Origin: Mangifera indica
Taxonomy: Eukaryota; Streptophyta; Magnoliopsida; Sapindales; Anacardiaceae
Assembly (NCBI RefSeq): GCF_011075055.1
Contig: NC_058150.1
Coordinates: forward strand, 12,925,408-12,989,407
Direction of reading: 5' to 3'
Length of the DNA: 64,000 nucleotides
Under the pieces are notes generated by a model. The model saw only the letters and a list, made by a program, of their open reading frames with translations. It ran no database searches and was not told the origin of the DNA. The position numbers and the translations under genes were made by a program. This document shows positions 1 to 64,000 of the stretch, in pieces (within the stretch, counting starts at the first letter, position 1; each line of letters starts with the position of its first letter).

Positions 1-441
1 TTGATTAAAGGTAATTTGGATTTTATATTTAAAATCTAAAATCTAAAAAAACTCTGGCAGTCCAATTTATCTCTCTGGCAATTCTGATTTTGTTTACAAT
101 TCAAAGCAAATTTTCTTCAAAACTCTAGAACCATTAACCTGTCATGCTGACGTTAAATATTCCAGGCATAGATGTAAGCAAAAATGGTTTATAATTTATT
201 AAAACTTTACTTAATTACTCTACTTTTCATATAAATTTAAGTATTAATTTAATTTTAATTTGCTTGTCCGTGGAAAGAAAATTTGTAGCTAAAAGACAAG
301 GAAAGAAAGAGCAAGGAAGCAACCCCTCACCGATTCCAATTCCTATATGTGCACGCTTCATTTGTAAGCACGTATTTGCTTGCTTTTCTCGTTCATACAA
401 AATTATATGTGTGTAATTTATTATGTGCATAGGTGGGAAAG
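1..441. other. Upstream region of gene 1, no gene seen
   Basis: AT-rich sequence before the first coding exon of gene 1. The intron 3' border just before the HLH exon of the paralogues (TGTAATTT...TGTAG, then GTGGGAAAG) has a clear counterpart at about 412-440. The short first exon of the paralogues (MEAISVGSDPR type) is not found here, so gene 1 either lost it or starts at the ATG at 442. The reverse-strand ORF in this stretch looks like chance. Confidence 0.5.
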
Positions 442-3290
442 ATGGAAAACGATGAGGGAATCAAGTGTTTGCTAGATTTAATTGAATGGTGCAAGAAGAA
501 CTTCAATCCTGAAAATGGTGGAAACCTCGGTAAAACCATAACCTTCCTTCAATCTCTTCAACAAGAAATACAGGTAAACATTCTATGGTACTTTATTATT
601 GAGAGTTGAAAATTTTTATCATCATAAAACTGGTCTTATGGTTTTGGTTTTTTATTTTATTTTATTATATATTCCAAGAGTATGAGTAAATATTAAATTG
701 AAATCATATCAAATAAATTAACTATTTTTTTTTTGTTTTAATTCAAGAAATTAATGAAGTGGTTAATTTACTTAATTATGAGGAATCATACTTTGATGTT
801 AATGTTTTCGATCCTGCTTTGTCCGATCATCCGAAGTGACATAGTTTCTTCCTTCCATTAGGAAATTGAATGTTTACTACCACCGCAAGGAGCAGCACCT
901 ACATCTTTCAATACCCATGGAACAGATCTACAACGTGGGCAGGTTTTTCCATAATGCTACTCTTCATTAATGTTGTATTAGGAATAGTTTATATGATTTT
1001 ATATTAACCTATGAGGAATAACACTTGCAATTTTTTCCTTTTTATTTAATTGAAAACACAAAGGAGATCGAATCTTCAGCACTGCAGGGAGACGCATTTG
1101 GGTCTAATCCCCACGTCAATGAACAGGTAACCATTTCTCTCTCTCTCTCTTTTTTAATTATACAATAGTAAATAGAAAACATTCAATTGTTTTTGTTCCT
1201 GCTTTGTCCGATCATCTGAAGTGACATAGTTTCTTCCTTCTATTAAATATGTGAAGGAAATTGAATCTGCAGCACATCAAGGAGGAGCAGCACCTACATC
1301 TTTCAATGTCCATGGAACAAATCTACAACGTGGGCAGGTTTCACCATAATGCTACTCTTTTAATTATACAATAATAATGTTTTTTAGTGAAATTGTTTTC
1401 ATATAATTAATTATTATAATATTGCCTCAATTAAAGAAAAATAAATATATTCAGTTATTTGTTAGCTGGGTGGTCCGGTTAAATAGAAAAATAAATAATA
1501 TTTAGTCATTTGCATTTTATTATTTATTAGGTGAAAATTTGTTTGTATGTTAACAGGAAATCACTCAAATAAGAAAACAAAACACCAACTTTGGATCAAC
1601 TCTAAATCAAGGGATTAATATGGAGATGAATAAAAAACGAAAATTGAGGTCAGATGTTTGGAATCACTTCATAAGGTATAGACATGAAGATAAAGAGATG
1701 AAGGCTCAGTGTCAACACTGTAAGAAATATTTTAATGGATCAAGTAAGAGTGGAACTACACATCTCAGAAATCATCTAAAAAGTTGTTTGAAAAATCAAA
1801 ATATAGTAGCAGACAAAATGAAAGAGTTGAGTGTGGTTGATCAAGAGCTGAATCACTGTAATTTGGCGCGAAAGGTCATTAAATATGGGTGGGACAACAT
1901 AAAAGATGATATAATTGAGGTTTATGAAGAAGAGAAAGATAAGTTGCACAGATATTTAGCTAAACTTCCTGGTCGTTTTAATGTAATAATTGGAAAAGAT
2001 ACAGGGTATGGTGTTCAGTTTGTGAAGATTTGGTTTATTGATGATAAATGGAAATTGAAAACGAGGCTTATTCATTGGAAGAATTATGATAGTGATGGAG
2101 AACCCTTAAATGAAGACTCTCTAAAGCGTTTGATTCAAGATTGGAACATGGATAAAAGAATTTTGTCTATGATTGATCACAGGGTTGATCCATCAAAAGA
2201 TTTGGTACCTCAGCTTACCAATTGGCTTAATGAAAGAGTTTCACTTCCTGTCATCGGGAATTATAAGACATGTCATAAGTCATTAGGTGGTTTTGAATTT
2301 AGTGTAAAATTTGTGGCAATGGGAAGTGACATTATGTCCGAAGTGAGGGAACTAAAAGACTACTACATGACATCATCAAACAAATATAAGTTTGACTTAG
2401 CGGTAAAACAAGTTGAGTCCATGGGTAAAAAAGTGACTTCCAAATATAATGATGTTTCTTGTCTTTATAATTTCAAATTGCTTGATTGGGCAATGGGATA
2501 TAAAGAAGTATTTTGTGAACTGAAGCGCATAGATCCTGATTTCACGTCTTCCAATTTTGATTGGGATGACGCTGCTTCACTGCACAGTTATTGGGTAGTG
2601 TTTGAAGATATAAAAAATGATATTTGGAAACTGGAAATTGATATTTGGGAACCGGAAGATGATTCTGAGTTGGCAAATGATTCTAAGTTGGCAAATGAGT
2701 GTTTCCCTATGGTTTATCACTTTTTTTTAAGAATGCTACGGTTCAAAAATACTGAAAATCAGTACTTTCGCCTTGCTGCATTACGTTGCAGAGAAGTTTT
2801 TGATGAACATTGCAACAACATAGTAACTGTAATCCCAGTGATTCTGGATCCAAGATTTAAACTAGATATTGTAGAGCGTTTCTACAATGAAGTTTATGAT
2901 AACGAGGGAGACTTACACTTCAAGAAAATCATGGATGATGTTAAAAATATTTACAATAAATATGCGACGGATGTCAACAATTCTTCCATGGTGATAGCAA
3001 ATCCAAACGAGGCTGCTTCATCAAAATCAGAATTCGAGCGCTATTTGACAGCTGACAAGGTTCCTCCACTTGAAGGCTTTGACATACTGGAATGGTGGCG
3101 TAAGAATTCTCCAACTTACCCAGCATTAGCTATGATGGCTCGGGATTTCTTATCCATTCCTATTGTTGATTCTCCTTATGTGTATTTTGCGGATGACGTC
3201 ACTGATATTTATTATATGGATTTCGATGTTGGCTTAAAAGATGTTTCGGCATGTACAAAAGTTTGGTTAAACGACCATGATTGTATGTAA
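442..3290 (+). CDS. HLH-BED-hAT chimeric protein, copy 1 (five exons, about 696 aa)
   Basis: Proposed exons are 442-573, 862-942, 1064-1126, 1257-1337 and 1557-3290. Every junction is AG/GT and phase 0, giving 44+27+21+27+577 codons. Exon 1 encodes an HLH-like segment (EGIKCLLDLIEW, then TFLQSLQQEIQ). Exons 2-4 are small and each starts Glu-Ile. Exon 5 carries a BED zinc finger (C171, C174, H188, H192; motif QCQHC then HLRNH) and a hAT-transposase body with IDDKWKLK, VILDPRFKLD and ILEWWRKNSPTYPALAMMAR. The catalytic Asp positions of active hAT enzymes (TTD-W and DNAS-ND) are missing, and the ASE-FS block after LSIPI is absent. It is probably a nuclear DNA-binding protein and not a transposase. 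Donors of exons 2 and 4 (GTTTTT, GTTTCA) are weak. If translation starts at 1620 instead, only the 556-aa BED-hAT part is made. Confidence 0.72.
811..1370 (+). repeat. Tandem duplication of a 27-codon exon with its intron flanks
   Basis: The exon at 862-942 and the exon at 1257-1337 are the same length and share the core AAPTSFN-HGT-LQRGQ. The similarity continues into the introns: CTGCTTTGTCCGATCAT and ACATAGTTTCTTCCTTC lie before both exons, and CCATAATGCTACTCTT lies after both. The exons are 395 bp apart. Both are phase 0 at each end, so the duplication keeps the frame. Confidence 0.8.
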
Positions 3291-3302
3291 TGAAGTTGTT
3301 GA

Positions 3303-3308
3303 AATAAA
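3303..3308 (+). terminator. Candidate polyadenylation signal of gene 1
   Basis: AATAAA lies 13 bases after the stop. The surrounding 3' sequence (TGAAGTTGTTGAAATAAAA) is shared with the gene at 34898-37126, which supports a conserved 3' UTR. Confidence 0.45.
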
Positions 3309-5124
3309 AATATGTATTCTATTTTTCCCATTCCCTTTCAACAAAAATGATCATGAAATTAAAATTAATTAAAACAAAGGATCAATTTTTTATATAAAAA
3401 ATATAAATTATTTCTTTTATAAATAAATTAAAATTACTAAAAGATAAAACACCGAAAAATATAAAAAAATCAAATTAAAAAATATAAGTTAATCACCACA
3501 AAAATCGATTCTAGGAAAACGAAGACATCATATTGATTGCAGAAATAAATGATTAAATTGCTCCAATTGTCATCAAAGAAAAACCTGTGACTAATCAACA
3601 ATTGAATCACTTAAATACAGCTTCTATTGCTAAATAGTATAATAAATATTACAAGGATTTTTTTTTTGTTAGAAATTACAAATAAAGATATGTTGAATTA
3701 ATTGTTAAATGAAGAAAAATGGATTAATAAGCGTTGCTTCTTGTAATTTATCGTGTTCCTCATAGAATCTCTACTTTTCATTGTTTTAAATTAAGTTTTA
3801 AATTATATAAACATATTATAATTTTACTTTATTATTTGAATTAATAAATATAAATAAATAAATATATAGAAAAAAATGTTGTAATCGCAAACATAAATTT
3901 ACTTTAGTATTTGAATTAATATTAAAAATAATATTTAAACAAAATTTTTATTTAATTACTAATATAAAATCTAAATAATATTGAAAAAAAATCTAATTTA
4001 GTTTGGTGGAAAACACACAAAAATAAATAAATAAATTCTTTGAACACAAATTAAATAAAAATTACATCTTCTTCCCAACTTTTAGGATCGAGTAAAAGCA
4101 ATCTAACTATTGAAACAAAAATTGGTTTTATCTAAATCAGGTAAGGTCATTGGTCTCGATAAAACTGATTGAACCGACTAGTTTAATCTAATCAAATCTT
4201 AACAAATATGAGTCAATTTCATTTCCTCCGCAGTATTTTCAAGTAAAACCTAATATACCCCTTGTAAAAAGAATATGGGAAACTTAAATAAAACTTTACA
4301 TTATTTTATCAATATGCTTTATATCTTTACATTAAAAACTTAAATTAAAAAATTAAAAAAATAAAGATTCAATGCCAAATTAAAGATGCCAGCCCAGCCA
4401 CCAAGCAATCACCACGGCATCAAAATTCATGTAAAAAAGGAGAGCAAAAACTACATAGTTTAGGAAAATGGTGGATCAGAAACCATGAAGTCCTGAATAC
4501 AAAAACTCCGTATAATAATTTTCTATGTTAAATGTCCTAATTTTAATCTCTCATGATTATATGCCATTGGATTCGAGTTGTAAAATACACTTAGCAGATG
4601 AATACAATAGTAATTAAGTATAATCTTGATGGAATTAATACTACGGTTTTAATGAAATTAATACTAAGACTTCTTAATTAGCAAATAATTTTATATTATA
4701 TTATGGCTGTGATAATTAAGAGTGAACCAAAGAGAGCAAAGTACAGTTTTTTTTCTGCTTTTGGATGTAGCAACCTTAGTGGTGGAAGTTGACATTTTGG
4801 CTGGTTGTATTATCTAACTACATAATTACATATTATCTATGTATTTAATTATGTACTTAAAAGTGTGTATATCATCCCTGGTAACATTTATTAGTAGCTA
4901 ATAGTAGATTTCAGAAGGCAACCATATGAAATGAATTATTATTGGAGAAAAAGGTGGAAAAAAAATTGTGCAGGGAAGTGAGATTGGAGCTGAGAAAGTA
5001 CAAAAGAATGTATATAAATAATTGAAGCTTGGTGGGGAAATTCCACCCCTCTTCATCCAGTAAGCCGGGGTCAACTTATTCACTTTGCGAGTTCGTTTTT
5101 AAGTTGATCAATATGGCAAAGTGG
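3309..5124. other. AT-rich intergenic DNA
   Basis: No convincing coding exon or RNA gene was seen. The stretch is rich in A/T runs and short direct repeats (for example TAAATAAATA near 3850). A reverse-strand ORF at 4898-5083 has no recognisable domain. Confidence 0.5.
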
Positions 5125-5564
5125 AGAAGAAATATATTTGTATTTGACAAACAAAGCTGAGTCCATGGGGCAAGAAGGTGAGTTCTCATGAAGGCCTTCC
5201 TAATAAATGGATTTTTGATGCATTAGAGGCGCTTGGGAGTGCATTGGGGTATGAAGAAGCATTTTGTGAGCTTGAAATGATAGATCCTTATTTCATGTTA
5301 ATAAATTTGACAGATAAGAGATGATATAAAACAACACTATGGCATATGAGTGTGTGCTGATAATTTGTCTAGAAGCAAATATACTACTGAAAGTGCATAT
5401 TTCCCGAAGTTTGTGACATATATATGAAATTACTTCAATGGGAAGAAAGTAACAAACTAACAATTATTATGTACGTGAAATCGCATCATCTATCAGAGAG
5501 ATATTAATTTGACAAGCTAGTATCTAACACTTGCAAGAATGGCACTACTTGGCAATGCCTATTT
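5125..5564 (+). pseudogene. Broken HLH-BED-hAT family copy, left part
   Basis: In shifting frames this encodes pieces of the same hAT body as the intact genes: AESMG, then a segment aligning with GYKEAFCELEHID (here GYEEAFCELEMIDPYF), then IYMKLLQWEESN and YYVREIAS. After a deletion of roughly 85 residues come the bases for TLARMA. Stops and frameshifts are frequent and the BED and HLH parts are absent. The copy breaks at ATGCCTATTT (5555-5564), where the LINE was inserted, and resumes at 19192. Confidence 0.8.
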
Positions 5565-6186
5565 CTTTTTTTGTTTTTTTCTTTTGTTAAGTATGCATAG
5601 ACAAACAAAAAGGGCAAAGAGATTTGTACAATCAAAGCTTGCCTAAATCACAAGCGGCAAAGACAGTGGAGAAAAATATGATCAACAAGGCAAACTTGAT
5701 TCTCTTTTGAAAACCAGCAAAAGCAGGCCAAAGACAGGATCAAGAGAAAGCAAGCCAAAGGAAAGGAAAATGAAGACCAAAGCAAGCCAAATAAATCAGC
5801 AACAGACACAGACATCCCAAAACCAAAAAAGACAGCAGGAAAATACAGGAAACCCAACATCCCAAGAAGAAAGAACACCCAAAAGCGGGAGGCATCCCAT
5901 AGACCAATTGGAAGCCAAAACTCCAAAACAGGCAGCAAGAGGAAAACAAAGACCTCCTGGTAAGGAGAGCAGCCACGAGTGCAGACCATGAAACCACCAT
6001 TGGGCACACCAGGTGACAGGCAAGCATAGCATGCAAGACAGAAAGCAGCAGACTGAACTTCCAGAGCAGAGGAATGAGAGAGCAGGGCTCCAGGCAAATT
6101 GGGAAAAGAGAACTACCAGACACAAAGGCTCCAAAGACAAGCGGGAGGAGGGCAACAAAAGCAGTAAACAGCAGCCAATTCAAGAG
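5565..6186 (-). other. LINE 3' UTR and poly(A) tail
   Basis: The minus strand is strikingly T/G-rich and ends in a poly(A)-like tail at 5565-5586 directly beside the target duplication. Overlapping long ORFs occur on both strands here. On the minus strand they are hydrophobic (Phe, Leu, Cys rich) and on the plus strand they are Lys/Gln/Arg rich, as expected from strand-biased UTR composition and not from a protein gene. The block stops where the CACTA terminus begins at 6187. Confidence 0.65.
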
Positions 6187-6369
6187 CACTACAAGAAAAA
6201 TGGTTTTTAACATGAGCAAAACTAGTAGATAAAACTCCATTTCCCATGGTTAAAGATTATTAACGACCGAAAAAATCCTGTTGTTGACCGTTGTTATAAC
6301 CTCCACCGCTAAAAGTATTAATGAAGGAAAGAAAAGTCTCATCGTTAATATAAATAATGAGAGGTATAA

Positions 6370-6605
6370 ATCTTGTCATTAAAAATAGTAATATTAACAA
6401 TGAATATCCTCGTTGTTATAACAATATATCGATCACTAAATATAATATCAATGATGAATATCCCTATTGTCATAATAATATTTATTAGTCATTAAACATA
6501 ATATCAATAATGAATATCCCTATTATTATAACAATATTTATCCGTCACTAAATATAATATCAATGATAAATATCCCCATCATTATAATAATATTGATAAT
6601 AAAAA
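6370..6605 (+). repeat. ~60-bp tandem subterminal repeats of the CACTA-like element
   Basis: About four imperfect units of ATCACTAAATATAATATC, then AATGATGAATATCCC, then TATTGTCATAATAATA. Arrays like this near the ends of CACTA elements are where the transposase binds (family knowledge). Confidence 0.7.
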
Positions 6606-7609
6606 TTTTGATTCTCCAAATATAATCATTAACTTTGATTATGTTCTAATTACAATTATCTAAAAGTCTTTATATAATCCATAATTATAAAAAATATGAA
6701 AAAAAAACTATACATTTCCTATTATAGTAATCTCTCCCTCTAATCTATGTATCACATACAATCAAGTGTTTTATGATTTATTTGTATTTTTAAGTACCTA
6801 AAAATTATGAAGAGAGAAGATACAATTAAAATGTGCATAGCATACATGCACACACACACACACACACATTTAAACATATATTTTTTTCTCACAAACTAAT
6901 TATCAAACAAAGTAAAGAAAACCAAAACAGATTGAATCAACTATAATGTCTATCCTACCAAATTAATAATCATGAAAAAAATCCTACCAAGCCACCAAAT
7001 GTTTTCATAAAGTGTCACAAGTCCTTAACCTCAACAGTATTTGACAAAATCCTTCTGAAAAATCTTTGAAAAGCATTATAAACCCAAATTATACTCTAAA
7101 AAGCAATAAATGAACCATGTGGGGACCGAGTCAAACAAGAAGAAATCCCTAATACTCTGAAAAAAATTTTCCTCACACAATCATGAAACTTTGTATTGCA
7201 CAAAACAAAACATGAGAAAAGGACATGATAAAAGCCCATGTGCATTATCAGAGTACTAGACATTAGCAAGAAATCCTTGAGGAAGTTGCTAGCATTGTCC
7301 TGTACTTGAGTAAAGATCATAGCATATGTACAAATTAATCACTTAATTAGCATGTCCAAAATTTTCAAGTAAAGATCATAGAAAGCAGTGTTAGTTAAGA
7401 ATTAATCATCAGTGAAGAGGAACTAACACAATGCTCTAATTACTAAACCAGTATAAATAGATCGATGCATAACCATAATGTAACAAAGTTTTGAGATACA
7501 AACATCTATTCTCTAGCAAAAGGCAAATTAGTTTATGAAGGTTTTTTTTTTGGGTAAGTGGTTGAGGAAGTATTATAAAGAACAGGAGAAAAGGTTCAAA
7601 CAAGTATAC

Positions 7610-7880
7610 CTCTTAAGCCTCAAGTAGTCAGATCCCACATCAACAAATGGTTGTCAGTGCCCCCAGTCACCAATTTGCATTTTCTTCTCAATAAAGCAGA
7701 TGCTAGGGCCAGCGCATTTTCATTCACCTGCAGCATCTATACTTTGTCCTTTGGAGTTGCCACTTGTTTCAAGGCTATGCAAGAGCAGCAATGCGATTTT
7801 TGTGAGAACCCCCTTGTAATGATGGATGGACAGCAAAGTTTATGCTCTACTCAAAATCATAATGGTTATTACTATCACCA
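7610..7880 (-). pseudogene. Serine hydroxymethyltransferase exon fragment (captured)
   Basis: Read on the minus strand this gives HYDFE, then INFAVHPSLQGGSHKNRIAALA, then after a 1-base frameshift [25 protein letters not shown], and [16 protein letters not shown]. These match the central part of plant SHMT, a PLP enzyme of one-carbon metabolism, and best fit the longer SHM6/7-like type. The fragment ends at a GT donor (GGTATAC), as an exon would. Lesions are two in-frame stops in the ALKQV-to-WDLTT part, one stop after HYDFE, and the frameshift. No other SHMT exon was found nearby, so this is a captured piece and not a decayed whole gene. Confidence 0.78.
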
Positions 7881-9089
7881 TGACCGAAACCCCAGAAAAA
7901 AAATAAAAAAAGCAGGACACATGCAATGGAAAAAGCACATCACCTGTAGAAACATCATTGTAGTATTTTAGAGCACAATCAAGATTCACAGGTTAAATTT
8001 CCTATTATGATAATCTCTTCCTACAGTAAAAATTAAATATTGTTACAAGTAACATAAGAATCCATGTATATCTAGTGTTTCATGCTTGACTTGTATCTTC
8101 AAGTACCTACAAATTGTGAAGAGAGATTAACAATCCAAAAATAACTACATAAAGCAAATGAAGAAATGACTGAAGCATTACCATATCAAATATGAACATT
8201 GTACCACCCTTCTTCCATGATGAAACGAGAGCGTGCATTTAATAGATTAATGAGATCAAGATTATCAAAATTACATTCCCCACAGTCACAAATTATGCAT
8301 ATGCTATTACAATATCATCAAATGTCTTATATGTTCACATTTAAATTAATTCCCACGCCTGATTCAATTTTGTACACTTAACAGGACCATATTTGAATCT
8401 TTCAGCTCTGCAGCACATTTTGAATGCTATCATTCATCACTGATCATAGTAAAAGATAATCATCAAGGATTATGCAAATATAACTGCAAATAATTTTCAA
8501 TAATTCACTGCAGGGAGATTTCTATGAAATGCCAAAAACAGAATTTTTAACTTGATTGAAAGGGCTAGACTGCCGGAGCTCTAGTGATTATAACAGGATA
8601 AAATTTAAACAAAGAAGCGGGTTTCATATATGCTTAACCCAAAAAAAAAAAAAAAAGCAAATTAATGGTTTCTGATCAGCAGCTTTGTGTAGCAGTTTTT
8701 ACAAGCAATGGTCTAACTCTTTGTATTCACCACAACCTCACATGATACTTTTGTCTCTCACATGATACTTTTGTTTGTTAAACAATTTCAAACACCAATA
8801 TCAAAGCATCAGAGCATTTTACTATGCCACACTCATAAATTGCAAAAATGGAAGAAATACAAAAAGGAAATTATTCTAGAAAAATAATATGAAAAAGCAA
8901 AATCAAGACATGAACCAGAAATGAACGGTCTCCCATCAATAATAATAATATTTTAACCTTCTATTCTCAGAACAACAACAAAGGCAGTAATACATTGGCC
9001 GTCATTCCCATTTATGTTTAAAAAACAACTACTAGATGCCAAGCTGTCTATGAATCTTTAAAAAGACAAAAAAAAGCGTTAATACGGAC

Positions 9090-9134
9090 CTGCTTGTTTG
9101 CAAAAATGAGAACAACATCTCTTGATTCCTCTTC
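9090..9134 (-). pseudogene. ARF-type small GTPase exon fragment (captured)
   Basis: A 45-base exon on the minus strand bounded by GGCAG and GTCCGT encodes EEESRDVVLIFANKQ. ARF GTPases have E-ELRDAVLLVFANKQDLPNA at the guanine-binding NKxD motif, so both the residues and the boundary after NKQ fit. Only this exon was recognised. The short length limits confidence, and an ARF-like (ARL) origin is also possible. Confidence 0.5.
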
Positions 9135-9689
9135 CTGCCAAAAGAGTCAGAAACTTATAACAGAGACTAAGATATTGGATGAAAACTCAAAAAGTATGCA
9201 TCAGTAAGGCATTTAAATAGTCAACAAGGTTAACATAAAGGTAAAGGCACTAACAGCAAAGACTAATTATTTTATTAGTTTTTAATTAGAGTACCAAAAA
9301 AAAAAAATCACAGAATGGGGAAACAAAAAGGAAAAGACATGCCAAAACCTGTGATACGTCTTAATAGCTATCATTCATATGATACAACATCCTTAATATA
9401 TAAGAAAGGATAGATTAACCAATAAAAATACCAGTAATTATACATAAAAATTTGCTTCTATATCATATCAAGAATTCAAAGGCTTCCTTTACATCATTAT
9501 TTAAAAAAAAAATTAGGAGCAAACCCTGGCCATAGTCCATATTAGCTACCAGGGTTTTAAAAAAGCTAAGAGAACGATAAAACCACCAATCCAAATAATA
9601 GGATTGACTTTGATGGAACAAAGCTGTTGAAACCTAGAAAAAGATAAAACCCCCGGCATCAAAACCAATCAATGCTGAAACCTAAAAAA

Positions 9690-9945
9690 ACACATAAAAA
9701 TGAGGATTTACCAATTTCTGTTCGATTTTCGGTCAGATATTGTTCTCGTCGTCGTCGGTTGGTCGGTCGTCCTTTCCGTTCGTCGCCTGGTCTCCGTCAG
9801 TCTGATTTCGTCTCTCCTCATCGTCCGTCGATCGTTCCTCATCTTGATTATCATAGCACATTCTCGTTTGTTCCACTTAGTTGGTCGCCACTCGCTCGGT
9901 CGTTGCCGGTCGCTGATTTTGTGAGATTTCAGGAATAATGCACTG
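9690..9945. other. GC-rich block inside the CACTA-like element
   Basis: This stretch is much richer in G/C and in TCG/CGT triplets than its surroundings (TTCTCGTCGTCGTCGG). It resembles a captured 5' UTR or first exon. Two short plus-strand ORFs overlap in different frames and neither shows a known motif, so no protein is claimed. Confidence 0.35.
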
Positions 9946-10454
9946 GGTTGGGACAGACCGGAGTGGAGCTGGAGAATGGAAATTGGAAAATTAATTCGAT
10001 ATTATTTGGACAAATGGAACAGAAATTGGTATGGATATTTTGATTATGTAATGGTTTTTAAGTTAATTTATATATTTTAATTAAAATTTGTTAGGAATAG
10101 ATAATTATTATATTTAATTAAAAATAATAAAAAATTATTAAAAATTATTTTATTTAAATATCTTTAAATATAATTATTTTTAAATATTTTTATATTATTT
10201 ATTATATTAATTAAAAATAAATTTATTTTTATCTCAAAAAATTAATAAATAATAATATAATTATAATAAAATTAATATTATCTTATAAATCTTTAAACAC
10301 TTAAAATGAAGTGATAATCAGATTACTATTTATATTACTTATTATATCAGTATTAGTAATAAAAAAATATTTTAATATTTTATTATTGATAAATAAAATA
10401 AAAAAAATAAAATATAAATTATCAAGATAATCTTTAAATACTGAAACCAAATCA

Positions 10455-11486
10455 CCGTAAAAGTCATCAAAAATGCAATTAGGCAGCCTCCACTTGAACT
10501 TAATTTGGTCATCACCCGCCAGATTCTTCACTATGGACAGACTCACAACCCTCTCTCTGATGATATTGGAGATTGCCTTCACAATAATAGCAGGCTCTTT
10601 CTTTCATTAGAGATACAACCACGGTTCCTCTCAGTACAAATGGCATGGACAGTGGCAGCCAAACTCAGCTTACCCATATAGCGCTGCAGACTGTGAAATC
10701 CAACTCCTCCCATCTTTATCAATAAAGTTAGACCAAGACTCAACACTACACCCAATACTATTTAACAAAAGGATACTCCTCAAAATTCTAAAGTTATAGC
10801 GCAACTAAAGAAAAGATGATCAATCGATTCCGCTTGAGATTTACAAAAGCAACATAAAGGGTTATTGACAATGTCCAACCTCAACAACTTATCTTTGGTT
10901 TGAAGCCTATTCCTCATGGCTAACCAAAGAATTACCTAGTGAAAGGGAATAAAACCATTGAACAAAAGAAGATTTACCCAACTAACAGTAGGCTTACAAA
11001 GTCTCTCAAGATGTTCCACGTCGTTCTAATATTAAACTTGCCTGCAATGTTAAAACCACACTTAACCATGTCAACCACACCCCAACACCCCCACTTGTCT
11101 GCCTCTCTCCCCCTCCCCCTCCCAAAAGGCACATTCAAGAGCGTATTTCGAATCTTTCTAAGCTCCCAAGAAGAAGCATGAGGCCAAAATCAAACACCAT
11201 TTCTAATAATTTTACTCACACTCTCATATTTTTTTATACTGGAGTTGTTGAGGACCCTTTGCCCATACTTTTCAATGAAAGGCCCAGAAGGATGCACATT
11301 ATCGAACCAAAAGGAGATGTCCTTGCCATTCCCCACCACATAAAAAGTATGCTTTGTCACCAAATTTCTCAATTTAAGAAGACCCCTCCAAGTACAAGAG
11401 CTAATTTAGGAAGACTTGATATCCCAAAAAGACTTTTCTTTGATACAGTTGAAATATCGAATGGCTTAAGAGAGAGGTTGAATTAG
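10455..11486 (-). pseudogene. LINE ORF2 C-terminal part (zf-RVT-like region)
   Basis: From high to low coordinates on the minus strand the frames give SLFWDIKSS, TWRGLLKLRNLVTKH, VVGNGKDISFWFDNVHPSGP, RLQTKDKLLRLDIVNNPLCC-FCK, then ESIDHLFFSC, and finally LAATVHAICTERNRGC. This is the conserved linker and zinc-binding tail that follows reverse transcriptase in plant L1 elements. Stops and frameshifts interrupt it. It lies downstream of the reverse transcriptase at 16105-17740 in the same orientation, and the two parts are separated by the insertion at 11487-16104. Confidence 0.8.
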
Positions 11487-12384
11487 GCAATTTAAAATAA
11501 TCTTTATCAAATTAAAGAATTTAATCAATTTAATAAATGATGACTATTTTCAATGCAATTTGTAATTATTTCAAGATATATTGCAAAAAAATCAATACAA
11601 TCAAAACAACATAACACAAATTATAAGTTTAAGGGAAGAGAAAATTAAACAAGTTATGCATAGTAGTTTGACGCAACCTGACTATTAATTCTTGGTTGAC
11701 AAAACCCTAACCAAACTGTTATTCATAATGCAAATAACTTTCAAGGTACTATTAACTTTTATAAGTATTATAACTCATTTTCTCTCACTAGATATCTCTA
11801 GTCTCTCCAAGAGTGAACCTTACTCTTTTATAATGCAAATTTTTGTATGAATTCAAAATATAATCTCTCTCAAAGAATATATACATAAATTTATACTTAG
11901 TACAACTCATTACAAATCAAATCAAAAAGTATATAAACAATAGTTTTGATTAAAGAAAAAGATTTGCAAGTGAATAGCTCAAAATTGATTTGGTCTCAAA
12001 TATATGAAAGTTTTTTATGGCAAAAGTCATTCCCAAGTGGATTTGATTAGGTTTATAAAAGATAAAATGAGGAAAGTTACCATTGTGCACAAAATTAATA
12101 GTTTTAATTTACCAAAAAACTCAAAATTTGGGGGGATCAGATGTAATTCGGTCAATCAGATGTGACATGACACTAGTTATCAAAAAATTTATAGCACAAT
12201 TCAATCGATCAAAAGAAATTAGGTCAATTGGATTTTTGAAAGCTAAAATACATAGTTTCTGGATAATTCAAAAGCCATTATTCAAAAATTTGGTTGGTCA
12301 AATTTGGTCAATCAAATTTTATTATTTTTGACCCTTGAAGTTTTGAAAAATAACAATTTCTCCCTTAAACTTTAAAAAATAATA

Positions 12385-12690
12385 ATTTAACCCATTTTTG
12401 AAAACTCTTTTAAAACCAGTTTTGAGATATGAAAATATAATTTACAAAACTTTATAATTTCAAATGAGTTATTCAAATTTGATAAAAAACGATATTTTAA
12501 TCCAAAATTTTAAAAGATATGGAAAATATCAATTTAACCTGTTTTTGGAAAACTTATTCTAACCCTAAATTAGGATATCATATTTTAGTTTACAAAACTT
12601 CATAATTTCAGATAGGGCATTGGAATTTGATAAAAATTATTTAATTCATTAAGTTTGAAAAATGACAATTTACCCCAAAATATGAAAGAT
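12385..12690. repeat. Imperfect ~150-bp tandem duplication
   Basis: Two units each run through a GAAAACT-T-TTCTAACC-type stretch, TTTACAAAACTT, ATAATTTCA-AT and AATTTGATAAAAA. They are diverged. Nothing coding was seen. Confidence 0.55.
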
Positions 12691-13369
12691 ATGAAACAAA
12701 ATTTTGTGAGAGCTTTCACTTGCAAATAAATATCTTAATCAAAGCAAATGCTTCAAGATTACAAACATATATACCTAAACTTGAATTTTTCTTCAAATTT
12801 TTAAAAATTCTTCACTTGAGTCTTATCTTTCATTTTCATCTTGATATTCCTTTAAGTGTATTAGATAAGTTTTTGCAATCTAAAGTCACACTCAAGTAAA
12901 GGGGATATTAATTAAAATAGGCAAGAGGATTCTCGCCTAAACCTTTTTCGGCAACAATTACTCTGTTTTACCTTTTTAAGCAAATCATTTTTTTCATTCC
13001 AAAAATATCCCTAATCTAATTTTTCAAATGCAACGCTTGCTTTTCACCGATTAATTTATTCCTATCATAAAAATCATTAATATTAGATTAAGATTAAATT
13101 ACCTGAAATAAATAAAATTTATAAATTAAAAAAAGGATTAATATTTATAAAATAATTTATTTTTATATATAAAAAATAATGGATATATAAAAAATAATAA
13201 GTTTTTCTTTAAATTATCTGTAATGAAAAATAGATTAAATTTTATTTTTATAAAATAATTGAAGTGAATTTGGATATTTATAAAATAATCTATTAAATAA
13301 TATATATTTATAAAATAATCTATTTTTATAAAATAGATAAAATTTTATTTTTATAAAAACAGGTTGCAA

Positions 13370-14320
13370 TGAATTTGGTAAAAGGTGCGTGAATTTGGTA
13401 AGGGGTGCAGCACTCTGGTAAGGGGTGCGGGTGCGTGCGTGGAGGGTGCGACAATTTCTGAAAGGGTGTGACATTTGCTGGAAGGGTGCGTGGAAGGTGC
13501 GGCAATTTCTGAAAGGGTGCGTGGAAGGTGCGACAATTTCTGAAAGGGTGTGGCAATTGTTGAAAGGGTGTGTGGAGGGTGCGACAATTTTTGAAAGGGT
13601 GCGTGGAAGGGTGCGACAATTTTCTGAAAGGTGCAGGAATTATAAAAGGGGTGCATGAAAATAATAAACACAAAACGGGTGTATAAAAATACAAACGGGT
13701 GCGTGACAATGTGAAAGGGTGAGTGAAAATACAAAATGAGTGCGTAAAAATACAAACGGATGCGTGAAAATATAAAACGGTTGCGTAAAAATACAAACAT
13801 GTGCGTGAAATTGTGAAGGGGTGCGTGAAAATACAAAACGGGTGCGTGAAAGGGTGCGGCAAGCATTGCGGGTGCCTGGAAGGGTGCGACAATTACTGAA
13901 ATGGTGCGTGGAGGGTGCGACAATTTTCTGAAAGGTGCAGAAATTATAAAAGGGGTGCGTGAAAATAATAAACACAAAACGGGTATATAAAAATACAAAC
14001 GGGTGCGTGACAATATGAAGAGGTGAGTGAAAATACAAAACGAGTGCGTAAAAATACAAACGGGTGCGTGAAATTGTGTAGGGGTGCGTGAAAATACAAA
14101 ACGGGTGCGTAAAAATACAAACAGTTGCGTGAAATTGTGAAGTGGTGTGTGAAAATACAAAACAGATGCGTAAAAATATAAACAAGTACGTGAAATTGTG
14201 AAGGGGTGTGTAAAAATATAAACGGATGCGTGAAAATGTGAAGGGGTGCGTGAAAATATAAACGAGTGCGGGAAAAATAAAAGAGGTGTGGGAAAATTAT
14301 AAAAAGGGTACAAGAGAATT
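13370..14320. repeat. ~20-bp GGGTGCG tandem repeat array with ~304-bp higher-order repeat
   Basis: Dozens of units of about 20-21 bp start with GGGTGCG and continue GTGAAAATACAAAAC or GACAATTTCTGAAA. A larger unit is duplicated, for example GTGCGACAATTTTCTGAAAG at 13611 and 13915. The repeat makes long spurious ORFs on the minus strand (a 320-aa one rich in FHAPVLYF-like repeats) because the unit is almost free of stops in some frames. Confidence 0.85.
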
Positions 14321-14520
14321 ATAATATATATTATATTTTATTAATATATATTATATTTTTATTATATTAATATAATATATTTATAATATAAATATATTAT
14401 ATTTATAATATATAATAATTAATATTTATTAATATATTTATAATATAAATATATTATATTTATAATATATATTAATATAATATATATATAATATAAATAT
14501 AACAGCTAGGTGATGAACCC

Positions 14521-14775
14521 AATGTAAAGGGGTGCGGGAGGAGAAATTTCTCCCGCACCCCTTTTTATAACCCCGCACCCCTTTATAAATTATAAAGGGG
14601 TGCAGGGAAAACTGGCGTGTGCGCGCTACGTGCGGGTGCGGGGGCCTCAGCGCGCGCACCCGCACGCACGCAGCGCCAGAGCGCGCGCACCCGCTCGCAC
14701 GTACACGCACCCCTTACCAAAGTCCCGCACCCTTTACCAAATTCTCGCACCTGCATCCGCACCCTTTGTTATATT
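14521..14775. repeat. GC-rich palindromic core of the foldback element
   Basis: AGGGGTGCGGGAGGAGAAA is followed at once by its inverse, TTTCTCCCGCACCCCTTTT, making a near-perfect short hairpin. It is followed by CGCGCGCACCCGCACGCACG-type sequence. Similar GC-rich sequence recurs at 15225-15400. CpG density is far above the rest of the window. Confidence 0.65.
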
Positions 14776-14999
14776 ATATAAATATTATATATTAATATAA
14801 TATATTATATTAATATTATTTTATAAAATATTAATCTGTTTTTTAATTTATAAATATTACGGTAGTTTAATCTTAATGTTTTTCGTGAAAGGAAAGCAAA
14901 TAATCGAGAAAATGCTACGGTAAAGTGAGAAATTAGAATAAAGGTATTTTTGAAATGAAAACAACGGTTTACTTAAAATATAAAAATTGTTGCCGCACC

Positions 15000-15240
15000 C
15001 TTTCAGTAAGTCCTGCACCCTTTCAGAAACTGCCGCACCCTTTCAGTAAGTCCCGAACCCTTTCAGAAACTGCCCCACCCTTTCAGAAATGGTCGTACCC
15101 TGTAAGCAATTGCAGCACCATTATTTGCGGGAATTGCTGAACGGGTGCGGGAATTGCTGAAAGGGTGCTGCAATTGGCTAAAGGGTGCGGGAATTGGTGA
15201 AGGGGTGCGGCAATTTGCCGAAAGGGTGCGGGTGTCGCGC
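15000..15240. repeat. Second GGGTGCG-type array, switching orientation
   Basis: Units read CCGCACCCTTTCAG from about 14995 to 15115 and flip to GGGTGCGGGAATTGCTGAAA from about 15145, so the array contains its own inversion point near 15120-15140. It is part of the foldback element. Confidence 0.7.
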
Positions 15241-16104
15241 GCGCCCGCACAAACATCGCCAGCGCTAGGCCGCCCGCACGCACGCACCAGCGATAGGGCG
15301 CCCGCACGCACCAGAGTGCGCGCGCCCGCCCGCACGCACCAGCGCGCGCGCCTGCCCGCACGCACCGGAGCACGCGCACCCGCACCCCTTACCAAATCCA
15401 CGCACCCCTTGCCAAATTCACTGCAACCTGTTTTTGTAAAAATAAAATTTAATCTATTTTATAAAAATAGATTATATTATAAATATATATTATTTAATAG
15501 ATTATTTTATAAAATATGTTATTTTATAAATATCCAAATTCACTTCAATTATTTTATAAAAATAAAATTTTTATATATTTTTCATTACAAATAATTTAAA
15601 GAAAAACTTATCATTTTTTATATATCCATTATTTTTTATATATATAAATAAATTATTTTTTAAATAATAATCCCTTTTTTAATTTATAAATTTTATTTAT
15701 TTCAGATAATTTAATCTTAATCTAATATTAATGATTTTCGTGGTAGGAATGAATTAATCGGGGAAAGTCACGCATTGAATTTGAAAAATTAGATCAGGGA
15801 TATTTTTGGAATGAAAAAGATGATTTGCTTAGAAAGGTAAAACAAAGTATTTGTTGCCGAAAAAGGTTTAGGCGGGAATCCGCTTGCCTATTTTAATTAA
15901 TATCCCCAAGTAAAGTCATCTATCAATATGTTTAAATATATATTAATTTCTTATTATCAACATAATAGCATAATAACTCCTTAAGGCAACAATAGTTAGC
16001 ATAAACTCATTTAAGGCATATGGACTTGTAATTCTTGTTCACGATATTCCAAATTGGCCAAGTCATTGTCACTTAGTTCCAATCCTTGGTACAAACTATC
16101 CCCA

Positions 16105-17740
16105 AGCCCCTTTCCTCTTTAGGAACACAAATATCCTCTCAAGCCACCTTGGCCCTAAAAGAGCAAGAGTCCGTTCCTATCCAAAAAAAGGCTCTAAGCT
16201 TACTCTCCATTTCCAGATGAACTTTCATAAGGAGGAAAAATATAGAGGACCAATAGACTTGAATATTAAACAAGATGGACTTTATAAGGGTGAGATGGCC
16301 TACAAAAGAGAGAAATTTGCTTCTCCATGAATTGATTCTCCCACAAATTCTATTAGTAAGAGGCTGACAATCATTTCCATTGATTATAGAGAGGCCAAGA
16401 AGAGTTCCAAGGTACTTGAAAGGAATGGTTCCATCAACAAAACCTTTGTCCCTCAAATAAATCTTGATATTGCCATCCCTCTTACCAGAGCAATAAAAAT
16501 AACTCTTGAGCTTATTAGCTTACAATCTCAATCAATTACCAAATAAATCAAGGGCATTAAGGAGACAATTAATCGACTTCTTAGCCACCTTGCAAAAGGT
16601 CATCCATGAAGTAAAGGTGAGATAATTTCAAATTATGGAATTTGAAGCAAGGGTCCAAGGAAGCTTTATTCAAGAGACGGAATAACACCTCTATAGCAAT
16701 AATAAACAAATAAGGGGATATAGGGTCCCCTTGCCTAAGGCCTCTAGAGCTCCCAAAAAAGCCAACAAGCTCCCTATTCACATTAATGGAAAACCGAGGC
16801 AAAGTAATGCATTTGACAATCTAGTGAATGATCAAACTAGGAAAACCAAGAACTTTAGGAGAAGCTAAGAGAAAATCCCATCTCATCGAATAAAAGGCTT
16901 TCTTAATATCAATCTTTAGAATGCAATTTTCTACTTTCCCCATAGATTTATGGTAATTGTTGAGAAGGTCTTGGCATTATAAGATGTTATCCCCAATTTT
17001 CCGACTCCAACAAAAGCCACTTGATTTTGGCTTATAATGAGAGGCAACACTTTCTTGATTCTATTAGCCATGATTATTGTAATGCACTTGTAGATAGTAA
17101 TGCAACAATAGATAGGCCAAAAATCATTACAAGTCGAGGGATTAAGGCCTTTCAAGACAACGACAATAGAAGTGCAACTAATTTCTTTAAGGAGCTCCCC
17201 CAAAGAGAAGAAATCTTCAATAGCCTCCACCACCTCATCCCCAACCATGCTCCAAACTTTCTTAAAGAGCAAAACTCCAAAATCATCAGGACTCGAGGCC
17301 TTATTATTAGGAAAGCTAAACAAAGTTTTTTCAATTTCATCTTTTGTGACCTCATCCACTAACATCCTAGCCAAGTCCATAGGAATTTTGTTGCCAATAA
17401 CCTCACCAAGGCCATCCAAACCATTATGCCGCCCCTCATCTTTGAAAAGAGATTCAAAATAATTGACAAGCTCCTTTTTAATGCTATCTGGGTCACTCAC
17501 CTTACTACCATCCATTCTAGAAAGCTTAGAAATTTTGTTGTTATTTCTTTTCCCATTGATACATTTGAAAAAGAAACTTGTATTCCCATCACCTTCCTTA
17601 AGCCAACGAATTCTTGATTTTTGCATAGCCAAGGATTCCTTTGCCTTGTTCAACTTAATGTATTTTTCCAGCAAAACATGCTCTAAAGAAATTGATTCAC
17701 CATTGAAAGGGTCATTCCCAAGTGATCTTTGGGCTACCAA
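16105..17740 (-). pseudogene. LINE reverse transcriptase, broken
   Basis: Reading from 17740 downwards gives an RIRWLKEGDGNTSFFF segment, SFPNNKASSPDDFG, VVVLKGLNPSTCNDFWPI, KIDIKKAFYSMRWDFLL, SRGLRQGDPISPYLF, HLYFMDDL and then FKYLGTLLG and KVAWEDI-like RAKVA. These are the ordered boxes of plant L1 reverse transcriptase. The active-site box reads FMDD where FADD/YADD is usual, and FWPI replaces FRPI. At least three frame changes and several stops are present. It continues from the endonuclease and ends at the insertion border. Confidence 0.88.
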
Positions 17741-18672
17741 AAGTTCCCTTCTAGCCTTTTGACCTTTTCAGAAATATTCCAAAATTCTTTCTCATTAAAC
17801 TTCTTTAACTCTACTTTTACGATTTTGAGTTTGAAGACCACACAAAACATCGAACACCCTGACATGTAAGAATTCCAAACTTTCTTCATTGAAGGAATGA
17901 AGTTTTCATGCTCTGCCCACATGTTGAAAAATTTGAAGGGAATCCTTCTTCTTCTCTCCATAATCCCACCCGAAACAATACAAGAGCAATGATCTGAGAG
18001 AAAATTAGGCTCAAAAGAAGCCATTGAATTTGGAAAAGCACACAACCAAGCCTCATTCACCAAGGCTCTATCAAGCTCACAACAAATCTTTCTATTCCCT
18101 TCCCTTTTATTTGACAAAGTGAAGAGATTGCCCACAAAACTAAGATTGTCAAGGTTAGCTTCATTGCACATATTATTAAGATCATCAACATAGGAGTTTC
18201 TACCATTAATCCCACCGCATTTTTCCAAATCAAAGCAAATAGAATTAAAATCACTGATAACAAGCCAAAGCACATCTTCAATAAAGTTAGCATCTTCCAT
18301 AATTTCCTTCCAAAGAGCTTTCCTTTTGGAAGGAGAATTAAAAGCATAGACAAAGGTGAAAAAGAAGTGAAGAGGAGGCCCATCAATCTTGATATCACAC
18401 AACATGGATTGAGATGACACTCTAATGGCATTAAGGGTCACTCTATCCTCATTCTACCAAATCCAAATTCTCCCCGGTCCACGGTGGGAAAAATTATTAC
18501 AAAGATCCCATTTGTCACCAAAATTCTTTTTAATTTTTTCAATATTATCACTATAAACTTTAGTCTCTAAGAGACAAAAAATGTCCAACTTTAAATCCAA
18601 AAACCATTTGGAAATATCTTTTTGTTTTAGTGGGGAAATTAATTCCCCTAATGTTCGAACATCCAAGACTAA
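17734..18672 (-). pseudogene. LINE AP-endonuclease domain, broken
   Basis: The frames give NVRTLGE-like DVRTLGELISPLKQKDI, LDIFCLLETKVYSDN, GRIWIW, then WLVISDFNSICF, DNLSFVGNLFTLSN, CELDRALVNEAWL and FLSDHCSCIV. This is the exonuclease-endonuclease-phosphatase fold that nicks target DNA. The metal-binding ETK and terminal SDH motifs remain, and the usual GDFN reads SDFN. A stop or frame change lies between 18441 and 18454. Confidence 0.85.
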
Positions 18673-19191
18673 ACATGATTAAGATGAGGAGAAGATGTGG
18701 TACCCGATCCAGCCAAAGCCTTCACTTTCTTTTCCTTCTTCTTACTTTTCTTGTTTTCCATAAGCTCCTTTTCATCAACCATAACAAGCTTTCGGAATTG
18801 GAGAATGGTCGGAGAAGGAGAAACCTAAACAAAGTTTTCATGATTTGCATCTTCATTGTTGCAAGTTTCACTAACATCGGCAGGAGATTGCGCCTCTGCA
18901 GGAAACTTGGGAGGGGAAATAGTTGCTGATCCTTTAGAGGGATTTTTGATTTTTCCCTTTTTGATCTTAGGCGACAAAGACCAGGAGGTTCATTTTCCAG
19001 AGAGTCGCTCCCTTGCTTTTGCACCGAACACTCCCTAGATTTCCCCATGACATTTTTAGCATCAACACCTTTTTCTTCTTTGTCTATAGTTTCCATTGAC
19101 AGAATCTTATCCTTCCCAGCAACCATCTGATGGTAGCCGTCGGAAATCTTATTCTTATTCTCATTATCACCCCCCTTCACATCACCGCCTG
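18673..19191 (-). pseudogene. LINE N-terminal coding remnant
   Basis: A 152-codon reading frame at 18722-19180 is charged and rich in Lys, Glu and Ser. Its position directly before the endonuclease suggests the end of the LINE first ORF or the linker. No zinc knuckle is visible, which fits 5' truncation at 19191. Confidence 0.5.
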
Positions 19192-19407
19192 ATGCCTATT
19201 TTTACTCCCAGTTTTACTTCAGATTCTTGCTATTTGAGTTCTGAACTTTATAACATTTTTCATCATGATGGCCCAGATGTTGAGTTGAAAAAGGCTTTGG
19301 AGTGTACAAAAAGCTGGCTGAAAAGCCCTCAAAATTACCAAGTTGATTATATAAATAAGTTTTCTTTTTATTTTTTGGCTTCCTGTTTTATGGCAGCCAA
19401 CGATTAA
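19192..19407 (+). pseudogene. Broken HLH-BED-hAT family copy, right part (C-terminus)
   Basis: The frame MPIFTPSFTSDSCYLSSEL, IFHHDGPDVELKKALEC and TKSWLKSP matches the C-terminal end of the intact copies (IPISEPF, IYTGGLDDDLKNALVC, SKVWLKDP). It starts exactly at the right LINE target duplication and continues the piece at 5125-5564. The C-terminus runs on about 20 codons past the usual end. Confidence 0.82.
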
Positions 19408-19599
19408 TCTGAAAATGACCTGGATGTTTTTAAATGATTGCTCTTGTAATTATTTTAATATTAATGCTGCAATTATTTCGACCATTGAGTTGAACTAAAT
19501 CAAATTTATTAAGTCAAGAAAAAAAACTTATAAATCCCAACTTCATATTCTTATGAAGCACAAGACAGAAACATGTTACCATATTCTGTTTTTATTAAC

Positions 19600-19650
<51 letters not shown>

Positions 19651-19651
19651 T
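19600..19651. repeat. (AAT)n followed by (ATT)n microsatellite
   Basis: An AAT tract runs directly into an ATT tract, giving a perfect self-complementary hairpin of about 50 bp. Confidence 0.9.
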
Positions 19652-21466
19652 TATAAAAAAACAGGTTATGAGCTCTTATATTATTGTTTGGTAACATTTC
19701 TAATTCAATACCTAGGTATTAGTATAACATTACCTTGCACTATGTCTTAAAACAAGGTAAGAAAACCAATTATTCTGTGAAAAAACCATCACATGCCTCA
19801 ACATTTACTATCAACTATAGTATCTCAATTTGACCTACCAATTAGGCTTACCAAATCGGATTTGACTTTGTTTAAGTTAGGACTCTTAAAAAAAATTAGG
19901 ATCTAGGGTACTAAACTTGCCCATTCGAGCTTTATATTTTTTTTATTCAAGCCTGATTCATTAATTTCTTAGGTGTCTAGCTTGTTTTGTGCCTATTTCG
20001 AGTTTGTTTATGTAACTTCAAAAAGCTATACAAACACCCTTACAATCTCTTATAGGTTTGAAAACCTAACAAATATATCCTCACCCTCAATGATTTTTGG
20101 ACTCTGTCAAGCCTTGGGCTCGAACAAAGGAGTTTGAGCTCAAATTGGTCACTATTTGAGATATTCTAAGTAGATTTTAGGTGAAGAGTTTGATATAATA
20201 AAAAGCAATGATATTTAAACTATGTATTATTATCTAATTTGATGTTATTTTATCTTTAATTTAAAATTATTTGATTATATAATGATACATCATTTTGGTA
20301 TCTAATTGAGTATTCAAAATTAGGTGTTTATGGTTTTGTTATTTGTATAACCTCCAAGGTATTAGTTTAATTTCCTACACTCCCTCAAAGTAGCTTCTTT
20401 AACTTATTTTCCTTTTAAACATCTATTAGTTTGGCTATAATTCTATCGAAGATTTAGTTTGATTATTTTCTTTATAATTAATAAAATTATATTTGGATAA
20501 TGAATATTTTATTTAAAGAGAATGTTCCAGAAAATTTCATCAAACCCCCCTAACGTAAAATACTTAAATACATTAAGGGCCTTGGGTCTACACCCTGCAG
20601 CTGCAAGCCCTTATTATTAAGGCCCAGATCAACCCGTCCCGACCTGACCCGGATTGGACTGCACAAGCCGAACTAGAGTTTCTAGTTCCAAAGAAAATTG
20701 CTTAAAAATATAACAAAAGAAGAGTTTCTTTGTACGTTATCTTTTTATTATTTATATTATTTTTTATTTATTAGTAATAAAAATTATGATAATTTTTATT
20801 ATAAATAGTAATACAATATGTAATATAGATAAAAATTTAATTATTATTTTTACCTTAACAAAGATATCTTGATTTTATTATAATTTTATCTTTATTTATT
20901 AATTTTTTAAAACTAAAATACCTTTATTTTTAATTAAAATAACATATAATATAAAATATATTTTAAAATAATTATACTCAAGAATATTTAAGTATAATAA
21001 TATCTTCATATTTTTTATTATCTCTAATCAAATACAATAATTATTTATAATTATTAATTTTTATCAAATATAATAATAATTTATACTTAATAATATTTTA
21101 AGTAATTTATCTTTATGATAATATTTTATATTTGGTAACAAAATATTATCGAATCAAACACTCTTGGGTTGTTAATTAATAGAATCGAATCGATTTTTAA
21201 ATGGTAAATATAAAAAATAAGTTATTTAAAAAATCGATTTAAATATTAATTAGAAAGTGTAGTAAAACTGATTTTTCGCTTTAGTTATGGTTTAGGTTTT
21301 CCTTTTTTAAATCACCAAATCAAACTAATTTTAAAAAAAATTGAATAAAATATTAAATTTATTTTTGAAAATAAAATAGGATAATTTATTAAAATTTGAT
21401 TTAATTAATTAATATTTTTAATTCAATTCAAAATTAATTAATTTTTAAATTAGTTTAATTCAATCA
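19652..21466. other. Intergenic DNA with a conserved distal upstream block
   Basis: Mostly AT-rich with no gene seen. The part at about 20560-20690 (GGGCCTTGGGTCTACACCC, GCAAGCCCTTATTATTAAGG, CCCGACCTGACCC) resembles sequence upstream of the genes at 34898 and 42586, near 34050-34110 and 42250-42330. It is therefore part of the duplicated gene unit. After it, 20740-21460 is low-complexity AT sequence, probably an AT-rich MITE or insertion. Confidence 0.45.
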
Positions 21467-22294
21467 GGTCAAAAGATTTATTCTCACTCAAAATTTACTC
21501 TTTTTTCAAGTTTTTATTTATTATCTTTCAAAAACCTAAATACCTATTATAGACCGTTAAAATTAATCAAATTCGTTCTTTACAAGGATAAAATTCTTAT
21601 TTAACTTGCAATATTAAAAAAAAACTTTACCTCATTTTTTTTTTCTTAAACCGTCAAAACTAACGATTCTCTTTTAAGCGTAAGTTTTAACAAGTTACAT
21701 ACTCCCCCATAGAGTTTCAATTTTTTAATGAATTTTCTAGTGAATGATGACTTCTCAGTGCTTTCCTAGTGATGTTTCTCCCTATCTAGCATTGTCTCTT
21801 CTTTCTAGTCATCTCTCCTAGTGTCGCTCATTCATTTGGATGATTAACTAGACAAATTGTCTTTATTTAGATGATTTCTCATTGTCCAAATGAAGATAAA
21901 ATCGTAATTGGCTTCATCTTTGCTTGGACAATGATGAATCATCTAGACAAAGACGATTTGTATGGATGAATAATTTACCGTCTAGAGTAATGATTTGTCT
22001 AGTTCGTTCTCAAAACGAATGAGTGATGCCCAAAGAGATGATCAAGAAAGAGAGACATCATTGAGAGAATGTTAGAGAAGCCATTGTTCGTTAAAAAATT
22101 TATTAAAAATTTGAAACCCTAGGGGGGAATATATAATTTTTTAAAACTTGAGTATATAAGACATTGTTAATTTTTAGAGTTTATGAAAGAAAATTTTTTA
22201 AAATTAATAGATTTAGTTAACTTTAACATTTTTTTAGATAAGTATTTAAGATTTTAAAAGATAATGAGTAAACTTTTGCGTGATGTCCTTTGGT
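21467..22294. mobile_element. Foldback MITE, GGCCAAA family, degenerate
   Basis: Its left end (GGTCAAAAGATTTATTCTCACTCAAA) and right end (TGATGTCCTTTGG) match diverged termini of the three elements at 32156, 46774 and 47584. The interior has the same layout of inverted arms, here with CCATAGAGTTTCAATTTTTTAATG facing AAATTTGAAACCCTAGGGGG. No coding. It lies directly before the proximal promoter of the pseudogene at 22499. Confidence 0.5.
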
Positions 22295-22498
22295 TTTAAA
22301 ATATTCCACAACTTGCATAGATCAACGTGACTGGGAGAGTGTGCAGACAATTGCCACAAGAAGAGACAATGAGTTTTTATTCCAATTTTAATTTGTTTGT
22401 CTATCTAAAATACGTCACTTAGTGGCCACCACAAAAGTAACCCTAAGTCCTGTCTAACACTGACTGAAGGGTCCCTCTGGTTTTCTGATTCAAAAGCC
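22295..22498 (+). promoter_or_regulatory. Proximal upstream region of the pseudogene copy
   Basis: Shares ACTTGCAT, ATCA-CGTG and ACTGGGAGAGTGTGC with the region before the gene at 42586, and GGCCACCACAAAAG and ACTGAAGGGT with the regions before other copies. The TATTTAAATATT block of the intact copies is missing because the MITE ends just before this point. Confidence 0.45.
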
Positions 22499-24649
22499 AT
22501 GGAAGCAATATCCGTGGGATCCGATCCTCGTCTCTATTTTCAAGTTAAGTATTTGTTGTTTCATTCATTCGTGTTAAATCCATGCTTCTTTCTAATACTT
22601 GTGTAATTTATGTAGGTGGGAAAGATAAAAATCAGCGAGGGAATGAAATGTTTGCAAGATTTATACAATGGTACAAAAACAACTTGACCCCAGAAAATGC
22701 TGGAATCCTTGATGAGTCCATAGCCTACCTTCATTCTCTTCAACGACAAGCACAAGTAACCTTACTTACTGTTCGTCTTGTTTAAAACTGTTTTTGTGGC
22801 TTTGGTTTTCTATTCAACTACACTTTTTTCAAATATTAGCTTTTGGGTCCTTGGATTGAGCTGAAATTGTTCAAATCTGAAGAACAAATATGCCACTTAG
22901 TGTTTCTTGGCCAATGTCTCCTTCCTCGCTAGTTTGACCTGGTTGCCTTAGATTTGTTTAAGATGAGTCCATTCAGCTTAATTTTATATTTCTTTTATTG
23001 GGTATTAGGTGATAGAGTTTATGTATATTAACGGAAAATCATTGAAATAAAAGGACAAACTGACAATTTTAGAACTGCTCTAAATGAAGAGATTGTGTTG
23101 GATGCAAATTTGGACAATTCATCATATTCCAAATGAAAAAGATAATCAAACGATTAAGATGAATTCACTTTTATAGATTTAAATGGGAAGAAAATGACTC
23201 GGTGTAATCACTATAAGACAAATCTTATAGTAACAAGGGTGAAACCATATCTCTCATATATCTTTTAAAAATATGTCTTGGTTTGAGAGATTTACTTGGA
23301 ATAGCAAATAAAGCAAAAGAGGAAAGTGTTATTGATCGAAAACTGAATGACTTTGATTTCGTGCAAAAGATTATTAAGTATGGGCTAAACGGGATAAAAA
23401 ATGGTATTCTTGATGTTTACAAACAAGAAAAGGATAAACTTCGTGGATATTTGAAAAAACTCCCATTTTGTTTTTCTTTAGCTTTTGATGTGTTTTTCAC
23501 AAACTTATTTGGCTATCAAAGTCCGATTTATTGATGATAGTTGGGAGCAGAAGGCCTTGGTTATTTGTTTGGAATAAATTATATTCGACACATATGAAAC
23601 AATTCTTAAGCGTTCGCTTGAGAAATCTATGATTGACAAAAAGATATGCTCTAGATATTTCAGTGACTTCAGCAGTGTTGAAATTAATACGATCAATGAC
23701 ATTTTTGAACCGGGTTCACTTCCTATCATTGGGAACTCTGTTCCAGTTGTTTCTTTACTGGAGCATCTTGAACATCATGTCATACAGGGTGGATGGCAAC
23801 ACATAATTTTAGATAAAGTGAGGAATCTTTTGGGCTATGTCAGGTCTTCAACAAATGGTAATAAGTTCCAATCTTCTGTTACAAAGGCTCTATCCATGAG
23901 CAAAAAAATTACTTCTCAAAGTTTTCCTACAGAGCATGAGAACGTGTATTTGCTTGGGTGTGTGATTGGATATAAAGAAGCATTTTGTGAACTGGAGCAT
24001 ATAGATACAAATTTCAACTCAATAAATTTTACAAAAGAGGATTGGGTTAAGACAATTGCATTGCACTGCATTCTGAAAGTGGTAAAAGGTGCTTTCCGTA
24101 GCTTGTATAAAGGCAAAACAGCTGCACTTGTGCATCTCCAAGTGGTCTTTGACATTTATTTTAATTTGCTTCAATGGAAAAACAGTGATGATCATTATGT
24201 TCAAGGGATAGCATCAGGGTCAGGTGCATTTTGTGATCATTTGCGGAACACTTGTAAAGTGATGAATGTAATTCTTGATCCACGTTACAAAATGGATGGC
24301 ATAGAACAGTGGTTTAAAGAGAGTTATGGCAATTTGGCGGACACTTAACTTCAGCAAAGTATTGAAGTTACTAGGAATGTTTATATTGAATATGCAAGGG
24401 GCATCAACTATGGTGATAGAGCTATCTCAAGTGCTTCACCAGAATGGAACTCAACAGCTATTTCAAGAATCCTAAAGCTCATTCTGGTGGAGAGTTTTGA
24501 CATTTTAATTTAGTGGTGTCTCAATTCCTTCACACATCCCACGCTCACAAGGATTGCACAGGATTTTCTAATGGTGCCTAAATTTAGGGGATTTGATTGT
24601 CCCGTGGTGACAGACTAGTGTTGTTACAAAACTTTGGTTGTCTTATTGA
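22499..24649 (+). pseudogene. HLH-BED-hAT family copy 3, inactivated
   Basis: Former exons are 22499-22543 (MEAISVGSDPRLYFQ), 22616-22755 (HLH) and about 23032-24649. A 1-base deletion near 22656 shifts the HLH frame. The acceptor before the last exon changed from AACAGG to AACGG. In the BED region an Arg codon became TGA near 23136 and the second Cys of CxxC became Tyr. Another frameshift lies near 23535. The long stretch 23629-24348 still reads LLEHLEHHV, GYVRSSTNGNKFQSS, GYKEAFCELEHID, LKVVKGAFRSLY, NVILDPRYKMDGIEQWF and ends at a TAA that replaces a Tyr codon. Part of the C-terminus is deleted. It is closest to the gene at 42586-44793. Confidence 0.9.
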
Positions 24650-24678
24650 ATATATTAAATTAAGTATCTCATGTTGTT

Positions 24679-24990
24679 ATGGCATTTTGCTTTACATCCG
24701 CACTTGAGATAGCTCTCATGTTTGCACAAATTCAATCCAGGTTCCCTGTTTCATTTCATATTCTCTCTTTCTCTCTCTTTCTTATCTTTGTTATTCTGAT
24801 AGTTGCAAACATCATTGCCCAAGATTTCACAACCGTAACTCAAGTGTTAGAGCTAGTTTCAGTCGTTCTTGTTGCTACAACCGTTGTTTTCACCATCACC
24901 ATTCCATTTCCTCTGATCCTCAAGGGTATCACCTGGGCTCTGTACGCGATCTCCTTGTTAATTATTTTGATTTCCAAATATTACTTTTAA
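24679..24990 (+). CDS. Small multi-span membrane protein (103 aa), unknown function
   Basis: The ORF starts 30 bases after the pseudogene copy ends. It has an N-terminal FAQIQSRFPVSFHILSFSL motif, then hydrophobic stretches at about residues 28-48, 55-76 and 79-100, so three or four membrane spans are likely. The phrase ITIPFPLILKGITWALYAIS near the C-terminus is repeated, diverged, in two broken relatives after the gene at 34898. Its codons have stayed open while the neighbouring hAT copy decayed, which hints at a real gene. I do not recognise the family. It could instead be the last exon of a larger transcript. Confidence 0.5.
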   Translation: MAFCFTSALEIALMFAQIQSRFPVSFHILSFSLFLIFVILIVANIIAQDFTTVTQVLELVSVVLVATTVVFTITIPFPLILKGITWALYAISLLIILISKYYF

Positions 24991-25124
24991 TCACCTGTTA
25001 TTTGTATCAACTTTCTTACCTCTCTGATGAGATAAGGGATACAGTCATTGTATAATATATCGTCTGTGTTTTGTATTTGTAATAAGATGATGCAATAATA
25101 TTTCCTTTGTTTGTTTCCATTTAA

Positions 25125-25470
25125 TATTTATTATATCTTTTGTCATTAGTTGAGGCAGAGACTAAGACATGTAGAAATTATCAAAGGGAAAGAGCATATT
25201 ATCTGAATTCGAATCCTAAATAGACAATGATATTTCGGATTCAAAGTCGGATGTCCACATGCATTGAGTTTTCGCATGAGGTGTATTAATTCGAAATAAA
25301 TAAATTAGTGATAAAAGAACCCACCATTTTCGTGCAAACTGGAGAAAGAAAGCAAAAAAACGTACACAAGAGTCGGACCCTACCAAATCCGCTTGATATA
25401 TGATTTAAAGCTTTCAGTGCGAACTCACGTGGACCTCATAAACTCCATATAGGATCTCAAATCTGTTTAC
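25125..25470 (+). repeat. Duplicated downstream flank of the gene unit
   Basis: Shares TAGACAATGA-ATTTCGGATT, GTCCACATGCATTGAGTTTT, CCCACCATTTTCGTGCAAA and GCTTGATATAT with 30236-30740. A diverged short piece (TTCAAAGTCGGAT) occurs near 40172. It marks the outer end of the duplicated unit. Confidence 0.7.
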
Positions 25471-28370
25471 TAAAGATTACCGATAAATAATTATATATAT
25501 ATTTTTTCAATAATTGATACAACAATATTTAAATGTTGTTGAATGGTAAACTTTTCCTTGGCCAAACTCATGAAAACAACACAAACAACTAGTTATTAGT
25601 TAACACCGAGTTACTTGATCAACAACAAAATATGCCACCTATCCACAAATTAGCTTGGAGTATGGACATATGTCTCTTCATCTAGAGGCAATGAGAAAGA
25701 CACAACTTGACAGTTTAACTTCTCAATATCTACAAGGTTACATTTTTATTGCATCTTATGTCTATATAGGAAAATGATCACTTCTTACTAAATCAGAATT
25801 ATGTAATTAATGTAATTGTGTTATTTTCATAGAATCAGAATTGAACTCTATCTTTTGTTGTTTGAATATAAATGATTGAATATAGATAAAGGGGAGATAA
25901 TTATTTTGTAACTTACACTGATATACTGCTACATTTAACAAAGACATAAACCTATGCTCCCAAGTAGTGGGTGTCCTCACATTATCTTACACAAAGTCAT
26001 ACCCTCAATTTGGTCTAAATTTGAGTTGAGTTGTTGAAACAAGAAGTATAGTCTCAAGTCAAGCCAAGCTTTGATCTTAATTCGATATTGTAGTTAAACA
26101 AAAAATGACAAAAATAAAACAATTTTGATGCGTATAAATCAAAACAATGTCATTTTAATTGATTAATATCAAAAATTTTCAAGCTCACAAGCTTGACGAT
26201 GAGCCAAACAACTCTCAAACTCAAACTTATACTAAAAAAATAATTGTATTTTCTGCCAAAGTAAACTATTGAAGGCTCATGCAACCAATACCAGATTAAT
26301 TGTATAGTGGGCCAGAGTAATAAACCTATTAGAATTGGCTTATTTGGTACCCAAAAAAAAAAAACCATGGAATGTACTAATATTTAATATAGTGTAATAG
26401 TCATTTTGGCAATTTATCAGCTTCTCAGGACACTCTATGAAAACTCTCTCTGAACCTCTTGATCACTATATATATATATAAATGCGTTAAACCTTGTGCT
26501 GAAGACATATTTTCTTATATAATTTTTCAAGTGAAATTACCATGAACAAACATGCACTCTTTATGTGCGGTTGTTTAAAGCAGTTCAATCATTTTAAGTC
26601 ATGTTCTCTCTTCTTTAATCATGATTATTCAATAACTTATGATAATGAGCAGTCCTACATCTCTCATATACAATCGTGTGTTATACCAAATTACCATTTT
26701 ACCCCTTTCACGATCATTTACTTTGCATGAATGCTACCTAATTGCTAAACAAACATATGAAGACCATTCACAACTGTTCATCTTCTTAAAATTTTAAATT
26801 TAAATGATTCATATAAATTAAAATGATTAGAATATCCTTAAAATGTTCTTGTGAATGTTACAATATGTCAATGCATTTCATAGGTCAGTGTATAAGTGGT
26901 TTTTTACCTTCCCATTAAGAACTTCTTCCTAAAAACTCGGCTTGGGTTAGAAATTGGGGAACCACCTCTACCTCCACCCCAATTGTGTTACTTAAATATC
27001 AAAGACTAAATATAATTATGAGGAATTATATTAAATAATTTTTTAATTGAGAAATAAACTATTTTTGAAAGATTATTAAAAAAATATTTGTAGTTCAAAA
27101 TTTTAAAACCTTTCGAACATCTATTGGTTTGGTTATAATCTTATTAGTTCCTATTAAATTAAAGGCTGAATGCTTTTCCCACCTAAACTTTGATTAAACG
27201 ATTTTTCAACCTTTAAGTTTGAAAAGTCCATTTTTCCATCCACTCATCAAAGTCAAATGTTAATTTTAATAGTCAAAAGGGTACTTTTATCAATTTACAT
27301 AATTCATAATATGGTTAATATCATTTACACTCCAAATTATATAAAACAATTACAATTTCATATTACTATCTTATATTTTTCCTTTCTCTCCCTTCATCAA
27401 TGTGACCACCTTCGCCTCCATTGCAACTGCATTTTCTTTTTGTTTCTAGTTAAAATCTCCACCATTACTCAGTATTTTATTGCCAACCCCTGCCCCAAAT
27501 TATTATTATTTTTTTTAAACTAAACCTAACCCTGATTTGCTAGAAAACATCCAAAAGGAAGAGATGAGGTCCACTATCACCTTCTCTATTTGTATGAGAA
27601 GGCTTGGATTTTGGTTTTACAATCCAAAGAGGATTACTTGGTAACTTAAATGTACTATCTTTGTGGTTAGGAAAAATTGTGTGATGTGTTTAAGCATTAC
27701 TTACTATTTAAACCAGGAAGAGATCATCTAATTATCATAGGCAAAGATTCACAGAGTCATTTCCGTTGATACTTAAGTGTGTATCATGGGTTCTCTTTGT
27801 TATCTCCTTCCTCACTAAGGTTGTAATATTCATCAAGTTCTTCAATTAGCAGTTATAGAGAAACCATTAAGTCGTTCATTTGTGTTTGTGTTTCATGATT
27901 GCAAACATCTCATTGTTGAAATTGGAGATTGTGTCGATGTTATTGAATTATTATATGTTTTTATATTACTAGTTTAATTGAAGTTGGATTTGTTGGTATT
28001 ATATTATGTAACATGTGAATGTAAGTTGTCGTAATTGTGCAAAATAGAGAGAAAATCAACTGATTGTGGCATAATGTATGGATTTTTATGAGGTGGTTGT
28101 AAGAGAGAGTCAAAACTATAGCTTTAAAACTTGGAATGGATTGGTCAATATGATCAATTCAATCATCACCCACTAGCAAAAACGGTTTCGATTCGATGTA
28201 TGATTCTTTTTTAGCAATCTTAATTCATCATGAATCTACCCATTGTTACCCAAGTCTTGATAGGCATCATATACCTAGAAAAAATTAGTCCTCATAAATA
28301 TAACAATAATATTATTGTATTTACAATGTTGATATTTCAAATAGTGGAAATTTAACACATATAATTTAAA
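25471..28370. other. Intergenic DNA
   Basis: No gene recognised. About 25985-26225 is rich in CTCAAAC/GTTTGAG-type motifs, like small hAT-type MITEs. About 27165-27320 (CTTTTCCCACCTAAACTTTG, then TTTGAAAAGTCCATTTTTCC) resembles one arm of the foldback MITE family. The ORFs at 26150-26368, 26542-26730 and 27257-27523 show no domain. Confidence 0.4.
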
Positions 28371-28710
28371 GGGCTAAACAACTATCCCCCCCCCCCCCCC
28401 CCCAAGGTTTGATGAAATGACAAATTCCACCCATTAAGTTTGAAAAAGCTATTTTTGGCTCATTTGTTAAAATTTTTAACAATCTATAACTTTTTTATAA
28501 AATTATTTAAAGACAACAAAAGTCCTTAAACTAAATAACAGTTTATTCACAAAGTTTTATAAATCATTTTATATCCTAATTTATATTAATTTTAATAAAA
28601 AAATTGTTGATATAAATATAGAAATGAAATATAATAACATGTTTGAGGGTAAATTATAATTTTTCATGTCAACCCACAAGAATATTACATTTTTACTTTT
28701 TAAAACCTTT
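28371..28710. mobile_element. MITE-like fragment beginning with a poly-C run
   Basis: A run of 18 C (28386-28403) is followed by AAGGTTTGATGAAATGACAA and ATTCCACCCATTAAGTTTGA. This layout parallels the ends of the foldback MITEs elsewhere in the window (short C run, then a lead into TTTGAAAA). No second terminus was identified. Confidence 0.3.
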
Positions 28711-29304
28711 TTGTGGTTATGTTGTGTCTACCCTTGAACCTTTATGTGAGACCTCAACATAACCATCCCTTATTTGTGGGCCTCCAACCTTGGCACATGT
28801 CCAAAATTTGTGTGCATGGCAGCTTATGTGCTGGCATGGCCCATTATCACCTTTAGGCATAGATATGCAAGTGTAATAAGAGAAAATTTCACCCATTTGG
28901 CATAACATAGGCCTAATAACATTTTCTGTGGAAGCCAAAACATGATAAAGGGTAGTCAAATTATCAAAATAGAGAGAAGTGTTGGAAATAAAATAAAACA
29001 AACAGAGGCCTCAAAATAGCAAAATGGAGCATTCTAGACAAGCATAACATTGAGGTCATTAGTTGGTATAGTGATTGTGGATTTAGTTATTGTGTCCCAA
29101 GTTTATTTATTCAGTTAATATGGACAAGTTCTTAGGTTACTTAAAAAAAAAGCATTGAGATCATTCAATGCTAGTAAAAGATAAATAGGAAGAAAAGTTG
29201 TCAAGAGATAATTGACAACAACCACTCAAGTGTGGGCTAAAGACGAAAATAAAAGAGGTTAAAAATCATTCCCCTTTATATATATACATCTACATCTACA
29301 CATC

Positions 29305-29373
<69 letters not shown>

Positions 29374-30235
29374 CAACAGAGGAAGTTTACCTCGTACACA
29401 CATCTTTTTCCTATAATATTTTAAATAATAAAATTATGTGTATAATTTATATAAAAATAATAATGTGTTACTCTATAATTATATATTATTTTATATTTAA
29501 TTTTTAATTATTGAATCACATAATGATACATTATTGTTTATGCATAAAGTTATACAAATAGTATTGCTTTATCCCAAAGCCACCCTTATAAACTCTATAT
29601 TTGCAATCATCATTTATTAATCAATTGCAACACAAAAATAATTTAGTTATTATGATATTTTTGTAATATAAGTTTCTTTCTAGTAAACTTCCTTTCCCCG
29701 TGGTTTTTATGTATGGACTGCACAGTAACTCGATGAAAAGGTCCGTCTAACTCAACCAATGGTTAGAATAATTGATTAGTGATTAGACTAGTAAATTATT
29801 TAGAGGAGATATTGTATCTTTTGTTTTAATTAAAGGCTAAATTGATATGTATTTAGGGGTGATTTCGACATTTCTATCTTTCTTATGGACAAAAGTGAAT
29901 TATGCCCTAAGTGTATAAATCAGGGTTGAAAAACCCTAGTTGCACACTAGTTCATATCCTCTCGCTATCAATCTCCTCTAGAAGTTGATCCCATCAATTT
30001 TTTACGTCTATTTCATCATTTAATTCATTTTTGGTGTTGATATGAACATTTTTTATGTTGATCTAATAATTATTTATGTTGATTTATTATTTGATTTATT
30101 TTTAGTGTCAATTTTAACTTTTCTAGGGACTTGTATCCAGCCTAAAACAATAATTCAGTTGTGAACTGACACAAATTTTCAAATTGAACCGCAGTTCAAT
30201 ACTATCCATTATAATGGATTTAGTAAGATCACAGT
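28711..30235. other. Intergenic DNA
   Basis: No gene recognised. The stretch 28717-29001 has a 94-codon minus-strand ORF (MLCQMGEIFSYYTC, HISCHAHKFWTCAK) of slightly higher complexity than its surroundings, possibly a relic of a transposon protein, but I cannot assign it. About 29830-30010 resembles an LTR or 5' leader (GGGTTGAAAAACCCTAG). Nothing else is supported. Confidence 0.4.
29307..29371. repeat. Compound microsatellite (CA)n(TA)n
   Basis: A CA tract at 29307-29340 runs straight into a TA tract ending at 29371. Confidence 0.95.
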
Positions 30236-30850
30236 TATGCTATATAAATTCTTCAGGGAATATTTATTATATATTTTGTCATTCATGGACACATGTTGAA
30301 AGAAAGGGAGAGTAGACATTTGGGTCGGAATCCAAAAGTAGTAGTGGAAAGTGTCTAAATAGACAATGACATTTCGGATTGGAAGTCGAATGTCCACATG
30401 CATTGAGTTTTGTGATTTAAACAAACTAATTTTATAATGAGTAATATTATCTATACAATTATGCAATTGAATGTATAAAAATTTACAATAAAATCATATT
30501 ATAATACATCGTTGTTTATATATAAGATTGTACACATAATTTTATTGTTTTCATGCAATAAAACTATGTGTAATAATTTTAAAATAAGATTTAGGACCCA
30601 CCATTTTCGTGCAAAGTAGACAAAGAAATAAAAAACATAGATGAGGCGGATCCTACCAAATTAGCTTGATATATTTTTAGAAGTCTTTCGTGCAACCTCG
30701 TGAGTGCCTCAAAACTTCTATAGGACCCTCAAATCATTTTTATTTTCAATTGCTTAAATTTTTTTTCTTGATGACTTGCAATGTTTTTTTGTGAAGCCAA
30801 TTTTCAAACTCATGAAGTATTTCGAGCAGAGTGAAGGAGTCATCAACAAT
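30236..30850 (+). repeat. Orphan copy of the gene-unit downstream flank
   Basis: Matches 25125-25470 (see there) and continues at 30740-30830 with sequence like 37720-37790 (GATGACTTGCAATGTT and GTGAAGCCAATTT). The hAT gene and membrane ORF that should accompany it are missing, so this is the remnant of a further, deleted copy of the unit. Confidence 0.6.
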
Positions 30851-32155
30851 AATTTAGATCGTTATGGAGAGAGGATTGGGGACAAGCTGTGCAACAAAGA
30901 GGCAGAGAGATAGTGGTCTAGAAGGGAGGGTGGATTGACCGGTTGGGAGTGTGAGTTGGGTTGTTGGAGTAAGAGAGGTGGTGAGGGTCAATTAGGGAAC
31001 CGAGGAAGAAGTTATTGATGATGAAAGCAAAGAGAAATAAAGGAGTTTTGATGCAAATTTGATATTAAAAATCATCATATGATTGAGCGATTTTGAATTA
31101 AATATAAAATAACATTAAGTCATATTATAACAAATCGTTTGTATACTCAGTCGTGTATTAAAAAATATGTATATATAGTATTTTTTTTAATATGTGAATT
31201 TTATTAAATATAATAATAATTTATACATAATAATCTTTCAAATAATATATACTTATGGTAACTGTTTATTTTTATAATAAAAGATAACTTGAATCAAACA
31301 CACCTTTATTATCGTTTTATCTAACCTAGCTTTGCCTATTTCTTAAGGTCCCAAGTGGTCAAAAAGATTCTAAGATAGTCTTATGTCATCTAGTATATAG
31401 CAAGAATGAATAACACGATAAGAATGTACATAGATTTTTATGAATTTTAATTGTGGGTAGATTATATAGAAGGAATGTCAACTAATAAATCGTGTTCTAT
31501 AGGCAAGAAATGTTTACCTGCCAAGATGATGTTCCTTGAGAAGGATTCTACCATGTAACAATTTTATAAAATTATGTACACTAATAATGAATACTAATTT
31601 ATATATTAAATATAATATATTATTATATAATTAAGTGATTTTAAATTAAAAATAAATTAATATTTAATTAGATAATTAATAGTCATCATCAATACATAAT
31701 TAGTATATTTAATGTTGATGCATATAGTTTTCTCATTTAAATTTTATTAATTTATAAATTTGTATATCTATCTTGGGTTAAATTCACATGAATACAGTAA
31801 TAATTTTAGATTCTACTTTTAGTTGTGTTATGTCATACGACGTTGTAGAACATACAGAGTGAAAAACATGAGATGATTAAACTCCAACCCAGATAGCTCT
31901 ACTTTTTCCAGAGTACAAAAAACAAAAGTGAAAGCGGATTAATTAAGATCCGAATTATTATCTCCGAAGCTCAAAGATTATATAGACATTAATGATTAAA
32001 TGTCATTCTCTTTTATATATTCTATTGTTTTATGATCTAATAAAGTCTATTGGACTCTGGATACTCCATTGACCGAATTATAAGTTGGACCTAATGCACT
32101 TGTTTACTGAACCAATTACACAGAACAAATTAATCTACTTTGTAATAAAAAAACT
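30851..32155. other. Intergenic DNA
   Basis: AT-rich. The part at 30850-31030 is purine-rich on the plus strand (GAGAGAGGATTGGGG, AAGAGAGGTGGTGAGGG) without an open frame of note. No gene or RNA was recognised. Confidence 0.45.
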
Positions 32156-32874
32156 GGCCAAAGCACTCGTTCTGACCCAAAGTATGCTGCATTCCGAAGT
32201 TTCCACCTTTTAACTTTGAAAATCTTATTTATCCACCTATGAACAATTAAAGTTAACGATTCCCCCCTCCCCTCAAATTTTAAAAATTAACAATTTTCTC
32301 TTTTAGACCAAGTTCTAAAAAATCACATTCTCCCCCCCCCCCCAGGGTTTAGTTTCAATATTTGGTCACTTTTTCCGACGACATCGCCATCCATCTCTCC
32401 TTCCCAACGGTTCTCCTTCCTCCAATGGTTTGCCTCAATGAAATCCCAACTCGTCCGACGACAAAGACGAGATCGATCGTTGATCTTGTCTTCATCTGGG
32501 AAGATGAATGACAACACATGCATTCGGAGGGGTTAGGATTTCATTGAGGCAAACTATCAAAGAAAGAAGAACCGTCGAGAGGGAGAGATGGTCGGTGATG
32601 ACGTCGAAGAGAGTGACAGATGTTGAAACTAAACCCTAGGGGTGAAATGTGATTTTTTAAAACTTGGTTTATGAGAGAAAATATTAGTTTTTTAAATTTA
32701 GGGAGAAAAGAAAATAAAATTTTAGTTTATTTTTAATATTATATATAAAATAGTGATTTTATCTTTAAAATTAACAGACTTAACAACCCATGAATGGATA
32801 AATGAGATTTTCAAAACTAAAAGATTGACGCTTAAAAATACAATATACTTTAGATGGAAATAAGTCATTTGGCC
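32156..32874. mobile_element. Foldback MITE, GGCCAAA family (719 bp)
   Basis: Begins GGCCAAAGCACTCG and ends TAAGTCATTTGGCC. The flanking 9-mers AAAAAAACT and TAAAAAATT match at 7 of 9, a probable target duplication. The two arms are inverted: CTAAAAAATCACATTC, a C run and AGGGTTTAGTTTCAA face GTTGAAACTAAACCCTAGGGG and GTGATTTTTTAAAACTTGG. The non-coding centre is GC-richer (CGACGACATCGCC, GTCGGTGATGACGTCG). It is Mutator-type by duplication length. Confidence 0.72.
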
Positions 32875-34740
32875 TAAAAAATTACATATAAAATCACTTT
32901 AGGTACTTGATTAGTCAATTAGTCAAGTTATATAGCATAAATAAATAAATAAATATGTATATATATATATATATATATATCAATCAATCAAGATTCCATT
33001 GGCAGATTAATGGTAGATCCTGTTGAACAAAATACACTGTGAAAGAAAATAGTCTTTAGCAGGAAAATTATACCGATGGAGTAAATATTTAATTTTTATA
33101 AATACTATTTCGAGATTTTAATGATGAATTATTTGTATTTTTGTTATAACTAAACAAATTTAAATTTTTAGTGATAGATTTTTCAAATTTCTCACTAAAA
33201 AATTTATAAGCCGGTTGTTATTAGTAAGACTTGTCCCGAATCAAGTTGACTTAGTTTCGAAACTTTGTTCAATTCTGTTTAATTCAACTCGAATTCGAGA
33301 TGAGTTTAAACCAAGAGGGTCAACTAGTTTTTAAGACTAAATCAAACCTAAACTGAAGGGAGTTTGATTCGATTTAACTAGAGTTCAGTTCGATTTAAAA
33401 ATTGCATCAAATCATTTAGTTTGAATTCGAACTAAATATATTTGAGTTGAATTAAATCGAATTGAACTGACTTTTGAAACTATATCAACTCGATTCAAAT
33501 CTAAATATACACTAACCGAACTAATTCGAGCTTATTAAAAAGGCTCAACTGCAATGAGCCTAAACAGTGCATGTGTTTTTTGAGATACAATTTGCCGTAG
33601 TTTGGTGTAGCACCGAAAGACGTTCTTTGATATTAAAAGATATGAAATAACTTAAATAGCATTACAAAATCAAAATAGCTATATCAATATTTCCATTCCA
33701 CTTCTCCAAACAATATCTAATTAGTTTTCCAAATTCCGTGGTCATAATAACTGTGGGTGTGGGCATCGTGGCCAATTTACTCATCAACAATAGCCCTAAC
33801 CCTTATATAAACCTCCTTTGCTTCTTACTCTATTTTAATAGCTATGTTCATATGACTTCAAAAGTATTGATTAATTTTGGATACTCCCTCAAAGTAGCTA
33901 TTTAAATTAATTTCTCTTTTAAATATTATATTTTGGTTACAAAATATTTGAATTTTTTATTTTTTATATTTAGTTTAGTCCTATTAAAATATATATCTTA
34001 CACTTTAAATCCCTTTAACCTAAAATTCTTATTTTTATTTCTTGAATACGCCAAGGGCCTAGACCTTACTTGTACAAGTCCTTATGAGTAGGGCCCATTT
34101 CCACTTCTCCTTAATATCTAACCTAGACTAGGCTATGCGAGCACAGGTTAAACTTGCACCAAACTAGTTTAGGCTTAAAAATTGACTTGAGTCAATTTAG
34201 TTTAGTTCAAATTCTTTTAACTCACATTTTTGATTTAAAAAATTTGATTTATTTTTAAAATTAAATTGAGTTCAAACTAAAGAAAAATTGATTTGGTTTG
34301 ACTTATGAGCTGAATAGATGATTTAATTTGATTCAAATTTGACTCATATCTTAATTTAAATTATGTTAAGTAATTATTAAAATAATATTATTTTATCTAT
34401 TATTTGATAAAATAATAACAATTTGTCACTAATTTGAACCATAAATATAAATCACGAATTTAAATTATAAATTTGAATTAAATTATTTTTATTTAAGTCA
34501 AATTTAAATTATTCTTAATTTTGAACCAATAAATCAAATTAAACTCAAACCAATTTATGATCCATTAAAATTGAATTCGAGACGAGGACTACTCGGTTAG
34601 GGCCCAATTCTATTCTGTCCACCTCTAGCACATGCCCGTTTGGACCATGAGCAACGCTAGGCTTAGGAGCCCTAAACGCCCCGTTTTACCGGCGTTATAC
34701 ATCTTATAATAGAAGAGAATAATGGTTAGAAACTACTGAA
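32875..34740. other. Intergenic DNA with MITE-like stretches
   Basis: A short AT microsatellite lies at 32957-32980. The parts at 33235-33560 and 34140-34600 are rich in GTTTGATTCGA/TCGAATTCAA-type motifs seen in small hAT-type MITEs, and the latter ends CTGTCCACCTCTA. The part at 34045-34115 (AAGGGCCTAGACC, CAAGTCCTTATGAG) and 34620-34720 correspond to the duplicated distal promoter of the other copies, so 34120-34620 is probably an insertion within it. No gene. Confidence 0.4.
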
Positions 34741-34793
34741 ATAAAATATTTAAATATTAATGGTACATCTTGCACTAATCAGCACGATCTGGG
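34741..34793 (+). promoter_or_regulatory. Conserved promoter block of the gene at 34898
   Basis: ATATTTAAATATTAATGG, GTACATCTTGCA and TAATCAGC are shared with 42403-42441 before the paralogue, at a comparable distance from the ATG (about 105 and 145 bases). The TATTTAAATA stretch could serve as a TATA element. Confidence 0.45.
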
Positions 34794-34897
34794 AAAAGAT
34801 ATGACTTGTCGGCCACCACAAAAGCCTAACGAAGTTGCCCTAGATCCTATGTTTACACTGAACTGAAGGGTTTCTCTGTTTTTCTTATTGAAAGGCC

Positions 34898-37126
34898 ATG
34901 GAAGCAATATCTGTTGGATCTGATCCTCGTTTTTATTTTCAAGTTAAGTATTTGTTTTCTCATTTATTCATGTTAAATCCATGATTCTTTCTAATACTTG
35001 TGCAATATCTGTAGGTGGGAAAGATGAAAATCAGTGAGGGGATAAAATGTTTGCAAGATTTGGTACAATGGTACAAAAACAACTGGACCCCAGAAAATGC
35101 TGGAATCCTTGATGAATCCATAGCCTACCTTCAATCTCTTCAACGACAAGCACAGGTAACCTTACCAACTGTCCGTCATGTTTAAAACTATAGTGGTTCT
35201 GGTTTTCTATCTAAGTACACTTGCTTCAAATATTAGCATCTGGGTCCTTGGATTGAGCTGAAATTGTTTAAATCTGAAGAACAAAATGCCACTAAGCGTT
35301 TCTTCGCGAATGTTTCCTTCCTTGCTAGGTTTACTCGGTTTATCTTTCATTCAGCTTAATTTTATTTGTCTTTTTATTGGGTATTAGGTGATAGTGTTTA
35401 TGTATATTAACAGGAAATCATTGAAAATAATGAGCAAAATGACAATTCTGGACCTAGTCTAGATGAAAAGATGGTGCTCGATACAAATTTTCTGAATTCA
35501 TCATGTTCTAAACGAAAAAGATGGACAAATGATTGGGAAGACTTCATCTCTTTAGGCTCAAATGAGAAGGAATGGGTTCAATGTAAATATTGTAAGAGAG
35601 ACTTTGTAAGAATAAGTAAGAGTGAAACCTTACATCTCAGGCATCATTTAAAAAGATGCCCAGGTTTGACAAATCATGGTGCAGTAGGTAAAGCAAAAGA
35701 GAAAAGTGTGATTGATCGAGAATTGACTTGCTTTGATTTGGTGCGAAGGATTATTAAGTATGAGATAAATGGCATAAAAGATGAAATACTTGATGTTTAT
35801 GCACAAGAAAAAGATAAGTTGCAGAGCTATTTAGATGAACTCCCAGGTCGTTTTAATGTAACAATTAACTTATTGTCGAAAGACAAGGTTGACTTTTGGG
35901 TTATGACAGTTTGGTTTATCGATGATAGTTGGGAATTGAAGAAGAAGATTATTCAATTGGAAAATGATGAAATGGGAGTAGACTTACTTGAAAGAGTGAA
36001 GCGTTGGTTTCTGGATTGGAACATAGACAAAAGAATATTGTCTATAGCTGCTAAAAATATTGACAATGGAATATTTTATTTAGCTTATGCATATAGATAT
36101 GCATCAAAGGTTATTGAGCTTAAAAATTGGCTTAATGAACGGGTTCCATTTCCTTTCATCTGGAATACATGTCCTAATTTTTTAAGATATTATGTAAATA
36201 AAGTTAGATATCAATCGTCGCATCTTGTTTACATTGACGCGAAGCAGCTTGAGGACTACTATGTGAAGTCGTCAAACAAATATAAGTTTGAATTAGCAGT
36301 AAAAAAAGTTGAGTCCATTGGTAAAAAAGTAACATCCAAAAATAATGATAGATTTCCTCTTCCAAGTTCTGATTTGCTTGATTGGGTAATAGGATGTAAA
36401 GAAGCATTTTGTGAATTGGAGCATACAGATCCTGCTATCAAGTCTATCAAGTTTAATTGGGATGATGCAACTTCGGTGCAAAGCTTTTTGGCAGTGTTAA
36501 ATGAAGTTTCTAAAATTAAATTGGCAAATGAGTTTTTCCCTCTTCTTTTGAAAATGCTGAAGTTTGTAAAAAATGGATATTATCTCATTCACAGCATTGC
36601 AAGATTATGCGGAGAACTGCTTGATAAAACTAACATGGTTTTTGTGATCACAGTCATTCTAGATCCACAATTTAAAATGGATATTGTGGAACATTTCTGC
36701 AAAGAATTTCATGATAATGAGGCAGACTTACACTCTAAGAAAATCATTGATGATGTTACAAATATTTACAATGAATATGCAAAGGATGTCAACAATTCTT
36801 CCATGGTGAGACAATATGCATTTCCAAATGAGGTTGCTTCATCAAAATCAGAACTCAACTGCTATTTGACAGATTCCAAGGTTCCTCTATATGAAGAGTT
36901 TGATATACTAGAATGGTGGCGGGTTAATTCTCCAACTTATCCAACACTAGCTATGATGGCTCGTGACTTCTTGTCAATACCTATATCTGAGCCCTTTCTT
37001 CCAACACATTTTGATTATTCTTTGAAGAATGAAGTTGAAAATATTTATACTGGTGGGTTGGATGACGACTTAAAAAATGCTTTGGTATGTTCAAAGGTTT
37101 GGTTGAAGGACCCTGCAAATGTATAA
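34898..37126 (+). CDS. HLH-BED-hAT chimeric protein, copy 4 (three exons, 632 aa)
   Basis: Exons 34898-34942 (15 codons), 35015-35155 (47) and 35414-37126 (570 plus stop) are joined at GT/AG borders in phase 0. Exon 2 encodes an HLH segment (KMKISEGIKCLQDLVQW, then AGILDESIAYLQSLQRQAQ) very like helix 1 and helix 2 of plant bHLH proteins. The basic arm is reduced to VGKMK and lacks the His-Glu-Arg contacts. The last exon has a BED finger (QCKYC, HLRHH; C119, C122, H136, H140), a hAT RNase-H-like body with VWFIDDSWELK and VILDPQFKMD, and the C-terminal block FDILEWWRVNSPTYP...MARDFLSIPI at about 558-586. Catalytic Asp positions (TTD-W, DNAS-ND) and the CAHILNL and ASE-FS blocks are lost. It is likely a nuclear dimerising DNA-binding protein. 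Starting at 35471 would give only the 551-aa BED-hAT part. Confidence 0.8.
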
Positions 37127-37138
37127 TGAAGTTGTTGA

Positions 37139-37144
37139 AATAAA
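37139..37144 (+). terminator. Candidate polyadenylation signal
   Basis: AATAAA lies 12 bases after the stop, in the 3' sequence shared with gene 1 (GAAGTTGTTGAAATAAAAAT). Confidence 0.45.
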
Positions 37145-37171
37145 AATATTTGTTTTATATTTTTCCCAATT

Positions 37172-37380
37172 AGTCCTTTCTTTTGCTATCTTGCTTATAT
37201 TTATTGTCTCTGCTTCTCTTGAGCTTTATTGGTCAGCATTTTAATTCTAAAGCTCAAGTTTCGGCAGCAGCCCTCTTTGTTGCCATTGCAATTCCATTTC
37301 CTCCAAGTCTAAGTGTGTTGCATGGCTCTGTATGCAATCTCTCTGTTAATTATTTTGATCTTCAAAACTTACATTTAATT
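37172..37380 (+). pseudogene. Broken relative of the small membrane protein
   Basis: Encodes FVAIAIPFPPSLS and, after a frameshift, YAISLLIILIFKTYI. This matches the C-terminal half of the protein at 24679-24990 (ITIPFPLILK, YAISLLIILISKYYF). The N-terminal half is missing or scrambled. Confidence 0.7.
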
Positions 37381-37837
37381 ATTCTGTACTATTTTATCTT
37401 TGTGGTGTTGCCGTAATTTTCATTTATCTTTTGATTGTTGCTGTAATAATTGTTACATGATTTAATGAATTACATTATTTTATGAGGATAACCGATAAAT
37501 CCGGAAGCAAGACCTGAATTATGATACTACAAAATCCATTTATCTTTTGATTCTATGTGCTTGTAGCATAACATTCTCTATAATAAAAACATGTATAATT
37601 ATTTAAAGAGGATTAATTTCAATTATCAATTAAACTTGTCTTTTGAATATATTTGATTACATTTTTTTATCGATAATTGAAGAGTCTAAATTTAGTTGTA
37701 TGTCCAATTTTTTATTGCTTAATCTTTTCTTTAATGATTTGCAATGTTCCTTTTTTAACCAGATAGAACTAGGTGAAGCCAATTTCTAGACTTTGGATTG
37801 AATATCAGACTATCCAAATTGTTCCCACTTTTTGTCT

Positions 37838-38083
37838 GCACAAATTGAATCCCAACTCCCTGTTTCTTTTCATATCCTCTCTTATGCTGTCTTGCTTATC
37901 TTTCTTTCTCTGTTTCTTTCAACCTTTATTGGTGGCAATTTTACTTCATGAGCTCAAATTTTGGAGAAAGCATTAGGCCTCCTGGTTACCACCACTGTGG
38001 TTTTCACCATTGCAATACCTTTTCGTCTGAGCCTCAAGTGTGTTTGGTGGATTCTGTATGCAATCTCCCTTATCACTATTTGA
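37838..38083 (+). pseudogene. Relative of the small membrane protein with one in-frame stop
   Basis: A continuous 82-codon frame reads AQIESQLPVSFHILSYAVL, then a TGA at 37949-37951, then AQILEKAL, TTTVVFTIAIPFRLSLK and WWILYAISLITI. It aligns end to end with residues of the ORF at 24679-24990. A single stop is the main lesion, and the C-terminus ends a few residues early. Confidence 0.8.
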
Positions 38084-38491
38084 TATGCAGAGCTCGTTTT
38101 TAATTACTTTTTACTGTTTATCTTCTTTTTGTTGTAATTGTGGTGGAGTATGAATAAGGAATTGAAGATATGTTCTTGTAATTGTGAATATTTGGGTCAT
38201 TATTTATTATGTAGCAGGAAAGAGAAAGACATCTTGGTCCGATCAGTAGAATGAAGGGTAGAGTGGATCACAAGGTTTTTTTTTTTTTTAATTGAAAAAA
38301 TCAACCTTTTTTAGTTTTTTTCTTTTGACTTGATTAAATTTAATCGAACCTTACTATTTTTAAAAGTTTAATTTTTTCAATAAAAATTTAAAAATTCAGT
38401 CATTTAAGTAAAAATCAAAATTATATCTTTAATAGAAAAATGTAATAATTTCATATTTTCAAATATTGTTATCCCTTAGATTATATATATG
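38084..38491. other. Downstream flank of the unit
   Basis: Contains a short match (TATTTATTATGTAGCAGGAA and AGACATCTTGG) to the flank after 24990, then AT-rich sequence up to the hAT-type element. No gene. Confidence 0.4.
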
Positions 38492-40149
38492 TAGGGGTGG
38501 ATTCGAGCCGAGTCGGCTCAAGCTCAAAATCGAGCTCGACTCGATTGAGCCCGAAACGAGCTAGGTAATAACGAGACTGATCTCAAGCTCGAGCTTCAAT
38601 TTTCAGAGAAACCGAGCTCGAGCCTAAATACGAACTCTAAGTCGAGTAGCTCGCCTTGGCTCGCGAGCTAGTGCTTGTCAAGGCTCGTGAGCTTTGTTGG
38701 TTAAGAAGTGCTACTCTTCTCAAAGTGAAAATTTATAGTGTATGATTCTTCCCAATCTATGATATTTGTTATCTGTTAACTGCTCTCAATTTGGGCTGCA
38801 TGCCAAGAAAAACATCGAGGAGCCAACGGAATAGTCAGTCGAGACAATACCTTAATTTGGGCGCCCAAGAGCACACTAATTTAGAGAACATCACTTTAGG
38901 ACATCAGACTGTTAATCAACATTACATGCCACGTAACTCTACTTTGATGAAACCCATAAGCATAGATGCAACACAAAATCCTGTTGTTCAAAGCAATATC
39001 AATTTGCTCATATGGGTTCAAGTTGACATTCACAAAGATAATTGTAAATTTTGACATTATTTAAATTGCAATACAAGTGGGTGCTTAATTTTTATTATTA
39101 GATTAAATAATATTTATCTAATTTTTATTATTTATACAAATATAATAAAAAAAACTTTTGTCAAAATTACCCATGTGTTACGTCAACCTGTTTATTGTTT
39201 TGTTAAAACTTAAGAGAATTTTATTTTGTTCATTTTCAATAAGTGATTAATATAAGAGGATTGATTCCATACAATCAAATTTAAAAATTCAATTTTAATT
39301 TGAAAAATTAAATAACATATGGTATAATTAAATGTTTACATATATTAAAGTAATGTTGATGTAAAATTTATTTTATTTTGAATTTTAGATGAAATTAGAA
39401 ATGGGGTTAAAATGATTATTAACTCAAAATTTTTTTACATTTGTATAATAAATAAAAATTAAGGTAAAATTGTTTATCCAATTAAAAAAATATTTTAATT
39501 TATTTAAAGAAAAAATTCCAATTAAAATTAATGTATACAGATTAAAATAGGATAAAAGAAGTCAAGTTAATTAAGTTATTGTCCGAAAAATGAAAAATTA
39601 TTATGAAAACCAAAAAAACCCTCGCTTGATACACAACTAACAACTAACAAACAAGAATGGAAGTTGCAGGGAGTGATTATCTGCTGAATTAGTTTTGTGT
39701 TTATTCTTGAAAATATTTAAAATATATAAATAGATTGATTTACAAACAATGAAAATGTATTAAACAATGTTTAAATAAAAATAACATTTTGAAATTGAAA
39801 CTGTGATCCTGTGAATAAGCTTGTTAGGCTCGGCTCGACAGTTCGCTAGATAGCTCGGCTCGATGGCTGGGCTCATTAAGAATAAGCGAGCCTAGCTCGA
39901 TATCTTGGATCGTGAAACATATTCGATTTTTAACTCATTATAGGCTCACGAGTAGTTCGGCTCGGTATATATTCCAAGTCAGACTTGTTAAAGGCTCGTG
40001 AATAGCTCGCAAGCCAATGAGCTCGAACATGAGCTGCATTTTCATTATGTTTGACGAGCTCGAGCTGTGGCTCGACTCGAGTAAATAGTTATCAAGCTGA
40101 TACCGAGTTTGCCTGTGTTCGAACTTGGCTCGGTTCGAATCTTGCCCTA
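38492..40149. mobile_element. Non-autonomous hAT-type element (1,658 bp)
   Basis: Ends TAGGGGTGGATTCGAGCC and GGTTCGAATCTTGCCCTA form an imperfect terminal inverted repeat. Flanking 8-mers TATATATG (38484-38491) and TATACATG (40150-40157) match at 7 of 8, the duplication length of hAT elements. Subterminal parts are dense in GAGCTCG, CTCGGCTCG and GCTCGTGA motifs on both sides, while the middle (38740-39800) is AT-rich. An 87-codon ORF at 38791 has no known domain, and there is no transposase. Confidence 0.75.
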
Positions 40150-42402
40150 TATACATGCAACTAAAATTTGAATTCAAAGTCGGATATCCAGATGGAATTT
40201 TGGGATATTGACTTGGAGCCAATGTCTTTTTATGTTAATTACTTTTGCATCATCTTCGTTTTTCTGGTTGTAAATTGCTTGAGAGTTATCTTATTGTTAT
40301 TGTAATTTTCATGCATTTCTTATTGTTGATTGGTGTAATAGTTTTTACATGATTTCTGGGAGTACATTATTCCACTACCACAATTGATAAATCCATGGCT
40401 ATATGTAAAAATGTCACCTTAATTTATGTTAACAGTAGTATATTTATTTTTATTGATGTAATCTATGTTATGATACAATAAAACTCCTCTTCGATTGAAT
40501 GCATAATAATCAACACTAATGTGACTAATTAGTGACAAACTATAAGAGTAATGATTAGATACGTAATCTATTCGTCAATCATAAAAAAACTCAGTTTCTA
40601 AAAGGTTATTTTCCTATTCTCTAGATGTGTCCATAAGAAAAGCAATTGACTCATATAAAATCAAGATCATGGTATCAATGTAATCATTTTGTTTCTGTAT
40701 GATCAAAATAAGAATAAATATCTAAAATCATATTAAATTTATAAATATTAAGATATAATATTTGCATGTAATTATATTACTTTGTGTTATAAACATTCAA
40801 TCTAAGAATCGAGGATTGAAAAAGAGACACAATACTTTATTGTATTTGCATTGTTGAAATACTTTCATAGAAATATATATATAACTTTGGGTGTAAGCCC
40901 TTAACAATGTATCAAACTACATTAAAAACATTTTTGTGTACAATTTATTTATGTTTTTATTTGTATATTCATAATCAAATTCAATCATTAATATAGTTTA
41001 ACAAAATTATTTATTTAATTTTAATTGTCATTATCATATTATTTCTCACATAAGACGTTGTATTGTGTACTTTTCATTTACTGATGAAAAATCTTATTAA
41101 CAATTTGACACTAGAGGATGACCCATTATTGAAAATACTTATCTATTGTCAATCTCTCACATATTCGTCTTTCCGATTGCCTGTTAAAGAAAGAATGAAA
41201 AAGTTTTGATTGGTTGCATTTTTAATGAATTTGACTTTGACCATATGTTGTCACTACCTAGGATCATCTGTTTGTACAATTCAAAATCAATTAGCCTTGA
41301 CAGTTGGAACACACTAGCCAACATTCCTTTATGGTTTGCACAACCATATATGGCAATTTGTGACTCCACTAATCTTGCCCAACAAATACATGACACTGTC
41401 CCAATAGCACAAACATTATCAAGAGGCCTAATTCCCTCAAAAGGTTATGTCACAACAAGAACACCAATTTTTCACATAATTACCATTTATTCTTTTAGAT
41501 GATGAGGATAAAATGCCTTTAGATAGAGGATTTCAAACTCACTCTAGTTTATATAAAATTATTTTCTATATTGAGACAAATTTGTCTAATCTTATTTTAA
41601 TGGGTATATTTGTGGTACCCTTAACATATTGGCTAATTTCATACACTCCCTTAAAAAAAAGCTATTTTAATTAATATTTCTTTTATACATCTATTAGTTT
41701 GGTTATAATTCTATCAAATTTTTAGTTTGATTATTTCTTTCTAATAAATAAATTTGGTTAATGAATATTTTCATTTTTTTAATTTTTATATTTTATTTAA
41801 TATATATTTCTTGCACATCCTCTCTAGATATGATACAAACAATATCATTAAAACCACTTATATAAAATTCTTACATGGTTTTGAATATAATATGAGCCTT
41901 GGGCCCATGCTCTACAACATAGCTTTTCAAACTAGATTGGATCAATCGATCCAAATCAGTTGACCGATCAACCGATTAGATCATATATAAAATTAGATTT
42001 GATTCAATCAATATAAAAAATTGATTTTTTTTCAAAAATTAATTACAAAAGCTTGAATTAAAACCTTATTTTTTATATTTAAATATATATATATAGAATT
42101 ATTTTAATATTAAATAAATTAAATTATATATTTAATTATAAATTATACAAATTTTTTTAATAATTAATTGATCTGATCACTAATCAACCAATCCAATCAC
42201 TAAATAGACCTAATCGCTCCTCCGCCTAATGGTATCATGTCCAATTATAAAAGCATTGTTCTACAGCTGTTGCAAGCTCTTTTTATTACGGCGCGGATCA
42301 GCCTGTCCCTAGGATCCGGCCCGGACCATGAGCAGGCCCTCGTTTCGTCAGCTTTATAGAGCTTATGACTGCAAATAAAAATGGTTGGAAACTAGTGAAT
42401 GG
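40150..42402. other. Intergenic DNA with a relic of the membrane-ORF 3' flank
   Basis: The part at 40270-40400 (TTATTGTTATTGTAATTTTCAT, TTTTTACATGATTT, TTGATAAATCC) resembles 37380-37510 and so is another relic of the duplicated unit. The part at 41206-41502 holds a 98-codon ORF (ISLDSWNTLANIPLWFAQPY) I cannot assign. The part at 41930-42240 is rich in GATTG/CAATC motifs. About 42250-42340 matches the distal upstream block of the other copies. No supported gene. Confidence 0.4.
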
Positions 42403-42441
42403 AATATTTAAATATTAATTGTACATCTTGCATTAATCAGC
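42403..42441 (+). promoter_or_regulatory. Conserved promoter block of the gene at 42586
   Basis: ATATTTAAATATTAATT, GTACATCTTGCA and TTAATCAGC are shared with 34741-34793, and the CTTGCAT...ACTGGGAGAGTGTGC part is shared with the pseudogene copy. Probable core promoter region. Confidence 0.45.
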
Positions 42442-42585
42442 GTGCACTGGGAGAGTGTGCTAGTAATAGTAACAGAGAGTGAGTTTATTTCAGATTTTAA
42501 ATTTGCTTCTACAAAAGCCCGACGAAGTAACCCTAATTCCTGTACTTACACTGAAGGGTATCTCTGTTTTTCTTATTCAAAAGCC

Positions 42586-44793
42586 ATGAAAGGAATATCC
42601 GTTGGATCTGATCCTCGTCTTTATTTTCAAGTTGAGTATATGTTTTCTCAGTTATTCGTGTTAAATCTATACATCTCTCTGATACCTGTGTAATTTCTGT
42701 AGGTGGGAAAGATAAAAATCAGTGAGGGAATGAAATGTTTGCAAGAATTAGTACAATGGTACAAAAGCAACTTCACCCCAGAAAATGCTGCAATCCTTGA
42801 TGAATCCATGACCTACCTTCAATCTCTTCAACGACAAGTACAGGTAACCTTTCATACTGTCCGTCATGTTTAAAACTGGTTTTGGTTTTCTATTCAAGTA
42901 CACTTATTTCAAATATTAACATCTGGGTCCTTAAATTGAGCTGAAACTATTCAAACCTGAAGAACAAAATGTCACCAAGTGTTTCTTGGCCAATGTCTCC
43001 TTCTTTGCCGGATTGTCTTAAATGTGTTTCAATGGAGTTGTTTGATTTTATAATTTTTTTATTGGGTATTAAGTCATAGAGTTTATGCATATTAACAGGA
43101 AACCATTGAAATAAAACAACAAAATGACAAATTTAGAACTACACTAAACGAAGAGATGGTGCTGGATGCAAATTTGGAGAATTCATTGGGATTCAAACGA
43201 AAAAGGTGTTCGAACGATTGGGAAAACTTCATTTTTGTGGACTCAAATGGGGAGGAAAGGGCTCAATGTAAATATTGTAAGAGAGATATAGTAGTATCAA
43301 GTAAGAGAGAAACCAGATTTCTCAAATGTCATTTACAAATATGCCCTAATTTGAGGAATCCAAATGCAGGAGCAAATAAAGCAAAAGAGGAATGTGTGGT
43401 TGATCGAGAATTGAATGGCTTTGATGTGATACGAAAGATTATTAAGTATGGGCTAAACGGGATAAAGAATGGTATAGTTGATGTTTACAAACAAGAAAAA
43501 GATGAACTTTGTGGATATTTGGAAAAAATCCCATCTCATTTTACTTTAGCTTTTGAGGTGTTTTCCACTAGGGACAGTTCCCTTTCATATTTGGCTATCA
43601 AAGTTGGATTTATTGATGATAGTTGGAAACAGAAGGCTAGGATAATATGTTTAGAAGAAGTTTTTTTAGGTCCATATGAAAAAGTTTTGAAGCGTTTGCT
43701 TGAGAATTTTAACATTGACAAAAAGATATGCTTTGTTCATTGCAGCTATTTCAGCAGTGCCAAAATTAAAAGGATCAATGACATTTTTGAACGAGGTTCG
43801 CTTCCAATCATTGTGAACTTTGTGCCAGTTTTTTCTTTACTAGAGCATCTTGAACATCATGTATTATGGGGTGGATGGCCATACAAAATTTTAGATAAAG
43901 TGAGAAGTCTTGTGGGCTATGTCAGGTCCTCAACAAATGGTAATAAGTTCCAATCTTCTGTTAAAAAGGCTCTATCCATGGGCAAAAAAATTACATCTCA
44001 AAATTTTCCTCCTGAACCATATGAGAATGTGTATTTGCTTGAGTGGGTTATTGGATATAAAGAAGCACTTTTTGAACTGGGGCATATAGATACAAATTGC
44101 AATTCAATAAATTTTACGAAGGAGGATTGGGATAAGACAATCGCACTGCATAGCATTCTGAAAGTGGTAAAAGGTGCTTTTCGTAGCTTGTATAATTGCA
44201 AAATTATCACTGCACTCTTGCATTTCCAAGTGGTCTTTGACATTTATTTTAATCTGCTTCAATGGAAAAACAGTGATGATCATTATGTTCGAGAGATAGC
44301 ATCAGGGTTTGGTGAATTTTGTGATCAGTTGTGGAACAATTGTAAGATTTTAGTGATGAATGTAATTGTTGATCCACGTTTCAAAATGGATGGCATAGAA
44401 CAGTGGTTCAAAGAGAGTTACGGCAATGAGGCAGACACTTACCTTCAGCAAATCATTGAAGTTACTACAAATGTTTATATTGAATATGCAAGGGGCATCA
44501 ACTATGGTGATAGTGCTATCTCAAATGCTTCACCAGAAGTAGAACTCAATAGCTATTTCAAAGATCCTAAAGTTGATTCTGGTGAAGAGTTTGACATTTT
44601 AACTTGGTGGCATCTCAATGCTTCCACTTATCCCACACTTGCAAGGATTGCACGAGATTTTCTGCCAGTGCCTAAATTTACAGGATTTGGTTATTCCGTG
44701 GTGGCAGATGATGAACAGATTTTGATGAATCCAGACTTGGATGGTTATCTAAAACTAGTTATGTTACAAACAAAACTTTGGTTGTCTTACTGA
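42586..44793 (+). CDS. HLH-BED-hAT chimeric protein, copy 5 (three exons, 626 aa)
   Basis: Exons 42586-42630 (15 codons, MKGISVGSDPRLYFQ), 42703-42843 (47) and 43099-44793 (564 plus stop) join in phase 0. The HLH exon (KIKISEGMKCLQELVQW, AAILDESMTYLQSLQRQVQ) is the closest of the set to plant bHLH sequences. In the BED finger QCKYC is kept but the usual HLxxH reads FLKCH, so the first His ligand is Phe, and zinc binding may use H140 and C144 or be weak. The hAT body keeps VRSLVGYVRSSTNGNKFQ, GYKEALFELGHID, LKVVKGAFRSLY, IVDPRFKMDGIEQWF and FDILTWWHLNASTYPTLAR-IARDF. Catalytic residues and the ASE-FS block are missing. It is most like the pseudogene at 22499-24649. Starting at 43156 would give a 545-aa form. 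Confidence 0.8.
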
Positions 44794-45387
44794 ATATATG
44801 AAATTAAGTTTCTGTAGCCTCTTGAAAGTTGAATCCCCTTACTAATTTGAAACACCTGAAATTTTGCAGTGCATGTGTTTATACAGCTCCATTTAAAGTT
44901 CTTATTGTTTAGTTTCTTATTGCTTACCATGAATATGAAGTCTTTACTAATTTGGAGATTCAGAAACAAGAATCAAAGTGTATCAATTGTAGACATGTGC
45001 ATCTGTTCAATTACTAATTATTAGAAATATTCCTAAATGGTAAGATTCTTAGTACTAATATTGGTAGGGGGCATTTTCAATGGAACACCCCTCCATAAAT
45101 AGGCGTATGCGACGATGAGCAGTGAGCAGAAAGTATTTTTTATTGGGACTTAGATTTAGATTTGATTGGGGTTTGAGTTGGAAAACAATGAGAAAGGTTA
45201 GTGAGGACATTTTGTTTTGGACGCTGAAGATGAGAATGGTGAGTGCATTTTCGTTATACAAACAAAAGACAGAACAGTAATTTAAACTGATTTATATACA
45301 AGATTTTACCTGATTCAGGCGACACGTCGAACCTTTTTGTACTTGGACTTATTATTCACGAGCTATGTAGTTATTCAACACTTTATG
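44794..45387. other. 3' flank of copy 5 and intergenic DNA
   Basis: No membrane ORF follows this copy, unlike the copies at 22499 and 34898. The reverse ORFs at 44787-44969 and 45055-45261 have no domain. AT-rich. Confidence 0.4.
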
Positions 45388-46281
45388 TATACACGTTAAT
45401 TGGGCTAGGCCCGGCACAAAGCATGAAAGGAAAGCCTGGCATGAGAAGACCCCGTCTGATGCTGTAGTATGTGTCGCTAGACCCATGGGCCTATCAGACT
45501 GGACTTGGGGTTTTACTATGAAGCCATGGGCTACGCGCCCGGTTTGATACTGTATATAAAAAAAATATATTTTTTTCCTTCTACCTTGTGGCGGAAGCAA
45601 GCTTTTGCCAAGGCAGAGGCAAAATTTGCTTCTGCCACTTGGTAGGCAGAAGCCATTGGCCTCTGCTTAATTTTTTTTAATTAATTTATTTTTTTATATA
45701 AACCCATTTAATTTTTCTTTATTTTCATTTTTATTTATAAATCTCTCAATCTGAATTATTTCATTATATTTTCAATCTCATTTTCTCTTATCAATTCTCT
45801 TTCAAAAAATATCTGAATTCGTAAATAATAATTTTTTGTGTTTAAATTTTATTTTTATTTTTATTTTATTATTACAAAATATTTGAATTCGTAAATAATA
45901 ATTTTTTGTCTTTGAAGAATTTAGAGATTTGGATGTAGAAGATGAATAGATAAATATTATATAATAGATATATTTTATTTATATTTTGTAATTTATACAG
46001 TATGTAAATTAATTTATTTGTACTATGTTATCAATTTATAATATTTTTTATTATATAATTATGATATTCCTCTATCATAAGTGAGAGATTATAAATAAAA
46101 TATTTGAGGTACTATATTCAGTTTTAATAATTAAAAAATAATTTGTATTTAAAAATTTTAATTAAAATTTCTTTTTTTAAAATATTGATTAAATGGGTTG
46201 GGTTTTATATATCAATGGGTTGGCCCGACCCATTAGCTCGATGGACTGAGTCGGAGCTGACCCAGCCCATTGACACCTTTG
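45388..46281. mobile_element. Non-autonomous hAT-type element (894 bp)
   Basis: The right end, read inward, is CAAAGGTGTCAATGGGCTGG and the left end has ACACGTTAATTGGGCTAGG, a diverged terminal repeat typical of plant hAT elements. Flanking 8-mers ACTTTATG (45380-45387) and ATTTTATG (46282-46289) match at 7 of 8. The subterminal part is GC-rich (GGGCTAGGCCCGGCAC, GGTTGGCCCGACCC) and the interior has a TTTGCTTCTGCC/GGCAGAAGC inverted motif near 45630. No transposase. Confidence 0.62.
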
Positions 46282-46289
46282 ATTTTATG

Positions 46290-46764
46290 TGTTTCTATCA
46301 AATAAGTAGGATGCAATCTAAGCTAGATAAGGATCAAATATTAGTTTGGCTTGAATATGTTGAATTCAAACTTAAAAAATTTCAATTTATTAATCTTGAG
46401 TTTGGCTTGAAACCGGCACCTCACTAATGTTGCCACATCAGAGCTTTTTTTGCCAACAATTTTTCTTTTTCTTCTCTAGCAATTGTTCTTTTTTTTCCCT
46501 TCGGTGTTACCATTTACCAATTAAACGAACTAAGTTTGATTTTAAACTAGTCATTCAAGATTCAAACCAAGTTTAAGTTAACTTTTTTTCAAACTCATTT
46601 TGAATCCATTCTTGTGTATGGTAGTGATATATACTTTCACTGAATATATGTATTTGATATATAGATTAAATATTATTCAATCACATAATGATAAATAACT
46701 TGTATACATAAATCATCTATGCATCAAATTGTATACTAAAAAAGGTGTACACATAGTTTTATTA
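46290..46764. other. Intergenic DNA
   Basis: AT-rich, with GTTTGAATTC-like motifs near 46370 and 46570. No gene seen. Confidence 0.4.
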
Positions 46765-46773
46765 TTTTAGATA

Positions 46774-47512
46774 AGCCAAAAAATTTATTCCCACCCAAGG
46801 TTTAGTGTATATCCAAACTCTTACCTACGGAGTTTCAAAAACCCAAACACTCACTTATGGACTGTTAAAGTTAATAAAATTTGTTAGTTTTAACGGTAAA
46901 ATCATCATTTAACTAGTGATACTAAAAAAATAAAACTTTATCTCATTTTCCTCCTAAACCCGAAAAAGTAACAATTTTTCTCCTTGATTAAACTTTGAAA
47001 AATTGCATTCTACCTTTACGGTATCCATTTTTCGACAAACCCTTTTCCTCTCTGACAACCAACACCTTCCCTTCTTCTAGACTCGTCTCTGTCAACAAAG
47101 ATGATTGAAAATCATCTTCATTGATTCGATAAATGATTCTCATATTCATTTTTTGTCTAGATGAAGACTAGTCTTTTCTTGCGGAGATGAGACTGGAAGA
47201 AGGGAGAGAAAGGGTCGAAGGGTGCTAGCTGCCAAAAAGAGAGAGAATTTGCTGAAAAATGGAAACCCTAGGGGGAAATGTAACTTTTCAAAGTTTAATT
47301 CTTGAAAAAAATTGTTAATTTTTAGGTTTAGAGGGGAAAATGAGATAAAATTTTATTTTTTTATTATCACATGTTAAATGATGATTTTACTTCTAAAAAT
47401 AATAGATTTTATTAATTTTAACAATCTATAGGAGGTTGTTTGAGTTTTTGAAACTTCACGAATGAGAGTTAAAATATACATTAAACCTTGGGTGGGAATA
47501 AGTCTTTTGGCC
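46774..47512. mobile_element. Foldback MITE, GGCCAAA family, perfect 9-bp target duplication (739 bp)
   Basis: Flanked by TTTTAGATA at 46765-46773 and 47513-47521. The left end AGCCAAAAAATTTATTCCCACC and right end GGTGGGAATAAGTCTTTTGGCC are inverted copies. Arms pair over much of the element (CCTTGATTAAACTTTGAAAA facing TTTTCAAAGTTTAATTC). The GC-richer centre is non-coding. The 9-bp duplication places the family with Mutator-like MITEs. Confidence 0.85.
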
Positions 47513-47521
47513 TTTTAGATA

Positions 47522-49745
47522 ATCTTATTTATGATTTATGGGAGAAGCTTTGATAAACTCTTTTTAAACTTATTTAAAAATATGGCCAAAGGACTTACTC
47601 CCACCCAAAGTATCATCTTTTTTCAAATTCCCACCTGTTTAATTTTGAAAATCTTATTTATCCATCTATAGGTGGTTAAAATTATCAGAACCCTAATCTT
47701 TTAAAATTTTATTTCTTTTTTCCCTCCTAAACCCTAAAAACTAACTATTTCCCCCTAGACCAAGTTTTAAAAAATGGCATTCCCCCTCCCCCCCCCCTCT
47801 CCCCCCCAGGGTTTAGTTTTCAAACTCTAATGCCATTACCGGTGGCCTCTCCCTCTTGATAGTTTCTCCCCCTCCGATGATCTCTTTTCTCTCACCTGGA
47901 CTTTTGATTGAAGTCAAATGAAGGTAGGGAGATGAAGAGCCTTGTTTTCCTAGATGAAGCTCTTCGTCTTTTTAGACGAAGACGAATATTTCGTTTTTGT
48001 CTCTTTGGTTTCATTCGATATCGATCGGGCATCCAGGTGAGAGGAGGGAGATTGCTGAAGGGAGAGGAAACATTAGAGGGAGAGGCCGTCGGTAATAGTG
48101 CCAAAGTTTGAAAACTAAACCCTAAGCAAAGGAATGCCATTTTTTAAAACTTTGTCTTGGGGGAATGATTAGTTTTTAGAGTTTAGGGGAAAAAGAAATA
48201 AAATTTAAGTTTATTTTTAACATTATATATGAAATGATGATTCTGTCCTTAAAACTAATAAAGTTAATTGTTTATAAATGAAATTTTCAAAGTTAAGAGA
48301 TGAAAATTTGAGAAAAGAGAATACTTTGAGTGGGAAAAAGTCTTTCGGCCTTAAAATATTAAAAGTTAAGAAATATCTTTATATTATTTTATAAATTGAC
48401 ACATCTTTGGCAAATTGAAAACTTTTATGTTTTTCTATTCAAACAATTGAAAAATATTCACAAAGATTTCACTCTTATGAGAATTACTTAAAAAAAGTTG
48501 CATGAAGCCTAATAATATATTGCAATCAAAGTTTCTAGACCTAGATTGATCTAGGAATTGATCGATTAGATGATTAATAATTTTAATATAATATAATTAT
48601 AATTTTAAAAAGAATTATAATAGTGATAATGTTAACATTACAATCTTATCGACTTATCCTAATAATCAAACGGTGGTTCAATATGATTTATCATATTCAA
48701 TTCTCGCTTAATCCAATTAAATAACTAAAACGAATTTTAACCTTGACTCGAATCGGGTTTGTCACCAATATTTTGTGGGACTGGTCGGGCCTTAAAACAA
48801 TGATGGATATTAAATATCTCATTAATGAAGACAAATTTTATTTAATGAAAACCCATTTTGACAGTTGGTGAAGACAAACAAAATCACCCCTAACGTGTCA
48901 AACAAAAAGACTTTTTTTTCTCAACTTCTTTGGTACAATCTTCTTCTTCCTCCCTATCTCTCTCTTTCTTATAAACCCCCTTCCATTTTCTTCTCCTTTT
49001 CATTCATTGGTTAATTTATAGACATATCGCATTTCTTTGCTATATAAATCTTTTTGTTTTTGGCATTTTGCATTTTTCTAATTAAACAACTAATAAATTT
49101 ATACCTTTATATAGTCATAAGCATTAATCTCTTAAGCTACACAATACTTGTCATAATACATATTTTAAGGTATAATGAAAATTAGTATTATATAGAGAGT
49201 GTATCATATAATACAATACATTATGATAATTTCATAATTAGGAGAGTGTTTTTAATATTTTTAAAGATGAAATATTTGTTGTTTTATCAAAAAAAAGACA
49301 TATTTTTCTATAATAAAAAATAAAAAATTAAATTTTTTATTTATGATACGATATATGATTAGATTACCACTCTTTCAAGTAAATTTTTATAAATTTGGAA
49401 AAGGTAATCTCATAATCTACTATTGTAGAAGACCAAATATAAAGAATCCAGACCCTTTCCGAGCTTAATTATTGCACATTAAAAGTTTATTTATCAAGAT
49501 ATTGCTAAAATGACAATAGCTTTAACGGCCAATTGAGCTTTTTTGTCAATTTACACAAAAATCAATCATTTATAATAAATCTTAAAATATCGACCAATGG
49601 TGGACAAGTGGTTTCATCTTCTCTTTTTTCCGTTCTTTTCTAATTTCCCCTTTTTGTCTCTTTTCCTTCCCTGCCTCATTTTTCCCCTTTTCCTTCTATT
49701 CTTATATTTTCCTGACATCTTGATGTAATTTTATTGTTTTATTTA
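47522..49745. repeat. Repeat unit A (first of three ~2.2-kb copies)
   Basis: Shares ordered blocks with 50080-52250 and 54590-56710: GGGAGAAG-TTTGATAAACTC, TATTATTTTATAAATTGAC, CCTAATAATAT, a leader with TACAATCTTCTTCTTCC and CTCTCTTTCTTATAA, and a tail with CATGTGG/CAAGTGG-TTCATCTTCTC. It is interrupted by the MITE at 47584-48350. The short-ORF segment present in the other two copies (near 50955 and 55519) is deleted here, near 49070. Confidence 0.7.
47584..48350. mobile_element. Foldback MITE, GGCCAAA family (767 bp)
   Basis: Begins GGCCAAAGGACTTACTCCCA and ends TGGGAAAAAGTCTTTCGGCC. Flanking 9-mers TAAAAATAT and TTAAAATAT match at 8 of 9. It has a C-rich run (47787-47806) and AGGGTTTAGTTTTCAAA facing TTTGAAAACTAAACCCTAAG. 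It sits inside repeat unit A, 62 bp from the end of the previous family member at 47512. Short ORFs in the centre lie opposite each other on both strands and are not credible genes. Confidence 0.82.
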
Positions 49746-50027
49746 GGGTTAGATTTAAATTAAACTCATTCAAATTCAAGTTCAAACTCAGTTTGAACAA
49801 GTCTAAAATGAATTAAGTTTAAATTAACACAAGTTCAGGAACTAAAAGTTTTAATATAAAATAACATTGTTTTGACTAATATATATTAAAACGATGTAAT
49901 TTTAATAACAAACTAATTAAAAGTTCAAACCAAACTCTAGTTTGACTCCTTTGAAACGAGTCAAGCTCGAGCTCGACTCTATTCAAATTCAAACCTAATT
50001 TCATTACAACAAATTAGATAAAAGATG

Positions 50028-50031
<4 letters not shown>
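49746..50031. mobile_element. Small MITE-like sequence
   Basis: Starts near GGGTTAGATTTAAATTAAAC and ends near ATTCAAATTCAAACCTAA, which are partly inverse, with CTCGAGCTCGACTC inside. About 260 bp. No clean target duplication was established. Confidence 0.3.

Positions 50032-50067
<36 letters not shown>
50032..50067. repeat. (TA)n microsatellite
   Basis: Uninterrupted alternating TA run of about 36 bases. Confidence 0.95.
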
Positions 50068-50070
<3 letters not shown>

Positions 50071-50954
50071 TCTTATATTTTTCAAAAGTTTGATAATAAA
50101 TATTCAGTCATTAAATTTTACGTAATGAAAGTTAGAACTTATCTATTGCCCAAAAGGACTTTCTAAAACTATCAGCATTTTAAAAATGATTTTAGGCTAC
50201 TGGTTTATATTTCAAACTTTCTTACAAAAATTTAAATAATCTATTTTACGATTTTTGGGAGAAGATGTGATAAACTCTTTTTAAAATTATTTAAAATATT
50301 AAAATTTAAAAAATATATATTATTTTATAAATTGACTTATCTTTAGTAAATTAATAATTGAAAACTCTTATATATATATATATATATATTAAACCATTAA
50401 CAAATATTCACAATAAATTTGCTATTACAAGCTTGACTAAGAAAAAGTTGAATGAAACCTAATAATATGTTGGGATCAATGTTTTTTTGATTGTTCAAAT
50501 GGATCAACGATTTCAATATAATATAATTAATATATATTTTAGTCGACATAATGTTAGCATGAGAGTGATATCGATTTAACCCAATGATTGAATTGTGACT
50601 CAATACAATTCACATTATTCAACTTTGAATTAATCTAATTTAATAACTAAAATGGAGTTTAACCCTAATTTAAACAGGGTTTGTTACTAGTTTTCCGTCT
50701 TATCTGTTTTAAAACATTGACAAGATATTAAATATCTAATTAATGAGAGAGACTATGTCTAATTAAAAATCCACAATGACATTTAGTAAGACAAACAAAA
50801 GCACCCCAACATGTGAAGCAAAAGCCTGTTCTTGAACCGCCTCTAAAAACAATATCACCGAGTCTCCTTTTCTTCCTGTGAATCGCTTTTCTTTCTTATT
50901 GATTCTGGTTCTATAAATATTTCTGTTCTTTGCATCTAAAAGAAGCAAAAGCTC

Positions 50955-51092
50955 ATGGTGGTGAGGAAGAAGAAGAAGAAAGTAGGGAAGGTTTTCTTTG
51001 TTGGCTTCAAGAAGCATGTTTATACTGTTGTTTGTATTGATCATGATCAGGCACAAATCATGATAATGTCTGATTATTATCAATACACATGA
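50955..51092 (-). other. Reverse strand of the short ORF, no coding claim
   Basis: The 115-codon reverse ORF at 50763-51110 overlaps the plus-strand short ORF and has no known motif. Only the plus-strand frame is conserved in part in repeat unit C, so the reverse ORF is regarded as a shadow. Confidence 0.3.
50955..51092 (+). CDS. Candidate 45-aa basic short peptide
   Basis: The ORF starts MVVRKKKKKVGKVFFVGFKK and continues HVYTVVCIDHDQ. It has a Lys-rich N-terminus, a hydrophobic/aromatic middle and no Cys pair or signal peptide. A possible TATA element (CTATAAATATTT) lies about 40 bases before the ATG. The same segment in repeat unit C (from 55519) keeps MVKKKKKKK and, in another frame, GFKKHV but carries a stop. 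I do not recognise the family. It may be a short gene that was copied with the unit, or chance. Confidence 0.3.
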   Translation: MVVRKKKKKVGKVFFVGFKKHVYTVVCIDHDQAQIMIMSDYYQYT

Positions 51093-52250
51093 TCTTTCTA
51101 GTGTTGACATTGAACGGTATACAATTTGTTCAGAGGAATCTTCTTCTTGGTGAAGAATTCATTAGATGGCATACATGGGAAAGCTAGACATTTGTTCTTC
51201 TTCTTTCTTCTTTATATTTTATAAAAAATTTATTTTGGAGTTTACAATAGATTATCTAAATAGAATTCTTGAACTTTTGCATTTTTACAATTAAAATCTT
51301 CTGACATATTTCTACCTTCATCTAGTCATAGGCAAAAATCTCTTAAGATACACAATGCATAATAAATATACAATATAATACAAATAAAAAATGATACAAA
51401 TCTTATGATATATAAAAAATTGATATGATATATGATGTATCATATAATACAATAGGTAATGGTAATTTTGTCAATATAAATTGATATATCTTTTTGGAGA
51501 AACGGTGATAAGATAGAGATGTATTTAAGAAATTTCGTTATTATGATGGGGTTTCTAATATTTTTCTAGATGATAACCTAGCTTTACGAAATTTTTATTT
51601 TTTTTATTTGAAGAGACATATTTTTCTATGATAAGACACAAAAAAATTAAGTTTTCACTACATAATAAGATACACGATTCGTCTTTCATACTTTTCTAGT
51701 AATTTTGTGTAAATTTCAAATAGTAATCTCATGGAAGGTACTACTGTAGAAAACAAAGATGTAGAATCTAGACTATTTACAAGCTTAGTTATTGCACATT
51801 AAAATGTTATTTATTAACAGATAAGAACCAAAGTTCACTTTCATTTTACATCTACCAAAGTGACATTAGTGTAACGGTCAAATGGGTAATTTTGTCACTT
51901 TATACAAGAATCAACAATTTTAAATTAATTTAAAAAAAAACAATTTTAAAATAATTCAAAAAAAAAACAATTTTAAAATAATTCCTAAAATACCGATCAA
52001 TGGAGGACATGTGGCTTCATCTTTTCTTTTTTTTTTCTCATTTTTTTCCTTTTCCTTCTTTGCTTCTATTTTTCTCACATCTTAATGCAATTTTGTTATT
52101 CTTGGATAAATCCATCCAAGATGGTGCAATTTAGTCAAAATATCACATGTCAGTGCAATTCTACCCATATTGCACCAAAATCGTGACATTTCTTGTTGCT
52201 CAACCCGAGTGTCATTACTATCACCTCACAACATTGTTCTCTCTTGCTTT

Positions 52251-54374
52251 TCACAATGTACTCAACAGCCGTTACCAACAACCATCTTTACCTCCCTAAA
52301 TCTAATTTTGGTATAATTTTAATTGAATTTGATTTGGACTTAAACTCGAATATGTTTGATTTGAATTTGTTTTTCCCTAAATCTTATGTTTGATTTGAGC
52401 CACAAACTGAGCCATAGATTCAAACTAAAAATTTGAATCAAGCTCATATTGAAGTATTTTTATTCAAGTCAAACTCGAACTGTCTTTAATTTTGATTCAA
52501 TAAACTCAACTTAAATTCAAGTTAAATTATTTTTTATTTGAGTTGAACTCAAACCAATAGGTGTTCAAGTTCAGCGTAGTTCTTATCCAACCCTAGATGA
52601 CACTAGTGTATTTGAATTTGATCTTATTCTAGTTATATTAGTGGTGAAAATGACTAAAGAAAAGATCAAGAGCATACAAGATTGAGTCCAACAAAAGGAA
52701 GAGTAAGTGGAATTTTCTTTGAAGAGAGGTTATTGATGGCTAGTATTGTTGGTAGTGAAGATGATTAATGTTGCTGATGACCGGTGGTTTTGGTGTTGAA
52801 AATGACAAGAGAAGAAGAAGATATGTTAAAAACAATAAAAAATATTTATAAAAAAAGAAAAACAATATAATTATAATTATCAACGGATAAATTGGTACAT
52901 TAAATATTTTTGGAGGATAAACTGGTCAACTAATATGTTGATGCCGTTTTTGTCATTACACAAATAATGAAGAAAACAAAAATCAAAAGTGAAACTAAAT
53001 GAACTTCACAGAGGAAGTGGATTACGAGTGATTAAATGAACTTTTCATCTTAAAGGATAATAAATTGTTAGATAATGAAAGTTTGGGTGGGGAATAATTA
53101 TTCTTTTCTCAGTATGGCCCATGAAATTTCCCTTCTTACAAGGTTTGGGGTCCTTGCGCATGATACTTGTGTGGCCCTTTGTTCAAGTCACACTTTACAA
53201 AGAAAAGAGTTACTTTCACTTAATTATTTTCACATGATTAAAAAAAAGATTACAAATTTAAATATTTCCAAAAAACCCTTAATTAAATCATAAACAACCG
53301 AATGGTCAAAATATGTCATAAACCATATTAACCAAGTGTGTGTAAAAATCCATTACATAAATAAAAGTCATATCATCCATATAAGTCAACATAAACAATA
53401 TGTCCAAAAACATCAAGAATGTAAAAACAGACTCATAACTAGTCCTTATCATGCATTATCACCAGCTAAAAAGTTGTTACACTATCACCAAAATCCTATA
53501 TCGTTTACTAAATATAAAGATAAAACTATATATATCCGTTTTGAGTATGTGAATAAATATACATTTGATATGTGTCATCAAGTGATTAGGTGTTTTTAAT
53601 GAAGGATAAATTAATATTCAATTATACGATGATACAATATATGTGTATTCAATCTCATATTCTTATCTGTGTTCTCTCTCATTATCTAAGGTGCATCTTT
53701 AGACCTAGACTTGGTTGATATGGAATTCAAATGCATAAAAAATCATTTTTTCAAAAATCAATTGGTGAAAACATTTGTCAAAATCAGAATCATAAACTCA
53801 TCAATATCCCTAATCGATAAGATTAGACTAAGACATGGATTCAACACTTTGACCATATGATTCAAACTCTGAGGCTATCGTACGTCATAGTATATATGAA
53901 CTTGTCTTAATGCATCTCCGTGGGTACAATCTATGGACTCTCTTATAACACCTCTTTATAGGTGTATTCTGTGAATAGTGTGTCATTTCTATTAGTACAA
54001 CACCTTTTTATGGGAACATAATCAATGGCTTAGAAATGTTTAAGAGGATCTTTGTGTTCCATGTGTCTTCTATAAGATCTCTGTATCACAAATTTTATTA
54101 ATTACCCTAATGCTCAAAAAACACAAGCTTTTGGATCTAAAATATAGTCAAATAATATAATAATTCAATAAAAATCTAAACTTACTAGCTTTTAGTTTAA
54201 GACTTAAATAACTTTAAAAAAATGTGATTATAATTCACAATTAGATTATTTGCATAAATGATCTTAAACATACCATAATTGATTATTTAATTCAATAATA
54301 CAAAATTAAATAATCTAGATTAAATAAGTTATATTAAACAGAGGGACATTATGTATATGTCTAAATGATATGCT

Positions 54375-54379
<5 letters not shown>
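52251..54379. other. Intergenic DNA
   Basis: The part at 52290-52600 is rich in TTTGATTTGA/TCAAACTCAAA motifs (MITE-like). The part at 53075-53600 carries short plus-strand ORFs without domains. The part at 53900-54080 has direct repeats (CACCTCTTTATAGGTG, ACACCTTTTTATGGG). No supported gene. Confidence 0.4.

Positions 54380-54428
<49 letters not shown>
54380..54428. repeat. (TA)n microsatellite
   Basis: Alternating TA run of about 49 bases. Confidence 0.95.
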
Positions 54429-54432
<4 letters not shown>

Positions 54433-54589
54433 AAAAAAAATTGAATATAAGTTTTAACTTATTTGTCAAATAATAAATATTTAAAATTTATTATTTTACA
54501 TAAAATTCCTTATATATGATAAATGCTATTAATTTAATAATATATAAAAGAAATTATTTGAAAAAATTAATTGATTAGAAAAAATAATT

Positions 54590-56710
54590 AAAAAAAATGA
54601 GAGTTGCAACTTATCTATTGGCTAAAAGAACTCGCTAAAACTATAATAATTTTTTATATTATTTTAGGCTATTCGTTTGGTTTATTTTTCAAATTTTCTT
54701 ATAAAATTTTAATAACCTTTTTAGGATTTATGGGAGAAACTTTGGTAAGCTCTTTTAAAACTTATTTAATTATTAAAATTTAAAAAGATCCTTGCATTAT
54801 TTTATAAATGGACTTATCTTTGGTAAATTAATACTTGAAAACTATTTTATATTTTTCTAATAAAAAAATCAACGCATATTCACAAAAATTTTACTCTTAT
54901 AAACTTTTCATAAAAAGTGTTGCATAAAACCTAATAATATACTTATATAAAAGTTTTTATATCAAAATCGGTTTATAAGTAGATTGGTCAAATGGATCGA
55001 AATTATCAATATAATATAATTAAGATTTTAAAACAAATTTTACTTTTAATAAATTAATAACGTTAACATATTAGTCATATTGATTTAACTCAATAATTGA
55101 ACTACGACTTAATATGATTTACTTTATTCAAATGTAGATTATTACAATCAAAACATAAAAACAGATTTTAGCCCTAACTTCAATCAGATTCGTCACTAGT
55201 TTTTGGTCAGACCGATCGGATTTTAAATCACTAATGAGATAATAAAAGTCTAATTAAAGAAGAATGGTATTTTGTTTTAATTAAAACTCATTTTGGTAGT
55301 AAGTGAAGATAAACAGAACCACCCTAATGTGTGAAAACAATGTTAGCGTGTCGTCATCTTCTCCAGTACAATCTTCTTCTTCCTTCCTACCTCTCTCTTT
55401 CTTATAACCCCTTTCTATTTTCTCATCCTTTTCATTCATTGATTAATTTCTAGACACATTGTTTTTCTTTGTTTTATAAATCTTTTTGTTTTTAGTATCC
55501 ACAAAGAAGCAGAAACTTATGATGGTGAAGAAGAAGAAGAAGAAGAAGAAAAGATGTAGGTCTGGTTCTGTGTAGTGGCTTCAAGAAGCATGTTAATACT
55601 ATTTCTTGTAATGATCATGATCAACCCTTGAACGGTATATGATTTTCTTAGAGGAATCTTCTTCTAGGTGAAGAATTCATTGGATAATGTACATGGGAAA
55701 ACTAGACATTTGTTCTTATTATTTTATTTTATAAAATTTTATTTAGGGGTTTGTAATAGATGATCCAAATTGAATACCTGAACTTTTACATTTTCCTAAA
55801 TAAACAACTGACAAATTTCTACCATCATAAAGTCATGTACAATACTATATTATAAGATACAATACAAGTAAAAAACGATATATATGTTGAAATATATTAA
55901 AAATTGGTATTATATAGAGAGTGTATTATATAATACAATACGCAATGCTAATTTTATTGATATGGTACTGATAAACATTTTTAAAGAAAATGATAATGTA
56001 ATAAAGGTGTATCCACTAAATTAAATAATTATGAAATTTTTATAATATTTTACAAGATGATGACACGACTATATGAAATTATTATTATTTTATGTGAAAT
56101 GACATATTTTTTATGATTAGATACAGAAAATTAAGTTTTTGACATATGATACGACAAATAATTCTACTACAATACTTTCAAGTAATTTTTTGTAAATTTC
56201 AAAAAGGTGAAATCATAGAAGGTAATATTGTAGAAGACCAAAAATATAGAATCTATACCATTTACAAGCTTAATTATTGCTTATTAAAATGTTATTTATT
56301 AGAGGTTAAGAACTAAAGTTTACTTTCTTTTTCCACCCGTCTTTCAATGTGACATTAGCTTTAACAGCCCAATGGGATCAACAAATGGTGTACATGTGGT
56401 TTTATGTTCTCTTATTTTTCTCAATTTCCTTTTTGTTCTCTTTTTCTTTTTCTTGTTTGCTCATATTTCTCTCTCTCTTTTTTTTTCCTTTTCCTTCCTT
56501 CCTTCTATTTTTCTCACATCTCAGTGCGATTATGGAATTTTTTGGCCAAATCACACCTAAGATAGTACAACTTGGTCAAAATCTCACATCTTAGTGTAAT
56601 TCCAACTAAATTACACCAAAATTGTGATGTTTCATCTTGTCACTTAACCTATGTGTCATTACCATCACTTTACACTATCAACCTCTCCTCTATTCACAAT
56701 TTACTCTTAG
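54590..56710. repeat. Repeat unit C (third ~2.2-kb copy)
   Basis: Ordered blocks match units A and B: GAGTTGCAACTTATCTATTGG, ATTTATGGGAGAAACTTTGG, CTACCTCTCTCTTTCTTATAA, the short-ORF segment, and CTCACATCTCAGTGCGATT. It is the most complete at its right end (to about 56710). The plus-strand ORFs at 56349-56594 fall in its T-rich tail and are not credible. Confidence 0.7.
55519..55640 (+). pseudogene. Broken counterpart of the basic short ORF
   Basis: Starts ATGATGGTG followed by a run of AAG codons, then a stop (TAG) after about 18 codons. The sequence matching GFKKHV and DHDQ continues out of frame. It shows that the short ORF was present in the ancestral repeat unit. Confidence 0.4.
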
Positions 56711-57066
56711 TTAGTATGTTAATGTTCAACGCTACAAATTTCAAATATTATTTTCGTTCCAGATTATAGTTATTCAAGAAACATCCAAGAATCAACTATA
56801 AACCAAGAAAGCATCACAAATAAAAAACAACACAACAATATACTTGGTTTAGGTTTCAAACTTGAAACCTTACATTCAAAGCAGAGGAATCTTCTAACAA
56901 AATCCACTATAAAGAAAAGGAGTACACTTACATAACCGAACTTGATTTGACTCAACCAAATAGACCACAATCACACCTGAAATCTAGCACCACAACAAGA
57001 ACTACGTTGACTCGATGACGGAAAGGTTAAATTGGTAGAGAAACAAGTGGATTTCTCTTAAAATTT
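56711..57066. other. Intergenic DNA
   Basis: No gene was recognised. A/C-rich stretches (CAAATAAAAAACAACACAAC) and a 66-codon reverse ORF without domain. Confidence 0.4.
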
Positions 57067-57245
57067 ATAAAATAACTTGAGGGGTTTGTAAAACCTGATA
57101 ATGAACAAAATGTTTGTTTGCTTCATAAATCTTTATATGGTCTTAAATAGTCTCCTAGACAATAGTACAAAAAATTTGATGATTTTGTTCTTTCAATTGG
57201 TTTTTTCAGATGCACTTACAATCATTATGTTTATTTTATCTAAAT
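57067..57245 (+). pseudogene. Ty1/copia reverse transcriptase fragment, plus strand
   Basis: Reads GFVKPDNEQNVCLLHKSLYG-LK, stop, SPRQ, stop, YKKFDDFVLSIGFFRC and YNHYVYF. This is the KSLYGLKQSPRQWYKRF box of copia reverse transcriptase, with two stops replacing Gln and Trp. The fragment ends before the catalytic YVDD box. Confidence 0.85.
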
Positions 57246-57295
57246 CAGTTGCAAAATATGAATCACAAAGCCTTTCACAACAAATAGATCTGTAG

Positions 57296-57722
57296 CATTA
57301 GCAGTAAAACTAAGCAAAAATCAAATATGCCTTTTAGATATCTTAATAACCATTTAGTTGCACTCCAATGTTATTTACATGAATTACTCATAAACCTGCT
57401 AATAAGACTAATTACATATACTATGTTTAGTCTAGTACCTATAATGACATACATTAGACTTCTTATCACATTAGAATATGATATATATTTCATAAAATCA
57501 TATTCTTTAGATAATATCAAATCCAGTAGATTTCAATTTAAAATTAGTACCCATAGGAATATTCATACACTTAGCATTGATCATATGATACAATTCTAGT
57601 ACTTTTTTAATATAAGTAGATTGTGATAAAGTTAAACAGTGTTTCAGTCTATTCCTATTTATATCCATATCCAGTATTCTCTTGGCAAGATCTATTATGA
57701 ATATCTATAAGGCAGTAATAAC
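57296..57722 (-). pseudogene. Ty1/copia reverse transcriptase/RNase H fragment, minus strand
   Basis: On the minus strand the frames give SNVIRSLMYVIIGTRLNIVY, ISLISRFMSNSCK, HWSATKWLLRYLKG and, before these, pieces such as MNIPMGTNFKL. This is the copia part that normally follows the plus-strand fragment next door, so the two halves of one element now face opposite ways. Stops and shifts are frequent. Confidence 0.82.
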
Positions 57723-58165
57723 ATCCATTTCACGACAACAAATTTTCATCCCAAAAAGTCAGTCGTGATGAAAGATCAAATCATCAAAAAATGTACGTTA
57801 TCAAAAAGGAATACCCACAAAGAAGGAAATCCTTCTTAAAAACTAATCATTGTGGATGAAATGATCTTTCGACATAAAAAGATACACATTTTGGGACAAA
57901 ATTTTTTGTCCATAAATGAATTAAACTTTGTCCCCAAAAAAACACATTTAGGGACAAAATTTTTCGTCATTGATTGTACAATGAATTAGAGACAATTTTT
58001 TTGGTTCTTGAATAGATAATGAATTAAGGATAAAATTTTTCATCCTTAATTATATATTGAATTGGAGACAATTTTTTGGGTCCTTGAATGTGTAATAAAT
58101 TGGAAATAAAATTTTTTGCCCTTAATTGTACATTAAATTAGAGACAAATTTTTTATCCATTATCA
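57723..58165. repeat. Palindrome-rich ~60-bp tandem repeats (GGGACAAAATTTTTGTCC type)
   Basis: Five or six diverged units with cores such as GGGACAAAATTTTTTGTCC, GGATAAAATTTTTCATCC and GAGACAATTTTTTGGGTCC, spaced by ATGAATTA or TAATGAATTGGA. Each core is self-complementary. The array looks like the subterminal part of a DNA transposon, but no terminus was identified. Confidence 0.65.
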
Positions 58166-59225
58166 TCTTTCAATGAAACTTTCACTTTTAGAGCATGCTC
58201 TAAAGGTTCATCATCCCTCCTTTTAATCTTATCATCATGGGTTTGTAAAGAACCTTCTAATTATTCAAGGGACGAGGTGTCTAAATCTTTGGACTCTTTA
58301 GTGATACAAACCACGTATTCAAACTTTGGAGTCAAAGAATGAAGAACATGCTGATGAAGCTTATCTCTGCAATCAGTACAATTTCCGAATGCGAACATGT
58401 GAACATGCTGGCTTCATGTCAGGCAGTTTCTGAGAAAGACATAGAACCCTTGAATTGTTTTTTTCATTATTCTTATTATGCAGAAAGATCTAGAATAAAA
58501 TATTGTATTGTCTGCTGTGCGATCTCCTAAGTAGCATGAAAATGGATAGACTGAAATTTGGAAACGCAAAAACGGAAAGGCTGAAATGTATTCTCTCAAA
58601 ATTATCAGAAATGAAAATGTAGAGAAATATTTAAAAAGTTCAAAATGTGTTTCAGAAAAAAAAAAACGTGTCTATTTGCATAAAAATTTTCAAAATCGAT
58701 TTTAATCGATTTCACATGTCGATTTCTATTTCCTATATTTGTGTTTCAGTGTTTCCATTTTGCCTCTTTACATTTCTATTTCTTAGGCAATAACTTATAA
58801 GTTTTATCCAAGAAGAGACTTGATTTTCAGAGATTGGAGATCATCTTCTTAGGCAACAGTTAGAAGGGAAGCCTGCAAGATTTGAAAACGCCATGCAGAC
58901 GTCATCATTTCTATATTTACTATTATGCCGGCATCCTCAATTTGGAGAATTTTATAAGAAATCTTAGAATTGAATATCATAATAAAAATTAATATGGAAT
59001 TTTACCCTCCTGTAAATAACCTCCAGCCCTTACATCCACAAGGATTTTTTCTCTATGTGATTATAAATTGCAAATAAAAAATAATTATTATTGATGTAAA
59101 TAACATCAATTAATCTGGAATATAGAAAGAGATACCTAGCACTTACTGGGATGTGATTTTAAGGTAAACAAATATCTGGTAAGTTACTAATCTGATGATG
59201 AGAGAAAATTAATTCTTTGTTTCAT
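58166..59225. other. Intergenic DNA
   Basis: No gene was assigned. The part at 58339-58530 has a plus-strand ORF (MKNMLMKLISAISTISECEH) of ordinary complexity but no domain. The part at 58640-58790 has ATCGATTTTAATCGATTTC, a local inverted repeat. Confidence 0.4.
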
Positions 59226-59656
59226 CTCTCATTAGAACTGTTGTTGAAAATAAACAAACTAGAGAAGATAGAGATTTAAGCTCCATAAAGCTTTGCAGAA
59301 ACAATTTATCTTTTTGGTTGTAATTGATGAGTTGCAATGCTGATAACATAGCAATCCTCAATTTATGGTCACATTGGTGATAATATATCATTATTACAAA
59401 TTGTATAATCTTTATCGACAATTTGTAATAATGATATATTATCACCAATGTGACCATAAATTGTATAATCTTTATCGACAATTTGTAATAATGATATATT
59501 ATCACCAATGTGACCATAAATTGAGGAGTGCTATGTTATCAGCATTGCAACTCATCAATTACAACCAGAAAGATAAATTGTTTCTTCAAAGCTTTATGGA
59601 GCTTAAATCTCTATCTTCTCTAGTTTGTTTATTTTCAACAACAGTTCTAATGAGAG
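59226..59656. repeat. Near-perfect long hairpin, 178-bp arms
   Basis: The left arm 59226-59403 and right arm 59479-59656 are reverse complements of equal length with only about three mismatches seen. The loop region 59404-59478 belongs to a perfect 60-bp tandem duplication (59401-59460 equals 59461-59520). A transcript would fold into a long double-stranded RNA. The overlapping ORFs on both strands encode the same residues because of the palindrome and are not evidence of a protein. Confidence 0.9.
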
Positions 59657-60844
59657 AAGCAACTTATCTTCAGATGGGTCAATAATCTTCAGAAAGTGAT
59701 GAATTATGTTAAAGTATAGTTAGCTAGCTGAATAATGTTGACTGTATTTGGATTCATAATATTATTCAGACAACACAACAGACTATACATTGTGCGTTTT
59801 ATTCTAGATCTTTATACATATAAATAGAATAATGCAGAGATCAAATTAAGAGTTTCTATATGCTCAATCAAGCATGTTCAGATTTTATGCATAAATCTCC
59901 CAAGTCATCAGAAAATAAATTCAATGCTGCCTGTTGAGGTGCAATATTGTGAAGCTGTAACTTGTGTTAATATATAGTAACAACAGAGAAATTAATTGCA
60001 CGGCAATCCTCGTTGTTAGTATAAATCCTAGTCTCAGTTTCACCATTGCATCTCAAAAGCAGTATGAAATTCTGATTCCAGGGTGTTTATTTCTCTCTTG
60101 AGAAAAATTCAGACCAGGATTTGACTAATTCACAATTGAATTTAATTCCTCAAACCGAGATCTCAGCATCCAATGAAGCAAGAGAATTCAATTAGAACCT
60201 AATCTGATTAGATTCAAAGAAACAAATATTGATATTAGGATTTAATTTATGGTTCTTTTGTAAGATATATCAAAGAGCATAGATAATACTACAAAAAATA
60301 CAAGAAGTCCCAATCAAGTTTCTCAGTGGATTGGAATATATATAAGAGCATAACTGTTTAAAAATAGATTGAACAGAAAAAAAAAAAAAGAGATATTGAT
60401 GGAATTATAATAGAAAATTTCGATTTACCGTTGCGTGATAGGTTAATAATCTGGTAAGCCACTAATCCGATAACAAAATATTAAAGATTTTTTTCCTCTT
60501 CATCATCATCGTCTACATTCCTTCTCTAACACTAACTAATTGAAAGCATTTTTTATTATTGTTCCGAGGAATGAAGCTCTACTTTGAGACAGGTTTATAT
60601 AGAGGCAGATTTATGTAAAATGCTTAAACTAGAATATATATTGTATTTCGTTCATTTATTTATTAATTTAAACTGTATTTATATTTTTATTCTATTAACT
60701 AGGTGTATAAGGTAAATAATCTGCCATAGAATGTAAATTTTGCTAAAGACATTTTCAAGTTTTTCTATGTATTAAAAAAAAACATTTTATAAATTAATAG
60801 TTAACCTGTGGTAAGGATCTTTGTGTAAATTAAGAAACTATGAA

Positions 60845-61110
60845 GAAATCTAGAGAATTTAAGAATGTCCCTACCTTAATGTAATTGTATAGAGTTTCTA
60901 TGGAAGTAAAATTAATAATCATTACATATTTTATTTTAAAGATAGAAATTTTTAGCTAATATGGAACTAAATTTAGTACATTTAATATTTGGATACCAAA
61001 AATATGTAATATTATTATGTTAAAGATGGAAGCTTATAACTACTATGGAAGTAAATCTATTACATTTAATTAGTGATACAAAAAAATCTCTGAGCTAGAT
61101 TACATTTTAA
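60845..61110. repeat. Dispersed repeat, copies 1 and 2
   Basis: GAGAATTTAAGAATGTCC, TTGTATAGAGTTTCTATGGA, TTTTTAGCTAATATGGA and TTTGGATACCAAA recur at 62095-62270. A second partial copy (GATGGAAGCTTATAACTAC-type) lies at 61020-61110. Confidence 0.65.
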
Positions 61111-61339
61111 ATGACATTAATTATAATCTACAATGTATAATGCATCTTAAAAATATAAAATAAAACTACATGTACCCACTTTGGGTATACAAATGTGTAC
61201 ATACTTTATATGTCATCATGTGATTGAATAATTTTAAATTATGGATAAAACAATACCTAAGCATATTATAACAAGTATAAGTATATACATATTTGTATAC
61301 CCAAAAAGCATACACATGGTATTGCGAAAAAATGTATAA

Positions 61340-61432
61340 TCTGAATATAAATTTTGCAATAATAGTATATTATCACCAGTGTGACTACAAATTGAGGAGT
61401 GCAAAGTTGTCACAATTGTATCTCATCAATTA
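61340..61432 (+). repeat. Diverged single-copy relative of the hairpin arm
   Basis: ATATTATCACCAGTGTGAC, AAATTGAGGAGTGC and CTCATCAATTACAA match the right arm of the hairpin at 59479-59580 at lower identity and without an inverted partner. Confidence 0.7.
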
Positions 61433-62094
61433 CAAAAAAAAAAAAGCTTTTCAAGCTCATACTATTGTTTATTTTTATTTAAATATTTTATTTTATTATT
61501 AAGTAAAAAGAATTTGATTTGGTTAGTCTGATTATACATGTGTTTTTAAAGGCCTTATTCATTTTATAATTATATGTTGTTTATTTGTAATAAGAATTTA
61601 AAATCTTTATAGACTGCATATAACCATATCTTTGTTTAATTATAATTGCTCATATTATTTTTTATTTTTATTTAAATATTCTATTTTATTATTAAGTAGT
61701 AAGAATTTGATTTAATTAATCAGATTATTGACATATTCTAAAACTCTTAGTATGCAAATTTTAGAGCATTTGTTAATAAGACAAAATTTATATTGTATGT
61801 TTTATTAATAATAAATAACAAAATATTATATTGCATGTTTTATTAATAATAGATTGAAGTAATTTGCTGAAGAAATTAAAATGATAAAAATACTTCAAAA
61901 AGTGAAAATAATAAATAATTTTGGATTGAATTAGGTTGGGTCGAGCCAACTCAAACATTATAGGGTTAGATTATGGTTAAAACATTTCAATATGATTTTA
62001 ATTTGGATTAGGTTAAAGTTGAAGATCTTTGACACGGAATCTAAACTGACATAACATGAATATGACCCAATAACACAAGCTGTCAGATCTACCT

Positions 62095-62280
62095 GTAGAG
62101 AACTTAAGAATGTCCTTACCTTAATTTAATTGTATTGAGTTTCTATGGAATTAAAATTAATAATTATTAAAAATTTTATTTTAGGTATGGAAGTTTTTAG
62201 CTAATGTGGAAGTAAATTTAGTGCATTTAATAATTGGATACCAAAGAATCTGTAAACTAAATTACATTTTTGATGATTTA
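62095..62280. repeat. Dispersed repeat, copy 3
   Basis: Matches 60845-61000 (GAATGTCCTTACCTTAAT, GAGTTTCTATGGAATTAAAA, TTTAGCTAATGTGGAAG). Confidence 0.65.
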
Positions 62281-62504
62281 TATTTCTTATTATTTTGAAA
62301 TATTTAATTCATACTTTTTCTTATTTTAATGTATAAAGTGTTATTAGGTCTCCTCCACTCCATAAACTTGTTCAACTAATGTGGGATTCTTTGTAATTCT
62401 TTCCTAAACATACAAAACAAACTTGCACTCCCTAAACCACCAAACCTAGACACCATAAAACTTCATCTCAATTGGGCCTTCTTTGATAAGAAAAGTAGAA
62501 TTGA

Positions 62505-63478
62505 TGTATATTCATCCAAATACGCAACGAGAAACCAAAGAATCAAAAACTGTTTTTACTGTTTATTTGACATGTGCAATTTTTTTGTTCTTTCAATTTA
62601 ACCAATCAAATCAACTCCAAATCCAACCGAATTCATATCATCATAATTATAACACAATGAACTTTCTTTCAAAGTATAGTAGCCCTCGAGATTCAATAGA
62701 TAAAGTAGTTAAAATGCTAATAAAATTCAATGGCAAAAAATATAATTATAGTACAACTTTCTGTCATAAGCGAAATTAACACACATACATATTCTAATTT
62801 GGATTTCTAAGGAAACATAAAATGTAATCAAGACATAAAGAAAAATTCCACCAACCTTGGGGTTTTCCACCACCAATTTTCCACCAAGAATGATTGGATA
62901 AAGGAAATGAGATAAGAGCCACAAAGTTTTCTTCAAATTTTTATTTAAAATGCCAACCAACCAATTACAAATGAAGATCCACCCCTTTATATAAGAGGCA
63001 TGGATGGTAATGATAAAATATTTCTCACAAAAGTCAACTAAAAATGGTATTAATTAAGCTAAGTCATTCATTCTAAATCAAGCTCATACATAGTAATTAA
63101 TTAAAGACAAAAGTTAGTTACTTTTTCCTTAACTTTAGGAATGATGTTTCCTAACTAAAACAATCAAATTTTAATTTAGTTTCAATGTAACTAAAAACCA
63201 ATTTTGGGCTATTTGGGTTTCTCAAAATTATGCTTGGACGTTTGGGTCATTGATGGACTTCCAAAGTCACACTTTTGGATCAATTGGAGCATGTCATTCA
63301 CTTGGACCTTGGGTGCATGTAATGAGACTACCCAAAAGTGGTTTTGGGCCAAAATTGAAGGTGCAATGCTTCCTTTGGCTTGGGATTTGCTGGAACTTTA
63401 TTCTTCTTGGCTTCAAAGGTTGCATGGAGACTTGAGGATGGCTTGAAACCTAAAAATGACAATAGAGTCGTGTATACA
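62505..63478 (-). mobile_element. Probable 3' LTR of a Ty3/gypsy-type element (974 bp)
   Basis: On the minus strand it starts TGTATACACGACTC just after a purine-rich GGGGAGGATAA that could be the polypurine tract. It ends GGATGAATATACA, giving TG...CA borders. A TATA element lies inside on the same strand. The internal region with protease coding adjoins at higher coordinates. The second LTR is outside the window, so the borders are inferred. Confidence 0.5.
62982..62995 (-). promoter_or_regulatory. TATA element within the LTR
   Basis: The minus strand reads CTTATATAAAGGGG. It is well placed for an LTR promoter transcribing toward lower coordinates. Confidence 0.4.
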
Positions 63479-63489
63479 TTATCCTCCCC

Positions 63490-64000
63490 GGGTTAAGAAA
63501 GATTTTCCCTCAAATCCTCAAGATGGTTATCCTCCATTTGCTGACCATTCATAAATAAGCTCTCTTTCTTGACTTTTTTTCCCTTAATAGCTTTATGAAC
63601 TTGTGGACTAAGAGGAGTTAAAGTGATAGTCTTGCCATTGAATTTAAAGGACTAAGTGTTCTTTTTGCCATTATGTTTCACTTCCTTATCAAATTGCCAA
63701 GGTCTACCCAATAACAAATGACAAGCATGCATAGGAATCACATCACACAAGATCTCATCAATATAATGCTTGCCAATGAAGAAGAAAATAAGCACTTGCC
63801 TTACAACTTAGAGGCTAGTCCCATTACTCAACCATTAGAGCTTGTATGGTTGAGGATGAGATATGGTAGGTAATCTAAGTTTTTCCACTAAGGTAGATGA
63901 AACTACATTTGCACAACTTTCACTATCTATAATTAAAGAACAAATTTTACCTCCAATGGTGTACCTTGATTGAAAAATGTGGAGTCTTTGCTCTTCATGA
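63490..64000 (-). pseudogene. Ty3/gypsy polyprotein fragment, retropepsin region, broken
   Basis: The minus strand reads IFQSRYTIGGKICSLIIDSE, SCANVVSSTLVEKLRL, HPQPYKL, stop, WLSN, then IGKHYIDEILCDVIPMHAC, HLLLGRPWQFDKEVKHNGK and FKFNGKTITLTPLSPQVHK. This is the gag-pol protease of plant gypsy elements; the usual IDGGS reads IDSES. At least three stops interrupt it. Reverse transcriptase and integrase coding is missing, and the frame runs straight into the putative polypurine tract and LTR. The N-terminal part lies beyond the window end. Confidence 0.85.

Follow-up and report, generated by a model that had tools for sequence, protein, structure and literature searches.

How did an exon resembling the helix-loop-helix (HLH) of plant bHLH proteins come to precede a BED finger and a hAT transposase body in mango, and what could a joint product still do? 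We addressed this question in a 64,000-nucleotide stretch of Mangifera indica DNA (the window), which is part of contig C14 and holds four copies of the arrangement (Table 1).

Table 1. Features of the HLH-BED-hAT copies, numbered from the first nucleotide of the window
Feature	Position	Strand	Basis or remark
Gene A exon 1, MEAISVGSDPRFYFQ	34898..34942	+	GT donor, phase 0
Gene A HLH exon, 47 aa, bHLH-XII-like	35015..35155	+	phase 0/0; bHLH-XII profile, 38 bits
Gene A exon 3: KRKR stretch, BED finger, hAT body, dimerization region	35414..37126	+	Pfam, alignment
Gene B exon 1, MKGISVGSDPRLYFQ	42586..42630	+	
Gene B HLH exon, 47 aa	42703..42843	+	phase 0/0; bHLH-XII profile, 38-40 bits
Gene B exon 3: BED-hAT body, BED below Pfam cutoff	43099..44793	+	Pfam
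Gene C HLH exon, diverged	433..573	+	homology; bHLH-XII profile, 16-17 bits
Gene C linker exon copy 1, EIES..RGQ type	862..945	+	tblastn with P0004
Gene C linker exon copy 2	1245..1340	+	tblastn with P0004
Gene C BED-hAT exon	1557..3290	+	578-aa open frame; zf-BED 31.2 bits (Pfam)
Pseudogene D: exon 1 (22499-22543), HLH exon (22616-22755), BED-hAT body	22499..24615	+	

In the genomic sequence of genes A and B, all junctions are GT-AG and phase 0 and the frames are open, which agrees with an earlier, sequence-only reading that HLH exons are joined in phase 0 to a BED-hAT exon. Both HLH exons measure 141 nt. That reading had placed the HLH exon of the first copy (gene C) at positions 442 to 573; the exon exists, but by homology it begins at 433, and 442 is only the first in-frame ATG. 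No MEAIS-type exon 1 was seen by eye upstream of it. The copy at 22616 to 22755 is indeed broken, with its HLH exon split over two frames and stops in its body. A 15-codon exon 1 was found at 27/30 loci read with a loose pattern and also occurs in database proteins. The product of gene B exon 3 is identical to residues 63 to 626 of P0001; the identification of P0001 as gene B was dropped, as the two differ in exon 1 at two residues. Because of this difference, one or more of the models may have been assembled from the wrong exons, as expected if the HLH and BED-hAT exons belonged to separate transcripts or were joined by gene-prediction software only. We regard such an artifact as improbable, since an HLH exon lies upstream at 37/48 body loci or more (the remaining 11 had no paired HLH match, the exon being missing or diverged), AG and GT are kept at the HLH exon in 25/30 loci read, and the models of two genera agree. 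Predicted proteins of Mangifera and Pistacia join the two exons in the same architecture, although two of the gene models deviate, P0012 in having no helix 2 and P0011 in having no BED finger. Because the predicted Pistacia proteins share this architecture, the fusion probably predates the Mangifera-Pistacia split.

The N-terminal peptide had been likened to the HLH of BEE/CIB-type proteins, and a profile search bears this out. A profile built from BEE/CIB-type subfamily-XII proteins matched 12/12 family N-termini at 14 to 43 bits (P = 1.8e-6 to 1.7e-15), the assignment resting on the profile of that one bHLH subfamily. The comparison set carries the database names bHLH49/63/74/75/77/78, BEE 2/3, and HBI1; such proteins, with the CIB type, belong to group XII of the plant bHLHs. 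None of 24,000 shuffled exon peptides scored above 13.8 bits, versus 15.0 bits for the weakest real exon peptide, and among 4,234 open reading frame peptides of a 264-kb region, the five family exons ranked at the top (16.9 to 40.3 bits; next, 7.7). The generic Pfam HLH model scored genes A and B at 17.8 and 15.6 bits, both below its cutoff of 20.7, and matched 2/10 further exon peptides (one being a composite) and 0/8 full-length relatives. Since neither this model nor a PDB sequence search lent more than weak support, the subfamily profile was used instead. The likeness to an HLH greatly exceeds chance expectation, provided that the comparison is made with the right subfamily.

In common with subfamily XII, the family has the two helices, residues specific to that subfamily, and the borders and phase of the exon. 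It differs in several respects. The basic region, which in bHLH proteins carries residues H5, E9, and R13, had been described as reduced; we found the basic arm to be absent, with matches beginning at profile position 16 to 18. In comparison with subfamily XII, the region is cut off before V11, so that H5 and E9 are absent, and exon 1 shows no relation to a bHLH basic region. The loop is two residues longer in the 47-aa exons, the proline after helix 1 is lost, and the FLSMKLA extension is replaced by the BED-hAT exon. The HLH match of Pistacia P0007 is ungapped at 45 aa. AlphaFold predicted a helix at residues 21 to 37, a short loop, and a second helix at residues 41 to 84, with a helix pLDDT of only 62 to 67. 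PRE/KIDARI and IBH1 are small stand-alone HLH proteins that likewise lack an E-box-reading basic arm; in contrast, the HLH described here is followed by a BED finger and a hAT body.

A probable donor of the exon can be recognized within the same genome. Two bHLH genes (C4 and C10) encode the HLH in a single phase 0/0 exon whose boundaries are those of the fusion exon, and outside the family they give the best mango matches to that exon. At the putative donor loci L051 and L052, single 135-nt exons (CAG/GTT..GAG/GTA, phase 0) have the same phase 0 borders before VRR and after QVE as the fusion exon. Inspection by eye of 120 open reading frames also showed both borders in at least P0035, P0081, and P0096. 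The C10 exon is identical to exon B at 107/135 aligned nucleotides (79%; blastn, 115 bits), an alignment score reached by 0/5000 codon shuffles, and to the gene A HLH exon at 101/135. No intron homology was found between the family and the donor genes. The likeliest source of the exon is the lineage that includes the mango C4 and C10 bHLH genes. An origin by convergence, from an unspecific helical hairpin or coiled coil, would fit a generic Pfam HLH model that stays below its cutoff where it matches and misses most members; given the subfamily-XII matches, the DNA-level homology, and the matching exon borders, we consider it extremely improbable.

The part of the protein that follows is hAT-derived. 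Pfam identified an RNase H-like body and a C-terminal dimerization region (PF14372 and PF05699), and all 12 Foldseek matches at E ≤ 0.001 were Hermes. The BED finger exceeds the Pfam cutoff in gene C and 6/8 relatives and falls below it in A, B, P0001, and P0004; its C, C, H, and C columns are invariant in 8/8 relatives, while L024 lacks one C. The catalytic DDE residues were read by eye in an alignment of 11 members and two other plant hATs (with parts of P0007 and P0008 absent). The first D is present in P0002, P0005, and P0007, the second in winC, and the E in none of the 11; in gene A, the DDE residues are substituted. Of the terminal inverted repeats that, with an 8-bp target duplication, mark hAT elements, none of ≥30 nt was found in positions 34400 to 46000. 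With the full DDE triad in no aligned member and the basic arm absent, the family can be classed neither as a bHLH factor nor as a transposase. A hAT part without the DDE set should therefore no longer transpose.

Alternatively, the open copies of the family might be young members of a set of decaying transposon relics that captured the exon without gaining a host role. Constraint is weak on the HLH exon and the BED finger (pN/pS about 0.6; 0.61 and 0.59, respectively), similar for the two, and stronger there than on the post-BED stretch (0.82). Over 35 helix codons, the fusion HLH exons differ from the C10 exon by dN of 0.22 to 0.40 at dS of 0.16 to 0.41, versus dN of 0.01 at dS of 0.38 for the host pair C4-C10. 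For exons 1 and 2 of genes A and B, omega is 1.10. A stop or lost acceptor occurs in 12/30 HLH exons read, only 18/30 having both splice signals and no stop; many bodies are truncated, and the tandem arrays include broken members. Decay alone fits less well with bodies open for at least 500 aa at 25/48 loci, with the architecture of the predicted Pistacia proteins, and with A, B, and C, which are all open despite body dS values between them of 0.5 to 1.0. In a neutral simulation (substitutions only), the frames of A, B, and C never survived at 0.2 to 0.4 substitutions/site, with 0/2000 runs retaining any of them at 0.2. Relics without a host role therefore seem rather unlikely to us. Helix core hydrophobicity (0.91) was not clearly above neutral expectation (80/600 simulations) and is suggestive only.

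Our preferred explanation, which builds on established exon homology, boundaries, phase, copy number, and triad loss and on the architecture in two genera's predicted proteins, is that a domesticated HLH-BED-hAT family, specific to this lineage and possibly able to pair with bHLH-XII proteins, probably arose by exon capture. Within a hAT-derived gene, an exon for both subfamily-XII helices (VRREKISERM..QRQVE), phase 0 on either side, would have come to sit behind a short first exon and ahead of the BED-hAT exon, probably before the two genera split. The hAT part lost its DDE set, and the family multiplied in arrays on contigs C14 and C7. The HLH and BED-hAT exons would be translated together; the basic-less HLH may still form pairs, either with itself or with bHLHs of the BEE/CIB type, DNA binding and nuclear entry may come from the BED finger and the KRKR stretch, and the protein could work as a regulator or titrator. 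Capture of a host HLH exon, with the fusion kept and amplified, had been proposed from the window alone. The subfamily-specific profile matches, the probable donor exon, the architecture shared by predicted proteins of the two genera, and the 37 paired loci uphold the proposal. The same reading suggested that the product might heterodimerize with host bHLHs and address a separate DNA target. Weak constraint and many broken copies temper the interpretation.

By analogy with vertebrate KRAB-transposase factors, a dead hAT protein with a BEE/CIB-type pairing surface could form a fast-evolving tandem family plugged into the light, brassinosteroid, and defense bHLH network, where it might titrate such factors or recruit them to sites bound by the BED finger, possibly at transposon ends. 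We offer this plant counterpart tentatively, as a possibility that is open to real doubt. The locus is an unusually readable case of plant exon shuffling: a probable donor exon is still recognizable, its borders and phase agree with those of the family, and homology persists at the DNA level. By this example, hAT-derived genes may be able to acquire a dimerization domain from the host and multiply, and the idea that new regulators arise when host and transposase genes fuse becomes testable in a crop family, that of mango and pistachio.

Among the titles and abstract openings of the open-access literature searched, no bHLH-BED-hAT family was described; PMC7845737 was a keyword match only, its available part being irrelevant in content. 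The SLEEPER genes (DAYSLEEPER and RICESLEEPER) are, in the available excerpt of PMC3499209, domesticated hAT genes with a BED finger, a basic stretch, an hATC dimerization region, and lost transposition residues. The present family shares all of these features, whereas the excerpt notes no HLH in SLEEPERs. In a tree built without SLEEPERs, the Anacardiaceae family forms a clade apart from the two plant hATs compared. Excerpts of PMC12062965 and PMC3459987 present KRABINER, SETMAR, and CSB-PGBD3 as host-transposase fusion genes of vertebrates, in which, as here, a host exon is joined to a transposase-derived exon. Unlike in those vertebrate genes, a plant dimerization exon here precedes a hAT body, and the fusion is present in dozens of copies.

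In general, the 141-nt exon of the fusion family resembles, at the sequence level, an exon of bHLH subfamily XII. The Pfam HLH model scored 17.8 and 15.6 bits on genes A and B, versus a cutoff of 20.7, and matched none of eight full-length relatives. Because this result is ambiguous alone, a bHLH-XII profile was built from plant bHLH-XII-like proteins (the best 120 of 457 at E ≤ 1e-8); XII was the only subfamily profiled against the exon. The sequence-only reading had likened the N-terminal part to bHLH proteins, and the profile bears this out. All 12 family N-termini matched (14.1 to 43.0 bits), as did the exon peptides alone (15.0 to 42.2 bits), and the maximum among 24,000 shuffled exon peptides was 13.8 bits. 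When 4,234 open reading frame (ORF) peptides from a 264-kb region were scored, the five family exons took the top five places. The alignments begin at profile position 16 to 18 and finish at 61 to 62 (QRQVE). H5 and E9, the E-box-reading residues of the basic arm, are absent from the fusion proteins because the exon begins downstream of them. The sequence-only reading had described the basic region as reduced. AlphaFold placed helices at 21 to 37 and 41 to 84 with low confidence. Hydrophobic core positions were 91% hydrophobic, a value reached by 80/600 neutral simulations at similar divergence.

A genome search with the subfamily consensus gave 134 matches from the best 150 of 231 candidates. 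At least 12 loci showed paired adjoining matches (about residues 16 to 40 and 38 to 62), consistent with a loop intron. Among the candidates scored, a single continuous match of >70% identity occurred at two loci, C4:11557386 (73%) and C10:2396864 (75%); the remaining continuous matches were ≤56% identical and represented other bHLH genes and fusion loci. Each of the two loci encodes the segment from VRREKIS to QRQVE in a single exon of 135 nt with phase 0 at either end. When members of the fusion family are set aside, these two loci are the top matches to its HLH exon. Exons B and A are identical to the C10 exon at 107 and 101 of 135 aligned bases, respectively. In a comparison among few short sequences, blastn aligned exon B with the C10 exon at 115 bits (E = 7e-30), and 0/5,000 codon shuffles reached the score of A or B. 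The proposed capture of a host HLH exon agrees with these data, and the C4/C10 bHLH lineage is its probable donor. The same two borders could be made out by eye in some ORFs from other plant species, including at least P0035, P0081, and P0096 among 120 database entries. No intron homology between fusion and donor genes was detectable. The C4-C10 dS of 0.38 falls within the 0.3 to 0.4 reported for the recent mango whole-genome duplication (PMC7059373); thus, the two genes are probably its paralogues.

The HLH exon search returned 49 matches: 42 of the fusion family, three bHLH genes (C4, C10, and C1), and four short fragments at or next to other counted loci. On the BED side, the best 150 of 610 candidates were scored, giving 119 rows, so family counts are lower bounds. 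Among the matches listed, 49 rows (48 loci) at E ≤ 4.5e-11 lay only on C14, C7, and the small contig C114, with the next row at 5.4e-8. At least 37/48 body loci are preceded on their own strand, at a distance of up to 5 kb, by an HLH exon; the 11 without an HLH match comprise eight on C7 and three near C14:12.0 Mb. Five of the 42 HLH exons have no listed body partner; close to three of these five, the list contains a weaker BED-side row. Bodies with ≥500 open codons and a stop-free matched stretch numbered 25/48. The Mangifera N-terminus and body recur in predicted proteins from Pistacia vera and P. integerrima, except for P0012 (no second helix) and P0011 (no BED). A tree was built from 10 family members (P0008 and P0011 omitted) and two other plant hATs; in it the family forms one group (support, 100/100), with the Mangifera-Pistacia branching order not resolved. 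Outside Anacardiaceae, just two weak matches were found at E < 0.001 (7e-6 and 2e-5).

Copies of the fusion family in the window
Feature	Position	Structure	Junctions
Gene A	34898-37126	45-nt first exon, 141-nt exon, large BED-hAT exon	GT-AG, phase 0 throughout
Gene B	42586-44793	45-nt first exon, 141-nt exon, large BED-hAT exon	GT-AG, phase 0 throughout
Gene C	433-3290	141-nt exon, two linker-exon copies, body	
Pseudogene D	at 22.5 kb		

The window corresponds to C14:12925408-12989407. The coordinates of the sequence-only reading all stand, except that exon C begins at 433, not 442. Its phase-0 splicing for A and B fits the genomic DNA, and the copy it called broken (22616-22755) is a pseudogene. 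Residues 63 to 626 of the database protein P0001 are identical to the gene B body. Exon 1 of P0001 (MEAIS..RLYFQ) matches pseudogene D exon 1 (22499-22543) and recurs in paralogues at C14:12.36, 12.60, and 12.82 Mb; gene B's own exon 1 (42586-42630) is of the MKGIS type. P0001 could be a variant or could come from wrongly chained exons in the gene model. In the comparison of 34862-35670 with 42550-43355, exons 1 and 2 of A and B are 91% identical (dS, 0.085), with a body dS of about 0.8 (0.43 in the first 160 codons); the 5' part looks like gene conversion or recombination. The A-B pair occurs again ∼150 kb upstream (C14:12810898 and 12820952) with identical HLH exon peptides, which suggests a recent segmental duplication.

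Over 35 helix codons, 16 fusion exons differ from the C10 exon by dS of 0.16 to 0.41 and dN of 0.22 to 0.40, versus a dN of 0.01 for the C4-C10 exon pair at dS 0.38. After capture, amino acid sites thus changed almost as quickly as silent ones. The pN/pS was 0.61 for the HLH exon (16 stop-free exons, three with a lost acceptor; nonindependent pairs, pS < 0.05 dropped), 0.59 for BED, and 0.82 for the next ∼190 codons (13 sequences, 75/78 pairs). Mean Mangifera-Pistacia identity was 61% for the HLH exon, 67% for BED, 59% for the dimerization part, 58% for exon 1, 48% for the linker, and 41 to 47% for the rest of the body. Both splice signals were kept at 25 of the 30 HLH loci read (of 42), 18 of them stop-free. 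Genes A and B of the window are among the 30, and L033 and L034 probably represent a single locus that appears both on a chromosome and on a small contig. In neutral simulations with substitutions only, open frames of the length found in A, B, and C never survived at ≥0.2 substitutions per site (0/2,000 runs for each). We read these data as modest, uneven constraint, with copies steadily lost.

When 11 members were compared by eye with hATs of Camellia and Rosa, a complete D..D..E was seen in none (first D in three, second in one, E in none). Foldseek with the model (mean pLDDT, 62) nevertheless recovered the hAT fold, with 12 matches at E ≤ 0.001, all Hermes. Judged from its residues, the fusion product is neither a transposase nor a bHLH factor. 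It would have two dimerization surfaces, HLH and hATC, and a predicted zinc finger preceded by a KRKR stretch in A and B. Such a combination, without the full catalytic set or E-box-reading residues, suggests that the protein would act within the bHLH-XII network, as an adaptor that binds DNA or as a competitor. SLEEPER genes are likewise domesticated BED-hATs (PMC3499209), and vertebrate host-transposase fusions are similar (PMC12062965); unlike these, the fusion family joins a plant HLH exon to a hAT body and is present as numerous tandem copies. The sequence-only reading knew of no such plant family, and none appeared among the open-access papers listed.

Other features of the window include a repeated 100- to 300-bp unit, 68 to 77% alike, downstream of fusion copies (24719-25014, 37174-37400, and 37833-38128), perhaps the relic of a co-duplicated neighbor. 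Large self-complementary palindromes of 64 to 91% (21637-22193, 32270-32703, 46775-47511, 47581-48353, and 59219-59663) are perhaps foldback elements. Three diverged tandem copies (69 to 78% in pieces) occupy 48351-56376, with no open frame of >131 amino acids among those listed. On the minus strand, ORFs at 16931-18453 resemble by eye LINE endonuclease/reverse transcriptase fragments, and overlapping long frames at 13326-14337 are built from diverged tandem repeats.
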